This document shows, one piece after another, positions 1 to 64,000 of a DNA stretch of 64,000 nucleotides (position 1 is the first letter of the stretch; each line of letters starts with the position of its first letter). Below the pieces are notes generated by a model. The model did no database searches. It worked only from the letters and a program-made list of their open reading frames with translations, and was not told the origin of the DNA. Made by a program: the position numbers and the translations under genes. This stretch comes from Megaustenia siamemsis (taxonomy: Eukaryota > Mollusca > Gastropoda > Stylommatophora > Ariophantidae), in contig JAVIAB010000159.1 in the NCBI GenBank assembly GCA_032433765.1, positions 60,617,043 to 60,681,042 on the forward strand, given 5' to 3'.

Positions 1-134
1 GGGATGTGACTGTTGTTCAGTTCTATCAGAAAATGAAGTAACATTTGAGATAATAGACTTTCACTATAATTAGCAAGCTCACTCCTTTGCCATATTTTCC
101 AACTTCTAAAGTGTTTATTTTTAACGTCAACATC

Positions 135-795
135 AACATCTGAATAATAAGAAAACATAAGTAATGGTCGTATTAAAAAAAAAAAACAATCATCACCATC
201 ATGCAGCATAAACATAACAAGGACACATCTAAAACAAGTGCACCGCGTCAAATATGTGGGCGCAATAATAACACCAGATGGAAGATGCACCAGAGAAATA
301 AAAAGCAGAATAGCTCAGGCCAAAATACCATTTTTAAAAATGAAGCAAGGAGAAAGAGAGTTCATCGGTGCTATGTAGAAACATTCTGACCTATGGAAGC
401 GAATCATGGACAGTAGACCAATAAATGAAAAGACGATTAAAGGTCGCAGAGATGGAATTTCTCAGAAGAGTGTTAAAAGTTCCCTGGACAGCTAAAAAGA
501 CCAATGCAGAAATTATCAAAGAGGACAACACAAAAAGGGAACTCCTAAAAAATCTGAAAGAAGCAATCAACATTTTTCGGGCACATCATGAGAAGAGGAA
601 ACTCGGAATACTTGGCTACAACTAACAATATAAAAGAAAAGAGAGATTGCCGAGGACAAAGAGAGAAAATGCTGGATAGCTTGGTGTCATGGCGTGGAAA
701 ACAGTCAACAACAGAACTGATACGATGAACTGTAGATAGAACATTGTGAAAGGACATGATCGCCTACGCCAACTGGTATGGCACATAATAATGAT
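135..795 (+). mobile_element. LINE family A, 3' fragment
   Basis: Decayed 3' part of a family A non-LTR retrotransposon. In broken frames it reads the post-RT region: remnants of KYLG-type sequence, then MKRRLKVAEMEFLRRVLKV, PWTAKKTN and a C-terminal basic segment. It ends at the sequence GGTATGGCACAT followed by AT-rich trimers near 795. The same order is seen in the longer copies at 2512-4258 and 53303-54030. Several frameshifts and stops rule out function. The 5' end is lost near 135, where the match to the NSKKTEVMVISKK region of the longer copy begins. The 134 bases before it show nothing recognisable. Confidence 0.85.
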
Positions 796-1494
796 GAAGT
801 TGATGCCTAATACCTACACAGTTGACCGTGACCTTGAATGTAATTTCTGTGAAAAAATCACCGAAGATGTTCATACAGTTATCATATCAATATGTTCTCT
901 CGATTCAGTGCCCGTATCAACTGTTAATTCATCAGACATACTTCGAGAGAAGCTATAAGCCTGTGTATAATTTTATTGATAACATAGTGCCAACGTTAAA
1001 CAAAACTGATATACCTGCGCGACCCTCGTTTGAACAGGTGTAGTTGACAGCTGCCTCAAAACCTTGGAGAGCAATATAATTTCCACATTTAGGCCTGTGA
1101 GCTGCCACACATTTTCGAAAATCGACTGCCTCCCTTTTTAAGAAACAAAAAAAAAAAACAAGCAAAAGTTGTCCATCAGAAGCGACAAGGAAATGGTTTG
1201 ATTGATTCATAAAATTAAATCATCATCACGTGGCATGACTGCAAGGCCATATTGTTATGTCTCTCATTACTCTCATTAGTTTCCTTCAATTTCTTTTCTC
1301 CACTGACTTTGTTCCATCCAATTTGACATGCTCCTCTTTATCCTCAAGTTGCCCGATTCCTTTTTACGTGTCGCTTGTTTCCCATGTTTGCTTTACTTTT
1401 ACTTTTACTGAAGAAAATCTTTGGATATTTTTTCTAAAAGTCTTTAGTATCAAAACGATTCTACTGTAAAACCCACTTATAGCAGTCTCTAAGT
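796..1494. other. No gene recognised
   Basis: About 700 bases of unique-looking AT-rich sequence. Short open frames exist on both strands, but none matches a family I know. A CATCATCACGTGGCATG stretch near 1222 resembles the reversed 3' end of a LINE (a trimer tail after a GGCATG-type terminus), but the neighbouring sequence is too decayed to confirm this. Confidence 0.4.
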
Positions 1495-1816
1495 ATATTG
1501 AAGAGTTCTTAAATGTTATGTAGTGCCAGTATTAGCATATGACTGTGAAGCATGGACAATAGGACAACAGACAAGAAAATAACTGGAGTCTGTAGAAATG
1601 TGGTTTTACAGAAGAATGTTGAGGATACCATGGACAGCCGAGTAATGAAAACGTTCTGAAAGAGGTCAAGGTAAAAAGACAGCTAATTTCCAATATTAGG
1701 GAGAGACAATCATCAGTTTTTGGCCATGTAATGAGAAGAGAACAGCTGGAATATATTGTAACAAGTGGGAAAATTGAGGGAAGAAGAGATAGAGGGAAGC
1801 ATTGTTGATGATGATG
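1495..1816 (+). mobile_element. LINE family A relative, 3' fragment
   Basis: The broken reading frame shows AYDCEAWT, ESVEMWFYRRMLR and IPWTAE, then a region equivalent to RRxxLEYIVTSGKIEGRRDRG. This order is characteristic of the C-terminus of family A-like LINEs. The sequence is a closer match to the minus-strand copy at 13756-14330 than to the main family A copies, so it is a separate subfamily. It ends in a GATGATGATGAAG tail that runs directly into the 23-bp minisatellite. Confidence 0.8.
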
Positions 1817-1967
1817 AAGCATCTTGTATAGTAGTCTCTAAGTATCTTGTATAGTTTTCCCTACGTATCTTGTATAGTAGTCTTTAAGCATCTTGTATAG
1901 TAGTCTTTAAGCATCTTGTATAGTAGTCTCTAAGTATCTTGATAAGTCGTTTCTAGGTAAGTATCTT
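1817..1967. repeat. 23-bp minisatellite, leftmost block
   Basis: Six to seven imperfect copies of the unit TCTCTAAGTATCTTGTATAG plus TAG (23 bp). The same unit fills most of 4259-11310. It begins immediately after a LINE trimer tail and grades at its right end into the (TATAG)n tract. Confidence 0.95.
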
Positions 1968-2512
1968 GTATAGTATAGTGTAGCATAGTATAGTATAATG
2001 TAGTATAGTATAGTATAGTATAGTATAGTATAGTATAGTATAGTATAGTATAGTATAGTATAGTATAGTATAGTATAGTATAGTATAGTATAGTATAGTA
2101 TAGTATAGTATAGTATAGTATAGTATAGTATAGTATAGTATAGTATAGTATAGTATAGTATAGTATAGTATAGTATAGTATAGTATAGTATAGTATAGTA
2201 TAGTATAGTATAGTATAGTTTAGTATAGTATAATATAGTATAGTATAGTATAGTATAGTATAGTATAGTATAGTATAGTATAGTATAGTATAGTATAGTA
2301 TAGTATAGTATAGTATAGTATAGTATAGTATAGTATAGTATAGTATAGTATAGTATAGTATAGTATAGTATAGTATAGCATAGTATAGTATAGTATAGTA
2401 TAGTATAGTATAGTATAGTATAGTATAGTATAGTATAGTATAGTATAGTATAGTATAGTATAGTATAGTATAGTATAGTATAGTATAGTATAGTATAGTG
2501 TAGTATAGTATA
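1968..2512. repeat. (TATAG)n pentanucleotide microsatellite
   Basis: About 545 bp of TATAG/TAGTA pentamers, roughly 109 copies, with only a handful of substitutions clustered at both ends and near 2220 and 2379. Long open frames here simply reflect a 15-base period free of stops and are not genes. The pentamer equals the GTATAGTA portion of the adjoining 23-bp unit, so it probably expanded from it. Confidence 0.98.
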
Positions 2513-4258
2513 TAAAACAGAAATGTGAAGAAATGGAAAAACAACAAAATAAAGACTCACAATTTATGGACAATCAGTTAAATGAATTAACAGGAAGAAA
2601 AGAAGTCAAAGTTTCAGGATGTGTGAAATCAAAGGATGGAAATATAATAATGGGACAGGAGAAGACAACGGAAAGATGGACAGAATATATCAGTCAACTC
2701 TATGATGAGGAAAGACCAGAATTAAACAATTCAAATGACGACACAGGACCACCAATAATGCAGAGTGAAGTGGAGAACGCAATTCAACACATTAAAAGAT
2801 GCAAAGCTCCAGGCCCTGACAATATAACAATCGAAGAGATAAATTCATTAGGAGAGCTGGGAGTACAAGTCATAACAAAATTACTGATTAACATATATAA
2901 CACTGGACACATACCCGAAGATCTACTAAAATCTATCTTTGTAGCCATACCGAAGAAGTCAGGGGCCACTGATTGTGAAGACCATGGCACTATTAGTGTC
3001 ATGAGTCATATGACTAAAATATTACTAAGAATAATCATGAGACGTGTAAGGAACAAAATAAAACCAGAAATAAGTGAGGAACAATGTGGATTTGTGGAAG
3101 GAAAGGGCACCAATAATGCAATACACATGTTCAGAACATTGCTAGAAAGATCTATAGAGATAAAGAAAGATCTATATATGTGCTTTATAGACTACACGAA
3201 AGCATTTGACAAAGTAAAGCATGCGGAAATAATCAATATGCTAGAGAAATTAAACATTGATGGCAAGGTTCTGAGAATCATAAAAAAACATGTACTGGCA
3301 ACAAACAGCAGCTATACGAATTAATAACCAAACAGGAAAATTTCAATATATAAAGCAAGGAGTCAGACAAGGCTGTGTTCTGTCGCCGGATTTGTTTTCA
3401 CTTTACAGCGAATATATTATAAGATCAATAGTAGACAAAAAAGGAATTGAAGTCAGCGGTCACAACATAAATAATTTGCGATATGCGGATGACACAGTCT
3501 TAATAGCAGAGACAGAGAATGAACTACAAGAAATGATAGACATAATAGTAGAAGAAAGCAACAAGAAAGGTCTCAGTCTGAATAGTAAGAAAACAGAAGT
3601 AATGGTTATATCGAAGAAATAATCACCACCATCATGCAGCATAAAATTAAACGAGACAAATCTGAAACAAGTGCAACGTTTCAAATACTTGGGCACAATA
3701 ATAACATCAGATGGGAGATGCACCACAGAAATAAAAAGCAGAATAGCTCAGGCCAAAATAGCTTTTCAGAAAATGAAAAATATCTTATGCAACAAATCTA
3801 TGTCAATAAAAATTAGAAAGAGAGTTCATCGGTGATATATAGAACCAATTCTGACCTATGGAAGCGAATCATGGACAGTAGACAAACAAATGAAAAGACG
3901 ATTAGAGGGCACAGAAATGGGATTTCTCAGAAGAATGTTGAAAGTTCCCTGGACAGCTAAAAGGACCAATGAGGAAGTTCTCAAAGAGGCCAACACAAAA
4001 AGGGAGCTCTTAAAAACATCAGAAAGGAGCAATCAACATTTTTCGGGCACATCATGAGAAGAGGAAAGTTGGAATACTTGGTTACAACTGGCCAAATAAA
4101 AAGAAATAGAGATCGCGGGCGACAAAGAGAGAAAATACTGGATAGCTTGGTGTCATCGCAGGGAAAACATTCAACAACAGAACTGACACGATGCACTGTA
4201 GATAGAAGGTTGTGGAGGGACATGATCACCTGCGCCAACCGGTATGGCACATGATGAT
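2512..4258 (+). mobile_element. LINE family A, longest copy (5'-truncated)
   Basis: A 1.75-kb copy of a non-LTR retrotransposon lacking its endonuclease. It starts just before the reverse transcriptase domain, directly against the (TATAG)n tract, and ends at GGCACATGATGATGAT, where the 23-bp minisatellite resumes. Very short 3' ends made of trimers are known for RTE-clade LINEs, so RTE or a relative is the likely clade. This assignment is an inference. Confidence 0.9.
2533..4253 (+). pseudogene. Reverse transcriptase of LINE family A, broken
   Basis: The first frame, 2533-3324, carries the RT fingers and palm: KAPGPDNITIEE, VAIPKKSG, EEQCGFVEGKGT and the block-A aspartate in CFIDYTKAFDKV. 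A frameshift near 3295 moves the frame to 3290-3622, which carries RQGCVLSPDLFSLY (block B) and the catalytic YADDTVLIAE (block C). A TAA at 3620-3622 sits where another copy (53385-53395) has CAA, so it is a point nonsense mutation. The same frame then continues through KYLGTIITSDGRC and PWTAKRTNEE. A further stop lies near 3830 and another frameshift near 4015. The product would copy element RNA into DNA at a nicked target. This copy cannot. Confidence 0.9.
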
Positions 4259-4511
4259 GATCTTTTATAGTAGTCTCTAACAATCTTGTATAGTCGTCTC
4301 TAAGTATCTTGTGTAGTAGTCTCTAAGCATCTTGTGTAGTAGTCTCTAACAATCTTGTATAGTAGTCTCTAACAATCTTGTGTAGTAGTCTCTAACAATC
4401 TTGTATAGTAGTCTCTAAGCATCTTGTGTAGTAGTCTCTAAGTATCTTGTGTAGTAGTCTCTAAGTATCTTGTGTAGTAGTCTATAAGTATCTTGTATAG
4501 TCGTCTCTAAG
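4259..4511. repeat. 23-bp minisatellite, block 2
   Basis: Tandem copies of TAGTAGTCTCTAA(C/G)(A/T)ATCTTGT, alternating AACAATCTTG and AAGTATCTTG variants. It starts flush with the trimer tail of the preceding LINE and ends at the 14-bp target duplication of a SINE. Confidence 0.95.
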
Positions 4512-4525
4512 TATATTTTATAGTA
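4512..4525. repeat. Left target-site duplication of the SINE
   Basis: TATATTTTATAGTA, identical to 4891-4904. It derives from the minisatellite unit and dates the SINE insertion after the array formed. Confidence 0.9.
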
Positions 4526-4890
4526 AAGTAAGTAAAGTACCCCCCGTCACGCCAAGTGGCGTATAGGGAAATATGGTGTTAGTGACCCTATATTTTACAG
4601 ACCTTCAGCACATGATTTTTGGGGTAATGTGGTCGGTATTACGCCCGTGCTGCTTTTACTTTCCCAGAAAAAATCCGGTACCCATTTAAGGCTGGGTGAA
4701 CCCGGAGCCGTCGGTTGGGATCGAACCCTACCCCTTGTCCGTAGTAGTCCAGTTCACTAACCACTGAGCTATCGCGGCTCCTACTAATTTTTAGGGAATT
4801 AGTAAAACCCAGGTGTCCTCGCCAGGATTACGAACCCCGGCTGTTGCCGTGGTAAGCCAACCGCCTATCGATTGCGCTAACCGGACACCC
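4526..4890 (-). mobile_element. Two-headed tRNA-derived SINE
   Basis: Read on the minus strand, the element starts with a tRNA-like head at 4890-4812. Its ends pair (GGTGTCC with GGACACC), it has a box A-like GGTTAGCGCAATCGATAGG, and a box B-like GGTTCGTAATCC. A short linker containing the palindrome-like TACTAATT...AATTAGTA leads to a second tRNA-like head at 4782 downward: GAGCCGCGATAGCTCAGTGG (box A) and GGTTCGATCCC (box B). A body containing GGGTTCACCCAGCCTTAAAT follows, then a tail GTACTTTACTTACTTTA. The perfect 14-bp direct repeats flanking the whole unit (4512-4525 and 4891-4904) show it moved as one piece. Other copies here (52009, 62285) have only the second head. Confidence 0.85.
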
Positions 4891-4904
4891 TATATTTTAT
4901 AGTA
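4891..4904. repeat. Right target-site duplication of the SINE
   Basis: TATATTTTATAGTA, a perfect copy of 4512-4525. Confidence 0.9.
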
Positions 4905-5030
4905 GTCTCAAAAAAAAGTATTTTGTACAGTAGTCTCTAAGTATCTTGCATAGTAGTCCGTAAGTAAATATCTTGTTTTGTAGTCTCTAAGTAAATATCT
5001 TTTATAGTAGTCTCTAAGTAAGTATCTTGT

Positions 5031-5362
5031 TTTTTGGTTATTTGGTTATGGAAGGCCCCGGTATCACTGCAAACGAATTAAAATCCATAATTGCTCAACC
5101 GCCCGTGCCAGTGGAATCATCCGAATTACTAACTCATCTCCGAAACAAAGAAAGGTAGCTGTAGTCCCCATCATAGCAGTCTAAGCACACGCCAAAAGGC
5201 ATAAGGCGAAACAGCACAGAAAGTTAACACAGCCAACTGTTCCCTGTCATAGGATATCAGCATTCATCGTAAGCAAGTGGAATATCGGAACATGATCAAA
5301 ACGGATGAAACACACCTCTCACGGTGTGCACGGAGCACTTAACTCAGTAGCTCCTGCAACAA
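5031..5362. other. Unique insert inside the minisatellite
   Basis: About 330 bases of non-repetitive, more GC-rich sequence between 23-bp repeat blocks (4905-5030 and 5363 onward). It contains no long frame and no clear tRNA-like boxes. It could be an unrecognised short transposable element. Confidence 0.6.
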
Positions 5363-8300
5363 GTATCTTGTATAATAGTCAATAAGAATGCATATTGTAT
5401 AGTATAATCTACGTACGTATCATGTATAGTAGTCTCTAAGAAAGTATCTTTTATAGTAGTCTCTAAGAAAGTATATTTTATAGTAGAATCTAAGTAAGTA
5501 TCTTTTATAGTATTCTCTAAGAAAGTATCTTTTATAGTATTCTCTAAGAAAGTATCTTTAATAGTATTTTCTAAGAAAGTATCTTTTATAGTATTCTCTA
5601 ATAAAGTATATTTTATAGTAGTCTCTAAGAAAGTATCTTGTATTGTAGTCTCTAAGAAAGTATCTTATATAGTAGTCTCTAAGAAAGTATCTTTTATAGT
5701 AGCCTGTAAGAAAGTATATTTTATAGTATTCTCTAAGTAAGGATCTTTTATAGTATTCTCTAAAAAAGTATCTTTATTCTCAAAGAAAGTATCTTTTATA
5801 GTAGTCTGTAAGTAAGTATCTTTTATAGTAGTCTCTAAGAAAGTATCTTTTATAGTAGTCACTAAGTAAGTATCATTTATAGTAGTCATTAAGTAAGTAT
5901 CTTTTATAGTAGTCTCTAAGAAAGTATCTTTATAGTAGTCTCTAAGTAAGTATCATTTATAGTAGACTCTAAGTAAGTATCTTTTATAGTAGTCTCTAAG
6001 AAAGTATCTTTATAGTAGTCTCTAAGTAAGTATCATTTATAGTAGTCTCTAAGTAAGTATCTTTTACATTATACTCTAAGTAAGTATCTTTTATAGTAGT
6101 CTCTAAGAAAGTATCTTTTATAGTAGTCTTTAAGTAAGTATCTTTTATAGTAGACTCTAAGTAAGTATCTTTTATAGTAGTCTATAAGAAAGTATCTTTA
6201 TAGTAGTCTCTAAGTAAGTATCTTTTATAGTAGACCTTAATGAAGTATCTTTTATAGTAGTCTCTAAGAAAGTATCTTTTATAGTAGTCACTAAGTAAGT
6301 ATCTTTTATAGTAGTCTCTAAGAAAGTATCTTTATAGTAGTCTCTAAGTAAGTATCATTTATAGTAGTCTCTAAGTAAGTATCTTTTACAGTATACTCTA
6401 AGTAAGTATCTTTTATAGTAGACTCTAAGTATGTATCTTTTATAGTAGTCTCTAAGAAAGTATCTTTTATAGTAGTCTCTAAGAAAGTATCTTTTATAGT
6501 ATACTCTAAGTAAGTATCTTTTATAGTAGACTCTAAGTAAGTATCTTTTATAGTAGACTCAAAGAAAGTATCTTTTATAGTAGTCTCTAAGAAAGTATCT
6601 TTTATAGTAGTCTCTAAGTAAGTATCTTTTATAGCAGACTCTAAGTAAGTATCTTTTATAGTAGTCTCTAAGTAAGTATCTTTTATAGTAGACTCTAAAT
6701 AAGTATCTTTTATTGTAGTCTCTAAGAAATTATTTTTTATAGTAGACTCTAAGTAAGTATCTTTTATAGTAGTCTCTAAGAAAGTATCTTTTTTAGTAGT
6801 CTCTAAGAAAGTATCTTTTATAGTAGACTCACGGAAAGTATCTTTTATAGTAGACTCTAAGAAAGTATATTGTACATTAGTCTCTAAGTAAGTACCTTTT
6901 AAAGTAGTCTCAAAGAAAGTATCTTGTACAGCAGTCTCTAAGTAAGTATCTTTAATATTAGTCTCAAAAAAAGTATTTTGTATAGTTGTCTCTAAGTAAG
7001 TATCTTATACAGTATTCTCTAAGTAAGTATTTTTATTGTAGTCTCAAAGAAAGTATTTTGTATAGTTGTCTCTAAGTAAGTATCTTATACAGTATTCTCT
7101 AAGTAAGTATCTTTTATTGTAGTCTCAAGAAAGTATTTTGTATAGCAGTCTCTAAGTAAGTATCTTATACAGTATTCTCTAAGTAAGTACCTTTTATAGT
7201 AGTCTCACAGAAAGTATTTTGTATAGCAGTCTCTAAGTAAGTATCTTATACAGTATTCTCTAAGTAAGTATCTTTTATTGTAGTCTCAAGGAAAGTATTT
7301 TGTATAGCAGTCTCAAAGTAAGTATCTTATACAGTATTCTCTAAGTAAGTACCTTTTATAGTAGTCTCACGGAAAGTATCTTTTATAGTAGCCTGAAAGA
7401 AAGTATATTGTATAGTTGTCTCTAAGTAAGTATCTTGTACAGCATTCTCTAAGTAAGTACCTTTTATATTAGCCTCATGGAAAGTATCTTTTATAGTAGC
7501 CTCAAAGAAAGTATATTGTATAGTTGTCTCTAAGTAAGTATCTTATACAGTATTCTCTAAGTAAGTACCTTTTATAGTAGTCTCACAGAAAGTATTTTGT
7601 ATAGCAGTCTCAAAGTAAGTATCTTATACAGTATTCTCTAAGTAAGTACCTTTTATAGTAGTCTCAAAGAAAGTATTTTGTATAGTATTCTCTAAGTAAG
7701 TACCTTTTATTGTAGTCTCAACGAAAGTATTTTGTATAGCAGTCTCAAAGTAAGTATCTTATACAGTATTCTCTAAGTAAGTACCTTTTATAGTAGTCTC
7801 AAAGAAAGTATTTTGTATAGTATTCTCTAAGTAAGTACCTTTTATAGTAATCTCAAAGAAAGTATTTTGTATAGTAGTCTCTGTGCTTGTTGTATAGTAG
7901 TCTCTGAGTTTGTTGTATAGTAGTCTCTGAGTTTGTTGTATAGTAGTCTCTGAATTTGTTGTATAGTAGTCTCTGTGTTTGTTGTATAGTAGTCTCTGAG
8001 TTTGTTGTATAGTAGTCTCTGCGTTTGTTGTATAGTAATCTCTAAGTATCTTGTATAGTAGTCTCTAAATATCTTAAATAGTAGTCTCTAAGTATCTTGT
8101 ATAGTAGTCTCTAAATAGGTATCGCGTATAATAGTCTCTATTTAAGTATCATGTATAGTAGTCTCTAAGTATCATGTATAATAGTCTCTAAGTATCATAT
8201 ATAGTAGTCTCAAGTATCTTGTATAGTAGTCTCTAAGTATCATGTATAATATTCTCTAAGTATCTTGTATAGTAGTCTCTGAGTTTGTTGTATAGTAGTC

Positions 8301-11300
8301 TCTAAGTAGATATCGTGTAAAGTAGTCTCTAATTAAGTATCTTGTATAGTAGTCTCAAAATAGGTATCGTGTATTATAGTCTCTAAGTGAGTATCTTATA
8401 TAGTTGTCTCCAAGTATCTTGTATAATAGTCACTAAGTATCTTGTATAGTAGTCTCTAAGTATCTTGTAAAGTAGTCTCTAAGTAAGTATCTTGTATAGT
8501 AAGTATCTTGTATAGTAGTCTCTAAGTATCTTGTAAAGTAGTCTCTAAGTAAGTATCTTGTATAGTAAGTATCTTGTATAGTAGTCTCTAAGTATCTTGT
8601 AAAGTAGTCTCTAAGTAAGTATCTTGTATAGTAAGTATCTTGTATAGTAGTCTCCAAGTAGATTTCTTGTTTACTAGTCTCTAAGTATCTTGTATAGTAG
8701 TCTCTAAGTATCTTGTATAGTAGTCTCTAAGAAATTTTTTTCTATAGTAGACTCTAAGTAAGTATCTTTTATAGTAGTCTCTAAGAAAGTATCTTTTATA
8801 GTAGTCTCTAAGAAAGTATCTTTTATAGTAGACTCACGGAAAGTATCTTTTATAGTAGACTCTAAGAAAGTATATTGTACATTAGTCTCTAAGTAAGTAC
8901 CTTTTAAAGTAGCCTCAAAGAAAGTATATTGTATAGTAGTCTCAAAGTAAGTATCTTGTACAGCAGTCTCTAAGTAAGTATCTTTAATATTAGTCTCAAA
9001 AAAAGTATTTTGTATAGTATTCTCTAAGTAAGTATCTTTTATTGTAGTCTCAAAGAAAGTATTTTGTATAGTTGTCTCTAAGTAAGTATCTTGTACAGTA
9101 TTCTCTAAGTAAGCACCTTTTATAGTAGGCTCATAGAAAGTATTTTATATAGTATTCTCTAAGTAAGTATCTTTTATTGTAGTCTCAAAGAAAGTATTTT
9201 GTATAGTTGTCTCTAAGTAAGTATCTTATACAGTATTCTCTAAGTAAGTACCTTTTATAGTAGTCTCACAGAAAGTATTTTGTATAGCAGTCTCAAAGTA
9301 AGTATCTTATACAGTATTCTCTAAGTAAGTACCTTTTATAGTAGTCTCACGGAAAGTATCTTTTATAGTAGCCTGAAAGAAAGTATATTGTATAGTTGTC
9401 TCTAAGTAAGTATCTTGTACAGCATTCTCTAAGTAAGTACCTTTTATATTAGCCTCATGGAAAGTATCTTTTATAGTAGCCTCAAAGAAAGTATATTGTA
9501 TAGTTGTCTCTAAGTAAGTATCTTATACAGTATTCTCTAAGTAAGTACCTTTTATAGTAGTCTCACAGAAAGTATTTTGTATAGCAGTCTCAAAGTAAGT
9601 ATCTTATACAGTATTCTCTAAGTAAGTACCTTTTATAGTAGTCTCAAAGAAAGTATTTTGTATAGTATTCTCTAAGTAAGTACCTTTTATTGTAGTCTCA
9701 ACGAAAGTATTTTGTATAGCAGTCTCAAAGTAAGTATCTTATACAGTATTCTCTAAGTAAGTACCTTTTATAGTAGTCTGAAAGAAAGTATTTTGTATAG
9801 TAGTCTCTGTGTTTGTTGTATAGTAGTCTCTGAGTTTGTTGTATAGTAGTCTCTGAGTTTGTTGTATAGTAGTCTCTGAATTTGTTGTATAGTAGTCTCT
9901 GTGTTTGTTGTATAGTAGTCTCTGAGTTTGTTGTATAGTAGTCTCTGCGTTTGTTGTATAGTAATCTCTAAGTATCTTGTATAGTAGTCTCTAAATATCT
10001 TAAATAGTAGTCTCTAAGTATCTTGTATAGTAGTCTCTAAATAGGTATCGCGTATAATAGTCTCTATTTAAGTATCATGTATAGTAGTCTCTAAGTATCA
10101 TGTATAATAGTCTCTAAGTATCATATATAGTAGTCTCAAGTATCTTGTATAGTAGTCTCTAAGTATCATGTATAATATTCTCTAAGTATCTTGTATAGTA
10201 GTCTCTGAGTTTGTTGTATAGTAGTCTCTAAGTAGATATCGTGTAAAGTAGTCTCTAATTAAGTATCTTGTATAGTAGTCTCAAAATAGGTATCGTGTAT
10301 TATAGTCTCTAAGTAAGTATCTTATATAGTTGTCTCCAAGTATCTTGTATAATAGTCACTAAGTATCTTGTATAGTAGTCTCTAAGTATCTTGTAAAGTA
10401 GTCTCTAAGTAAGTATCTTGTATAGTAAGTATCTTGTATAGTAGTCTCCAAGTAGATTTCTTGTTTACTAGTCTCTAAGTATCTTGTATAGTAGTCTCTA
10501 AGTATCTTGTATAGTAGTCTCTAAGTATCTAGTATAGTAGAATCTAAGTAAGTATCGTGTATAGTAGTCTCTAATTAGATATCGTGTATAGTAGTTTCTA
10601 AGTAATTATCTTGTATAGTAGTCTCTAAGAAAGTATCTTGTATAGTAGTCTCTAAGAAAGTATCTTGTATAGTAGTCTCTAAGTATCTTGTATAGTAGTC
10701 TCTAAGTATCTTGTATAGTAGTCTCCAGGTAGATGTCGTGTTTACTAGTCTCTAAGTATCTTGTATAGTTGTCTCTGAGTATCTTGTATAGTAGTCTCCA
10801 AGTATCTTGTATAATATTCTCTAAGTATCTTGTATAGTAGTCTCTAAGTATCTTGTATAGTAGTCTCTAAGTATCTTGTATAGTAGTCTCTAAGTATCTT
10901 GTATAGTAGTCTCTAAGTATCTTGTATAGTAGTCTCTAAGTATCTTGTATAGTAGTCTCTAAGTATCTTGTATAGTAGTCTCTAAGTATCTTGTATAGTA
11001 GTCTCTAAGTATCTTGTATAGTAGTCTCTAAGTATCTTGTATAGTAGTCTCTAAGTATCTTGTATAATAGTCTCAAGTATCTTGTATAGTAGTCTCTAAG
11101 TATCTTGTATAGTAGTATCTAAGTATCTTGTATAATAGTCTCAAGTATCTTGTATATTCGGCTCTAAGTAACTTGTATATTCGCATCTTTGGTATTTGTA
11201 GGCTAGTCGTCTGTAAGTAAATATCTAGTATATTAGTCTATAAATATCCTGTACAGTAGTCTCTGATTATCTTGTATAGTAGTCTCTAAGTATATTGTAT

Positions 11301-11310
11301 AGGAGTATCT
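5363..11310. repeat. 23/27-bp minisatellite, main block
   Basis: About 6 kb of tandem units of two related lengths. The 27-bp form is TCTCTAAGAAAGTATCTTTT plus ATAGTAG and dominates 5400-7870 and 8730-9800. The 23-bp form TCTCTAAGTATCTTGTATAG plus TAG dominates the right end, where 10800-11060 is nearly homogeneous. A GTTTGTTG variant occurs at 7880-8040 and 9800-9965. A roughly 2-kb segment (about 6715-8710) is repeated at about 8727-10510. No gene is contained. Confidence 0.97.
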
Positions 11311-11630
11311 TGTTTGTGTTATCTTCTTGTCCATGATTTGTGTCCTTAAGTTAGACTTGTCTCAATAAAATTATATGAAACATTTATTTTCCTTACTGCC
11401 AATAACAAGGACTGCAATATTATGTCGCCTGTATGGCTACAGTGACCAGCACTGTAAGGGGAGAATATAACAGAATCGATGGCACCCACCACGTGTTTTC
11501 TAAGAGGCGACTCAGGAGATTAGGAATATTTTTCTCGCGCACTCCAGTAGCTCGTGCATTGAGTGACCTTGATGACAAATTTACCAAAGCAAATTTAGAA
11601 ACACTTTAACAAATGGTAGATAGAATACGG
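11311..11630. other. No gene recognised between two minisatellites
   Basis: Unique sequence with an AATAAAATTATATG stretch near 11366 and a moderately GC-rich segment at 11420-11530. No frame has family features that I recognise. Confidence 0.4.
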
Positions 11631-12163
11631 GGTTTGCTGCAACAAGTGGTAGATCGGATACAGGGTTTGCTGTAACAAGTGGTAGATAGAATACGGTGTT
11701 TGCTGTCACAAGTGGTTGATAGAATACGGTGTTTGCTGTCACAAGTGGTTGATAGAATACGGGGTTTGCTGTAACAAGAGGTAAAACTTATACGGGAAAT
11801 GCTGTAACAAGTGGTTAAGTGGATACGGGAAATGCTGTAACAAGTGGTTGAGCGGATAATGTGATTGCTGTAACAAGTGGTAGAACGGATAAGGTGATTG
11901 CTGTAACAAGTGGTAGAGTGGATAAGGTGATTGCTGTAATAAGTGGTAGAACAGATAAGGTGATTGCTGTAACAAGTGGTAGAACGGATAAGGTGATTGC
12001 TGTAACAAGTGGTAGAACGGATAAGGTGATTGCTGTAACAAGTGGTAGAGTGGATAAGGTGATTGCTGTAACAAGTGGTAGAGTGGATAAGGTGATTGCT
12101 GTAACAAGTGGTAGAGTGGATAAGGTGATTGCTGTAACAAGTGGTATAGCGGATAAGGTTATT
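11631..12163. repeat. 33-bp minisatellite, left half
   Basis: About 16 copies of a 33-bp unit (ATTGCTGTAACAAGTGGTAG plus AACGGATAAGGTG). Because 33 is divisible by three and the unit lacks stops, several frames stay open (for example repeats of VIAVTSGRTDK). That is a property of the repeat and not evidence for a protein. Confidence 0.95.
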
Positions 12164-13219
12164 ATTGAGTTATTTAGTTATTTGCGGGTCATCATCATTG
12201 CACTCCGAACACGTCCATATGTGCTCAAATCCCCTCCACAGCAATTCCCTCAGTGTTCAGAAACTTACGACTCCAGTTCAGTGTTGATAAGTCTTCTTAC
12301 ACGCCCACTAAGTTTCTCATTTTTGAGGTGCCCATCTTAACTCCCATCTCTTACATCCAAAGGAGTGACGTGAATTTGTGATCATCCAAGTTCTGTGCTC
12401 TTCCCACATCTCGGAAGGCATTGATGATGTCAGCTCGATACATTGATTGACCGTTCTCAACGACAGCGCAGCTAGCCAACCTGTCCGCTCTTTCATTTCC
12501 CCGTACTCCCGCATGTCCAGGGACATAGTCAATGGTGACCTTACATATTTTTGACTTCTGCATAACTCTTACTATTTCATGCGTACAGAACCCGCCTCTA
12601 CTTTTTTTATCATGCTCATGGAATAACTCAGTATACATGCGTGGATGTAGTATTGTGGCTCTAACCAGTTGAATTCCCTGGCCACTGTCATCACCTCCAT
12701 CGTCATGCTACTCGTGGTCATGACGTATGCACCACTGTATTCTTTGACTATTCTGCCTGCCGAGCGTGCTGTAAATGCCCATTCACCTCTTTGGAGTCGT
12801 ATTATAGATCCGTCAGTATAGATGGCTACATCTTTCTCATCGGTGTTATCGCAGATAAGACCGTTGACCTCTGCATTGACCACGACTGAGTTATGTTCCC
12901 TACTTTTCTTGTCGAGTGTGACAATACACGAGAATGTTCCATTGAATAACGTAGGCACAGATATCAACTATTCGCCAACGTTGATATTGGTAAGCCCACA
13001 GACCTGTTTTGATAACGTCTTCTGCTCGGCCCACCAATGATTTGTATCTTTTTCGCCAGGCTCCTTTCCCTTATCCACCCTGTATTGAGCTCGTGGTGAA
13101 ATGGGTGCTCTTTATATGCACTAATCTTCAGGTATGCTCGTGTTCTGCAGATCTTGATTCTGTCTTCCATGGTTGGAAAGTCAAGAAGATACCTCTTTTT
13201 TACACAGGGAATGTTCCCG
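12164..13219 (-). mobile_element. LINE family I with RNase H, 5'-truncated
   Basis: C-terminal third of an I-type LINE inserted in the 33-bp array. Reading down the minus strand, the order is a post-RT helical region (TMEDRIKICRTRAYLKIS), the RNase H domain, then a tail. RNase H shows AIYTDGS (first Asp), SMTMEV (Glu), and PGHAGVRGNERAD (last His/Asp). The third catalytic position reads LSYS where the plus-strand copy at 45778-46194 reads LSDS, so an active-site Asp is lost. Frameshifts near 12600 break the frame. The 3' tail is a tandem of AATAACT-like units at 12164-12180. LINEs with a C-terminal RNase H belong to the I/R1/LOA-type groups. Confidence 0.9.
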
Positions 13220-13690
13220 ATGTAATGATTGCTGTAACAAGTGGTAGAGTAGATATGGAAATTGTTGTAACAAGTGGCACAGCTGATTTGGGGATTGCTG
13301 TAACAAGTGGCAGGGCAGATATGGGGATTGCTGTATCAAGTGGCACAACTGATATGGGGATTGCTGTAACAAGTGGCACAACTGATATGGGGATTGCTGT
13401 AACAAGTGGCAGAGCAGATATGGGGATTGCTGTAACAAGTGACACAACTGATATGGGAATTGCTGTAACAAGTGGCAGAGCAGATATAGGGTTTGCTGTA
13501 ACAAGTGGCACAACTGATATGGGGATTGCTGTAACAAGTGGCACAACTGATATGGGAATTGCTGTAACAAGTGGCAAAGCAGATATAATGATTGCTGTAA
13601 CAAGTGGCACAACTGATATGGGGATTGCTGTAACAAGTGGCACAACTGATATTGGGATTGCTGTAACAAGTTGCAGAGCGGATATACATA
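13220..13690. repeat. 33-bp minisatellite, right half
   Basis: About 14 copies of a 33-bp unit (GGGATTGCTGTAACAAGTGG plus CACAACTGATATG). It shares the ATTGCTGTAACAAGTGG core with the array left of the LINE, so both are halves of one ancestral array that diverged afterwards. The open frames here are repeat artefacts. Confidence 0.95.
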
Positions 13691-13755
13691 CATTCCTGAC
13701 TGTAGTGATACTGGTTTCTTTGATATGATATGACACAGTTATGTAACACTACAGT

Positions 13756-14330
13756 CGATTCTACTCATCATCATCATCATCAAGTAACGGGTCTGCTGGC
13801 GTAGGTGTCATGTCTCTCCACAACTTTCGTTCTCGACAGTTATTTATCATTTCTGTTGTTGACCTTCTGCCAAGCCATTCTCTTAAGCTGTCTGGTATCT
13901 TTTCTATTTGCTTCCCTCTATCTCTTCGTCCCTCAATTTTCCCAGTTGTTACAATATCTTCCAACTGTTCTCTTTTCATTACAATATAATACTACAAAAT
14001 GATGATTGTTTCTTCCTAATATTGGAAATTAGCTCTCTTTTTGCTTTTGCATTTTTCAGAACGTCTTCATTACTCTTCTTAGCTGTCCATTGTATTCTTA
14101 ACATTCTTCTGTAAAACCACATTTGTACAGACTCCAGTGATTTTCTTGCATATTCACCTATTGTCTATGATTAATATCCATATGTTAATATTGGCTCTAC
14201 ATTACTATTAAGAACTCTTTTTTTCTTTCTATTGTCAAAAATGTATTGCACAGTATCTTCCTTATTGTTTGGAATGTTGCTTTTTCCTGAGCCATTCTGC
14301 ATCTCACCTCTGTTGTACATACGATTCTAC
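13756..14330 (-). mobile_element. LINE family A relative, 3' fragment
   Basis: It begins at a CATCATCATCATCAT tail (the reversed 3' end). The minus strand reads MKREQLEDIVTTGKIEGRRD and RKLWRDM, the standard C-terminus of this group. Further upstream, decayed pieces equivalent to the W-rich post-RT region continue to about 14330. It is closest to the copy at 1495-1816. Multiple stops and frameshifts are present. Confidence 0.85.
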
Positions 14331-14860
14331 TATCTACCTATAAAAGCATAGATAAACACTGTTGGCTTTAAAGAGTCCATGATAATCGTGATGGCGGTGT
14401 CTATCCGTGTCGCCTCTTTTACTCATCAACACAAAATGATGCCATAAATTAATGAAAACGTTGTTAGTGATGAGCCATGCTCCCCATTGGACGCTGATCA
14501 AAGTCGGCGTTGACGCTGGTCGTCTGCTGTACTGTCGGCCTCACCCCTGACAGCCTTGCTGGATGGACGGACTCGTGATTTGTGTCACTGCCTGGCTTAT
14601 TCGTATTTGATGGAACAGACGCTCAAAACTGGCCAGGAAACTAATACTGAGCTTCCCTTTGTTATCTCCGTATAGTGGTACTTCTCGCTGTTTCACTGAT
14701 GGACGGCCATGCAGACGTTCAGATCTCAGTCTCCTCTTCAACTCTGCTGTTCGTTCTTCACCATAACGATCATACTCACAAACACTGACAGAATCACTGA
14801 CCAAAACTGTTCACTCATAAAATAGGACTGAGTTTATTCACAGTTCATCTGACCAGTAAC
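14331..14860. other. No gene recognised
   Basis: Mixed-composition sequence. An 87-residue open frame on the minus strand (14541-14804) has no recognisable domain. I considered an LTR element spanning 14.4-15.7 kb but found no matching terminal pair. Confidence 0.4.
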
Positions 14861-14869
14861 ACCACAAAG

Positions 14870-15365
14870 TAGACAAAACCAGTGACGTACTCAGCCCTCG
14901 GCTGCTCACACATAATTACCATGGGATAGTCGTCTCTTCCACTAAAGCTGAATTAGTTAGCGAGCTCCTTACTCGCACATCCTCACATTAAGACTTCACT
15001 TGTCCAACCAACACTAATCAATGGCTGAACTCTGGCTCACACATAATTAACATAAACATATTCAGCTCCTGCACTCAAGCTGAAACAGTTAGCGATCTTC
15101 TTGCTCGCACATCCTCACATTAAGATTTCACTTGTCCAACCAACACTAATCAATGGCCGAACTCTAGCTCACACATAATTAACATGAAACTATTCAGCTC
15201 CTCCACTCAAGCTGAAACAGTTAGCGATCTCCTTGCTCATACATATTGGATATGAAAAAGTACTCAGCTTTTCAACTAAAGCTAGATCATTTAGCGATCA
15301 ACTTGCTCATACATATTGAATATTACAAAGCTAAATTATTTAGCGAGCTCCTTGCTCACACATAA
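14870..15365. repeat. About 135-bp tandem repeat
   Basis: Three to four degenerating copies of a unit containing GCTCACACATAATTA, AAGCTGAAACAGTTAGCGA and CACTTGTCCAACCAACACTA, starting near 14955, 15090 and 15220. Two shortened copies follow near 15295 and 15340. Right of it (15366-15944) the sequence is unique, with no recognised gene. Confidence 0.8.
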
Positions 15366-15944
15366 TGAATATGAACATTTAACACGACACATTTGAAGGT
15401 TGGTAAGCCATAATGGCTATCGCCTTCCGACGCCCCTTTTCCCAGGCCTACCGTAAGAATAAAAACTCCCCACCTAACCTTGTGATTTGACTATATTTTT
15501 CATCATCGGCCAATCCCCGACCCTCTTACATCCTCTTCCCCTCTAATTGAACCCTCTCAAAATCCCGAGAATTCGTTATTCTAACTGAGCTGATTACCTC
15601 ACTCACTCCCCGTCAAATGTCCACGTTTTCCTGACTCACTCACTCGTATTATTGTTACACATTCTCACCCTCCCACTGTTACAGGTGAATATAAGTTATG
15701 ATTGTTGCCCTACTCCAGATTTGATGTCAGAACGTGCTCTAAACATAAGAAATCAAATCTCCATGACCAGAATATATAACCAACAAGATATTCAAGCTAA
15801 CCAGACATAAAGAAATGAGTCTGCTACATATACACAACCAAAGGTGGACAGAACGTTACCGTAATCATGGAGATGGACATGCATGTGCCCCATCCAAAAG
15901 AAAAGAAAAACAAATACAAGTAAAGTCACTATCTACGTGCCTCT

Positions 15945-16035
15945 AACGCTTCATCCTCATCATCAGGTGCTGCCATGCCGGTTAGTGTCGGCGATCATCT
16001 GTCTCCACATCACTCGGTCAGCTGTCAAAAAAAGC
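15945..16035 (-). mobile_element. LINE 3' end, family A-like
   Basis: The reversed sequence reads a DRVMWRQMIADTNRHG-like terminus followed by a GATGATGAGGATG tail, the usual end of family A-type elements. Only about 90 bp survive. Confidence 0.65.
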
Positions 16036-16339
16036 TGTCACCATACCTTTCAGGAGTGTACGTTAAACCCCACTACTGACTTCCTAAAGAACGATTCCCT
16101 AAACTATACACTGTCCATTCTATATTTTCAAAAATAAACTGTCTAGTTTTTTTTTCTCTAGCCAGCAGCAAACTCGTTCTTTTGAGCTTTGCAGTAAAAG
16201 GCAATCTGAGCATCAGAGGCAGTCCTTCTTTGATTATCTATTCCTCTATTGATTCCTTTGAAGTTAAAACGAGCAGGACGTGTCCGCCGTAGACAAGACT
16301 ACCTAGATTGGGCCTTCTTTTTTAAACTTTCATTAACTA

Positions 16340-16675
16340 CATAACAAAAAGTAAAGATCCCCATCACGCCAAGTAACGTATAGGAAATATGGTGTTAGTG
16401 ACCGTCACGCCAAGTAACGTATAGGTAATATGGTGTTAGTGACCGTCACGCCAAGTTGCGTTTAGGTAATATGGCATTAGTGACCATAATTTTTACAGAC
16501 CTTAGACATGATTTTAGCGATAATGTGGTCGGTATTACATCCATGCTGCATTGACTTCACAGAAAAAAGGTACCCATTTAAGGCTGGGTGAACCTGTGGG
16601 CCGTCGATCAGGATCGAACACGGCCTCTTGTCCTTTGTAGTTCGGTCCACTAGGCACTGAACTAACGTGGCTCCC
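16340..16675 (-). mobile_element. Degraded tRNA-SINE with triplicated 3' segment
   Basis: It shares with the other SINEs the body GGGTGAACC...GGCTGGGTG (reversed) and a tRNA-like head ending at 16675. The 3' region, which carries the CACGCCAAGT motif, is repeated three times in tandem with a period of about 41 bp (near 16362, 16404 and 16445). Flanking repeats CTTTCATTAACTA (16327-16339) and CTTTCAATAACTA (16676-16688) match at 12 of 13 bases and look like the target duplication. Confidence 0.8.
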
Positions 16676-16744
16676 CTTTCAATAACTATAGTTTTCCCAA
16701 AATGCCTTCCTCCACTGAAGAGTTCTACATTTATCTGCCATACA

Positions 16745-17230
16745 AAAACTGGTTACATTACAATTCAGCAGAATAAACACATACATTACAATTCAGCAGA
16801 ATAAATACATACGTTACAATTCAGCAAAATAAACACATACACTATAACTCAGCAGAATAAACACATACATTACAATTCAGCAGAATAAACACATACACTA
16901 TAATTCAGCAAAATAAACACATACACTATAACTCAGCAGAATAAACACATACATTACAATTCAACAGAATAAACACATACACTATAACTCTTCAGAATAA
17001 ACACAAACACTATAACTCAGCAGAATAAACACATACACTTTAACTCAGCAGAATAAACACATACACTATAACTCAGTAGAATAAACACATACACTTTAAC
17101 TCAGCAGAATAAACACAAACACTATAACTCAGCAGAATAAATACACTTTAACTCAGCAGAATAAACACATACACTATAACTCAGTAGAATAAACACATAC
17201 ATCTCAACTCAATAGAATAGAATAAACATA
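16745..17230. repeat. 28-bp minisatellite
   Basis: About 17 copies of ATTACAATTCAGCAGAATAA plus ACACATAC, with a CACTATAACTCAGCAG variant interspersed. No coding content. The next 200 bases (17231-17435) are unique with nothing recognised. Confidence 0.95.
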
Positions 17231-17435
17231 TAAAATCTCTACTATATTGCATAAACTCACTGACAAAACTGGTTTAGCTTAACTGCATCAGCCAAAGTAG
17301 AAAATTTGGGGAATTCATTATCCCATGTTAGGAATTTCGATACTGGTTTAAGGCATCCGTGTAGGGCAATACAATGTGTATTGTTGAATAAGTAGCGGCA
17401 ATCTAAAAGCAGGTTAGAAAAATGAAGCATTTTGG

Positions 17436-17694
17436 GTTGTGATTTGTGTTAAGATTAGAATATATCAGTCGATCATGAACATTTGTGTCAAGATTAGAAA
17501 TATTAGTTGATCATTTGTGAAAAGATTTGAATATATTAGTTGACAATTTGTATCAAGATTAGATTATATTATTTAACCATTTGTAACAAAATTAGATTAT
17601 ATTACTTGCCCTATTGTGTCAAGATTAGATTATATTTGTTGACCATTTGTGTCAAGATTAGATTATATTAGTTGACCATTTGTCGTAAAAAAGA
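17436..17694. repeat. AT-rich 33-bp minisatellite, left part
   Basis: Seven to eight copies of a unit TTGTGTCAAGATTAGATTAT plus ATTAGTTGACCAT. It resumes at 18746 beyond the LINE fragments. Confidence 0.9.
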
Positions 17695-17815
17695 ACAAGC
17701 GCCATGACCAGATAATATATCAATAGATGATTTATAAGCTTTATGTGAGACTGTTATTAAAATATCATAACGGATTTGCTTAGTGACATTTATAACCACG
17801 CCCTGATTCCGTATG
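17695..17815 (+). mobile_element. LINE RT scrap
   Basis: A short piece whose frames read like the start of an RT domain (NISIDDL, then TDLLSDIYNHALIP). Too short and too broken to place in a family. Confidence 0.55.
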
Positions 17816-18050
17816 CTTTTCTACTATCTACATTTTATTACAAGAAACGCCATCTCGTCCTGTCTCTTGCTTTGATGGTGCAGGTTGTCTTAGGATGACT
17901 TGTCCATCTTTTGATGTTACTGGTCCATGTTAGGTTTGGTCTGCCCTCTGCCTCTATTACCATGTATTTTCCCTTCCAATATTTCTTTTAGTAGGCTGAT
18001 GTGTCTTTTAACTTACTCCACAACTTTAATTTGTCTTGTTCTAATTAATT
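17816..18050 (-). mobile_element. LINE family B, 3' fragment
   Basis: It aligns well with 41100-41310, the 3' portion of the minus-strand family B LINE, including the shared stretches CTTGCTTTGATGGTGCAGG and CTTTTGATGTTACT. No complete frame remains. Confidence 0.85.
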
Positions 18051-18054
18051 AATC

Positions 18055-18545
18055 AGAAGCCTTGAAAAGTTGTGGAAATCAAAACTCATTAGCACAAACA
18101 CGAAACTTAGGCTATTCAAATCAAATGTACTATCAACCCTTACGTATGCGTGTGAAAGCTGGAAAACAACAAGAGATATAGAAACAAAGTTGAACGCATT
18201 CGAAAATAAATGTCTAAGGAAAATACTTGGTACAGAATGGAACGAATTCAAAACAAACGAGGAAATTAGAGAAATCGCCAATCAACCACTAATATCTTCA
18301 GTAATAAAGAAAAGACGATGGTCATACGTTGGACATGTGATGAGAAGAGATAATAATCGAATAGCAAAGCAAGCCCTCATATGGGAAACAACAGGTAAAA
18401 GAAAAAGAGGAAGACCCAGGGAGACACTGAGAAGAACATTGATGAGAGAGGCAAGAGCAGCAGGAATCGGCTCCCTCAATGAGATAGAACTGCTTGCACA
18501 GAACAGAGACAGATGGCGAGATTTGATAAAATATCTTTAAAAGAA
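18055..18545 (+). mobile_element. LINE family D-like, C-terminal frame
   Basis: A 156-residue open frame (18070-18540) covers the C-terminus of a LINE polyprotein after the RT: KLRLFKSNVLSTLTYACESW, CLRKILGTEWN, RRWSYVGHVMRRDNNRIAKQ, then the basic GKRKRGRPRET and DRWRDLIKYL before the stop. It lacks a start of its own and is a truncated piece of a larger protein. It is less decayed than its neighbours. The 100 bases after it are unassigned. Confidence 0.85.
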
Positions 18546-18654
18546 AACTGCTAGAACAAAAATTCATATAGGAGAAGGTGTATCTTGGTCTACGCCCTAT
18601 GGGCCGGTTACGGCTCGAAAGGTCAATAGACATAGACAATTAATTAATAAAAGA

Positions 18655-18745
18655 TCAGCCACTGACGTTATGACAGGCAGGAAAGACCGAGAGTGTGGAG
18701 AGAGATGATTGTCTACGCCACCCGGCATGGCACCTGATTATTATT
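18655..18745 (+). mobile_element. LINE family A 3' terminus
   Basis: It reads MIVYATRHGT then a stop and a TTATTATTATT tail. The AT-rich 33-bp minisatellite resumes immediately after. Confidence 0.75.
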
Positions 18746-19620
18746 ATTTGAGGTAACATTAGAATACTATTGTTGTTGATTTGTGGAAAGATTAGAATAT
18801 ATTATTTGACCATTTTTTAGCAATATTACAATACACTAGTTCACTATTTTGAAGTTGGATAAACATATACTAGTTGTCAATTTATCGAAATATTAGAATA
18901 TATTACATCACTATTTGTGATAAGATTAGAAATTATTACTTGACTATTTGTGATACGATTAGAATATATTACTTGAATATTTGTGATAAGTTTATAATAT
19001 ATTACTTGAAGATTTGTGATAAGTTTAGAATATATTACTTGAATATTTGTGATACGTTTAGAATATATTACTTGACTACATGTGATAAGTTTAGAATATA
19101 TTACATCACTATTTGTGATAAGATTAGAAATTATTACTTGACTATTTGTGATACGATTAGAATATATTACTTGAATATTTGTGATAAGTTTAGAATATAT
19201 TACTTGAAGATTTGTGATAAGTTTAGAATATATTACTTGAATATTTGTGATAAGTTTAGAATATATTACTTGAATATTTGTGATAAGTTTAGAATATATT
19301 ACTTGAAGATTTGTGATAAGTTTAGAATATATTACTTGAATATTTGTGATAAGTTTAGAATATATTACTTGAATATTTGTGATAAGTTTAGAATATATTA
19401 CTTGCATATTTGTGATAAAATTAGAAATTAGTACTTGACTATTTGTGATAAGTTTAGAATATATTACTTGAATATTTGTGATAAGTTTAGAATATATTAC
19501 TTGAATATTTGTGATAAAATTAGAAAACATCAGCTTATTATTTGTTGCAACGTTACAATATACGCGTTGACTATTTCTAGAATAAATAAGGAAGAGTTGA
19601 TTATTTGTTGAAATATTAGA
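18746..19620. repeat. AT-rich 33-bp minisatellite, right part
   Basis: About 25 copies. The core unit is ACTTGAATATTTGTGATAAG plus TTTAGAATATATT. The central block 18874-19530 is highly uniform and leaves frames open on both strands (repeats of CDKFRIYYLNI). No gene is inferred. Confidence 0.95.
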
Positions 19621-20560
19621 ATAAACTATACCGCGGTCACAAATGTTTTCCGTTGCAATTTTTTGAATTTCTCAACAAATACGTTTCTTAGAAAAGTTTT
19701 TTTTTCTTTTCCCACTATTTTGTATTTGCCCCAACTTTAATTTGTTTAATTGATAAATGTTATATAGACTGCACAGATTTATCAAAACCGTCATTTTCTT
19801 TCTTATTCTTATCAGTTTCTTAATACATTATTCCTCACACCGAATTAATTTGACAGTAGTGTAGTATATTTAATCTATTTCACAAATCAAAGGTGTACAA
19901 TTGTTCATCAGTAGGTAATACTCCGTAAAATGATTGCCGATATGTCAATGACTTTGTTCCGTCTAAGTACAGTTTTTAATTTCTTTAGCGTCAATAATTC
20001 TTTGCCTTTGAAAAATAGATAGATCTCGTTAGATCACTTCTTTGTCAAAGTTGTCGAATTTATATTTCCCTGCTTGCCCTCTTTTGGTATGTGCATAAAC
20101 ATGACCTTGTTCAATGAGCCATCTCGATGATGTTTGGGAACTAATACCAAAGGTCTGTGGGTTCAAAGTTCAAAGAAGCAGCTTTTGACATTTAGCCTCA
20201 AATGTAAAATATTTATATAATTCCAATGTCAAGTTCTTGAAAGTAATGACTCTAGGTATAAACCCCATTCAGATGAAACCACACATTTTGAGTTAGGAAA
20301 CTCCTCTGAATACTGCACTGAGATTCAGAAAACGAGGCAGTGACGCAAATTTTCAGCGCTTTCTGAAATTCACGTTCATCTTGCGCAAATTAGTTTAAGA
20401 TTTTCTTAAAAGAAACATGAAATGAGTTAGTTTGAACGGCCGGGTGAAAGCTACCACAAGATGATATGTAAAACTTGTAAATACTAACCTAGATAGGTCA
20501 AGGATATGTTTATATATCTGGAAGGAGCAGAAATCTATCCTAATTACATGATTAAGAATG
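19621..20560. other. No gene recognised
   Basis: About 940 bases of AT-rich, apparently unique sequence on the left flank of the interrupted LINE. No convincing coding, RNA or repeat signal was seen. Confidence 0.4.
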
Positions 20561-20794
20561 TTGACTTTTCCCTGGACAGCTAAAAAGACCAATGAGAAAG
20601 TTCTCAAAGAGGCCAACACGAAAAGGGAGCTCTTAAAGAACATCAGAAAGAAGCAATCAACATTTTTGGGCACATCATGAGATGAGGAAAATTCGAATAC
20701 TTGGTTACAACTGGCAAAATAAATGGAAAGAGAGATCGCGGACGACAAAAAGAGAAAATACTGGATAGCTTGGTATCATGGCATGGAAAACAGT
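20561..20794 (+). mobile_element. LINE family A, left half of an interrupted copy
   Basis: Reads PWTAKKTNEKVLKEANTKRE and the following C-terminal region, then stops at GGAAAACAGT. The continuation CAACAACAGAACT is found at 31321. Uninterrupted copies at 690-725 and 53930-53960 read straight through this junction, so the 10.5 kb in between is an insertion. Confidence 0.93.
20789..20794. repeat. Left 6-bp target duplication
   Basis: AACAGT, duplicated at 31315-31320. Present once at the equivalent site of uninterrupted family A copies. Confidence 0.93.
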
Positions 20795-21283
20795 AGTAGT
20801 ATACAAGGGTCCACTAAGTCACATTTGACCCGTAAATTAACAAAGATATATAGTGTGGTGCGCGGCGCACCACATGCACATGAGAGACAGGGGGAGTTAA
20901 CCGTGACATTTCGTGTCGGGATGTTGACCTCTAGTCCCGGTGACCCGGAAGTGACCTGTTTATGTCTGGTGTGTCCTGGCTTTGGAGTTCTTGATCGACA
21001 GTGACAGGTTAGTAGATTATACAACATCATTGACAAACAATCAATATAAAACAGAAGACAAAGATATATTTTATTCTTTTATTATCTCAATAGGTGTATA
21101 ACATACATTGATATTATATAACATTACAAAAATATTCAGTACATTGAGTCAATATATAGTACATGGATAACATTTACTTATAGCTATGTAGTTGGGTGTC
21201 TGCTTAGCTCTATGTCATAAATGAATCATAAGGGGTGAAACTGTTAGAGTTTGCTGATTAGGCTAAGCTGGTAGTGTAAAGAG

Positions 21284-21681
21284 TTAAATATCTAGAGGCG
21301 TAGTCGAGACGTTATCATCAGCTACCTTTCTTTTTATATAGAAATAGGAAAGAGCATTTCTTGTTTGACTGTAGGAAAATATAGAATTATTTAAGACTTT
21401 GAAACCTACATTTTCCCACCCTTGGCCTTTTGCGTGGCGAGAACCTCTAAAAACATATCTTTATCTAATTTGTTGTGTTGCTTGCTTAGCCCTTTACAAC
21501 TGATTTTATCGTAATCCCCACTACAATGGTACGTCTTACTACATAAGCTAACAAGAGCTGTCCCTTCGTACTCTAATTTAAAAAGACCAGGCGTTCGTTT
21601 GGTATACGCTTTAACACCCTTACAGTTTATACATTCTGTCTTGCTAGTATGTTCATCGCAGCGATGGGTGTTGGAGGTCGC
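21284..21681 (-). pseudogene. Family B DNA polymerase C-terminus (left arm)
   Basis: Mirror copy of the remnant at 30427-30824, differing by isolated bases. It carries the same frameshift and the same stop at 21284-21286. The N-terminal exonuclease and polymerase palm are absent; the frame runs into the 33-bp array at its upstream end. Confidence 0.7.
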
Positions 21682-22365
21682 CTAGTGTGTAATAAGGGGT
21701 GTATAGGGGTCGTCTAGTGTGTCGTGATGGGTGTATAGAGGTCGGCTAGTATGTCGTGATGGGTGTACGGAGGTCGTCTAGTGTGTCACATTGGGTGTAT
21801 AGAGGGCGTTTAGTGTGTCATGATGGTTGTATAGGGGTCGTCTAGTGTGTCATGATGGTTGTATAGGGGTCGTCTAGTGTGTCATGATGGTTGTATAGGG
21901 GTCGTCTAGTGTGCCGTGATGGGTGTACGCAGGTCGTCTAGTGTGTCATATTGGGTGTATAGAGGGCGTTTAGTGTGTCATGATGGTTGTATAGGGGTCG
22001 TCTAGTGTGTCATGATGGTTGTATAGGGGTCGTCTAGTATGTCGTGATGGGTGTACGGAGGTCGTCTAGTGTGTCATATTGGGTGTATAGAGGGCGTTTA
22101 GTGTGTCATGATGGTTGTATAGGGGTCGTCTAGTGTGTCATGATGGTTGTATAGGGGTCGTCTAGTGTGCCATGATGGGTGCATGGAGGGCGGCTAGTAT
22201 GTCGTGATGGGTGTAAGGAGGTCGTCTAGTGGGGTATGATGGTTGTATGGAGGTCGTCTAGTGTGTCATATTGGGTGTATAGAGGGCGTCTAGTGTGTCA
22301 TGATGGGTGTATGTAGGTCGTTTAGTGTATCGTGATGGGTGTATGGAGGTCGTCTACTATTGCCG
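21675..22365. repeat. 33-bp array, left arm
   Basis: About 20 copies of GTCGTCTAGTGTGTCATGAT plus GGTTGTATAGGGG, with TATTGGGTGTATAGAGGGCG variants. It replaces the region where upstream polymerase sequence would be expected. Confidence 0.95.
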
Positions 22366-22449
22366 GGGACGGGGAGTGGCATCTGAAATGGAGGTCATCG
22401 AGTGTGGTATGTGGGGTGTATGGAGGTTGTCTGGTATATCATACTTTAA

Positions 22450-22890
22450 TCAACCAATAAGAAAAATGAAGGAACATTACATTCAACATTACTTATCTTA
22501 ACTACTTTACATCAATACAGTTGAATAACGTGTTATCGTTAAGTCTTACCATACGTTAAGAGAAAACATTCAAACTTACAGTATAAAATATAGTCTCAAT
22601 CATCTACACTGAATATAACCTATTATCGATAACCATTAACATACTTTAAGAGAAAACAAGCCAACTTACGGTGCAAAACTCCGCTAGACTGAAGTGTAGT
22701 ATGACCTTCCTTGAATCAACCAAACTTATAACGCCGTCTAGTTTAAATATAGCCTGGTAAGAAATGAATAAATTAACCAATCAGCGAGTGACTATGCCAG
22801 CATCGACTAATACCTGGATCAACCAATCAGAGAAGAGTATTAGTATAGGAGGCGGAGCAAAGAAATGACTGACAGGTGGATTAACCAATC
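22450..22890 (+). promoter_or_regulatory. CCAAT-box cluster with GC box, left arm
   Basis: Four CCAAT motifs in one orientation at 22454, 22777, 22823 and 22885, three of them in the context AACCAATCAG. A GC-rich GGAGGCGGAGC lies at 22848-22858, just before the ATG at 22865. CCAAT boxes bind NF-Y in animals. Clustering next to a GC box suggests a promoter firing towards the loop, but no TATA box or confirmed gene is seen. Confidence 0.45.
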
Positions 22891-23059
22891 AGAGAAGTGC
22901 GTTAGCCCAAGCGTAGGTTGTGGCTGTCGGGTCAGCAGTGGGGGAAAAATGTTGGGTGGTGGATTACTTGAACTCGTTTTGACCCCTGAGGCAATTCCAG
23001 AAGAGTACTATGACCTCATTTTGACCGCTGAAGGCTTTAAGACCAATGTTTTCAACTAA
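22865..23059 (+). CDS. Small open frame of unknown function, left arm
   Basis: A 64-residue frame starting MTDRWINQSEKC, with a glycine-rich middle (SSGGKMLGGGLL) and ending in EGFKTNVFN. It begins right after the CCAAT/GC cluster. The mirror frame in the right arm (28971-29243) runs 26 residues longer because a base change removes this stop. Nothing about it is recognisable; it may be a first exon or chance. Confidence 0.25.
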   Translation: MTDRWINQSEKCVSPSVGCGCRVSSGGKMLGGGLLELVLTPEAIPEEYYDLILTAEGFKTNVFN

Positions 23060-23199
23060 AACGAACGACATACATCATTAAAGGTGATTACTTCAGCTCT
23101 TAGACTTTGGAGTTCCATATCTTTATCACTTGATTGAATGACAGACAACAGTAAAGATGATCATTTCAGGTAAGAAAACTTAGTTCCAAACCCTAAAAT

Positions 23200-24600
23200 T
23201 TCTACTCATATTCACAAATTTTGATGCAAAACCCTTACAATTTAGTCCCAAAGTGATACTAGTTCGACACGACAGTTGTAAATGTTATATGCAAAGTCCA
23301 AAAGTTTTTCAAAAAGATAACCTAAACTCAAAATAGTTAGACACAAAGCCCAACAATTTATATGCAAAGTCTAAAAAGTTACTCCAAAAGACAACTAATG
23401 TAACACTTAACCCCAAAATTTCGTCGCATAACCAAACAGTTGAACTCAAAAGCCTAAAAATTTAGTCCCAAAGTCGTAATTGTTCGACACGAAAGTCGTA
23501 AATGTTATATGCAAAGTCCAAAAAGTTTGTCAAAAAGACAACCTTAACTCAAAATAGTTAGACACAAAGCCCAACAATTTATATGCAAAGTCTAAAAAGT
23601 TACTCCAAAAGACAACTAATGTAACACTTAACCCCAAAATTTCGTCGCATAACCAAACAGTTGAACTCAAAAGCCTAAAAATTTAGTCCCAAAGTCATAA
23701 TTGTTCGACACAAAAGTCGTAAATTTTATATGCAAAGTCCAAAAGTTTGTCAAAAAGACAACCCAAACTCAAAATAGTTAGACACAAAGCCCAACAATTT
23801 ATATGCAAAGTCCAAAAAGTTACTCCAAAAGACAAATAATGTAACACTTAACCCCAAAATTTCGTCGCATAACCAAACAGTTGAACTCAAAAGCCTAAAA
23901 ATTTAGTCCCAAAGTCGTAATTGTTCGACACGAAAGTCGTAAATGTTATATGCAAAGTCCAAAAAGTTTGTCAAAAAGACAACCTAAACTCAAAATAGTT
24001 AGACACGAAAGGTCAACAATTTATATGCAAAGTCCAAAAAGTTACTCCAAAAGACAACTAATGTAACACTTAACCCCAAAATTTCGTCGCATAACCAAAC
24101 AGTTGAACTCAAAAGCCTAAAAATTTAGTCCCAAAGTCGTAATTGTTCGACACGAAAGTCGTAAATGTTATATGCAAAGTCCAAAAGTTTGTCAAAAAGA
24201 CAACCTAAACTCAAAATAGTTAGACACGAAAGGTCAAAAAAGTATATGCAAAGTCCAAAATGTTACGTCAAAAGACAACTAATATAACAACAAGCCCTAA
24301 AATTTCGTCGCGTAACCAAAAAGTTGAACTCAAAACCCTACAAAATTTAAACCCAAAGGCAAAATAGTTAGACACGAAAGACCAAATAGTTATATTCAAA
24401 GTCCAAAAGTTTGTCAAAAAGACAACCCAAACTCAAAAGTTTGTCAAAAAGACAACCCAAACTCAAAATAGTTAGACATGAAAGGTCAAAAAGGTATACT
24501 CAAAGTCCAAAATGTTACTTCAAAAGACAACTAATATAACAACAAGCCCCAAAACTTCGTCTCATAACCAAAAAGTTGAACTCAAAACCCTAAAAAGTGT
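23200..24600. repeat. About 220-bp tandem array, left arm
   Basis: Six or so units spaced about 220 bp (CCCCAAAATTTCGTCGCATA at about 23411, 23632, 23852 and 24074). Each is built of sub-motifs such as CAAAGTCCAAAAAGTT and CAAAAGACAACTAA that resemble one another, so the unit itself probably arose from a shorter repeat. Confidence 0.9.
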
Positions 24601-24949
24601 CCACTTATCAACCAAAGTCTTTAATACAGCTGAGAAAACCCTAATAAATAATTAAAATTTACTAAAAATGTTGCCCTTGATGATAGTTGCGACTGTGTCT
24701 AAATCATTATTGAAAATATTCATAGAACTCTAGTAAAAACCAAACACACTAAAACACCACAATGAAAGAATGAACTTAAAGTTCACGCCCCTGTCACAAC
24801 TCTGCTAAGAAAAGTACTGCAAAGCATGAAAGTTATGTCCCCTGCTATAACTCTACTAAACGAAAGTATTACCAAACACGTAGGTTACACTCCTACCATA
24901 ACCCACTAAGAAAAACAAGATTTTGCTTAAAATACCACATTTATGATTG

Positions 24950-25830
24950 TTACGCCCCTTGTCACTTTATGAGGGGACGCCCATGAAACTGTTAGAAATA
25001 GTAAATTTAAACTAGTGGCATACCCCAGCTGTTATATTAGACATCCCCATAGCAAAAATTTACTTAAAACTCACTTTTATGGTGGTTACCCCCTGACCCA
25101 TTTTTGAGGGCTACGCCCATGAAACTGTTAAAAATAGTAAATTTAACAGCTAGACATACCCTAAACTTTATATTAACCATCTCCGTATCAAGAATTTACA
25201 TAAAAACAACTTTTGAAATTACTACCCCTGTACCCATTTTTGGCGGTTACGCCCATGAAACTGTTAAAAATAGTCAATTTAACATCTAGACATACCACAA
25301 ACTTTATATTAAGCATCCCCGTATCAAGAATTTACTAAAAAACCACTTTTATGAGTGTTGCCCCTTACCCATTTTTGGCGGTTACGCCCATGAAAATGTT
25401 AAAAATAGTAAATTTAACATCTAGACATACCCCAAACTTCATTTTAGTCATCCCCATATCAAGAATTTACATAAAAACAACGTTTGAAATTACTAACCCT
25501 GTACCCATTTTTGGCGGTTACGCCCATGAAATCGATAAAAAATTGAAATTTAACCTCTAGACATACCCCAAACTTCACTTTAATCATCCCTGTATCAAGA
25601 ATTTACATAAAAACAACTTTTGAAATTTCTACACATGTACCCATTTTTGGCGGTTACGCCCATGAAACTGTTAAAAATAGTCAATTTAACATCTAGACAT
25701 ACCCCAAACTTTATATTAAGCATCCCCGTATCAAGAATTTACATAAAAACAACTTTTGAAATTACTACCCCTGTACCCATTTTTGGCGGTTACGCCCATG
25801 AAATCGATAAAAAAAATTGAAGTTTAACCT
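24950..25830. repeat. 136-bp tandem array, left arm
   Basis: Five full units with TTTTGGCGGTTACGCCCATG at about 25240, 25374, 25510, 25646 and 25782, and two diverged ones at the outer end. Frames reading RIYIKTTFEITTPVPIFGGY repeat with the unit and are not genes. Confidence 0.93.
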
Positions 25831-25901
25831 ATTGGCATACATCAAACATAATTTGTGACACGCCCATGTATCAAATTTGCCTAAAAAATCAACCAAAAAT
25901 T

Positions 25902-26073
25902 AGTAGTATACAATGTCAATTAGGGACCCCAAAAGTGCCTTTGAAGGCACATAAATCCTTATATAAATAGTCTACACGCATTTCGAGGCACAATTTTTGA
26001 TGCGTTTTCCCTTATATGAGAGTCTACATTTTTCCTTATAGTCTATCCATCCTAAGTGCCAATCTATACTACT
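25902..26073. other. Palindrome centre bounded by terminal-like motifs
   Basis: Inner arm ends reach AGTAGTATA on the left (25902-25910) and TATACTACT on the right (26065-26073), the same 9 bases found at the outer tips of the element. Between them is a 154-base single-copy loop containing the hairpin GTGCCTTTGAAGGCAC near 25940. The outer and inner tips of an arm point the same way. Confidence 0.7.
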
Positions 26074-26139
26074 AATTTTTGGTTGATTTTTTAGGCAAAT
26101 TTGATACATGGGCGTGTCACAAATTATGTTTGATGTATG

Positions 26140-27155
26140 CCAATAGGTTAAACTTCAATTTTTTTTATCGATTTCATGGGCGTAACCGCCAATATGGGTA
26201 CAGGGGTAGTAATTTCAAAAGTTGTTTTTATGTAAATTCTTGATACGGGGATGCTTAATATAAAGTTTGGGGTATGTCTAGATGATAAATTTACTATCTT
26301 TAACAGTTTCATGGGCGTAACCGCCAAAAATGGGTACAGGGGTAGTAATTTCAAAAGTTGTTTTTATGTAAATTCTTGATACGGGGATGCTTAATATAAA
26401 GTTTGGGGTATGTCTAGATGTTAAATTGACTATTTTTAACAGTTTCATGGGCGTAACCGCCAAAAATGGGTACATGTGTAGAAATTTCAAAAGTTGTTTT
26501 TATGTAAATTCTTGATACAGGGATGATTAAAATGAAGTTTGGGGTATGTCTAGAGGTTAAATTTCAATTTTCTATCGATTTCATGGGCGTAACCGCCAAA
26601 AATGGGTACAGGGTTAGTAATTTCAAACGTTGTTTTTATGTAAATTCTTGATATGGGGATGACTAAAATGAAGTTTGGGGTATGTCTAGATGTTAATTTT
26701 ACTATTTTTAACATTTTCATGGGCGTAACCGCCAAAAATGTGTAAGGGGCAACACTCATAAAAGTGGTTTTTTAGTAAATTCTTGATACGGGGATGCTTA
26801 ATATAAAGTTTGTGGTATGTCTAGATGTTAAATTGACTATTTTTAACAGTTTCATGGGCGTAACCGCCAAAAATGGGTACAGGGGTAGTAATTTCAAAAG
26901 TTGTTTTTATGTAAATTCTTGATACGGAGATGGTTAATATAAAGTTTAGGGTATGTCTAGCTGTTAAATTTACTATTTTTAACAGTTTCATGGGCGTAGC
27001 CCTCAAAAATGGGTCAGGGGGTAACCACCATAAAAGTGAGTTTTAAGTAAATTTTTGCTATGGGGATGTCTAATATAACAGCTGGGGTATGCCACTAGTT
27101 TAAATTTACTATTTCTAACAGTTTCATGGGCGTCCCCTCATAAAGGGACAAGGGG
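26140..27155. repeat. 136-bp tandem array, right arm
   Basis: Mirror of 24950-25830 with six full units (CATGGGCGTAACCGCC at about 26176, 26310, 26446, 26582, 26717 and 26852) and two diverged ones. The extra unit lies next to the loop. Confidence 0.93.
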
Positions 27156-27509
27156 CGTAACAATCATAAATGTGGTATTTTAAGCAAAATCTTGTTTTTC
27201 TTAGTGGGTTATGGTAGGAGTGTAACCTACGTGTTTGGTAATACTTTCGTTTAGTAGAGTTATAGCAGGGGACATAACTTTCATGCTTTGCAGTACTTTT
27301 CTTAGCAGAGTTGTGACAGGGGCGTGAACTTTAAGTTCATTCTTTCAATGTGGTGTTTTAGTGTGTTTGGTTTTTACTAGAGTTCTATGAATATTTTCAA
27401 TAATGATTTAGACACAGTCGCAACTATCATCAAGGGCAACATTTTTAGTAAATTTTAATTATTTATTAGGGTTTTCTCAGCTGTATTAAAGACTTTGGTT
27501 GATAAGTGG

Positions 27510-28910
27510 ACACTTTTTAGGGTTTTGAGTTCAACTTTTTGGTTATGAGACGAAGTTTTGGGGCTTGTTGTTATATTAGTTGTCTTTTGAAGTAACATTT
27601 TGGACTTTGAGTATACCTTTTTGACCTTTCATGTCTAACTATTTTGAGTTTGGGTTGTCTTTTTGACAAACTTTTGAGTTTGGGTTGACTTTTTGACAAA
27701 CTTTTGGACTTTGAATATAACTATTTGGTCTTTCGTGTCTAACTATTTTGCCTTTGGGTTTAAATTTTGTAGGGTTTTGAGTTCAACTTTTTGGTTACGC
27801 GACGAAATTTTAGGGCTTGTTGTTATATTAGTTGTCTTTTGACGTAACATTTTGGACTTTGCATATACTTTTTTGACCTTTCGTGTCTAACTATTTTGAG
27901 TTTAGGTTGTCTTTTTGACAAACTTTTGGACTTTGCATATAACATTTACGACTTTCGTGTCGAACAATTACGACTTTGGGACTAAATTTTTAGGCTTTTG
28001 AGTTCAACTGTTTGGTTATGCGACGAAATTTTGGGGTTAAGTGTTACATTAGTTGTCTTTTGGAGTAACTTTTTGGACTTTGCATATAAATTGTTGACCT
28101 TTCGTGTCTAACTATTTTGAGTTTAGGTTGTCTTTTTGACAAACTTTTTGGACTTTGCATATAACATTTACGACTTTCGTGTCGAACAATTACGACTTTG
28201 GGACTAAATTTTTAGGCTTTTGAGTTCAACTGTTTGGTTATGCGACGAAATTTTGGGGTTAAGTGTTACATTAGTTGTCTTTTGGAGTAACTTTTTGGAC
28301 TTTGCATATAAATTGTTGGGCTTTGTGTCTAACTATTTTGAGTTTAGGTTGTCTTTTTGACAAACTTTTGGACTTTGCATATAACATTTACGACTTTTGT
28401 GTCGAACAATTATGACTTTGGGACTAAATTTTTAGGCTTTTGAGTTCAACTGTTTGGTTATGCGACGAACTTTTGGGGTTAAGTGTTACATTAGTTGTCT
28501 TTTGGAGTAACTTTTTAGACTTTGCATATAAATTGTTGGGCTTTGTGTCTAACTATTTTGAGTTAAGGTTGTCTTTTTGCCAAACTTTTGGACTTTGAAT
28601 GTAACTATTTGGTCTTTTGTGTCGAACTAGTATCACTTTGGGACTAAATTTTTAGGCTTTTGAGTTCAACTGTTTGGTTATGCGACGAAATTTTGGGGTT
28701 AAGTGTTACATTAGTTGTCTTTTGGAGTAACTTTTTAGACTTTGCATATAAATTGTTGGGCTTTGTGTCTAACTATTTTGAGTTTAGGTTATCTTTTTGA
28801 AAAACTTTGGACTTTGCATATAACATTTACAACTGTCGTGTCGAACTAGTATCACTTTGGGACTAAATTGTAAGGGTTTTGCATCAAAATTTGTGAATAT
28901 GAGTAGAAAT
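27510..28910. repeat. About 220-bp tandem array, right arm
   Basis: Mirror of 23200-24600 and nearly the same length, with a few unit-specific differences such as the segment near 28585. Confidence 0.9.
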
Positions 28911-28970
28911 TTTAGGGTTTGGAACTAAGTTTTCTTACCTGAAATGATCATCTTTACTGTTGTCTGTCAT

Positions 28971-29243
28971 TCAATCAAGTGATAAAGATATGGAACTCCA
29001 AAGTCTAAGAGCTGAAGTAATCACCTTTAATGATGTATGTCGTTCGTTGAAGTGGAAAACATTGGTCTTAAAGCCTTCAGCGGTCAAAATGAGGTCATAG
29101 AACTCTTCTGGAATTGCCTCAGGGGTCAAAACGAGTTCAAGTAATCCACCACCCAACATTTTTCCCCCACTGCTGACCCGACAGCCACAACCTACGCTTG
29201 GGCTAACGCACTTCTCTGATTGGTTAATCCACCTGTCAGTCAT
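28971..29243 (-). CDS. Small open frame of unknown function, right arm
   Basis: Mirror of the left-arm frame and identical at the start (MTDRWINQSEKC). It is longer (90 residues) because the left arm's early stop is a sense codon here. It follows the mirrored CCAAT/GC cluster. The difference in length between arms argues against strong coding constraint. Confidence 0.25.
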   Translation of the reverse strand: MTDRWINQSEKCVSPSVGCGCRVSSGGKMLGGGLLELVLTPEAIPEEFYDLILTAEGFKTNVFHFNERHTSLKVITSALRLWSSISLSLD

Positions 29244-29658
29244 TTCTTTGCTCCGCCTCCTATACTAATACTCTTCTCTGATTGGTTGATCCAGGTATCA
29301 GTCGATGCTGGCATAGTCACTCGCTGATTGGTTAATTTATTAATTTCTTACCAGGCTATATTTAAACTAGACGGCGTTATAAGTTTGGTTGATTCAAGGA
29401 AGGTCATACTACACTTCAGTCTAGCGGAGTTTTGCACCGTAAGTTGGCTTGTTTTCTCTTAAAGTATGTTAAGGGTTATCGATAAAAGGTTATATTCAGT
29501 GTAGATGATTGAGACTATATTTTATACTGTAAGTTTGAATGTTTTCTCTTAACGTATGGTAAGACTTAACGATAACACGTTATTCAACTGTATTGATGTA
29601 AAGTAGTTAAGATAAGTAATGTTGAATGTAATGTTCCTTCATTTTTCTTATTGGTTGA
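29219..29658 (-). promoter_or_regulatory. CCAAT-box cluster with GC box, right arm
   Basis: Mirror of the left-arm cluster, seen as CTGATTGGTT motifs and GCTCCGCCTCC on the plus strand. Confidence 0.45.
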
Positions 29659-29747
29659 TTAAAGTATGATATACCAGACAACCGCCATACACCCCACATA
29701 CCACACTAGATGACCTCCATTTCAGATGCCACTCCCCGTCCCCGGCA

Positions 29748-30435
29748 ATAGTAGACGACCTCCATACACCCATCACGATACACTAAACGACCTACATACA
29801 CCCATCATGACACACTAGACGCCCTCTATACACCCAATATGACACACTAGACGACCTCCATACAACCATCATACCCCACTAGACGACCTCCTTACACCCA
29901 TCACGACATACTAGCCGCCCTCCATGCACCCATCATGGCACACTAGACGACCCCTATACAACCATCATGACACATTAGACGACCCCTATACAACCATCAT
30001 GACACACTAAACGCCCTCTATACACCCAATATGACACACTAGACGACCTCCGTACACCCATCACGACATACTAGACGACCCCTATACAACCATCATGACA
30101 CACTAGACGACCCCTATACAACCATCATGACACACTAAACGCCCTCTATACACCCAATATGACACACTAGACGACCTGCGTACACACATCACGGCACACT
30201 AGACGACCCCTATACAACCATCATGACACACTAGACGACCCCTATACAACCATCATGACACACTAGACGACCCCTATACAACCATCATGACACACTAAAC
30301 GCCCTCTATACACCCAATGTGACACACTAGACGACCTCCGTACACCCATGACGACAAACTAGCCGACCTCTATACACCCATCACGACACACTAGACGACC
30401 CCTATACACCCCTTATTACACACTAGGCGACCTCC
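29748..30435. repeat. 33-bp array, right arm
   Basis: Mirror of 21675-22365, units of CCCCTATACAACCATCATGA plus CACACTAGACGA. Confidence 0.95.
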
Positions 30436-30824
30436 AACACCCATCGCTGCGATGAACATACTAGCAAGACAGAATGTATAAACTGTAAGGGTGTTAAAGC
30501 GTATACCAAACGAACGCCTGGTCTTTTTAAATTAGAGTACGAAGGGACAGCTCTTGTTAGCTTATGTAGTAAGACGTACCATTGTAGTGGGGATTACGAT
30601 AAAATCAGTTGTAAAGGGCTAAGCAAGCAACACAACAAATTAGATAAAGATATGTTTTTAGAGGTTCTCGCCACGCAAAAGGCCAAGGGTGGGAAAATGT
30701 AGGTTTCAAAGTCTTAAATAATTCTATATTTTCCTACAGTCAAACAAGAAATGTTCTTTCCTATTTCTATATAAAAAGAAAGGTAGCTGATGATAACGTC
30801 TCGACTACGCCTCTAGATATTTAA
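30427..30824 (+). pseudogene. Family B DNA polymerase C-terminus (right arm)
   Basis: The first frame (30427-30702) contains TPGLFKLEYEG, LCSKTYHCSG and KGLSKQHNKLDKDMF and stops at TAG 30700-30702. Overlapping it, a second frame continues the same conserved tail (including YFYIKRKV and STTPLDI) to TAA 30822-30824. A single frameshift near 30690 therefore separates the two. These motifs are those of the C-terminal tail of protein-primed family B polymerases encoded by Polinton-like elements and related animal viruses. That enzyme would replicate the element DNA from a terminal protein. The catalytic palm and exonuclease are missing, so the remnant is inactive. An AATAAAA signal follows at about 31025. 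Assignment rests on motif recognition, not a search. Confidence 0.7.
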
Positions 30825-31314
30825 CTCTTTACACTACCAGCTTAGCCTAATCAGCAAACTCTAACAGTTTCACCCCTTATGATTCATTTATGACATAGAG
30901 CTAAGCAGACACCCAACTACATAGCTATAAGTAAATGTTATCCATGTACTATATATTGACTCAATGTACTGAATATTTTTGTAATGTTATATAATATCAA
31001 TGTATGTTATACACCTATTGAGATAATAAAAGAATAAAATATATCTTTGTCTTCTGTTTTATATTGATTGTTTGTCAATGATGTTGTATAATCTACTAAC
31101 CTGTCACTGTCGATCAAGAACTCCAAAGCCAGGACACACCAGACATAAACAGGTCACTTCCGGGTCACCGGGACTAGAGGTCAACATCCCGACACGAAAT
31201 GTCACGGTTAACTCCCCCTGTCTCTCATGTGCATGTGGTGCGCCGCGCACCACACTATATATCTTTGTTAATTTACGGGTCAAATGTGACTTAGTTGGAC
31301 CCTTGTATACTACT

Positions 31315-31320
31315 AACAGT
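31315..31320. repeat. Right 6-bp target duplication
   Basis: AACAGT, identical to 20789-20794. Confidence 0.93.
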
Positions 31321-31412
31321 CAACAACAGAACTCATACAATGCACTGTGGATAGACGATTGTGGAAGGACAAGATCGCCAACGCCAACCGGCACGGCACA
31401 TGATGATGATGA
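31321..31412 (+). mobile_element. LINE family A, right half of the interrupted copy
   Basis: Continues CAACAACAGAACT..., reads the terminal RLWKD-type residues, and ends in GGCACATGATGATGATG, the normal family A 3' end. Confidence 0.9.
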
Positions 31413-31940
31413 ATTACATGGCAAGAATTAAACATTTGTAACACGCTGTTCTTGATGATATCAATATAAATAAATGTTCATTTTCTTTACTTCACTAATG
31501 CTGAGATATAATTTATTAAACAACAGCAAACATTTGTGAACGCTTTTATGAAGCTCCATTTAGTGACGCTTTATTTAGTGACGCTCCACGTAGTGACGCT
31601 ATTGCACTTTGGTTATTTATAACTTATGGATGCTGGTTACGTTATTTATAGATCTCTACAGTTTGTCTTAGTACATTGTCACACACATCAGGCTGTGGAG
31701 CGATTATGGGTACTTTCTGAATGTAACTGAGCTGGTTCTATAAATAACATTGAATATAGAAGAGTCACATAACACCCTCTCAACGTGCCCATATCGTGAG
31801 TTCTTCATTCATCCCATTAGATAAAGAAGCCCTTTATAATTTACCAGCAAGAATCAACAATCAAGACTGAATCAAACAAAACGATGTCAACATTCACATC
31901 TTGAGCTTTTACCACATTCTTCAACATACAGAAACAATCT
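31413..31940. other. Unique sequence, possible intron
   Basis: Single-copy AT-rich DNA. A short tandem TTTAGTGACGCT occurs three times at 31556-31604. If the exon at 31951-31999 is real, this is the start of its first intron. No downstream exon could be recognised. Confidence 0.35.
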
Positions 31941-31950
31941 TACAACTTAC

Positions 31951-31999
31951 CAACAAGAACCATGAGACAAGCCAGAGCTAGACAAGCCACCAGTGACAT
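31951..31999 (-). CDS. Putative signal-peptide exon of a host gene
   Basis: On the minus strand an ATG at 31999-31997, with a purine at -3, opens MSLVACLALACLMVLV. This is a compact hydrophobic stretch with small residues, typical of a secretory signal peptide. After 49 coding bases it meets a strong splice donor, G|GTAAGTTG (31950 downward), giving a phase-1 junction. First exons carrying only a signal peptide with a phase-1 donor are common in secreted animal proteins. No second exon, TATA box or poly(A) site was identified, so the protein is unknown. Chance is possible for so short a feature. Confidence 0.4.
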
Positions 32000-32200
32000 C
32001 GCCGTATCGTAATAGGTGATGGATCTGAAGTTTATGTGTTTTTTGTTTTGTTTCGGCGAGTATTTCCGGTATTCTAACCGAGTTGAGGTCAATGAACTGT
32101 TGAAAGAGCAAGATGGCGTCTAATATGTTACAGTATTTGTCTTGACCGCCATACAATAAAATAACATGTTTGTGTTGTATTTTTTTGTCTAATCCCGTGA

Positions 32201-32383
32201 TCAAATTTGGTGTTTGTTTGATTCTGTGACAGCAAATTTCTCTTTAATTCCTGGCTTTTTAAGAAACCCTACATTGATATAATGTCTACTCTTTTGTGTT
32301 GTAGTATATCTTTTCAATTTAAGTTTGGCTAACAGAAGGTGACCATCTGAAGCCACATCTGCTCCTCTATAGTAGTAGGACAC
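32201..32383 (-). mobile_element. LINE family D endonuclease C-terminal scrap
   Basis: Reads RGADVASDGHLLLAKLKLKR, equivalent to RGVNVASDHHLLIAKLKLKL in the copy at 49276-50190. The catalytic SDH is here SDG. The 3' part matches NVGFLKEQGIKDKFAV of the same family. Confidence 0.85.
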
Positions 32384-32389
32384 ACTTTC

Positions 32390-33040
32390 TACAGAGCTTC
32401 GCAGCAGGAGGCAATCTGATCATCAGAAGTGGAACCCGTCGAGCAAGTGTTTCGGTCCTTTAGCTTCTTGACACTCTAGGGGAGATGGGCCCTCCTGAGT
32501 CATGGCTCCCAGGCGTCGACCTCCTGCTGCAATTGTCTCTAAGGCTTACACAGTATGTTTGGCACATAATAACTACAATTAATAGACAAGTCATTCGAAA
32601 ATAGTTTAACTAACCTAACCTAAGGCTTTCATTGTATGTTCGGCACAAAATAGCTACACTTAATAAGAAAAACACTGGAAAATAGTTAATTTACCTGTCT
32701 TGGTTTATCCTAGCTCGTTGCTGCGTTTTTCCAGTTGAAATAACTTAGATACTATTGACAACACAGTTTATGGACCCGTCAGTGTCTGGCTTTCGTGGGA
32801 ATTGGAAGTCCGCGGATGAAGTTGACGCCTAGTTGTCTGGCCTTTCTGTTGTTGAAGACTTATTGTTTGGTCTGCCATCGCCTCAAACACCTGGTCGGAT
32901 TATCACATCCGGTCCATTACGTAACTTCTTATCGTTTCGGCACGGGCTCTCGTCCGATTCTCCCTACTCTGTCGACTTAGGTGGGAGCAATAAGTAGTCA
33001 AGGTGTAAAATGGACGCCCGATCGTCTGGTCTGGACATAA
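32390..33040. other. No gene recognised
   Basis: Moderately GC-rich unique sequence. A segment at 32394-32440 resembles 16186-16225 (shared GGCAATCTGA and CATCAGA), suggesting an unidentified dispersed repeat. It adjoins the 3' side of LINE R and may include its untranslated end. Confidence 0.4.
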
Positions 33041-33042
33041 TA

Positions 33043-33741
33043 TTATTTGACTGTTGGTTTGTCACGATTCTGCCACAGCCAGCACGACGCTCTTTCGGTT
33101 GACTCAGCAATAGTCTTCAATGTTCTTGACCGCATCCATCCCTTAATTCCTAGCATCTTTAAGAGGTCGTAGAGGGATTTGGTTGTGAGTCCTCTGGCAC
33201 TAACCACCACCGAAAACAATCTACTCTCGTGTCCCTGCTGTCTCAACTCGGTGGTGAGATCCTTGTATTTGGATACTTTAAATATATGCTGTTCTTGTAT
33301 CCTAGATTCAAATGGCACTGTGAGTTCTATTAAGATGACCTGGGTCATATTTGATGTGTAGAGAGCAATTTCAGGACGCATTTTAGATCTCTTAATGCAC
33401 TCTCGGTACTTCCCTCGACCTAGGAGGTAAACCGCCATCTCCCAATCGTTTGCTATGTCCAGGATAGTGAAGTCGCTCCAGTAGTTCTGCTTGGGGCGTG
33501 CGGCCTATCCCGCTCTCAAAAAGTAGGTGTTAGTCGTAGCTGGTCGAACTTTATAGTTGGCCTTCATCCGCGCCCCATCCACGGCGGCAGTCAGTTCATG
33601 CAGCACTCTGTTGTGTCGCCATGTGTACCGCCCTTGACCTAGTGCTGTCTTGCATGAGGAAAGAACATACTCCATCATCTGTCTTCCCCCCACTTCACAA
33701 TGTTGTATGGTGATGGTAGAAGGTCGTACATTGATTGTCAT
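33043..33741 (-). pseudogene. LINE R C-terminal domain
   Basis: Downstream of the array the minus strand reads YVLSSCKTALGQGRYTWRHN, a Cys-containing, arginine-rich region. After a short gap, 33043-33438 reads RSKMRPEIALYT, VILIELTVPFE and AERASCWLWQNR. The spacing RPE...IELTVP resembles a PD-(D/E)XK nuclease core, which in site-specific LINEs cuts the target. This is inferred from pattern only. A stop near 33505 separates the two frames. Confidence 0.65.
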
Positions 33742-36280
33742 CTGTCTTCCCCCACTTCACAAGGTTGCATGCTGATGGTAGAAGGTCGTACATCGATTGT
33801 CATCTGTCTTCCCACACTTCACAAGGTTGTCTGGTGATGGTAGAAGGTCGTACATCGATTGTCATCTGTCTTCCCCCACTTCACAAGGTTGCATGCTGAT
33901 GGTAGAAGGTCGTACATCGATCGTCATCTGTCTTCCCCCACTTCACAAGGTTGCATGCTGATGGTAGAAGATCGTACATCGATTGTCATCTGTCTTCTCC
34001 CACTTCACAAGGTTGCATGCTGATGGTAGAAGGTCGTACATCGATTGTCATCTGTCTTCCCCCACTTCACAAGGTTGCATGCTGATGGTAGAAGGTCGTA
34101 CATCGATTGTCATCTGTCTTCCCCCACTTCACAAGGTTGCATGCTGATGGTAGAAGGTCGTACATCGATTGTCATCTGTCTTCCCCCACTTCACAAGGTT
34201 GCATGCTTATGGTAGAAGGTCGTACATCGATTGTCATCTGTCTTCCCCCACTTCACAAGGTTGCATGCTGATGGTAGAAGGTCGTACATCGATTGTCATC
34301 TGTCTTCCCCCACTTCACAAGGTTGCATGCTGATGGTAGAAGGTCGTACATCGATCGTCATCTGTCTTCCCACACTTCACGAGGTTGCATGCTGATGGTA
34401 GAAGGTCGTACATCGATTGTCATCTGTCTTCCCCCACTTCACAAGGTTGTATGCTGATGGTAGAAGGTCGTACATCGATTGTCATCTGTCTTCCCCCACT
34501 TCACGAGGTAACATGCTGATGGTTGAAGGTCGTACATTGATTGTCATCTGTCTTCCCCCACTTCACGAGGTTGCATGCTGATGGTTGAAGGTCGTACATT
34601 GATTGTCATCTGTCTTCCCCCACTTCACGAGGTTGCATGCTGATGGTTGAAGTTCGTACATTGATTGTCATATGTCTTCCCCCACTTCACAAGGTTGCAT
34701 GCTGATGGTAGAAGGTCGTACATCGATTGCCATCTGTCTTCCCCCACTTCACAAGGTTGCATGCTGGTGGTAGAAGGTCGTACATCGATTGTCATCTGTC
34801 TTCCCACACTTCACGAGGTTGCATGCTGATGGTAGAAGGTCGTACATCGATTGTCATCTGTCTTCCCCCACTTCACAAGGTTGCATGCTGATGGTAGAAG
34901 GTCGTACATCGATTGTCATCTGTCTTCCCCCACTTCACGAGGTTGTATGCTGATGGTAGAAGGTCGTACATCGATTGTCATCCGTCTTCCCCCACTTCAC
35001 AAGGTTGTATGCTGATGGTAGAAGGTCGTACATCGATTGCCATCTGTCTTCCCACACTTCACGAGGTTGCATGCTGATGGTAGAAGGTCGTACATCGATT
35101 GTCATCTGTCTTCCCCCACTCCACAAGGTTGCATGCTGATGGTAGAAGGTCGTACATCGATTGTCATCTGTCTTCCCCCACTTCACAAGGTTGCATGCTG
35201 ATGGTAGAAGGTCGTACATCGATTGTCATCTGTCTTCCCCCACTTCACAAGGTTGCATGCTGATGGTAGAAGGTCGTACATCGATCGTCATCTGTCTTCC
35301 CCCACTTCACGAGGTTGCATGTTGATGGTAGAAGGTCGTACATCAATTGTCATCTGTCTTCCCCCACTTCACAAGGTTGTATGCTGATGGTAGAAGGTCG
35401 TACATCGATTGTCATCTGTCTTCCCCCACTTCACGAGGTAACATGCTGATGGTTGAAGGTCGTACATTGATTGTCATCTGTCTTCCCCCACTTCACGAGG
35501 TTGCATGCTGATGGTTGAAGTTCGTACATTGATTGTCATCTGTCTTCCCCCACTTCACAAGGTTGCATGCTGATGGTAGAAGGTCGTACATCGATTGCCA
35601 TCTGTCTTCCCCAACTTCACAAGGTTGCATGCTGGTGGTAGAAGGTCGTACATCGATTGTCATCTGTCTTCCCACACTTCACGAGGTTGCATGCTGATGG
35701 TAGAAGGTCGTACATTGATTGTCATCTGTCTTCCCCCCCCCCCCCCCCTCACAAGGTTGCATGCTGATGGTAGAAGGTCGTACATCGATTGTCATCTGTC
35801 TTCCCCCACTTCACGAGGTTGTATGCTGATGGTAGAAGGTCGTACATCGATTGTCATCCGTCTTCCCCCACTTCACAAGGTTGTATGCAGATGGTAGAAG
35901 GTCGTACATCGATTGCCATCTGTCTTCCCACACTTCACGAGGTTGCATGCTGATGGTAGAAGGTCGTACATCGATTGTCATCTGTCTTCCCCCACTTCAT
36001 AAGGTTGTATGCTGGTGGTAAAAGGTCGTACATCGATTGTCATCTGTCTTCCCCCACTTCACGAGGTTGTATGCTGATGGTAGAAGGTCGTACATCGATT
36101 GTCATCTGTCTTCCCCCATTTCACGAGGTTGCATGCTGATGGTAGAAGGTCGTACATCGATTGTCATCTGTCTTCCCACACTTCACGAGGTTGCATGCTG
36201 ATGGTAGAAGGTCGTACATCGATTGTCATCTGTCTTCCCCCACTTCACAAGGTTGTATGCTGATGGTAGAAGGTCGTGCA
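33676..36280. repeat. 62-bp minisatellite within LINE R
   Basis: About 42 copies with an exact 62-base period. On the minus strand the unit encodes MYDLLPSACNLVKWGKTDD, a segment of the LINE R protein between its post-RT region and its Cys-rich region, so the array is amplified coding sequence. As 62 is not a multiple of three, each added unit shifts the frame. A 15-unit (930-bp) block carrying the rare variant CACGAGGTAACATG recurs at 34501 and 35431. One unit contains a C homopolymer near 35735. Confidence 0.95.
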
Positions 36281-36282
36281 GC

Positions 36283-38161
36283 GGTGTCATATGTCACATG
36301 TCATTCCATGTTTGTGTCCTCTGCAAGGCCATATTCCATGTGGTCCATTGGCCTTGCTCCATTTGTTGTGCTGACTTTTGTACACGCTTGTTCTCCTGGA
36401 CATCTCTGATCTCCCGGACTACCATGTCCCTACGTTGTCTATTTGATGCCTTTGACCACAATCGGATGTTTCCGTGACCAAATCCACGTCTGTTGGTCTG
36501 CGTGTAGCCCATTACTTCCTTTAGCTGGAGACTCTCACGTGCTTCGTGTACTGCTGCACACGCCTGCCACTTCCGACCGGTCTTCACTGTGGGTTCCACT
36601 GTTCGGACAGTCTCGTCTGACGAACTTTGCAGCATAACTGCCCGTCTGGTCTTGCCGGATTTATATTGCTCTAGGACTGACTTGAAAGGAAGGACCAACG
36701 TGGCTTTCTTACAATACAGCGCAACATCCGTCAGACCTGGTGGTACTCCCAGCCATTTCCGCGTGTACCTGCTGATCTTGCTCTCCATCGCTACCACCGT
36801 ACTTGAGCTGATCTCGTATATCAGAAGAGGCCATAGCAGTTTTGGTATCAACATGAACTGGAGGCACCAGATTTTAAACTTTCCTAAAAGTCTACTCCTA
36901 TCGAAGATATGTAGCCCTTGCTCTGCCGTCTCTCTTACTCTCTGGACTGCTTTCGTGTCTTTCAATGAGGCGGCATATACTCTGCCTAGACTCTTTATTG
37001 GCTCCTCGCAGACGGTTGGGAGCATCTGTTTAGCCACACTGAATGTGACTTGCTTGGTCTTCCCTCGTCTGATGGATAGGCTTCGTGACTTCCTTGGTTT
37101 GAAGCTCATCCGGCACCACACAATGAGTACGGCCATGCGTTCACGCATGCTGCGGGCGTGGCATGTTCTGATGCTAGGACCGTGGTGTCATCCATAAATG
37201 CTCTAAGTGGTGGCATGTGGTACCCACCTCGAAGGTCTGGTCCTTTTCCAACTCCCTCTGCTGCCTTTAGTATTATCAGCATCGCCATCACGAAGATTAT
37301 GGGCGAAATTTTACAGCCCATCACAATGCCGACTTGCAATTCTATCAAGTCGGTCGTGTATTCCTTTGTGGAAAAACGCACAGTGAAGCCGGTAAAATAC
37401 AGTCTGAGCATGGCGGTCACACTCTGGGGTACATGGTACATTCGGAAAGCCTGCCAAATCATCTGACGTGGGACTGATCCATATGCGTTAGCAAGATCCA
37501 CCAATATGACGTCTAGATCTAGCTTCTCGGTTTTTGCTCTCTGTATCGCGTCCCATATCATTGTCGCGTGCTCCAAGCATCCGGGGACACCATGGACTCC
37601 CCCTTCTGTATCCGTTCTCCATGTGGTACGAGGTGAGTCTCTTTGCCATTACAGAAAAGAATACTTTACCTTCCACATTCAGTAGGGAGATTGGTCTGAA
37701 CTGTGTATTCTCATTTGAGTTCAGTTCCTCTGGAATGTACACGCCATTGGCCTTCTTCCATTCCTGGCTTGCAATCTGCCTCTTCCATGCACTCCTGAAC
37801 AGCCGGTGCAGTCGCTTCAGTACCTCTGGACATCTTTTGTAAACCGCGTATGGAACGCCATTTGGACCTGGGGCTGAGTTGTTGCAGGCTCTGTGAACTA
37901 CATTAGCCACTTCTTGTCGCGTCGGAGGCCTCTCATTGAATGGGGTGCCCGGTTCGCTCGCCACATCAGCCCTGTCATCGACTTAAGCGGTTCAACTCTC
38001 TGGCTGTCCGAATAGGTCTCTCTTAGATGTTTCTCTAGATCTTCCTTGCTGACTTTTAATGTTCCAGATCTTGGTGGTTCAAACAGCTCCTTTGCAAACT
38101 TGAACGAGTCTTTGAAGAACGTTTCCCTGGCCTTCTTGGTTGCTTTTCTTTTCCGATACAA
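36283..38161 (-). pseudogene. LINE R reverse transcriptase, broken
   Basis: Down the minus strand: pre-RT basic region (38161-37898), RT start with NNSAPGPNGVPYAVYKR and RPISLLNVEGKVFF (37964-37488), block A in VILVDLANAYGSVP, block B-like MGCKISPIIF, and the catalytic AFMDDTTVLA (37576-37106). The 284-residue post-RT region (37148-36294) reads FKPRKSRSLSIRRGK, LLWPLLIYEI and RRDMVVREIRDVQE. Three frameshifts separate these frames, near 37950, 37600 and 37130. The protein would carry out target-primed reverse transcription; this copy is dead. Confidence 0.85.
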
Positions 38162-38454
38162 TCTTTCTGCTCTACCCAGTGCCTTATGTTGGGATTTTAG
38201 ATGCTGTCATACCTGATGTAGTGCTTTCTTCTCTCCTTCTGAAGCTTTCTTGACATGTTTTCTGGCATAGTTTTTCTGCCACCTAATCTCTTCTATTTGG
38301 TTTTGTCGTCTGCTTTACTGTGGTTCGTGCTCGTCCTTACTTCCTTTGTACGTAAGCCTAATTCCTTGGCGCAATAATAATAGACCACTTCGCCTATGCT
38401 TTCAAGCTTCTGGGACACGTTCAGCCGTTCATGGTGGTGGTCTATGGCTTTTGC

Positions 38455-38775
38455 TAGTGACTTTTCTAACTTCTCCCAGACTACTGTGTTGCTTCTGACC
38501 TGTCTAACTTCTCCCAGACTAATGTGTTGCTAGTGACTTGTCTAACTTCTCCCAGACTACTGTGTTGCTTCTGACCTGTCTAACATCTCCCAGACTAATG
38601 TGTTGCTAGTGACTTGTCTAACTTCTCCCAGACTACTGTGTTGCTTCTGACCTGTCTAACTTCTTCCAGACTAATGTGTTGCTAGTGACTTGTCTAACTT
38701 CTCCCAGACTACTGTGTTGCTTCTGACCTGTCTAACTTCTCCCAGACTAATGTGTTGCTAGTGACTTGTCTAATG
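38455..38775. repeat. 38-39-bp minisatellite in LINE R 5' coding part
   Basis: About eight units alternating two forms (CTCCCAGACTACTGTGTTGC and CTCCCAGACTAATGTGTTGC contexts). The minus strand unit encodes RSNTVVWEKLEKS, in frame with the LINE R sequence that continues as LAKAIDHHHERLNVSQK to the left, so this array is also amplified coding sequence. Confidence 0.85.
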
Positions 38776-38819
38776 GTATTGGCAAAATGAACGATAATGG
38801 TTAGAGGCTTCTAGAATTT

Positions 38820-39960
38820 TGTTCCCTTAACAATCTGTGGGCTACCAACACCTTCTTCATCGTTAAGAACCGACAAAAAGCAACATGGTGCCACCGAAGG
38901 TCCGTACATTGGCACCAGCAAGACTTTGTCCTAGTTCGCAGACAACACTTAAATAATGTTAGAGTAACCAGAGCATACCATAGCGTAAACTGTGACACAC
39001 AACCCACACTTGTCATTAGTAAAGTGAAGGCAACCACCAACAGGATACACAAATCTAGAGAACCAGCCAGTCCTAAGATTAATATCGCTGCAACAAAATT
39101 ACCCGACAACCAAGTTCTGTTCACGAATGCCTTCCAGAAACGCACTGAAAGAGCAGAAGACCACGACAGTGTCGATGATTCATTGAACCAACTAAAGTCG
39201 CGCATCATTGACTGTGGAATCTCTTCTCTTGTTAAAGATAAACATTCTACCAACAATTGGGCTCAAGAAAACTCGATGAATCTCATACCACTTGTAGAGA
39301 AAACAAGGTTTTCATAACCTTCAAGAATTACCCATGTTTGATCACAAAAGACCAATTCAAATAAGCAATATCAGACACGCAAGAGGAATAAAAGAGGTAT
39401 GCGAATGAGTATTGGTCAAATCTGTGCTCTACGATCCAGAAAGCTTCTCAGCTGCGCGATTCTAGAACTATGTACAACAACATAAAGATTGCTCTAGGAC
39501 CAAACATTTTAAAAATTGCTCTCTTAAAAGACGCAAACGGTGAGCCTATCAGTGACAACTAAACAGCTGGAAAGATGGGTCGAACATTACTCAAGTCTCT
39601 ACTCTGAAGACAGACCAGCAAGTCAACTCCTAGACCAGCTATTCCACCCCCCCCCCCAATAAAAAAAAATATACAACTGGATAAAGAACCCACAGAGAAG
39701 GAACTTCATGATGTTATTAATTACCACCCGCGTGGAACAGCCTCAGGTAACAATATACTCGCCGAAGTACTGAAGGACAATCTTGAACCACTCCTGTCCA
39801 ACCTTTACAAACTCCTTGTCCAATGCTGGAGAAACAGATATACTCCAGGCAAAGAAAGATACCGAGATTGTAGCGTTATACAAGAATAAAGGGAACAAGG
39901 GAGATTGTAATAACTATAGGGTTATCTCCCTCCTGAGTATAAGTGGAAATGTGAAATGAA
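38820..39960 (+). mobile_element. LINE family F, endonuclease end to RT start
   Basis: Plus-strand frames read the end of an APE endonuclease and the linker (LWATNTFFIVKNRQKATW, HWHQQDFVLVRRQHLNNVRV, VISKVKATTNR). A 97-residue frame is at 39024-39317. A decayed RT start follows: LDKEPTEKELHDVINY, LLSNLYKLLVQCW. The sequence breaks off at about 39960 in AT-rich DNA. Stops and a poly-C run (39645-39657) interrupt it. It is the only copy of this family here. Confidence 0.8.
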
Positions 39961-40248
39961 AAGAAAAAATAGATATAGAACAAAATTCGAAAAAAAAAAC
40001 ATATGGTTAAAGCTTCACGTAAGAAGAGAACAGCACTAAGCAAAACGAAGTTTCTGCTCAATAGGCCCTAAGAAGGAACAAACATATAACACACATATGT
40101 ATTTAAAATAAACATATATATATATATATAATCATTTCGAACGAAAAAAGAAATAAAAAGAAAATTAAAAATAAAACCTTCCCTGCATAATTTCACAAAA
40201 CAAAAAATAAATGAAAATAAGCATTTATTTAAGTGGTATCATACTTAC
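39961..40248. other. AT-rich spacer
   Basis: A-rich sequence with a short (TA)n run near 40110-40130. Nothing coding is seen. Confidence 0.5.
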
Positions 40249-40360
40249 AGATCTTCTGAACACAACACTATCTAGCTGCTTGCAGCAACGTTCGGAAAAA
40301 GATTGTAAAGATTCTAACTGGCCAGCCTTAAATACAATACCTGATATGGCCCCGCCCATA
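40249..40360 (-). promoter_or_regulatory. Candidate promoter and noncoding first exon
   Basis: Minus strand order: GC box GGGCGGGGCC (about 40358-40349), TATA-like TATTTAAGG (40334-40326), then about 75 bases and a strong splice donor CT|GTAAGTATG (donor at 40248). The spacing suits a polymerase II promoter with a short untranslated exon. No downstream coding exon is seen, so this is only a candidate. Confidence 0.3.
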
Positions 40361-40494
40361 ACATCTCTTTAATCTGTCCATTAGGGAATAGACAAACGAT
40401 TGCAGTGCTGCGGCATAGCTGATAGTAAGGAGACAGTGGGCGTAACGGGAGCCAGTGGGCGTAGGTTGTAACGTGTACTTTAATAAAGTAATGT

Positions 40495-41072
40495 GTTATT
40501 AATAGTTATTCATGAAATTCAACTGTCATTCATAGTCATTCATCTGTCATCCGCAGACACTCATCTGCCACTCGTAGTCATTCATGTCATTCGTGCTGAA
40601 GTCGGATGTGTTGGGCCGAAAGGCGCATGTATAACAGTTATACTGCAAACCAAAACACAACGCAGACACGTCCACTACGTCCTTGTAAGGGCGGATGATG
40701 AAGAGGGATATTCTAGTCTACCACGATACTCTAGAATACTTTAGTCATCGGGCGAACGCAACCAACCACCAGCCATTTTAGTCATTTATCTGTCATCAGT
40801 ATTCATTCAACTGTCATTCAAAAATCGTTAATGTCACCCATCTGTCATTTATAGTTATTATTATAATTAATCTGTCATCTGTAGTCACTCAGCTGTCATT
40901 TATGGTCACCCATGTCATTCATTTGTCGGAAACAAATTCTTGTCATTCTCATCTGTCATTCGTAGTCATTAATATGTCAGTATATTACTCTTCTGTTATT
41001 CAGAGTCACACATGTTATCTCTCTGTCACTCATAATCATCCAAGTCATCCATCTTCCAGTTATAGTCACTCA
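40495..41072. repeat. TCAT-rich minisatellite, left half
   Basis: Irregular tandem of GTCATTCATCTGTCATTCAT- and ATAGTCACTCAT-like units of about 14-30 bp, interrupted by about 170 bases of unrelated sequence at 40598-40770. It continues at 43115 beyond a LINE. Confidence 0.9.
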
Positions 41073-43110
41073 TCATCATCATCGTGTGCCTTCTCCGCAA
41101 CGAAGGTTGGCTACCATGGATCGCCATTCTACTCTGTTTCTTGCTTTGATGGTGCAGGTTGTCATAGATTGACTTGTCCATCTTTTGATGTTACTCATGT
41201 TAGTCTTGGTCTGTCTTTGCCTCTTTTACCTTGTATTTTTCCTTCCAATATTACTTTTAGTAGGCTGTTGTGTCTTTTAACATGGCCCAAAAATTTCATT
41301 TGTCTTGTCTTAATTGTATTTAGTAGTTCTCTTTTTATTTTCATTGTTTTAAAACTTTATCGTTTGTTAACTTTTGTTTCCATCCAATTCTACCTATTCT
41401 TCTATAAATCCACATTTCAAAGGATTCAATTTTCTGTTCTGTTTTCGTGTCTAATGTCCATGTTTCTGCGCCATACAGAAATATTGAGAAGACGTAACAT
41501 TTTGCCATTCTTAGTTTCAGCCCTGTTGATATTTGTTTTGTTGTTAGTATAATTTTCATGGCATTAAAATTACTTTTTGCCATACCTATTCTTTTGTTTA
41601 TTTCAGTTTTGCATTTTCCAACATTGGTTATAGTATGTCCCAGGTAGTTATAACTTTGGACTGTCTCCAGATGTATTCCCTCAACTGTGATATTTAATTG
41701 TAAGTCTTGAGAGTTTTCTTTGTTTATGATCATAGTTTTAGTCTTTTTGATATTCATTTCTAGTCCATATTTTTTGCTTGTTATGTTTATCACATTAAGC
41801 AATTGTTGTAGGTCTTTAGGATTTTCTGCTAGTAGAACAGTATCATCAGCATATCTCAGGTTATTGGTTATCTTTCCATTAATGTTTAGGCCTGGTATCT
41901 CTGAGATGTTTTTGAAGATTTGCTCAGTGTATAGATTGAACAAGCTTGGTGATAGGATGCATCCTTGTCTTACTCCTCTTTTTATGTCCATGGGTGTAGA
42001 GTTCTCCTTGTTATATCTTATTATTGCTGTTTGCTCCCAGTACAAATTACATATTAGTCGTATGTCTGCGTCGTCTAGATTTATATCCTTTAGGCAGTCT
42101 ATAAGTTGGTTATGGTGTATTCTATGGAAAGCTTTGGTGTAGTCTATAAAGCAGGCAAAAATTGGTTTCTTTACTTCTGTGTACTTTTCAATCAATGTTC
42201 TCATGCTGAATATGGCTTCTTTTGTTCCACTGTTTTTCCTGAATCCAAATTGTTGCTCATCTAATTCAGTATTGATTTGATTCTGAATCCTTCCCTGTAT
42301 AACTTTTAGTAAAATTTTTGGTACCTGGCTCATTAGGAGTATTGTTCTGAAGTCACTGCATTCAACTGCGCCATTATTTTTAGGCAATGCAAAGAAAGTT
42401 GATGTTTATAGATCGTTTGGTATGTATCCTGTATGGTATATGTCATTGCATATGTCTGTGATCACTTCGACGCCAAATTCTTCTAGAGCCTATATCATCC
42501 CTATTTGTATATTGTCAGGCCCAGCTGCTTTTCCCTTTTTCATTGTTTTTATAGCTTTTTCTACTTCAGATTTCAGGATTTTATAGTTGTATGTACATTT
42601 TATGTCTGGCTTTTTGTCCCTTTCATCATGAAATAATTCTGTTATATATTCTTGCCTCTATCTATTTTATCTTTGTTGTCTGATAGCATTCTTCCCTCTG
42701 TATTTGCTATATATCCGATTCCTGCAGCTTTCTTGTCTTAATTCGTCATTCTCTTTATTTCTGTGTGCATCTCTCTTAGTTTTTGTTTACTTTCCATAGT
42801 TTCGATTTCTAGACATCTTTGGTTGAGCCAGTCTTCTTTTGCCTTTTTGCACATTCTCCGTATTGCATTGTCTATATCCTTGTATCTGGCAGTGTTTTTC
42901 GCTTGTCTTCTTTCTTCCATGTTTTCTTATATTTTGTTTATTATCCATTTTTGTTACTTTCCTTTTTGGGCAAGGCGTTGCAGGATTCTTGCATGCTGTT
43001 TTTTATGCATAGCCATTTTGTTGTGACTTTTTCCTCAGGATTTTCTCTTCTGTACTGCTCAATCCCCTCTTTTAGTAGCTTCTGATATGTGTTATTTACT
43101 CTTTCCGCGG
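41073..43110 (-). mobile_element. LINE family B, minus-strand copy
   Basis: It runs from a CATCATCATCATCG 3' terminus at 41073 to about 43110 and splits the TCAT-rich array. It covers the linker (RRMCKKAKEDWLNQRC near 42820), the RT and the C-terminus. The endonuclease is missing, so it is 5'-truncated. Confidence 0.92.
41341..42387 (-). pseudogene. Family B reverse transcriptase (348-residue open frame)
   Basis: The longest uninterrupted RT frame in the window. In order: DFRTILLMSQVPKILLKVI, EQQFGFRKNSGTKEA, block A CFIDYTKAFHRIHH, block B RQGCILSPSLFNLY, catalytic RYADDTVLLAE, thumb KKYGLEMNIKKTKTM, then NYLGHTITNVGKC and FLYGAETWTL. Both catalytic aspartates and the block-A aspartate are intact. 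A stop lies just upstream of 42387, where TSTFFALPKNNG would continue the domain start, and another after VLKQ. The element lacks an endonuclease, so it is unlikely to move by itself. Confidence 0.9.
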
Positions 43111-43114
43111 TGCC

Positions 43115-44010
43115 TCTCATTAAGAGTCACTCATATCATTCATATATCATTTATAGACATTCATGTCATTCATCTGTCATTCATAATAATCCATCTGTCA
43201 TTCGCAGTAATTCTTAGTAACTCATGTCATTCATTTGACAGTAATAGGCACTCATGTTATTCATATGACATTCATAGTCGTTAATGGCATTAGTCTGTCT
43301 TTCCTAGTCGGTCATCTGTAATTCATAGCCTTGATGTCATTCATCTCTCATCTATAGCAATCCCTGTGTCACACATGCCATTCATCTGTAAGTAATATTC
43401 GCTCGTGTTATTCATATGTCTGTCATACTTTAAATGCCATCTATCTGTCATTGGTAGTTACTTATGTCATTCATCTGTCATTCACTGTCATTCATTTATC
43501 ATTCATAGTCAATCATGTCATTCATCTGTCAATAATTGTCGCTATGTCATTCATCGATCATTTTTATTCATTCATCTCTCAATTATAGTCACTCATATCA
43601 TTCATAGTCAATCATGTCATTCATCTGTCAATAATTGTCGCTATGTCATTCATCGATCATTTTTAAGCATTCATCTCTCATTTATAGTCAGTCATGTTAT
43701 TCATAGTGCCTGTGCTATTCATATTCAGTCATAGTCATCCATATCATCAATCTGTCAGTCATTATCATCCATGTCTTTCATCTGTCATTTGTTGTAATTC
43801 ATGTCAGATATAGTCTCTCATGCCATTTAACGGTCTTTCATAGTCGCTCATGTTATTTATCTGCCAGTCATAGTCGCTGATGTTATTCATCTGCCAGTCA
43901 TAGTCGCTCATGTTATTCATCTGCCAGTCATAGTCGCTCATGTTATTCATCTGCCAGTCATAGTCACTTGTTCATTCATCTGTCAGTCATAGTCACTCAT
44001 ATCATTCATA
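43115..44010. repeat. TCAT-rich minisatellite, right half
   Basis: Same TCATTCATCTGTCATTCATA motifs as left of the LINE. At 43850-43960 it is nearly regular, with TCATAGTCGCTCATGTTATT plus CATCTGCCAG (30 bp) repeated four times. A block at 43485-43560 is repeated at 43602-43680. The next 180 bases (44011-44190) are AT-rich with nothing recognised. Confidence 0.9.
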
Positions 44011-44189
44011 GTCTTAAAAAAAAGAGGCCTAAAACTGTTTGAGACGAATCTCGATTCTTTCATTATTACAATAAACTGAGCATCTGTTTCTTTTTCACAC
44101 TTTATCCATTATATGTGGCTATTTCATTTGTTGTTTCATTAAAATAAAGTTTTGCTATAACGATTATCAAAATCCATTGTTTTTATTTC

Positions 44190-44505
44190 TTCTTCTGCTT
44201 TTCTTTCACATTTGCCTTTCAGCGTCGTATGGGAGATATAATTTGCGGTCTTTTTCCCTTCTGTTCGCATCTGCTAGTGCTTCTGATAGTCCATCCGATC
44301 CATCTTTTTCGTGGTCAGCCATTGGGTCTGGTGTTCTCACAACGTTTGTTGAAGGCTCCTTGTGTTGTGCTTTGATCTTTCTGCCTTGTCCAAACCATTG
44401 TATCTTGTCATCTTCTTCCTCTTCTGCATTTCAGCTCCCGGTAGAGCATATGTCTTCAACATTTTCCAAGTCGTTCTCTTTCTTGCTCTAATTTTAAGAT
44501 CGTTC
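44190..44505 (-). mobile_element. LINE family C, C-terminal fragment
   Basis: Similar to 61540-62020: both share reversed GGAGATATAATTTGCGGTCTT and GGTGTTCTCACAACGTTTG. The minus strand reads decayed C-terminal residues of family C. Confidence 0.8.
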
Positions 44506-46573
44506 CATGTCTTCCCCATGATGAAGCCAAACAAGGACCATTCTCAGATCAGTGCTTATAGAATCATCACAATCCAGAACACTGCGGGCATTTTGCTGGA
44601 GAAAATAGTTGCCAGTGTCCTCACCTGTCACCATGAACAGAAACGCGCATTCCCACCCACACTCGGAGGTTATAGATATAACAAAGAGACATAGACCAAT
44701 GCGGCAGTCTTTGCCTATGAAGTCTTCGAAGGCTTCAACAGACGAGAGGAGACATGTGCTGCTGCTATAGATCTGGAGAATGCATACAACAAAATACCAT
44801 TTGAATACCTCATGCATATGCTTCTCAAATTGGCGGGGCACCCCTTACTCATTAGATGGATAGCCGCGGCACTGTTTCAGAAGAAGGTGATACTCAGATG
44901 TGGAAGTTGGTCTGCCGAGCCAACATCTATTTGTCCAGGGCTGCCACAAGGCTCACCATTGTCACCAGTTCTATTTAACGTGTACACAATAACGATCATG
45001 GAACCACAGATGGAAGGGAGGGGAAGAATTATGACTTTTGCTGATGATATTCTGGTATATCGACAGGGAAAAGACAGACGAGGAATCGTCTCCACAATGC
45101 AAGACGAACTCGATCGCATTTCTTCCTGATGTGGGGTTTCAGATCTTTTGGTTAATCCTAATAAAGCATTAGTTTTATGGTTCTCCCTTAACAATCATAT
45201 CGTTAATACGACCACACCGGCAGTACGAATGGCAGCTGATGAGGTGACCAGGGACAAGTTGATGACATACCTCGGAGTTAAGTTTGATCGCAGCCTGTGT
45301 TTTCGACACCACATCGACCATGTGATAACAAAATCACGCAAAGGATTAGCTGCCTTGAAGGTCATGGCAGCTGCCAACATCGAGTAGAGTCTACTTACTC
45401 TTCTGTTCCAGGGATTAGTCCTCGCACCAATCGAGTATGCCCTGGCCATTCTTACTGTCAGTACGACTCAAATTGATAGGCTGGAGAAAATACAAAATGA
45501 AGCAATGCGCATTATCTTGGGATGTACAAGGGAAACTCCCTGTGTAGCAATGAGGTATCTTCTTGACTTTCCAACCATGGATGACAGAATCAAGATCTGG
45601 AGAGCACGAGCATACCTGAAGATTAGTACAGATAAAGAGCATCAATTGCACCACGTGCTCAACACAGTGAAAGGTACCAGGCTAAAAAGAGGCAAATTAT
45701 GGTTGGGCCGAGCAGAAGATGTCATCAACCAGGTCTGTGGGCTTACCAATATTAGCGTTGGTGAGGAGTGAATACCGGTGCCTACGTCATTCAAGGGGAT
45801 TTTCTCGTGTATTGTCACACTGGACAGGAAAAGTAGGGAACAGAACCCGGTCGTGGTTAATGCTGAGGTCAACGGTCTCATCTGCCATAACACCGTTGTG
45901 AAAGATGCAGTCATCTATACAGACGGATCTGTAAGACGACACCACAAAAGTGCATTGGCATTTACAGCAGGCTCGGCAGGCAGAATAGTCTACGAAGACA
46001 GTGGTGCATTCGTCATGACCACGAGTAGCATGACAATGGAGGTGATGGCAGTGACCAAGGCATTCAAATGGTTAGAGTCACAAGACTACACCCACGCATG
46101 TATACTGAGTGATTCGATGAGCATTATAAAAAATGGAGGCGGGCTCTGTACGCATGCAATGGGTAGAGTCGTTGCAGAAATCCAAAATACGTAAGGTCAC
46201 CTTTGTATATGTCCCTGGACCTGCGGGAGTACGGGGAAATGAAAGAGCGGACAGGTTGGCTAGCTGCTCTGTCGTTTAGGACGGGCAACCAATGGATCGG
46301 GCGAACATCATCAATGCCCTCCGAGATGTGGGAAGAGCACAGGACTTCGACAAACACAGATCCACGTCACTTCTTCGGATGATGGAAATGGGAGTTAAGA
46401 TGGGCACAGCCAGAAATGAGAAACTTAGTGGCCGTGTAAGAAGACTTATCAACCAACATAGAACTGGAGTTGTCAGTCGCTGGACACTGCAGGAATTGCT
46501 GAGGAGGGGATCTGAGCACCTATGGACATGTTCGGAGTGCAATGATGATGATCCGCAAATAACTCAATAACGT
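44506..46573 (+). mobile_element. LINE family I with RNase H, long copy
   Basis: About 2.07 kb from inside the RT domain to the 3' end GATGATGATCCGCAAATAAC plus TCAATAA. It is the plus-strand counterpart of 12164-13219. Confidence 0.92.
44519..46562 (+). pseudogene. Family I RT and RNase H, broken
   Basis: RT begins near KPNKDHSQISAYRIITIQNT. It shows AAAIDLENAYNKIP (block A), LPQGSPLSPVLFNVY (block B) and the catalytic FADDILVY (44812-45129). A stop follows at DELDRISS. The post-RT region YLGVKFDRSLCFRHH and RLEKIQNEAMRIILGC continues through stops near 45385 and 45770. RNase H (45778-46194) has VIYTDGS, SMTMEV and LSDS, so three acidic residues are present. The last His/Asp segment after 46190 is frameshifted. 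RNase H would remove template RNA during second-strand synthesis. At least four lesions make this copy inactive. Confidence 0.9.
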
Positions 46574-46584
46574 GAACTCCATGA

Positions 46585-46835
46585 CCGTATTCTCTGTTGC
46601 TATCTTTCTTCTCCAAGAATTAATTGTTCTTTCTCTTTGTTTCATTTCCCTGGGGATTCCAAAAACGGGTCTGATGTGTAATACTCTCAGTTCGTTTCAG
46701 CAGCGTGTGTCCCATGCAGTGCCATCGTCTTCGCTGTGTCTCTTTATCCACTGGTATTTCACTGGTACATTTCCATAATTTTATGTTAGTGATTTTGTCC
46801 TGCCATTTCCTTCCTTTTATTCTGCGTAAGATAGA
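46585..46835 (-). mobile_element. LINE family D, C-terminal fragment
   Basis: The minus strand reads KWQDKITNIKLWKCTSEIP and HTLLK, equivalent to the post-RT region seen at 53010-53170. It abuts the 3' end of the family I element. Confidence 0.8.
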
Positions 46836-46929
46836 TGGCAGGAATATACAACATAATTATTTCATAGCGAAACGGACAAAAATCCATTCATAAAATGTAT
46901 ATACAACTATAAAGTCTGAAATCTGAATG

Positions 46930-48425
46930 AGCAAAAACTATAAAAACAATGAAAAAAGGGAAAGGCAGCAGGACGCGACAATATACAGATAGAGATGATA
47001 CAGGGTTTAGAAGGTTTTGGCATTGAAGTGATCACAGACATATGCAATGACATATGCCATACAGGATACATACCAAACGAACTAAAAACATCAACTTTCA
47101 TTGCATTGCCAAAAACAAATAGTGCATTTGAATGCAATGATTTTAGAACAATATGCCTAATGAGCCAGATAACAAATATTTTACTAAAAGTTATACAGGG
47201 TTATACAGAATAAAATCAATACTGAATTAGATGAGCAACAATTTGGATTCAGGAAAAACAGTGGCACAAAAGAAGCCATATTTAGCATGAGAACATTGAT
47301 TGAAAAGTACATAGAAGTAAACAAACCAATATATGCCTGCTTCATAGACTACACCAAAACTTTCGATATAATACACCATAATCAACTTATAGTCTGCCTG
47401 AAGGATATAAATCTAGACAACACAGACGTCCGACTAATATGTAATTTGTACTGGGAGCAAACAGAAATAATAAAATATAACAAGTGGAACTCTACACTCA
47501 TGGATATAAAAAGAGGTGTAAGACAAGGATGCATTTTATCACCAAGCATGTCCAATCTATACACTGAGCAAATCTTTAAAAACATCTCAGAGATACCAGG
47601 CCTAAATATTAATGGAAAGATAATCAATCGCCTAAGATATGCTGATGATACTGTACTAACAACAGAAAATCCTAAAGATCTACAACAATAGCTTAATGTG
47701 ATAAACATAAAAAGCAAAATATATGGACTAGATATGAATATCAAAAAGACTAATTCTATGATCATAAACAAATAAACTTCTCAAGACCTACAAATAAATA
47801 TCCCAGTTGAAGGAATACATCTGGAGACAGTTCAAAGCTACAACTACCTGGGACATACTGTAACCAATGATGAAAAATGTAACATTGAAATAAACAAAAG
47901 AATAGGTATGGCAAAAAGTAATTTTAATGCCATGAAAAATATACTAACAACAAAACAAATAACAGTAGGGCTGAAAATAAGAACAGCAACATGTTGCATC
48001 TCTTCAATATTGCTGTATGGTGCAGCAACATGGACATTAGACAAGAAAACAGAACAGAAAATTGAAGCCTTTGAAATGTGGAATAATAGAAGAATAGGTA
48101 GAATTGGATGAAAAGGAAAGAAAATAAATGATGAAGTCTTAAAACAACTAAAAATAAAAAAGAGTACTACTAATAACGATTAAGACAAGATAAATTAAAT
48201 TTGTGGGGCATTTTAAAAAACACAACAGCCTACTAAAAGTAATATTGGAAGGGAAAATACAAGGTAAAAGAGGCAGAGACAGACCAAGACTAGCATGATC
48301 GAGTAACATCAAAAGATGGACAAGTCAATATATGACAACCTGCCAAATCAAAGCAAGAAACAGAGTGGAATGGCGATCCATGATGATCTTCGTTGCGGAG
48401 ACGGCACTCGATGATGATGATGAAT
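46930..48425 (+). mobile_element. LINE family B, plus-strand copy
   Basis: Covers the RT from AAGRDNIQIEMIQG onward, with CFIDYTKTFDIIHHNQL, RQGCILSPSMSNLY and RYADDTVLTTE, then the C-terminus. It ends in GGCACTCGATGATGATGATG at about 48422. Frameshift near 47205, stops near 47690 and 47775. It is more decayed than the minus-strand copy at 41073-43110, to which it lies inverted. Confidence 0.9.
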
Positions 48426-48435
48426 CTATGACCAG

Positions 48436-50420
48436 TAGATAGAGGAATGGAGACAGAAGGCATCCCTGCCTTACTCCTGTTCATATTTCAAATGCTTCTG
48501 TAAGCTGCTCTTTATGCACCACACTACATTTCGTTCTTTCATACATACAACCTTCTTTATAGTCTGTAGGTATTTCTTCCTTCTCCCAAATTGTATCTAA
48601 TAGATTATGTAACATCTTGGTAGTGGTGTTAATATCTGCTTTGATGGCTTCCGAAGGAATTTCATCTGGTCCTGTGGCTTTACTATTTATTATTAGCTTG
48701 ATAGCTTTCATTATTTCATCTTTGATTGGATTTCCAGACATAACGTGTAACTCCTCTTCTGCTGGTAGTATATCTGGAGGATTATTTGAGCCGGGTCTGT
48801 TCTAAAGCTCTTCAAAGTGCTCTTTCCATCTCTCCATTTGTTCCCTGATATTACTAAGCAAATTACCTTTCTTATATTTAATAAAGACATTGATCTGTTT
48901 GTATTTTCCACTTAATTTCTTTTGTGCTGTTGTACAGTTCTTTCACATTCCCTTTATTTGCTGCTTCCTCTGCACCTTAAGCTAGTTCATCTATATATTT
49001 CATCTTATACATTTTAATGCATCCTCTCACTTCTTTGTTGAACTTAGTGTACGCTTCCTGTATCTTGACTTTAGTACTTCTCGTTTTGCCTTTATTTATG
49101 TCTGATTTATTGTTCTTTCTTTCTTTAATGTTATCCAGGGTCTCTGCTGTCATACATGCCTTATTCTGACGTTCTTTTTTCCCCAGCGTTTCTTCGCCTT
49201 ATCTTTCCATATATCTTTTACCTGCTTCCAATGATCTTCTATATTTAATGTATTTTCTAATTGTTGGAGGACTTGTTATTTTATTGCTATTGTGACTGCG
49301 AATTTATCTTTAATTCCTTGTTCTTTAAGAAACCCTACATTGAAATACTTTCGACCCTTACTCGTTGTAGTGCATCTTTTTAGTTTAAGTTTAAGTTTGG
49401 CTATCAGAAGATGATGATCTGAAGCTACATTTACCCCTCTATATACATTTACATCCTTTAAGGATGACTTAAACGTATTATTAATACATATGTGATCAAT
49501 TTGATTTTTCGTTCTATGATCTGGTGACACCCATGTAGCTTTATGTATTCTTTTATGTTGGAATATCGTTCCTCCTGGGCTCATTTGATTAAGGGCGCAG
49601 AAATTCACAAATATCTCTCCATTCTCGATTGTATCTCCAAGTCCATGTTTTCCCATAATCTCTTCGAAGCCTCTGTTGTCTGATCTTACTTTAGCATTTA
49701 GATCTCCCATGAATATTATAATATCCTTGGCTCGCCTTCCATCCAACTTACATTGTAACTGTTTATATAATTCGTCTTTATCTAAATTATCATTATCATT
49801 GCTTGGTGAATAGCATAGGATAATGTGTACTTTATTTTTGTTCTTTGTCGTTTTAAATGTTGCTCTCATTATTCTTGGCCTTACTGCATCCCATTCTATT
49901 ACTGTCTTCTGTGCATTCATTGATAACACTATAGCTACCCCTTCACAATGTCCTGATGATAAAATCATCGCTCTTGTAGTTAGTTTTATTCTTTCCTCAC
50001 CTAGCCATCTTGTTTCGCACACTCCCAGAATATCAATTTTGTAATTTCTAATTTCTGCAGCTACTTGTGCAGCTTTTCCTTGTTCGTTTAGGGTACGTAC
50101 ATTGTAGGTGCCAATTCTGGAGTTTTTCCTTGTAGACAAATGGTGTGTCAACAACCAGGACTCCTTACGGCTTTCTCCGGCTTGAATCATACGTCACTTA
50201 CACAGAAAACCTTTATCTTTCCTGGATGGCGGATTTATGTTTTATTCATTTCTTTGACTTGTCCATGTTTGTAACGTTTTTTCGGCTTATTTTTTTTTTT
50301 ACAGTATGGGATAGCCAGTCCCAAGTCCAACCCTCCTTTCTTGCCTCTTACAAACATGCCTGATAGGGTACAGCGCCATTGTTCTTTACTCCCCTTTCCG
50401 GTCCCGGCAGCGCACAGGCG
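48436..50420 (-). mobile_element. LINE family D, minus-strand copy with endonuclease
   Basis: Runs from an N-terminal segment (VRGKKGGLDLGLAIPY, near 50320) through the endonuclease and linker to early RT (KATGPDEIPSEAIKADI). It then jumps from an EGCMYE context straight to VVHKEQLTEAFEI, so the RT core is deleted. Confidence 0.88.
49276..50190 (-). pseudogene. APE-type endonuclease of LINE family D
   Basis: A 304-residue open frame holding a complete-looking APE/EEP fold signature: RIGTYNVRTLNEQGK (Asn), ILGVCETRW (Glu), ILCYSPSND, IIFMGDLNAKV (Asp/Asn), ATWVSPDHRTKNQIDHICIN and RGVNVASDHHLL (catalytic Asp-His). In LINEs this enzyme nicks target DNA so that the 3' end primes reverse transcription. 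All main catalytic residues are present, but the linked RT is deleted, so the domain is an orphan. The ATG at 50190 is internal to the polyprotein, whose upstream part continues in another frame. Confidence 0.92.
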
Positions 50421-50424
50421 AATA

Positions 50425-50560
50425 CGATGTGAGTGTTTAACTATCATGTTTCCAGCTATTATGCAGTGAACATGTTCAACTATCATGTATTCAGCTATTA
50501 TACAGTGAGAGTTTTTCAACTGTCATGTATCAGCTATTATACAGTGAGAGTATCAGAATT
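50425..50560. repeat. About 41-bp short tandem repeat
   Basis: Three to four copies containing CAACTATCATGTATTCAGCT plus ATTATACAGTGAG. Confidence 0.8.
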
Positions 50561-50950
50561 GGACACTGGACTCTAGAACAATAAGAAAAATAAAGAGCCA
50601 AGAAATAACATGTGTCAGAAGAATGACAGGAAACAGCTTCTGGGACACAGTAAGAAACACTGACCTGAGGAAGTAACTCAAAATTGAACAGGCCATCGAA
50701 TACATAAAGAAACAACAGATAAAATGCTTCGGCCCCATAACAAGACACAAAGAACTAGTAATGCCTCAAAGAGCCATAAACAAAAACTACCGAAACGCAA
50801 GATAAGAGGAATACCGAGAAAAAGATGTATTAAGCGAATACTTGAGTCACTAGGAGGGATAAAACCAGAAGAAGCCAACAGAAGAGCAAAGAATCGCAGA
50901 TTGTATCTCCCCTCGACGACAACGGCAACGGAGGAAGGATAGAAGAAGTA
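50561..50950 (+). mobile_element. LINE family C, C-terminal fragment
   Basis: Frames read EITCVRRMTGNSFWDT and KCFGPITRHKELVMP, then RGIPRKRCIKRILESLGG and EEANRRAKNRRLYLP before the stop, in three shifted frames. The 3' end carries GAAGAAGTAGAAGAA. Confidence 0.82.
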
Positions 50951-50954
50951 GAAG

Positions 50955-51165
50955 AAACATCAGACAAGGTTGTTTTCTGTCGCCGGATTTGTTTTCACTT
51001 TACAGCGAAAATAGTATGTGATCAATAGCAGATATAAAAGGAATTTAAGTCAAAGGCCACAACAAAAACAATTTGAGATATGCGGATGACACAGTCTTAA
51101 TAGCAGAGATAGATAAAGAACTACAGGCATGAATAACATAATAGTAAAAGAAAGCATATACTACA
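50955..51165 (+). mobile_element. LINE family A RT scrap
   Basis: Reads RQGCFLSPDLFSLYSE and NLRYADDTVLIAE, blocks B and C of family A, with two stops. It is joined directly to family D sequence. Confidence 0.85.
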
Positions 51166-53302
51166 AAGATTAAGAGTAGAAAGTATTTCAATGTATGGTT
51201 TCTTAAAGAACAAGGAATTAAAGATAACTTCGCAGTCACAATAGCAAACAAATAACAAGTCCTCAAACAACTAGAAAATACAATAAATATAGAAGATCTT
51301 TGGTAACAGGTAAAGGATATATGGAAATAGACAAAAGAAACGCTGGTGAAAAGAGAATGCAAGAATAAGGCATGGATGACAGCAGAGACGCTGGATAAAA
51401 TTAAAGAAAGAGAGAACAAGAAAGATGACATAAATAAAAGCAAAATGAGAAGTAATCAACTCAAGACACAGGAAGCTTACATAGAGGTGGACAAAGAAGT
51501 GAGAAGATGCATTAAAAGGGATAAGAGGAAATATATAGATGAACTAGCTAAAGAGGCAGTGGAAGCAGCAAATAAAGAGAATATGAAAAAAACTGTACAA
51601 CAGCACAAAGAAATTAAGTGAAAAATATAAACATATCAATGCCTTTATTAAAGATAAGAAAGGAAATCTGACAGGAAGGAACAGACCCGGCTCAAATAAT
51701 CCTCCAGATATACTACCAGCAGAGGAAGAGTTACACGTTAACTCTGGAAAATTGAGCAAAGAAGCAATAATGAAAGCCATCAAGCTATTTAAAAATGTAA
51801 AAGCCACAGGACCAGATGAAATCCCTTCTGAAGCCATCAAAGCAGATATTAACACCTCTACCAAGATGTTACATAATCTATTAGATAAAATTTGGGAGAA
51901 GGTATAAATACCTAAAGACCGGATAGTAGGTTATATGCTCAAACTACCAGAGAAAGGAAGTTTACAGGAGTGCACAAATGGAAAGTATGCTACTATCAGT
52001 GCCAAGAAGGAGCCGCGATAGCTCAGTGGTTAGTGAACTAGACTACGAAGAACAAGGAGTAGGGTTCGGTCCCAACCGACGGCTTCCGGGTTCACCCAGC
52101 CTTAAATGGGCACCGGATTTTTTTCTGGGAAAGTAAAGCAGCACGGGCGTAATACCGACCACATTACCCAACAATCATGTGCTGAAGGTCTGTAAAATAT
52201 AGGGTCACTAACACCATATTTCCCTATACGCCACTTGGCGTGACGGAGGTACTTTACTTTACTTAAGCCAGGAAAAATATTAAGCAGAATCATTCCGGAG
52301 AGACTAAAAAAGGCCATAGAGAAACATTTGAGAGATGAACAAGCAGATTTTTGGAAGCACAGATCATGTGCTGATTAAATAACTAATCTATATAACATAT
52401 TATGTAAGGGCAGCTTACCGAAGTATTGGAGAAAAAAAAAACATGAGAAAGGCAGGGATGCCTTCTGTCTCCATTACTCTTTCTACAGACCAAAGATTGG
52501 ATTATGAAAACAATTCAAAACAACAGAAATGGAATCCAGTGGTCACTAACCAAGCAACTTGATGATTTAGACTTTGCTGATGACATAGCTCTCCTATCAC
52601 ACAGCTATCTACAGATGCATGATAAAATAAACATACTTGATGACAGATCACAACAGCTAGGACTGAAAATTAATAGAGATAAGACCAACATTATGAGAAT
52701 TAATGCAGTTGGCAATAACCAAATAAAATTAGGAGAAATACCTCTACTAGACGTAGAATCTTGCATATATCTGTGCAGTAATTTAGATAAAGGGGGAGGA
52801 ACAGAAAATAACACCAAAATAAGGATATAAAAAAACAAGAGCAGCTTTCATTGCACTGGGAAACATATGGAAGTCCAAAGAATTTAGGTTAAATACAAAA
52901 GTAAAAATGTTGACCTCCAATGTTAAGTCAGTCCTATTATATGACTGTGAAACATGGAGAACAAAAAAAAGTAACAATCACGAAGATACAGACTTTCATT
53001 AATGGATGCTACGCAAAATAAAAGAATGGGAATGACATGACAAAATCACTAACATAGAATTATGGAAATGTACCAGTCAAATACCAGTGGATAAAGAAAA
53101 ACAGCGAAGACGATGGCGCTGGGTAAGACACACTGCTGAAGAGAACTTAGATTACACATCAGGCTGTTTTTTGGAAACATCAGGGGAAAAGACAAAGAGG
53201 AAGTCCAAGGAATTCTAAGAGAAGTTATGGAATGATCTTAAAAGAATGGCAAGAAACATAACGACTTGGAAAGTGTTTGTTGAAGACCAATGTTCTACAG
53301 GG
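51166..53302 (+). mobile_element. LINE family D, plus-strand copy with nested SINE
   Basis: Starts at the endonuclease end (KYFNVWFLKEQGIKDNFAV). The linker follows (EVRRCIKRDKRKYIDELAKE), then early RT (KATGPDEIPSEAIKADINTS). A SINE occupies 52009-52266. Beyond it are KILSRIIPERLKKA and the catalytic DLDFADDIALLSH in the frame 52504-52830. The C-terminus is decayed. RT blocks between about 52390 and 52440 are deleted. It lies inverted to 48436-50420 with a 745-bp spacer. Confidence 0.9.
52009..52266 (+). mobile_element. tRNA-derived SINE nested in LINE D
   Basis: tRNA-like head GAGCCGCGATAGCTCAGTGG (box A) and GGTTCGGTCC (box B, 52063-52072). The body contains GGGTTCACCCAGCCTTAAAT, and the 3' part ACGCCACTTGGCGTGACGG ends in GTACTTTACTTTACTT. 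It has a single head, unlike the copy at 4526-4890. It interrupts LINE coding sequence between AKK and GKILSRII. Target duplication is short or ambiguous (GCCAAGAA against GCCAGGAA). Confidence 0.9.
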
Positions 53303-54030
53303 TAGTAGAAGAAGAAGTAAAGAAAGCAACAATAAAACTCTGAATCTGAATAGTAAGAAAACAAAAGTAATGGTCATATCGAAGAAACAATCATCACCAT
53401 CATGCAGCATAAAAATAAACAGGACAAATCTGAAACAAGTGCAACGCGTCAAATACTAGGACACTAAATAACAACAGATGGAAGATGCACCACATAAATA
53501 AACAGCAGAATAGCTCAGGCCAAAATAGCTTTTAAAAATATTAAAATCGTCTTATGCATCAAATCTATGCCAAAAGAATTGAGAAAGAGAGTGCTTTGGT
53601 GCTATATAGAGCCATTTCTGACCTAAGGAAGTGGATAATGGACAATAAAAAAACAAATGAAAAGACGATTAGAGGCCATAGAGATGGGTTTTCTCAGAAT
53701 AATGTTGAAAATTATCTGGACAGCTAAAAGGGTAACGAGGAAATTCAAAGAGGCCAACACAAATAGGGAACTCCTAAGAAACATTAGAAAAAAAAAACAA
53801 TCAACATTTTTGGGGAACATCATGAGAAGAGGAAAGTTGGAATACTTGGTTACATCTTAGAAAAAAATACAGTGAAAGAGAGATCGTGGATGACAAAGAG
53901 AGAAAATACTCAATAGCTTGGTGTCATGGAGTGGAAAACAGTCAACAACAGAACTGATACGATGTGCGGTAGGTAAAAGATTGTGGAAGGATGTGATCGC
54001 CTACGCCAAATGGTATGGCACATGATGATG
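53303..54030 (+). mobile_element. LINE family A, 3' part
   Basis: Reads LNSKKTKVMVISKKQSSPSC and further C-terminal family A sequence, ending in GGCACATGATGATGATAATG. Its intact CAA codon near 53388 shows that the TAA at 3620 in the longer copy is a mutation. Confidence 0.88.
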
Positions 54031-54520
54031 ATAATGTACTATTTTAAAGTTGTCCACATTCCGACTTTAATTATATCTGCGCATTTGGACACGTTTGTTA
54101 TGACTAGGTATACATTATAAAAGCGGAATAAATACACCATCTGCTGACGTGTCTACGCTCCAGGTTTACCCAGCATGCATTGATTCGACTGGAGCAACAA
54201 ATAAACACTTAGTAAGCCTCGCGAACACAGGTGTTGGATTATGAACGGTTTATTGGGATAATGTGGCCATCTAAGAATGTTCAATAAACAAACCTTAAGT
54301 AAAAGAGGAATGGTTGGTACAGCTGACGTCAAGTTATTGCTTCGTGTGGTGCTTGATTATGTAAAGTAACATGTTAATGCTAATAGATTAGTCTTAATCG
54401 TCATGGAGCTGCCACGACCTCTACATTTTGTAGACGTGTTTACTTATCTTTATGTAGGAGAGACCTTTAATTACAAAACCTACAATACCATGCTGCTATA
54501 CTCACACACAGATAATCATC
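54031..54520. other. Unique sequence with weak promoter-like motifs
   Basis: No coding frame recognised. TATAAAAG near 54117 on the plus strand and a perfect CRE palindrome TGACGTCA at 54324-54331 are present. Both are short enough to occur by chance. Confidence 0.3.
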
Positions 54521-54595
54521 ATCATTAAGTAGCGCGCAAGCTGGCGCAGGTGATCATGACTCTTTACAACGTTCGATCTTGACAGTTATTTAACA
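54521..54595 (-). mobile_element. LINE 3' end, family A-like
   Basis: Reversed trimer tail CATCATCATT followed by a terminal region parallel to 13785-13850 (CTGGCG(C/T)AGGT, TCTTGACAGTTATTTA). The next 460 bases (54596-55060) are unique, with an imperfect hairpin GGCCTTCTCAGAATGAGAAGCC near 54900. Confidence 0.65.
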
Positions 54596-55544
54596 CAGAA
54601 AATACTTTGTGAATAATAAGCACGTACGCAATGTTCTTCTGTTATTTCTCACAATGCAACTGGTCCGAATCCTGTATGGATCTAGTCATTATCTTGGGTC
54701 CATGAACTGAGGGGAGAGAAGAGAACCTTCTGCAGGAGCTACATATACCCGCCGTGTAAGAGGGCATATGACATGTGTCATGAGGAGGGCACATCAGTAT
54801 CGAGGAAGCACGTAAAGAAACAGTTATACGATGTCAGCACACGTAACGTAGAGAATGAGTTAAATGGAGACTCAGTTTTGATGTCAGTGGAGAGTTACGG
54901 GCCTTCTCAGAATGAGAAGCCTCGTCAATAAAGTACCGCCCTGACACAGTTCACAGACTTCAGTGAGTGTCTGAGGATAGAGTGTTAGATAACATGTGAA
55001 TATTGTTAGTTCTCTAACAATATATAGCATCAGCAAACGCTGTCATATGTACTTGAAGTTTCTCCCAATCTCTCACTTCCTTCTTCTACTTCCTCTATCC
55101 ACCTTCCTCATCTGCTTCATATAAAACACTTCCCCCTATATACATTCCTCATTTACATTAAATCTTCCACACTTCCTAACGCTCTTTTCTACTTGATCAA
55201 CTCCCCACTTCCTAACTCCCTCTTCTACTTCATCTACCACTACCACTCCCCAATTACCTCCCGCTTCTACCTCATCTAATTCCAACGATACATACTTCTC
55301 ATTTACATCAACTATTCCCCACTTTCTAACTCCCTCTTCTACTCCATCTATTTACCACCCGTATCCTCTTATTCTACTTTATCTGTTCTTTCCCTTATCT
55401 CTACCTCCTACATGTATATTTTTCACAACTACCTCCCACTTGTTTCATTTAACCCTAACCTCTACTTCCCTCTTCAACTTCATCTACTCCCCACCCCTAC
55501 CTTGGTCTTTAATTTCATCTACTTCCCACCCTCTACCTTCATAC

Positions 55545-55735
55545 TTTTACTTCATCTATTCACCATACACTACCTCAATCTTACACTTCATCTATTCACC
55601 ATACACTACCTCAATCTTACACTTCATCTATTCACCATACACTACCTCGATCTTACACTTCATCTATTCACCATACACTACCTCAATCTTGCACTTCATC
55701 TATTCACCATACACTACCTCAATCTTACATTTAAT
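55545..55735. repeat. 36-bp homogeneous sub-array
   Basis: Five nearly identical copies of TTCATCTATTCACCATACAC plus TACCTCAATCTTACAC inside the larger array. Confidence 0.93.
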
Positions 55736-58700
55736 CTACTCCCCACCCGCGACATTCTTTCATCTACTTCATCTGTTCCTCAACGACTTTCTCCCTCGTT
55801 TGCTTCATCTATTCCCCACTCCATACCAGCCTCTTCTGCTTCGTTTACTCCCATCCACTACCTTCTCTCTTATTCTTCATCTACTCCCAGCCTCATGTCG
55901 ACCCTCTTCTTCTACATCCATTCCCCACACTCTACCATCCATTTTCTACATCCATTCCCCACACTCTATCATCCATCTTCTACATCCATTCTTCACCCTC
56001 TACCTTCCCTCTTCTACATTAATTCCCACTCTCTACCTTCCCTGTTTTACATAAATTCACCATCCTCTACCTTCCCTCTCCTGCTACATCCATACCAACC
56101 CTCTGCCTTCCCTCATCTACATTCATACCCCACTCTCTACCTTCTCTCTTAATCTATATGCATTCGCTAATCTCTACCTTCCGTCTTCTAAATCAATTCC
56201 CCACCCTCTATTTCTTCTTCATCCATTCCCCACCTGTAACTCACCGTTTTCTACATGCAATCCCCATCTTCTACCTTCTCTCTTCCTCATCCATTCTCCG
56301 CACGCTACCTTCCCTCTTCGTCTACATCCATTCCCCACCCTCTAACTTACCTCTTTTACATCCATTCTACACATTCAACCTTCCCTCTTCTACAATCATT
56401 CCCCACCCTCTACCTTCTTTCATCTACATCCATTCTACACATTCTACATTCCCTCTTCTACATCAATTCCCACCCTCTTCATTCCATCTTCATCTTCATC
56501 CATTCCCCACTACCTACCTCCCATCCTCTACATCAATTCCCCATCCTCTACCTTCCCTCTTCTTCTATACCAATTTCTCAACCTCAATCTTTCCTCTTCT
56601 ACAAGCATTCTCAAAACTGCACTTTCCCTCTCCTACATCGATACCCCAACCTCTGCCTTCACTTTTCTACATCAATTCCCAAAACTCTACAGCCCCTCTT
56701 CTAAATCCTTTCCCCATCCTCTACCTTCCCTCTTCTACCTCCATTCTCCACCATCTACTTTACCTCTTTATAGTACATCAATTTCCAATTATCTACCTTT
56801 CCTTAACTTTTTCAACAATTTCCCACCGTCAACTTTCGTTTACATCCATTCCCCTACCCCTACCTTCCCACTTCTACATTAATTCCTCACACTCTACCTT
56901 ACCTTTTTTACATCCATTCCCCACCCTCTACCTTCCCTCTTCTACATCCATTCTACACAATGTACCTTCCCGCACCTTCTTCAACCATTCCCCACTATCC
57001 ACCTCCCATCTTCTACATCCATTCCCCATCCTTTACTTTCGCTCTTCTTCTACATCCTTTCCCCATCATCTAACTTCCCTTTTCTTCTACACCAATTCAC
57101 CATTATCTACCATCCTTCTTATTCTACATCCATCCCCCACGTTCTACACTCCCTCATCTATATCCATTACCCATGCTCTATCTTCCCTATTCTTCTACAT
57201 CACTTCTCTATCATCTACCTTCCCTCTACTAAGTCCATTCCCCACCCACAGCCTGCCTTCTTCTTCTACATCCATTCCACATCCTTTACCTTCGCTTTCC
57301 AACATCTATTCCCAGTTCTATAACTTCCATCTTCTTCTATATATATTCATCACTATCTACATTCCCTCTTCGACATCCATTCCCCAACGACGACCTTCCC
57401 TCTTTTACATCAATTCTCCACCCTCTACCTTCCCTCTTCTTCATCCATTACCCATCTTCTATCTGCCCTCTTCTTCTACACCCATTCCTCAACCTCTATC
57501 TTCCCTCTTCTACATTAATTCCCCACCCTCTACCTTCCCTCTTCTACATACATTCCACATCATCTAGCCTCCATCTTCTACCTTCTTTCCCTCCCCCCAC
57601 CTTCCCTCTTCTTCAACCCTTTCCCATCATCTACCCTCCCTATTTACATCCATTCCCCATCTCTATAACTTACCTCTTCTTCTACATCCATTTCCCATCC
57701 TCTAACTTCCCTCTTCTTCTACATCCATTCCCCACCCTTTATCTTCTCTATTCTATTTCCATTACTCATCATCTACTTTCCCTCTTCTTCTACCTTCATT
57801 CCCCATTACCCACCTTCGCTTTTCTACACCTATTTCCCATCCTATACATTCCCTCTTCTTCCTCTTCCATTCCCTATCCTCAACCTTCCCTTTTCTGCTA
57901 CATCTATTCGCCAACCTCTACCTTCCGTCTTCTACATCCATTCTCCCTATTCTACCTTTCCTCTTCTTTAAATATATTCTCCATCATCTACTTTATCTGT
58001 TCTACATCCATTCCCCATCCTCTACCCCCCCCACTTCTCCTACATCCCCACCCTCTACATTCCCTCTTTTTCTACATCTATTCCCCATAATCTATCTTCC
58101 CATTTCTTCTTCAATTCGTCAACTTCTACCTTCCCTTTTCTTCTACATCCTTTCCCTACTCTCTGCCTGCCTTCTTCTTCTACATCCATTCCCCAACGAT
58201 GACCTACCCTCTTCAACATCATGTTCACACCCTCTGCATTCACTTTTCTACATCTATTAACCATCACCTACCTTCCCTCTTCCACATCATTTCCCCATCC
58301 TCTACATACCATCTACGGCATCCAGTTCCCTTATTATACTTTCCCTCTTCTTCTACATCCTTTCACCATCATCTAACATCCATTTTCTTCTACATCAATT
58401 CACCATCAGCTGCCATCCTTCTTATTCTACATCCATCTCTCACGTTCTACATTTCCTCTTCTATATTCATTACCCATAATCTACCTTCCCTCTTCTGCTA
58501 CAATCATTCCCATTCGTCTATCTTCCGTCTTCTAAATTCATTCCCCACCCACTACATTCTCTATTTTTCTATACCAATTCCTCAATATCTATCTTCACTC
58601 TTCTACAACCATTCCCCACCCTCCACTTTCCCTCTTCTACTTCCTTACCCCAACATCTACCTTCATTATCCTACAACTATTCTCCACCCACTACATTCCC

Positions 58701-59884
58701 TCTTTAACATCTATTCATCTACCTTCCCTAATCCACATTCCTTTCCAATTCTCTAAATACTATCATCTGCATCCATTCCCCTCCGTCTACTTTCTCTATT
58801 CTTCCACTTCCGTTCCCTATCATCTATCTTCCGTCTTCTAATTCCATTCCCCACCCACTGCCCTCCTTCGTCTACATTCATTCCACATCTTTTACCTTCG
58901 ATTTTCCACATCCATTTCCAATCCTATAATTTCCCTCTTCTTCTACACCCAATCGTCACCTTCTATCTTCCCTATTCTTCTACATCCATTTATCACCCTC
59001 TACTTTCCCTTTTCTACATCCATTTCTCACATTCTGCCTTCCCACTTCTACGTCCATTCCCAACGACGACCTTCCCTCTTTTACATCAATTCACCATCCT
59101 CTACTTTCCGTATTCTTCATCTATTCCCCATCCTCTACGTTCCCTCTTGTACATCCCCTCCGAACCCTCTACCTGCACTCTTCTTCTTCATCCATTTCCC
59201 ACCTTCAACTTTCCCCTCTTCTACATCCAAATCCCAACTTCTACATTACCTCTTCTTCATCAAATCCTCACCCTCTAGATTCCCTCTTCTACATCCATTA
59301 CACAACCTCTACCATATCTCTTCTACATCAATTCCCCACCTTCTATCTTCCCTCTTTTACATCCATTCCCCTACTTCTACCTTCCGTCTTCAACACCAAT
59401 TTCCTTTACGCTACCTTCCCTCTTCTTCTACATCCATTCCCCACCTTCTACCTTCCCTCTTCTTTTACATCCATTCCCTATCCTCTAACTTCAGTCTTTT
59501 TCAACATCCATTCATCACAATGGACGTTCCCTCTTCTACTTCCATTCCTCATCCTCTACTTTCCCTCTTTTTCTACCTTCATCCCCATTCTCTTCCTTCC
59601 CTCTTCAACATTCATTCACCACCCTCTACCTTCGCGTTTCTACAACCATTCCCAATCTTATACCTTCCCTCTTCTTCTTCATCCATTCCCCATACTCTAC
59701 CTTCATCTTCTTCTACATCTATTCACCATCCTCTACCTTCCGTCTTCTTCTACATCCGTTCTCCATCTTCTACATTCCCCTCTTCTATAAGATCCATTCT
59801 CCATCCTCTACTTTCCCTGTGCTACATCCATTCCACACCCTCTATATTCCATCTTTTTCATTACCCATACCCCAATCTCTACTT

Positions 59885-60470
59885 TCCTTCTTCTACTACA
59901 TCCATTTATCACGCTCTACCTTCCCTCTTCAACATCCATTTATCACGCTCTACCTTCCCTCTTCAACATCCATTTATCACGCTCTACCTTTCCTCTTCTA
60001 CATCCATTTATCACGCTCTACCTTCCCTCTTCTACATCCATTTATCACGCTCTACCTTCCCTCTTCTACATCCATTTATCACGCTCTACCTTCCCTCTTC
60101 TACATCCATTTATCACGCTCTACCTTCCCTCTTCTACATCCATTTATCACGCTCTACCTTCCCTCTTCTACATCCATTTATCACGCTCTACCTTCCCTCT
60201 TCTACATCCATTTATCACGCTCTACCTTCCCTCTTCTACATCCATTTATCACGCTCTACCTTCCCTCTTCTACATCCATTTATCACGCTCTACCTTCCCT
60301 CTTCTACATCCATTTATCACGCTCTACCTTCCCACTTCTACATCCATTTATCACGCTCTACCTTCCCTCTTCTACATCCATTTATCACGCTCTACCTTCC
60401 CACTTCTACATCCATTTATCACGCTCTACCTTCCCTCTTCTACATCCATTTATCACGCTCTACTTTCCCT
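59885..60470. repeat. 34-bp homogeneous sub-array
   Basis: About 17 nearly identical copies of CATTTATCACGCTCTACCTT plus CCCTCTTCTACATC. Differences are single bases (for example CCCACTTC in two units). It is much younger than the surrounding diverged units. Confidence 0.95.
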
Positions 60471-61539
60471 CTTCTTCTACATCCATTTCCCCACATCTAC
60501 CTTTCCTCTTGTTCTTCCATTCCCCATCCTCTCCCTTCCCTCTTCTTGTATATCTATTGACCAACCTATATATCCAATCTACTACATCAATTCCCAATCC
60601 TTATCCTTCACTCTTCTACATCCATTCCCCATCCTCTACCTTCCATTTTCTACATCCATTCCCCATCCTTTAATTTCTCTCTTCTACATCCATTCCCCAA
60701 CATCTTCCTTCCCTCGTCAACATCTACCGTCCCTCTTCTACATCCATACCACTTCCTCTACTTTCCCTCTTCTACATGCATTCCCCACCCTCTACCTTCT
60801 CTTTTCTACATGCATTCCCCACCCTATACATTCCCTCTTCTACATGCATTCCCCAACATCTACCTTCCCTATTCTACATCCATTCCCCATCCTCTACCTT
60901 CCCTCTTCTACATCCATTCCACAACCTCTAACTTCCCTCTTCTACTTCATGATTTCCCACCCCTACCTTTCTCTTTCACTTCATCTATTCCTCAACCCTA
61001 CCTTCCACTTCTACTTTATCTACTGCCCACCCTCTATCGTCCCTCTTCTACTTCATCTATTCCACTCCCCTAACTCCCACTTCTACTTCATCTATTCCCC
61101 TCCCCTACCTCCCACTTCTACTTTATCTACTGCCTACCCTCTATCGTCCCTCTTCTACTTCATCTATTCCCCTCCCCAATCTCCCACTTCTACATTATCT
61201 ACTGCCCACCCTCTATCGTCCCTCTTCTACTTCATCTATTCCTCACCACATACATTTCTCAAAGAAACGATCGGATGAGAGAACCATGTTTGTTGATAGA
61301 TCCATCCTCTGCCCCAAATTACTTCTATGAAGTTTACATTTAAATTGTCACCAACCCTAAAATGCTATCAAGATAAAATGGTCACTGTGGGTCAACGTCT
61401 TTATAACAAGCGTGAATCAGACACAATTTATGTGTTTGTTTCACAAAATGCGAGTCTATATTCTATCAATTAACTCTTTCCGTACGTAAACTTTTTATCA
61501 ACGCAACGGAAGGGATTTCAAGGGCAACATTTTTGATCT

Positions 61540-62020
61540 TCTTCTACTTTCCTTCCTCATCTGCCTTTCAGCGTCGAGAGGAGATATAATTTGCGGTCTT
61601 TTGCTCTTCTGTTCGCCTCTGCTGCTGTTATGTTTCCTAGTGCTTCTAATATTACATCGATCCATCTTTTTCGTGGTCGACCCTTGGGTCTGGTGTTCTC
61701 ACAACGTTTGTTGAAGGCTCGTTGTGTTGTGTTTTGAACTTTCTGCCTTGTCACGTGGCCAAACCATTTTATCTGTTGTTTCCTTGTATGTTCTATGGCG
61801 GGGACTATTCATAGCTTTTTTCTCAGTTCTTCATTTCTGATCTTATCTCTCAGACTGTTTTCTGTCATTCGTCTAACACATTTCATCTCTGTAGAGGTCA
61901 TTTTTCTTATTGTTCTTGCATCTAGGGTCCAGGTCTGGCATTGGTAGCCCAACGTTGGGATGAAGATTGTATTGTATAGTGCTCGTTTTGCCTCCAGAGT
62001 TATTTCCTTGTCGGACAATT
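61540..62020 (-). mobile_element. LINE family C, C-terminal fragment
   Basis: The minus strand reads EITLEAKRALYNTIFIPTLG, QCQTWTLDARTIRK and EMKCVRRMTENSLRDKIR, then after a frameshift GRPRKRWIDVILEALGN and AEANRRAKDRKLYLLSTLKG. The last frame ends at a normal stop (61557), then a GAAGTAGAAGAAG tail. The upstream end is cut by a SINE. Confidence 0.88.
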
Positions 62021-62285
62021 AAAAAAAAAAAAAAAAGTAAAGTACTCCCGTCACGCCAAGTGGCGTATAGGGAATATGGTGTTAGTGACCATAAATTTTA
62101 CAGACCTTCGGCACATGATTTTTGGGGTAATGTGGTCGGTATTACGCCCGTGCCGCTTTAATTTTCCCAGATAAAAATCCGGTACCCATTAAAGGCTGGG
62201 TGAACCCGGAAGCCGTCGGTTGGGATCGAACCCTACCTCTTGTCCTTTGTAGTCTAGTTCACTAACCACTGAGCTATCGCGGCTC
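62021..62285 (-). mobile_element. tRNA-derived SINE, single head
   Basis: Minus strand copy of the element at 52009-52266: head with box A GATAGCTCAGTGG and box B GGTTCGATCCC, and the same body and tail. The 3' end is a T16 run (seen as A16 at 62021-62036). Confidence 0.9.
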
Positions 62286-62735
62286 TTGTTGTACAAAAGT
62301 GGTGATAATTGTTGATGGTTTTAAGAATTAATCTACATATTTATATTTATCTAACATATAACATATTATATATGAATTTTTAGATAATTGAACAAGGTAT
62401 TAGATTTCATCAATACAAAGATGATACAAGACATCTAACCACCTCTTTGCTCAGCAGCGAGGCCCGGCTTGAAACGTCAATTACTCATCGATGAAAAAAA
62501 TAGGAGTACCATTGAAGTAGGAGTTATCTACCTGTGCGGCGAGGGACCCATGTGCACACGGCTGCCAGAGAAAAACGGATTAATACGCAAAATTCAGTTT
62601 CTAGTCTCTAGGGACTTCGTCAGAGGTAAAAACTGGCGAACGAAAAAAAACATCTAAAAAGAATATAATTTTTATGATGGTTCACATTAATCAAATTGAG
62701 AGTGGCGCACTATGCGGCGAAACGTACAGAAAGAG
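62286..62735. other. No gene recognised (right part of the TTAA element)
   Basis: AT-rich left half, then ordinary sequence with a short open frame (62469-62657) lacking known features. It ends with ACTATGCGGCGAAACGTACA plus the terminal repeat. Confidence 0.4.
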
Positions 62736-62794
62736 TTAAAAGACATATAAGATATTATCTCTGAGTTTTTAAAACCATCAACGTTTTCTGGCTA

Positions 62795-63165
62795 TTCTCA
62801 CCATCATTATAATACTATATACCGCTTGAGGTAGACATTCATGTCCCTCCACAATCTTCTATCTACCGTGCATCGTATCAGTTCTGTTGTTGAATGTTTT
62901 TCTCGCAATAACACCAAGCTATACAGTATTATCTCTCTTTGTCCTCCACAATCTCTTCTTCCCTGTATTTTGCCAGTTGTAACCAAGTATTCTAACTTTC
63001 CTCTTCTCATGATGTGCCCGAAAAATGTTGACTGTTTTTTTCTGATATCTAAGAAGGTTCCTTGTTGTGTTGGCCTCTATGAGAATTTCCTCTTTGGTCT
63101 TTCTAGCTGTCCAGGAAACTTTCAAAATTCTTCAAAGAAACCCCATCTCTGTGCCCTCTAATCGA
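62795..63165 (-). mobile_element. LINE family A, 3' fragment
   Basis: The minus strand reads KVSWTARKTKEEILIEANTT, MRRGKLEYLVTTGKIQGRRD and RRLWRDM in two frames, with the trimer tail decayed to CACCATCATTATAA near 62800. The next 125 bases (63166-63290) contain two copies of GAACTATTCTACTGATCA(C/T)AT. Confidence 0.87.
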
Positions 63166-63364
63166 AAACTATTCTACTGATCACATTAGACTGGGTTCAT
63201 GTGTACACCCAATCGCCTTTTTAGTTTAAGTGAACTATTCTACTGATCATATAAGACTGGGTTAATGCCCAAAACTAATAGCATTTTATGTCAAACAATA
63301 CTATATATGATAACTCAGGTTGTTATCCATTTTGGAAGAAAGACAACCTGACGTAGTAATGAGC

Positions 63365-63862
63365 GCATTATAAAAATATACCAGAGGTGAAATAAAATAT
63401 ATGATGCGTCCATAATATACCAGAGGTGAAATCAAAGATATGATACTTCCATAATATACCAGAGGTGAAATCAAAGATATGATACTTCCATAATATACCA
63501 GAGGTGGAACCAAAGATATGATACTTCCATAATATACCAGAGGTGAAATCAAAGATATGATACTTCCATAATATACCAGAGGTGAAATCAAAGATATGAT
63601 ACTTCCATAATATACCAGAGGTGAAATCAAAGATATGATACTTCCATAATATACCAGAGGAGAAATCAAAAATGCGGTACGACCATAATATACCAGAGGT
63701 GAAATCAAAGATATGATACTTCCATAATATACCAGAGGAGAAATCAAAGATGCGGTACGACCATAATATACCATAGGTGAAATCAAATATATGGCTCTTC
63801 CATAATATACCAGAGGTGAAATCAAATATATGGCTCTTCCATAATATACCAGAGGTGAAGTC
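63365..63862. repeat. 39-bp minisatellite
   Basis: About 12-13 copies of CATAATATACCAGAGGTGAA plus ATCAAAGATATGATACTTC, with a GCGGTACGAC variant in two units. Open frames on the minus strand follow the 13-codon period and are not genes. Confidence 0.95.
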
Positions 63863-63865
63863 AAA

Positions 63866-64000
63866 GAATAGCAAAATGTTACATCTTCTCAATATTCCTA
63901 TATGGTGCTGAAACATGGACATTAGACAAGAAAACAGAACAGAGAATTGAAGCCTTTGAAATGTGGATATATAGAAGAATAGGTAGAATTGGATGGAACG
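63866..64000 (+). mobile_element. LINE family B fragment at the window edge
   Basis: Matches 47985-48110 and the minus-strand copy at 41390-41525: frames equivalent to FSIFLYGAETWTLD and FEMWIYRRIGRIGW. It begins flush with the 39-bp array and runs out of the window. Confidence 0.85.

Follow-up and report, generated by a model that had tools for sequence, protein, structure and literature searches.

A high-copy family of palindromic insertions derived from Polintons in the genome of Megaustenia siamemsis

The 64,000 nucleotides of Megaustenia siamemsis DNA analysed here as a whole (the window) contain an insertion whose two halves are mirror images of each other, which raises the question of what kind of mobile element it is, how it came to be inserted and how its arms come to be alike. 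The reading that we prefer, with a probability of roughly 0.6, is that of a snap-back satellite of Polintons which carries the polymerase gene PolB and is integrated in trans by the Polinton integrase, with array-type copies having lost PolB. Within this reading the derivation from a Polinton is firm and integration in trans is likely, while we infer that the arms are homogenised by snap-back copying. The window insertion is accordingly classed as an array-type copy without intact gene in a high-copy snap-back satellite family of Polintons.

The window element

The element proper extends from position 20795 to 31314 and is an inverted dimer with arms of 5.1 and 5.2 kb (Table 1). A sequence-only reading had delimited the palindrome as 20789 to 31320; the mirror-image element is real, but that span includes the target site duplication (TSD). 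On both sides the outer terminus reads AGTAGTATACAAGGGTCC inward (20795-20812 and 31297-31314). In the arm-to-arm alignment, which had been proposed as a check, the arms of 5107 and 5241 bp mirror each other along their length with 39 mismatches in 5105 aligned columns (99.24% identity), and their difference in length corresponds to three single-base gaps and one further repeat unit, of 135 bp, on the right side. A loop is present between the arms as proposed, but measures 172 bp instead of 154 bases when bounded by the inner AGTAGTATA motifs. Insertion into a LINE with a clean 6-bp duplication of AACAGT is borne out by the hexamer on either side of the element and by empty sites within the window, of which two further ones with AACATT instead of AACAGT are located at 4128-4206 and 62853-62936. 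The PolB remnant is recognized by tblastn with P0001 as two pieces in the left arm (97% and 92% identity, E 8.7e-50) and two pieces in the right arm (97% and 90% identity, E 3e-49).

Table 1. Positions of the element, its components and the empty-site controls in the window
Feature	Position	Strand	Remark
Left TSD AACAGT	20789..20794	.	sequence
Left arm, 5107 bp	20795..25901	+	outer terminus AGTAGTATACAAGGGTCC, inner end ...CCAAAAATT
PolB C-terminal remnant, left arm	21287..21585	-	frame broken; 3' end toward terminus
32-bp tandem array, left arm	21663..22356	.	part of block replacing PolB body
221-bp tandem array, left arm	23227..24438	.	
136-bp tandem array, left arm	24977..25803	.	module in 20/20 fetched copies
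Loop, 172 bp	25902..26073	.	bounded by AGTAGTATA...TATACTACT
Right arm, 5241 bp	26074..31314	-	inverted copy of left arm
136-bp tandem array, right arm	26172..27133	.	left-arm count plus one unit
~221-bp tandem array, right arm	27672..28881	.	
32-bp tandem array, right arm	29752..30445	.	
PolB C-terminal remnant, right arm	30523..30821	+	frame broken
Right TSD AACAGT	31315..31320	.	sequence
Uninterrupted host LINE, empty-site control	662..740	+	
Second uninterrupted host LINE, empty-site control	53899..53982	+	

The family in the host genome and its polymerase gene

In the host genome of 2.59 Gb the exact 22-bp terminus has 344 forward and 334 reverse matches, against 0 for the control. Twenty other copies were fetched, and each of them is a palindrome. 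This recurrence excludes a chance origin of the palindrome and decides between two views left side by side in the sequence-only reading: the element moved as a unit, whereas a palindrome that formed only after insertion is rejected, as every copy fetched is already palindromic. The 6-bp duplication is exact in 18/20 other copies and, with the window element included, in 19/20 testable ones; in L025/L026 an extra AGT unit precedes the TSD, and L031/L032, with its right end outside the fetched stretch, was left out of the TSD and right-end counts. The (AGT)2-type terminus AGTAGTATAC is found at both ends of the window element, at 20/20 other left ends and at 19/19 right ends fetched. The fetched copies reside at differing sites except for L031/L032 and L033/L034, which represent one insertion duplicated together with its flank. 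Pairs of exact termini (n=43) span 7.8-14.3 kb and 17.4 kb is reached by a fetched copy that contains a nested LINE; 14 of the first 100 listed termini are without a partner, one of these only because the list ends there.

With respect to gene content, the copies fall into two types. PolB-type copies (6/20) hold most of a protein-primed-type PolB in both arms, with the PolB body covered to 91-100% in 12/12 arms of L011/12, L013/14, L027/28, L039/40, L041/42 and L043/44, and this substantiates the derivation from a Polinton that had been proposed from termini and TSD. Array-type copies (14/20) retain, like the window element, only the 3' end of PolB beside tandem arrays; coverage of the PolB body is 0% in the two arms of the window element and in the remaining 28 stretches fetched, where tandem arrays are present instead. 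A copy with one arm of each type is not found among the 20. The gene is oriented with its 3' end toward the terminus and reaches up to ~1475 aa in PolB-type copies, where it is present twice. Genome-wide, 136 scored PolB hits (among 7838 first-look candidates) yield 43 divergent pairs with a median spacing of 10.5 kb, and in 9 of these pairs each arm has a frame of 1400 aa or more; 50 of the 136 hits remain unpaired within the scored list. PolB is sometimes open over its full length in both arms of a copy, but five of the six PolB-type copies fetched have a frame that is broken or shortened in at least one arm. pN/pS ranges from 0.24 to 0.56 (reference L040), the 0.56 obtained for L027/L028 being a sign of weak constraint.

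P0001 matches 1760 proteins, of which the named ones are animal, many with PF03175 and C2H2 fingers, and the best named PolB matches are from gastropods. The model of a homologue (mean pLDDT 87.7) has as best match the phi29 polymerase with terminal protein (E 1.8e-7). The PF03175 profile itself misses this PolB clade: its 12 matches in the host genome fall at 6 places, each more than 25 kb away from any listed integrase (INT) or capsid-type (MCP) hit. A scan of viral contigs with the PolB alignment gave 19 pattern matches and no relatives.

Arm similarity, gene content and complete Polintons

The arms of each copy evolve in concert and are of the same type in every copy examined. The partner arm is the nearest arm in 15/18 copies, compared to a maximum of 5/18 in 1000 shuffles, and the median divergence is 0.24% within versus 3.5% between copies; left-versus-right distances were set aside because left and right are arbitrary in a palindrome. 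The three exceptions are L021 and L011, which are about one difference or less away from a near-identical other copy, and L013, where a ~140-bp indel between the arms disturbs their alignment. Arms of sex-chromosome palindromes can convert each other, and by analogy the long and closely spaced arms of a Polinton-derived palindrome might be kept alike by gene conversion after insertion rather than by snap-back copying. We regard this as unlikely, since changes confined to one arm persist, namely insertions that interrupt the left arm in both L041 and L043 and the difference in L013; mixed PolB/array copies are missing among the 20, and in 6/18 copies the two arms show zero differences over their outer 850 bp, as expected if arms start out identical.

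Apart from PolB, no Polinton gene is detected in the palindromes. With the ATPase, INT, penton, MCP and protease of the Polinton contig L049 as tblastn queries, neither the window element nor the 40 stretches of the 20 copies (probed except for the right end of L031/L032) give a hit at E<=1, while the same INT and MCP queries do reach host genes at 43-49% identity. All 113 INT and 96 MCP hits are more than 25 kb away from each of the 136 PolB hits, a comparison that holds for scored hits only. Chance alone would place few INT or MCP hits within 25 kb of 136 PolB hits. Inspection by eye, for a transposase, of the open reading frames from 110 aa upward in the window element and 10 copies revealed only frames of PolB, repeats, flanks and nested LINEs.

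This gene content could be taken to indicate an autonomous element, in which an endonuclease domain of PolB cuts the target and creates the 6-bp TSD with no need for a Polinton integrase. Indeed, an insert between polymerase motifs A and B of PolB is Vsr-like and has E, D and GCxxHG at conserved positions, and PolB-type copies contain no other detected Polinton gene. The sequence match to Vsr is weak, however (best E 1.5e-4), and the same PolB with the insert adjoins an ATPase, an integrase and an adenain-like protease in L049, so that the Vsr-like domain does not replace the integrase there. Array-type copies without PolB equally have 6-bp TSDs, although PolB could act in trans. Autonomy is considered improbable.

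The host genome also contains many Polintons, with 113 integrase and 96 capsid-type hits scored. Two Polintons with gene hits inside begin with AGTAGTATA and are flanked by 6-bp TSDs, one exact and one matching at 5/6 positions; together with the C-terminal tail of PolB in the window arms, this strengthens the link to Polintons drawn in the sequence-only reading. At C73:33016121-33030457, PolB, INT and MCP hits are located between 414-bp terminal inverted repeats beginning AGTAGTATAG, and a 14.4-kb terminus pair enclosing an MCP hit has the TSD TACTTG. The source Polinton of the arms was not found, as DNA identity between the PolB genes of the C73 Polinton and the palindrome is no more than 69%. 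As the outer termini of the palindromes and Polintons examined have only the 9 bp AGTAGTATA in common, the case for integration in trans is built on these 9 bp and the TSD length.

Across copies the loop measures ~150-200 bp with Polinton-type termini. The window loop matches the terminus and subterminal region of Polintons of this genome, with one end being the exact 24-bp terminus of one of the two Polintons with gene hits, and the loops of L011, L029 and L032 match such a Polinton terminus at 94-96%. A free MITE as the nature of the loop was rejected for the loop hits fetched away from listed termini, 4/4 of which are palindrome centres by their flanks, while free MITE copies may exist elsewhere; likewise rejected was an ordinary nested insertion, as the flanks are inverted (CCAAAAATT/AATTTTTGG) and lack direct 6-bp repeats.

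A fold-back element of the FB/Galileo kind (P superfamily), or another cut-and-paste element with long repetitive terminal inverted repeats, has alike long and internally repetitive inverted repeats (as described in PMC3573991), but is contradicted by the Polinton PolB genes in the arms and by the (AGT)2 termini with 6-bp TSD, the signature published for Mavericks, whose termini are of the (AG)3 or (AGT)2 type (PMC8097293); a transposase was not recognized by eye, and we consider this reading most improbable. An assembly or long-read fold-back artefact, of a kind that has been described (PMC12870357), is rejected as highly improbable, given the exact TSDs that individually flank 18/20 copies and the window element, and given that the two arms of a copy differ from each other in repeat number, in nested insertions and in substitutions of their own.

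Proposed life cycle and known systems

The unit of the family is shown to be an inverted dimer of a PolB-bearing Polinton end, the centre of which is closed by a loop of ~150-200 bp. For the snap-back satellite we propose that the palindrome would originate from a strand that is copied from the terminus, folds back where an inserted terminal fragment of a second Polinton forms a hairpin, and then copies itself. PolB, its own or from complete Polintons, would replicate the linear palindrome by protein priming, with the AGTAGTA end possibly serving a jump-back step, and snap-back copying in each cycle would give the two arms a single template as their common origin. Insertion of the palindrome in trans would fall to the integrase encoded by complete Polintons, which have the AGTAGTATA end in common with it, and array-type copies, including the window element, may represent a second-level parasite after loss of PolB.

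A bolder version is put forward tentatively, as conceivable rather than probable: a heritable, self-renewing satellite that arose from a snap-back defective-interfering Polinton genome and replicates, by means of the PolB gene that it carries twice, as a linear palindrome in hairpin form. Both of its arms would be rebuilt from one template every cycle, with integrase and perhaps capsids obtained from complete Polintons. It might be called a 'virophage of a transposon', with the array-type copies as a further parasite.

Many eukaryotic DNA viruses have been traced back to Polintons, whose mode of replication has been inferred from their polymerase. A fully palindromic family with arms that are rewritten together and one terminus with an extra AGT can be read as a natural record of Polinton replication, by which protein priming, fold-back copying and integration in trans can be put to the test. 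The family further suggests that a satellite with a replication gene parasitises an endogenous virus-like element, and it shows that palindromes with arms of 5 kb are able to spread within the genome of an animal. Three features go beyond the sequence-only reading, namely the large size of the family, the concerted evolution of the two arms and the origin of the loop from part of a Polinton terminus. Among the literature matches listed, with preprints and most subscription journals outside the scope, none names a palindromic or fold-back Polinton.

Of the known systems, FB/Galileo elements resemble the family in their very long, internally repetitive inverted repeats, and have a P-superfamily transposase and no polymerase. 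MITE-like deletion derivatives equally retain their termini and obtain their enzymes in trans from elsewhere, but the palindromes are far longer and the PolB-type ones encode a polymerase of up to ~1475 aa twice. Adeno-associated virus (AAV) is a parvovirus that replicates through hairpins and without PolB. Its snapback genomes, found in defective or satellite particles, are likewise self-complementary, comprise one genome end and depend on replication functions supplied in trans, and the 5' snapback kind retains part of the replication gene (PMC8235507). The palindrome family is in the same way a self-complementary dimer of one genome end, whereas a heritable high-copy insertion family is not described for AAV in the available part of that source (PMC8235507). 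With Polintons/Mavericks the palindromes have in common the (AGT)2 terminus, the 6-bp TSD, terminal inverted repeats and a C2H2-PolB of the same family; they differ in having no detected integrase, capsid-type, ATPase or protease gene and in a length of 7.8-14.3 kb (17.4 kb with the nested LINE) compared to the 15-20 kb given for Polintons/Mavericks (PMC4028283). The inverted repeats fill nearly the whole palindrome, and PolB is doubled.

The palindromic element and its family

The window, which corresponds to C154:60617043-60681042 of the 2.59-Gb, 155-contig host genome, carries an element that splits a host LINE, intact forms of which are found at two other places. The sequence-only reading had claimed a 6-bp AACAGT duplication at the split LINE as well as mirror-image arms, and both are borne out, the latter by an arm-to-arm alignment (39 mismatches in 5105 aligned columns) of a left arm of 5107 bp with a right arm of 5241 bp that is longer by one 135-bp repeat unit. 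The proposed interval 20789..31320 located the element but included the duplication, while the 154-base loop has to be replaced by a measured centre of 172 bp.

The genome search for the terminus with 6-bp target-site duplications (TSDs) proposed in the same reading recovered a family. With 712 bp of the left end, TSD included, as query, the best 40 of 3920 candidate places were scored; for the exact 22-bp terminus there are 344 forward and 334 reverse occurrences (reversed control, 0). The first 100 listed termini form 43 forward/reverse pairs spanning 7.8-14.3 kb (median 10.8 kb) and leave 14 unpaired places, one only through its position at the end of the list; extrapolated from these 100, the family would have hundreds of members.

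All 20 further copies sampled, one of which (L031/L032, right end outside the fetched stretch) is a segmental duplicate of L033/L034, are palindromic, with a longest single inverted match of 2.3-6.2 kb at 94.8-99.9% identity, its length in L045/L046 and L047/L048 being bounded by the stretch fetched. Among the 20 left and 19 right ends the terminus reads AGTAGTATACAAGGG, the exception being the right end of L048 (AGTAGTATACAAGGGTTC). The TSD is exact in 18 of the 19 further copies having both ends; in the nineteenth, L025/L026, one additional AGT unit separates terminus and TSD, as would be expected from slippage at a three-base repeat, for which jump-back initiation in adenovirus offers a comparison. 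Two copies on contig C116, at 60.49 and 60.55 Mb and thus ~59 kb apart, have the common flank ACAAAACAAACA and represent a segmental duplication taking in the element. The large copies L021/L022 and L023/L024 harbour nested LINE reverse-transcriptase frames mid-element.

Coordinates of the element, of Polintons in the host genome and of other features
Feature	Location	Remarks
Palindromic element	window 20795-31314	AACAGT on either side
Intact host LINE	window 662-740; 53899-53982	no insertion
Tandem array	window 33675-36295	62-bp unit, 42 copies, 94% matches
Tandem array	window 55908-61051	5 kb, ~34-36-bp units, strands extremely asymmetric; GC skew around -0.9 across 56001-60000
C73 Polinton	C73:33016121-33030457	PolB, INT and MCP matches between 414-bp TIRs
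C123 Polinton	C123:106315460-106329853	14.4 kb; MCP match inside; exact TSD TACTTG
Third Polinton-type pair	C41:63828600-63840480	same start as other two; exact TSD ATCGAA
Mitochondrial COX1 fragment (L056)	C151:10323780-10324580	in chromosome-sized contig; open with code 5

Polymerase genes and Polinton relatives

The body of a Polinton-type DNA polymerase (PolB) is present in both arms of six of the 20 further copies (coverage 91-100% across 12/12 arms), running outward from the centre with its 3' end close to the terminus; C2H2 fingers occur in five of these, the sixth, L039/L040, being without profile check. The other 14 resemble the window copy, in that 32-bp and 221-bp arrays replace the PolB body and the outer 490 bp, the PolB 3' end, a 136-bp array and the inner end are retained as in the PolB-type copies. 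An arm-by-arm check found no mixed PolB/array copy among the 20, the 221-bp array of L045 sitting in the next stretch. Genome-wide, the best 136 of 7838 PolB candidates were scored (97-100% identity), giving 43 divergent pairs and 50 matches without a partner in the scored list; frames of at least 1400 aa are found in 41 of the 136 and in both arms of nine pairs. In the fetched copies frames are often broken, and both arms are open over 1424 aa only in L039/L040, where they differ at a single codon of 1424. The pN/pS of the other copies against the reference L040 is 0.24-0.56, so some constraint has acted on the protein. Upstream of the PolB start in L012 (~850-1230), a TATA-like box and an intron-like GTAAGT...TTTCTACAG-ATG, discerned by eye, suggest a promoter and 5' UTR intron.

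Pfam DNA_pol_B_2 gave no score on the host PolB fragments; polymerase and exonuclease motifs are legible by eye. Region 520-1113 of the palindrome query P0001 matched 1760 proteins among 7996 candidates scored, PF03175 matches seven of 12 aligned members, the host query not among them, and the predicted structure of the homologue P0087 (mean pLDDT 87.7) has phi29 polymerase with terminal protein as its best match. A Vsr-like endonuclease insert with conserved positions E, VDG and GCxxHG lies between polymerase motifs A and B of animal Polinton-type PolBs (P0001 ~620-690, alignment A1); NCBIfam vsr scores 1.5e-4 on P0087 and Pfam Vsr weakly in 4/12 members (best 0.015).

Contig L049 (QGON01000029.1) encodes the same PolB at 42% identity, adjoined by an ATPase, an integrase with rve and chromo domains and an adenain-like protease. 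It holds an animal Polinton that is close to complete, in a genome deposited as the MAG of a bacterial symbiont, probably through contamination with host DNA. Two of its ORFs, without Pfam match, are presumably penton and MCP, judged from gene order and length. No relative of ATPase, integrase, penton, MCP or protease was detected at E<=1 in the window element and the 40 fetched stretches. The host genome itself yields thousands of first-look candidates each for the L049 MCP-position protein and integrase, of which 96 and 113 were scored, almost all with full-length open frames, the integrase frames having at least three lengths (366, 369, 370 aa); we read these genes as a recent Polinton burst.

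The TIRs of the C73 Polinton are 92% identical and start AGTAGTATAGATTGG; its PolB likewise has the 3' end toward the terminus and 69% DNA identity to the palindrome PolB, and its flanks, within a minisatellite, agree in 5/6 TSD bases. None of the listed INT or MCP matches lies inside the C41 pair, which together with C73 and C123 constitutes the Polinton-side TSD evidence. While 39 of 113 INT matches have a listed MCP match no more than 8 kb away, none of the 136 palindrome PolB matches lies within 25 kb of a listed INT or MCP match; as the chance estimate is about one such neighbour or fewer, this zero alone is no evidence of avoidance. It is the interiors of the fetched copies that argue against INT and MCP in the palindromes.

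Concerted arms and the central loop

The outer 850 bp were compared in 18 copies, 17 fetched ones and the window copy, leaving out L041 and L043 (insertions in the left arms) and the duplicate L031/L032. The partner is the nearest arm in 15 of 18 (not in L011, L013 and L021), whereas 1000 shuffles gave 0.8 on average and never more than 5/18; arms differ by a median of 0.24% inside a copy and of 3.5% from copy to copy. The concerted arms and the absence of mixed copies imply either that one template gave rise to both arms, at the time of insertion or a little earlier, or that the arms were converted later. Snap-back copying would deliver both arms from one template directly; the main rival, gene conversion making the arms alike afterwards, is compatible with the same pattern.

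At the centre, AGTAGTAT is exact at both sides in 12 of 20 fetched copies, at one side in seven and at neither in one (L019/L020). Compared with the subterminal region of the C73 Polinton, the loop shows 94-96% identity in L011, L029 and L032, 85% in the window and a poorer match in others. At one of its ends the window loop reproduces exactly the 24-bp terminus of the C123 Polinton, AGTAGTATAGATTGGCACTTAGGA; in other copies the loop has different variants. The arm ends beside the loop are inverted (CCAAAAATT/AATTTTTGG), whereas direct 6-bp repeats are expected of an ordinary insertion. Folding back on the hairpin made by a Polinton end that had inserted there would leave an originally direct duplication inverted, and would explain loop, flanks and palindrome jointly.

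Relation to known systems

The criteria applied to the element, (AGT)2 ends and 6-bp TSDs, are those given for vertebrate Mavericks in PMC8097293, and the gene set used for membership comes from PMC4028283. By membership, the element is a Polinton derivative and not a Polinton: it has Polinton termini, TSD and PolB, but is without detected integrase or capsid-type genes and is outside Polinton size. In its predicted mode of working it would most resemble adeno-associated virus snapback genomes, which PMC8235507 describes as self-complementary, built from one genome end and reliant on replication functions provided in trans.
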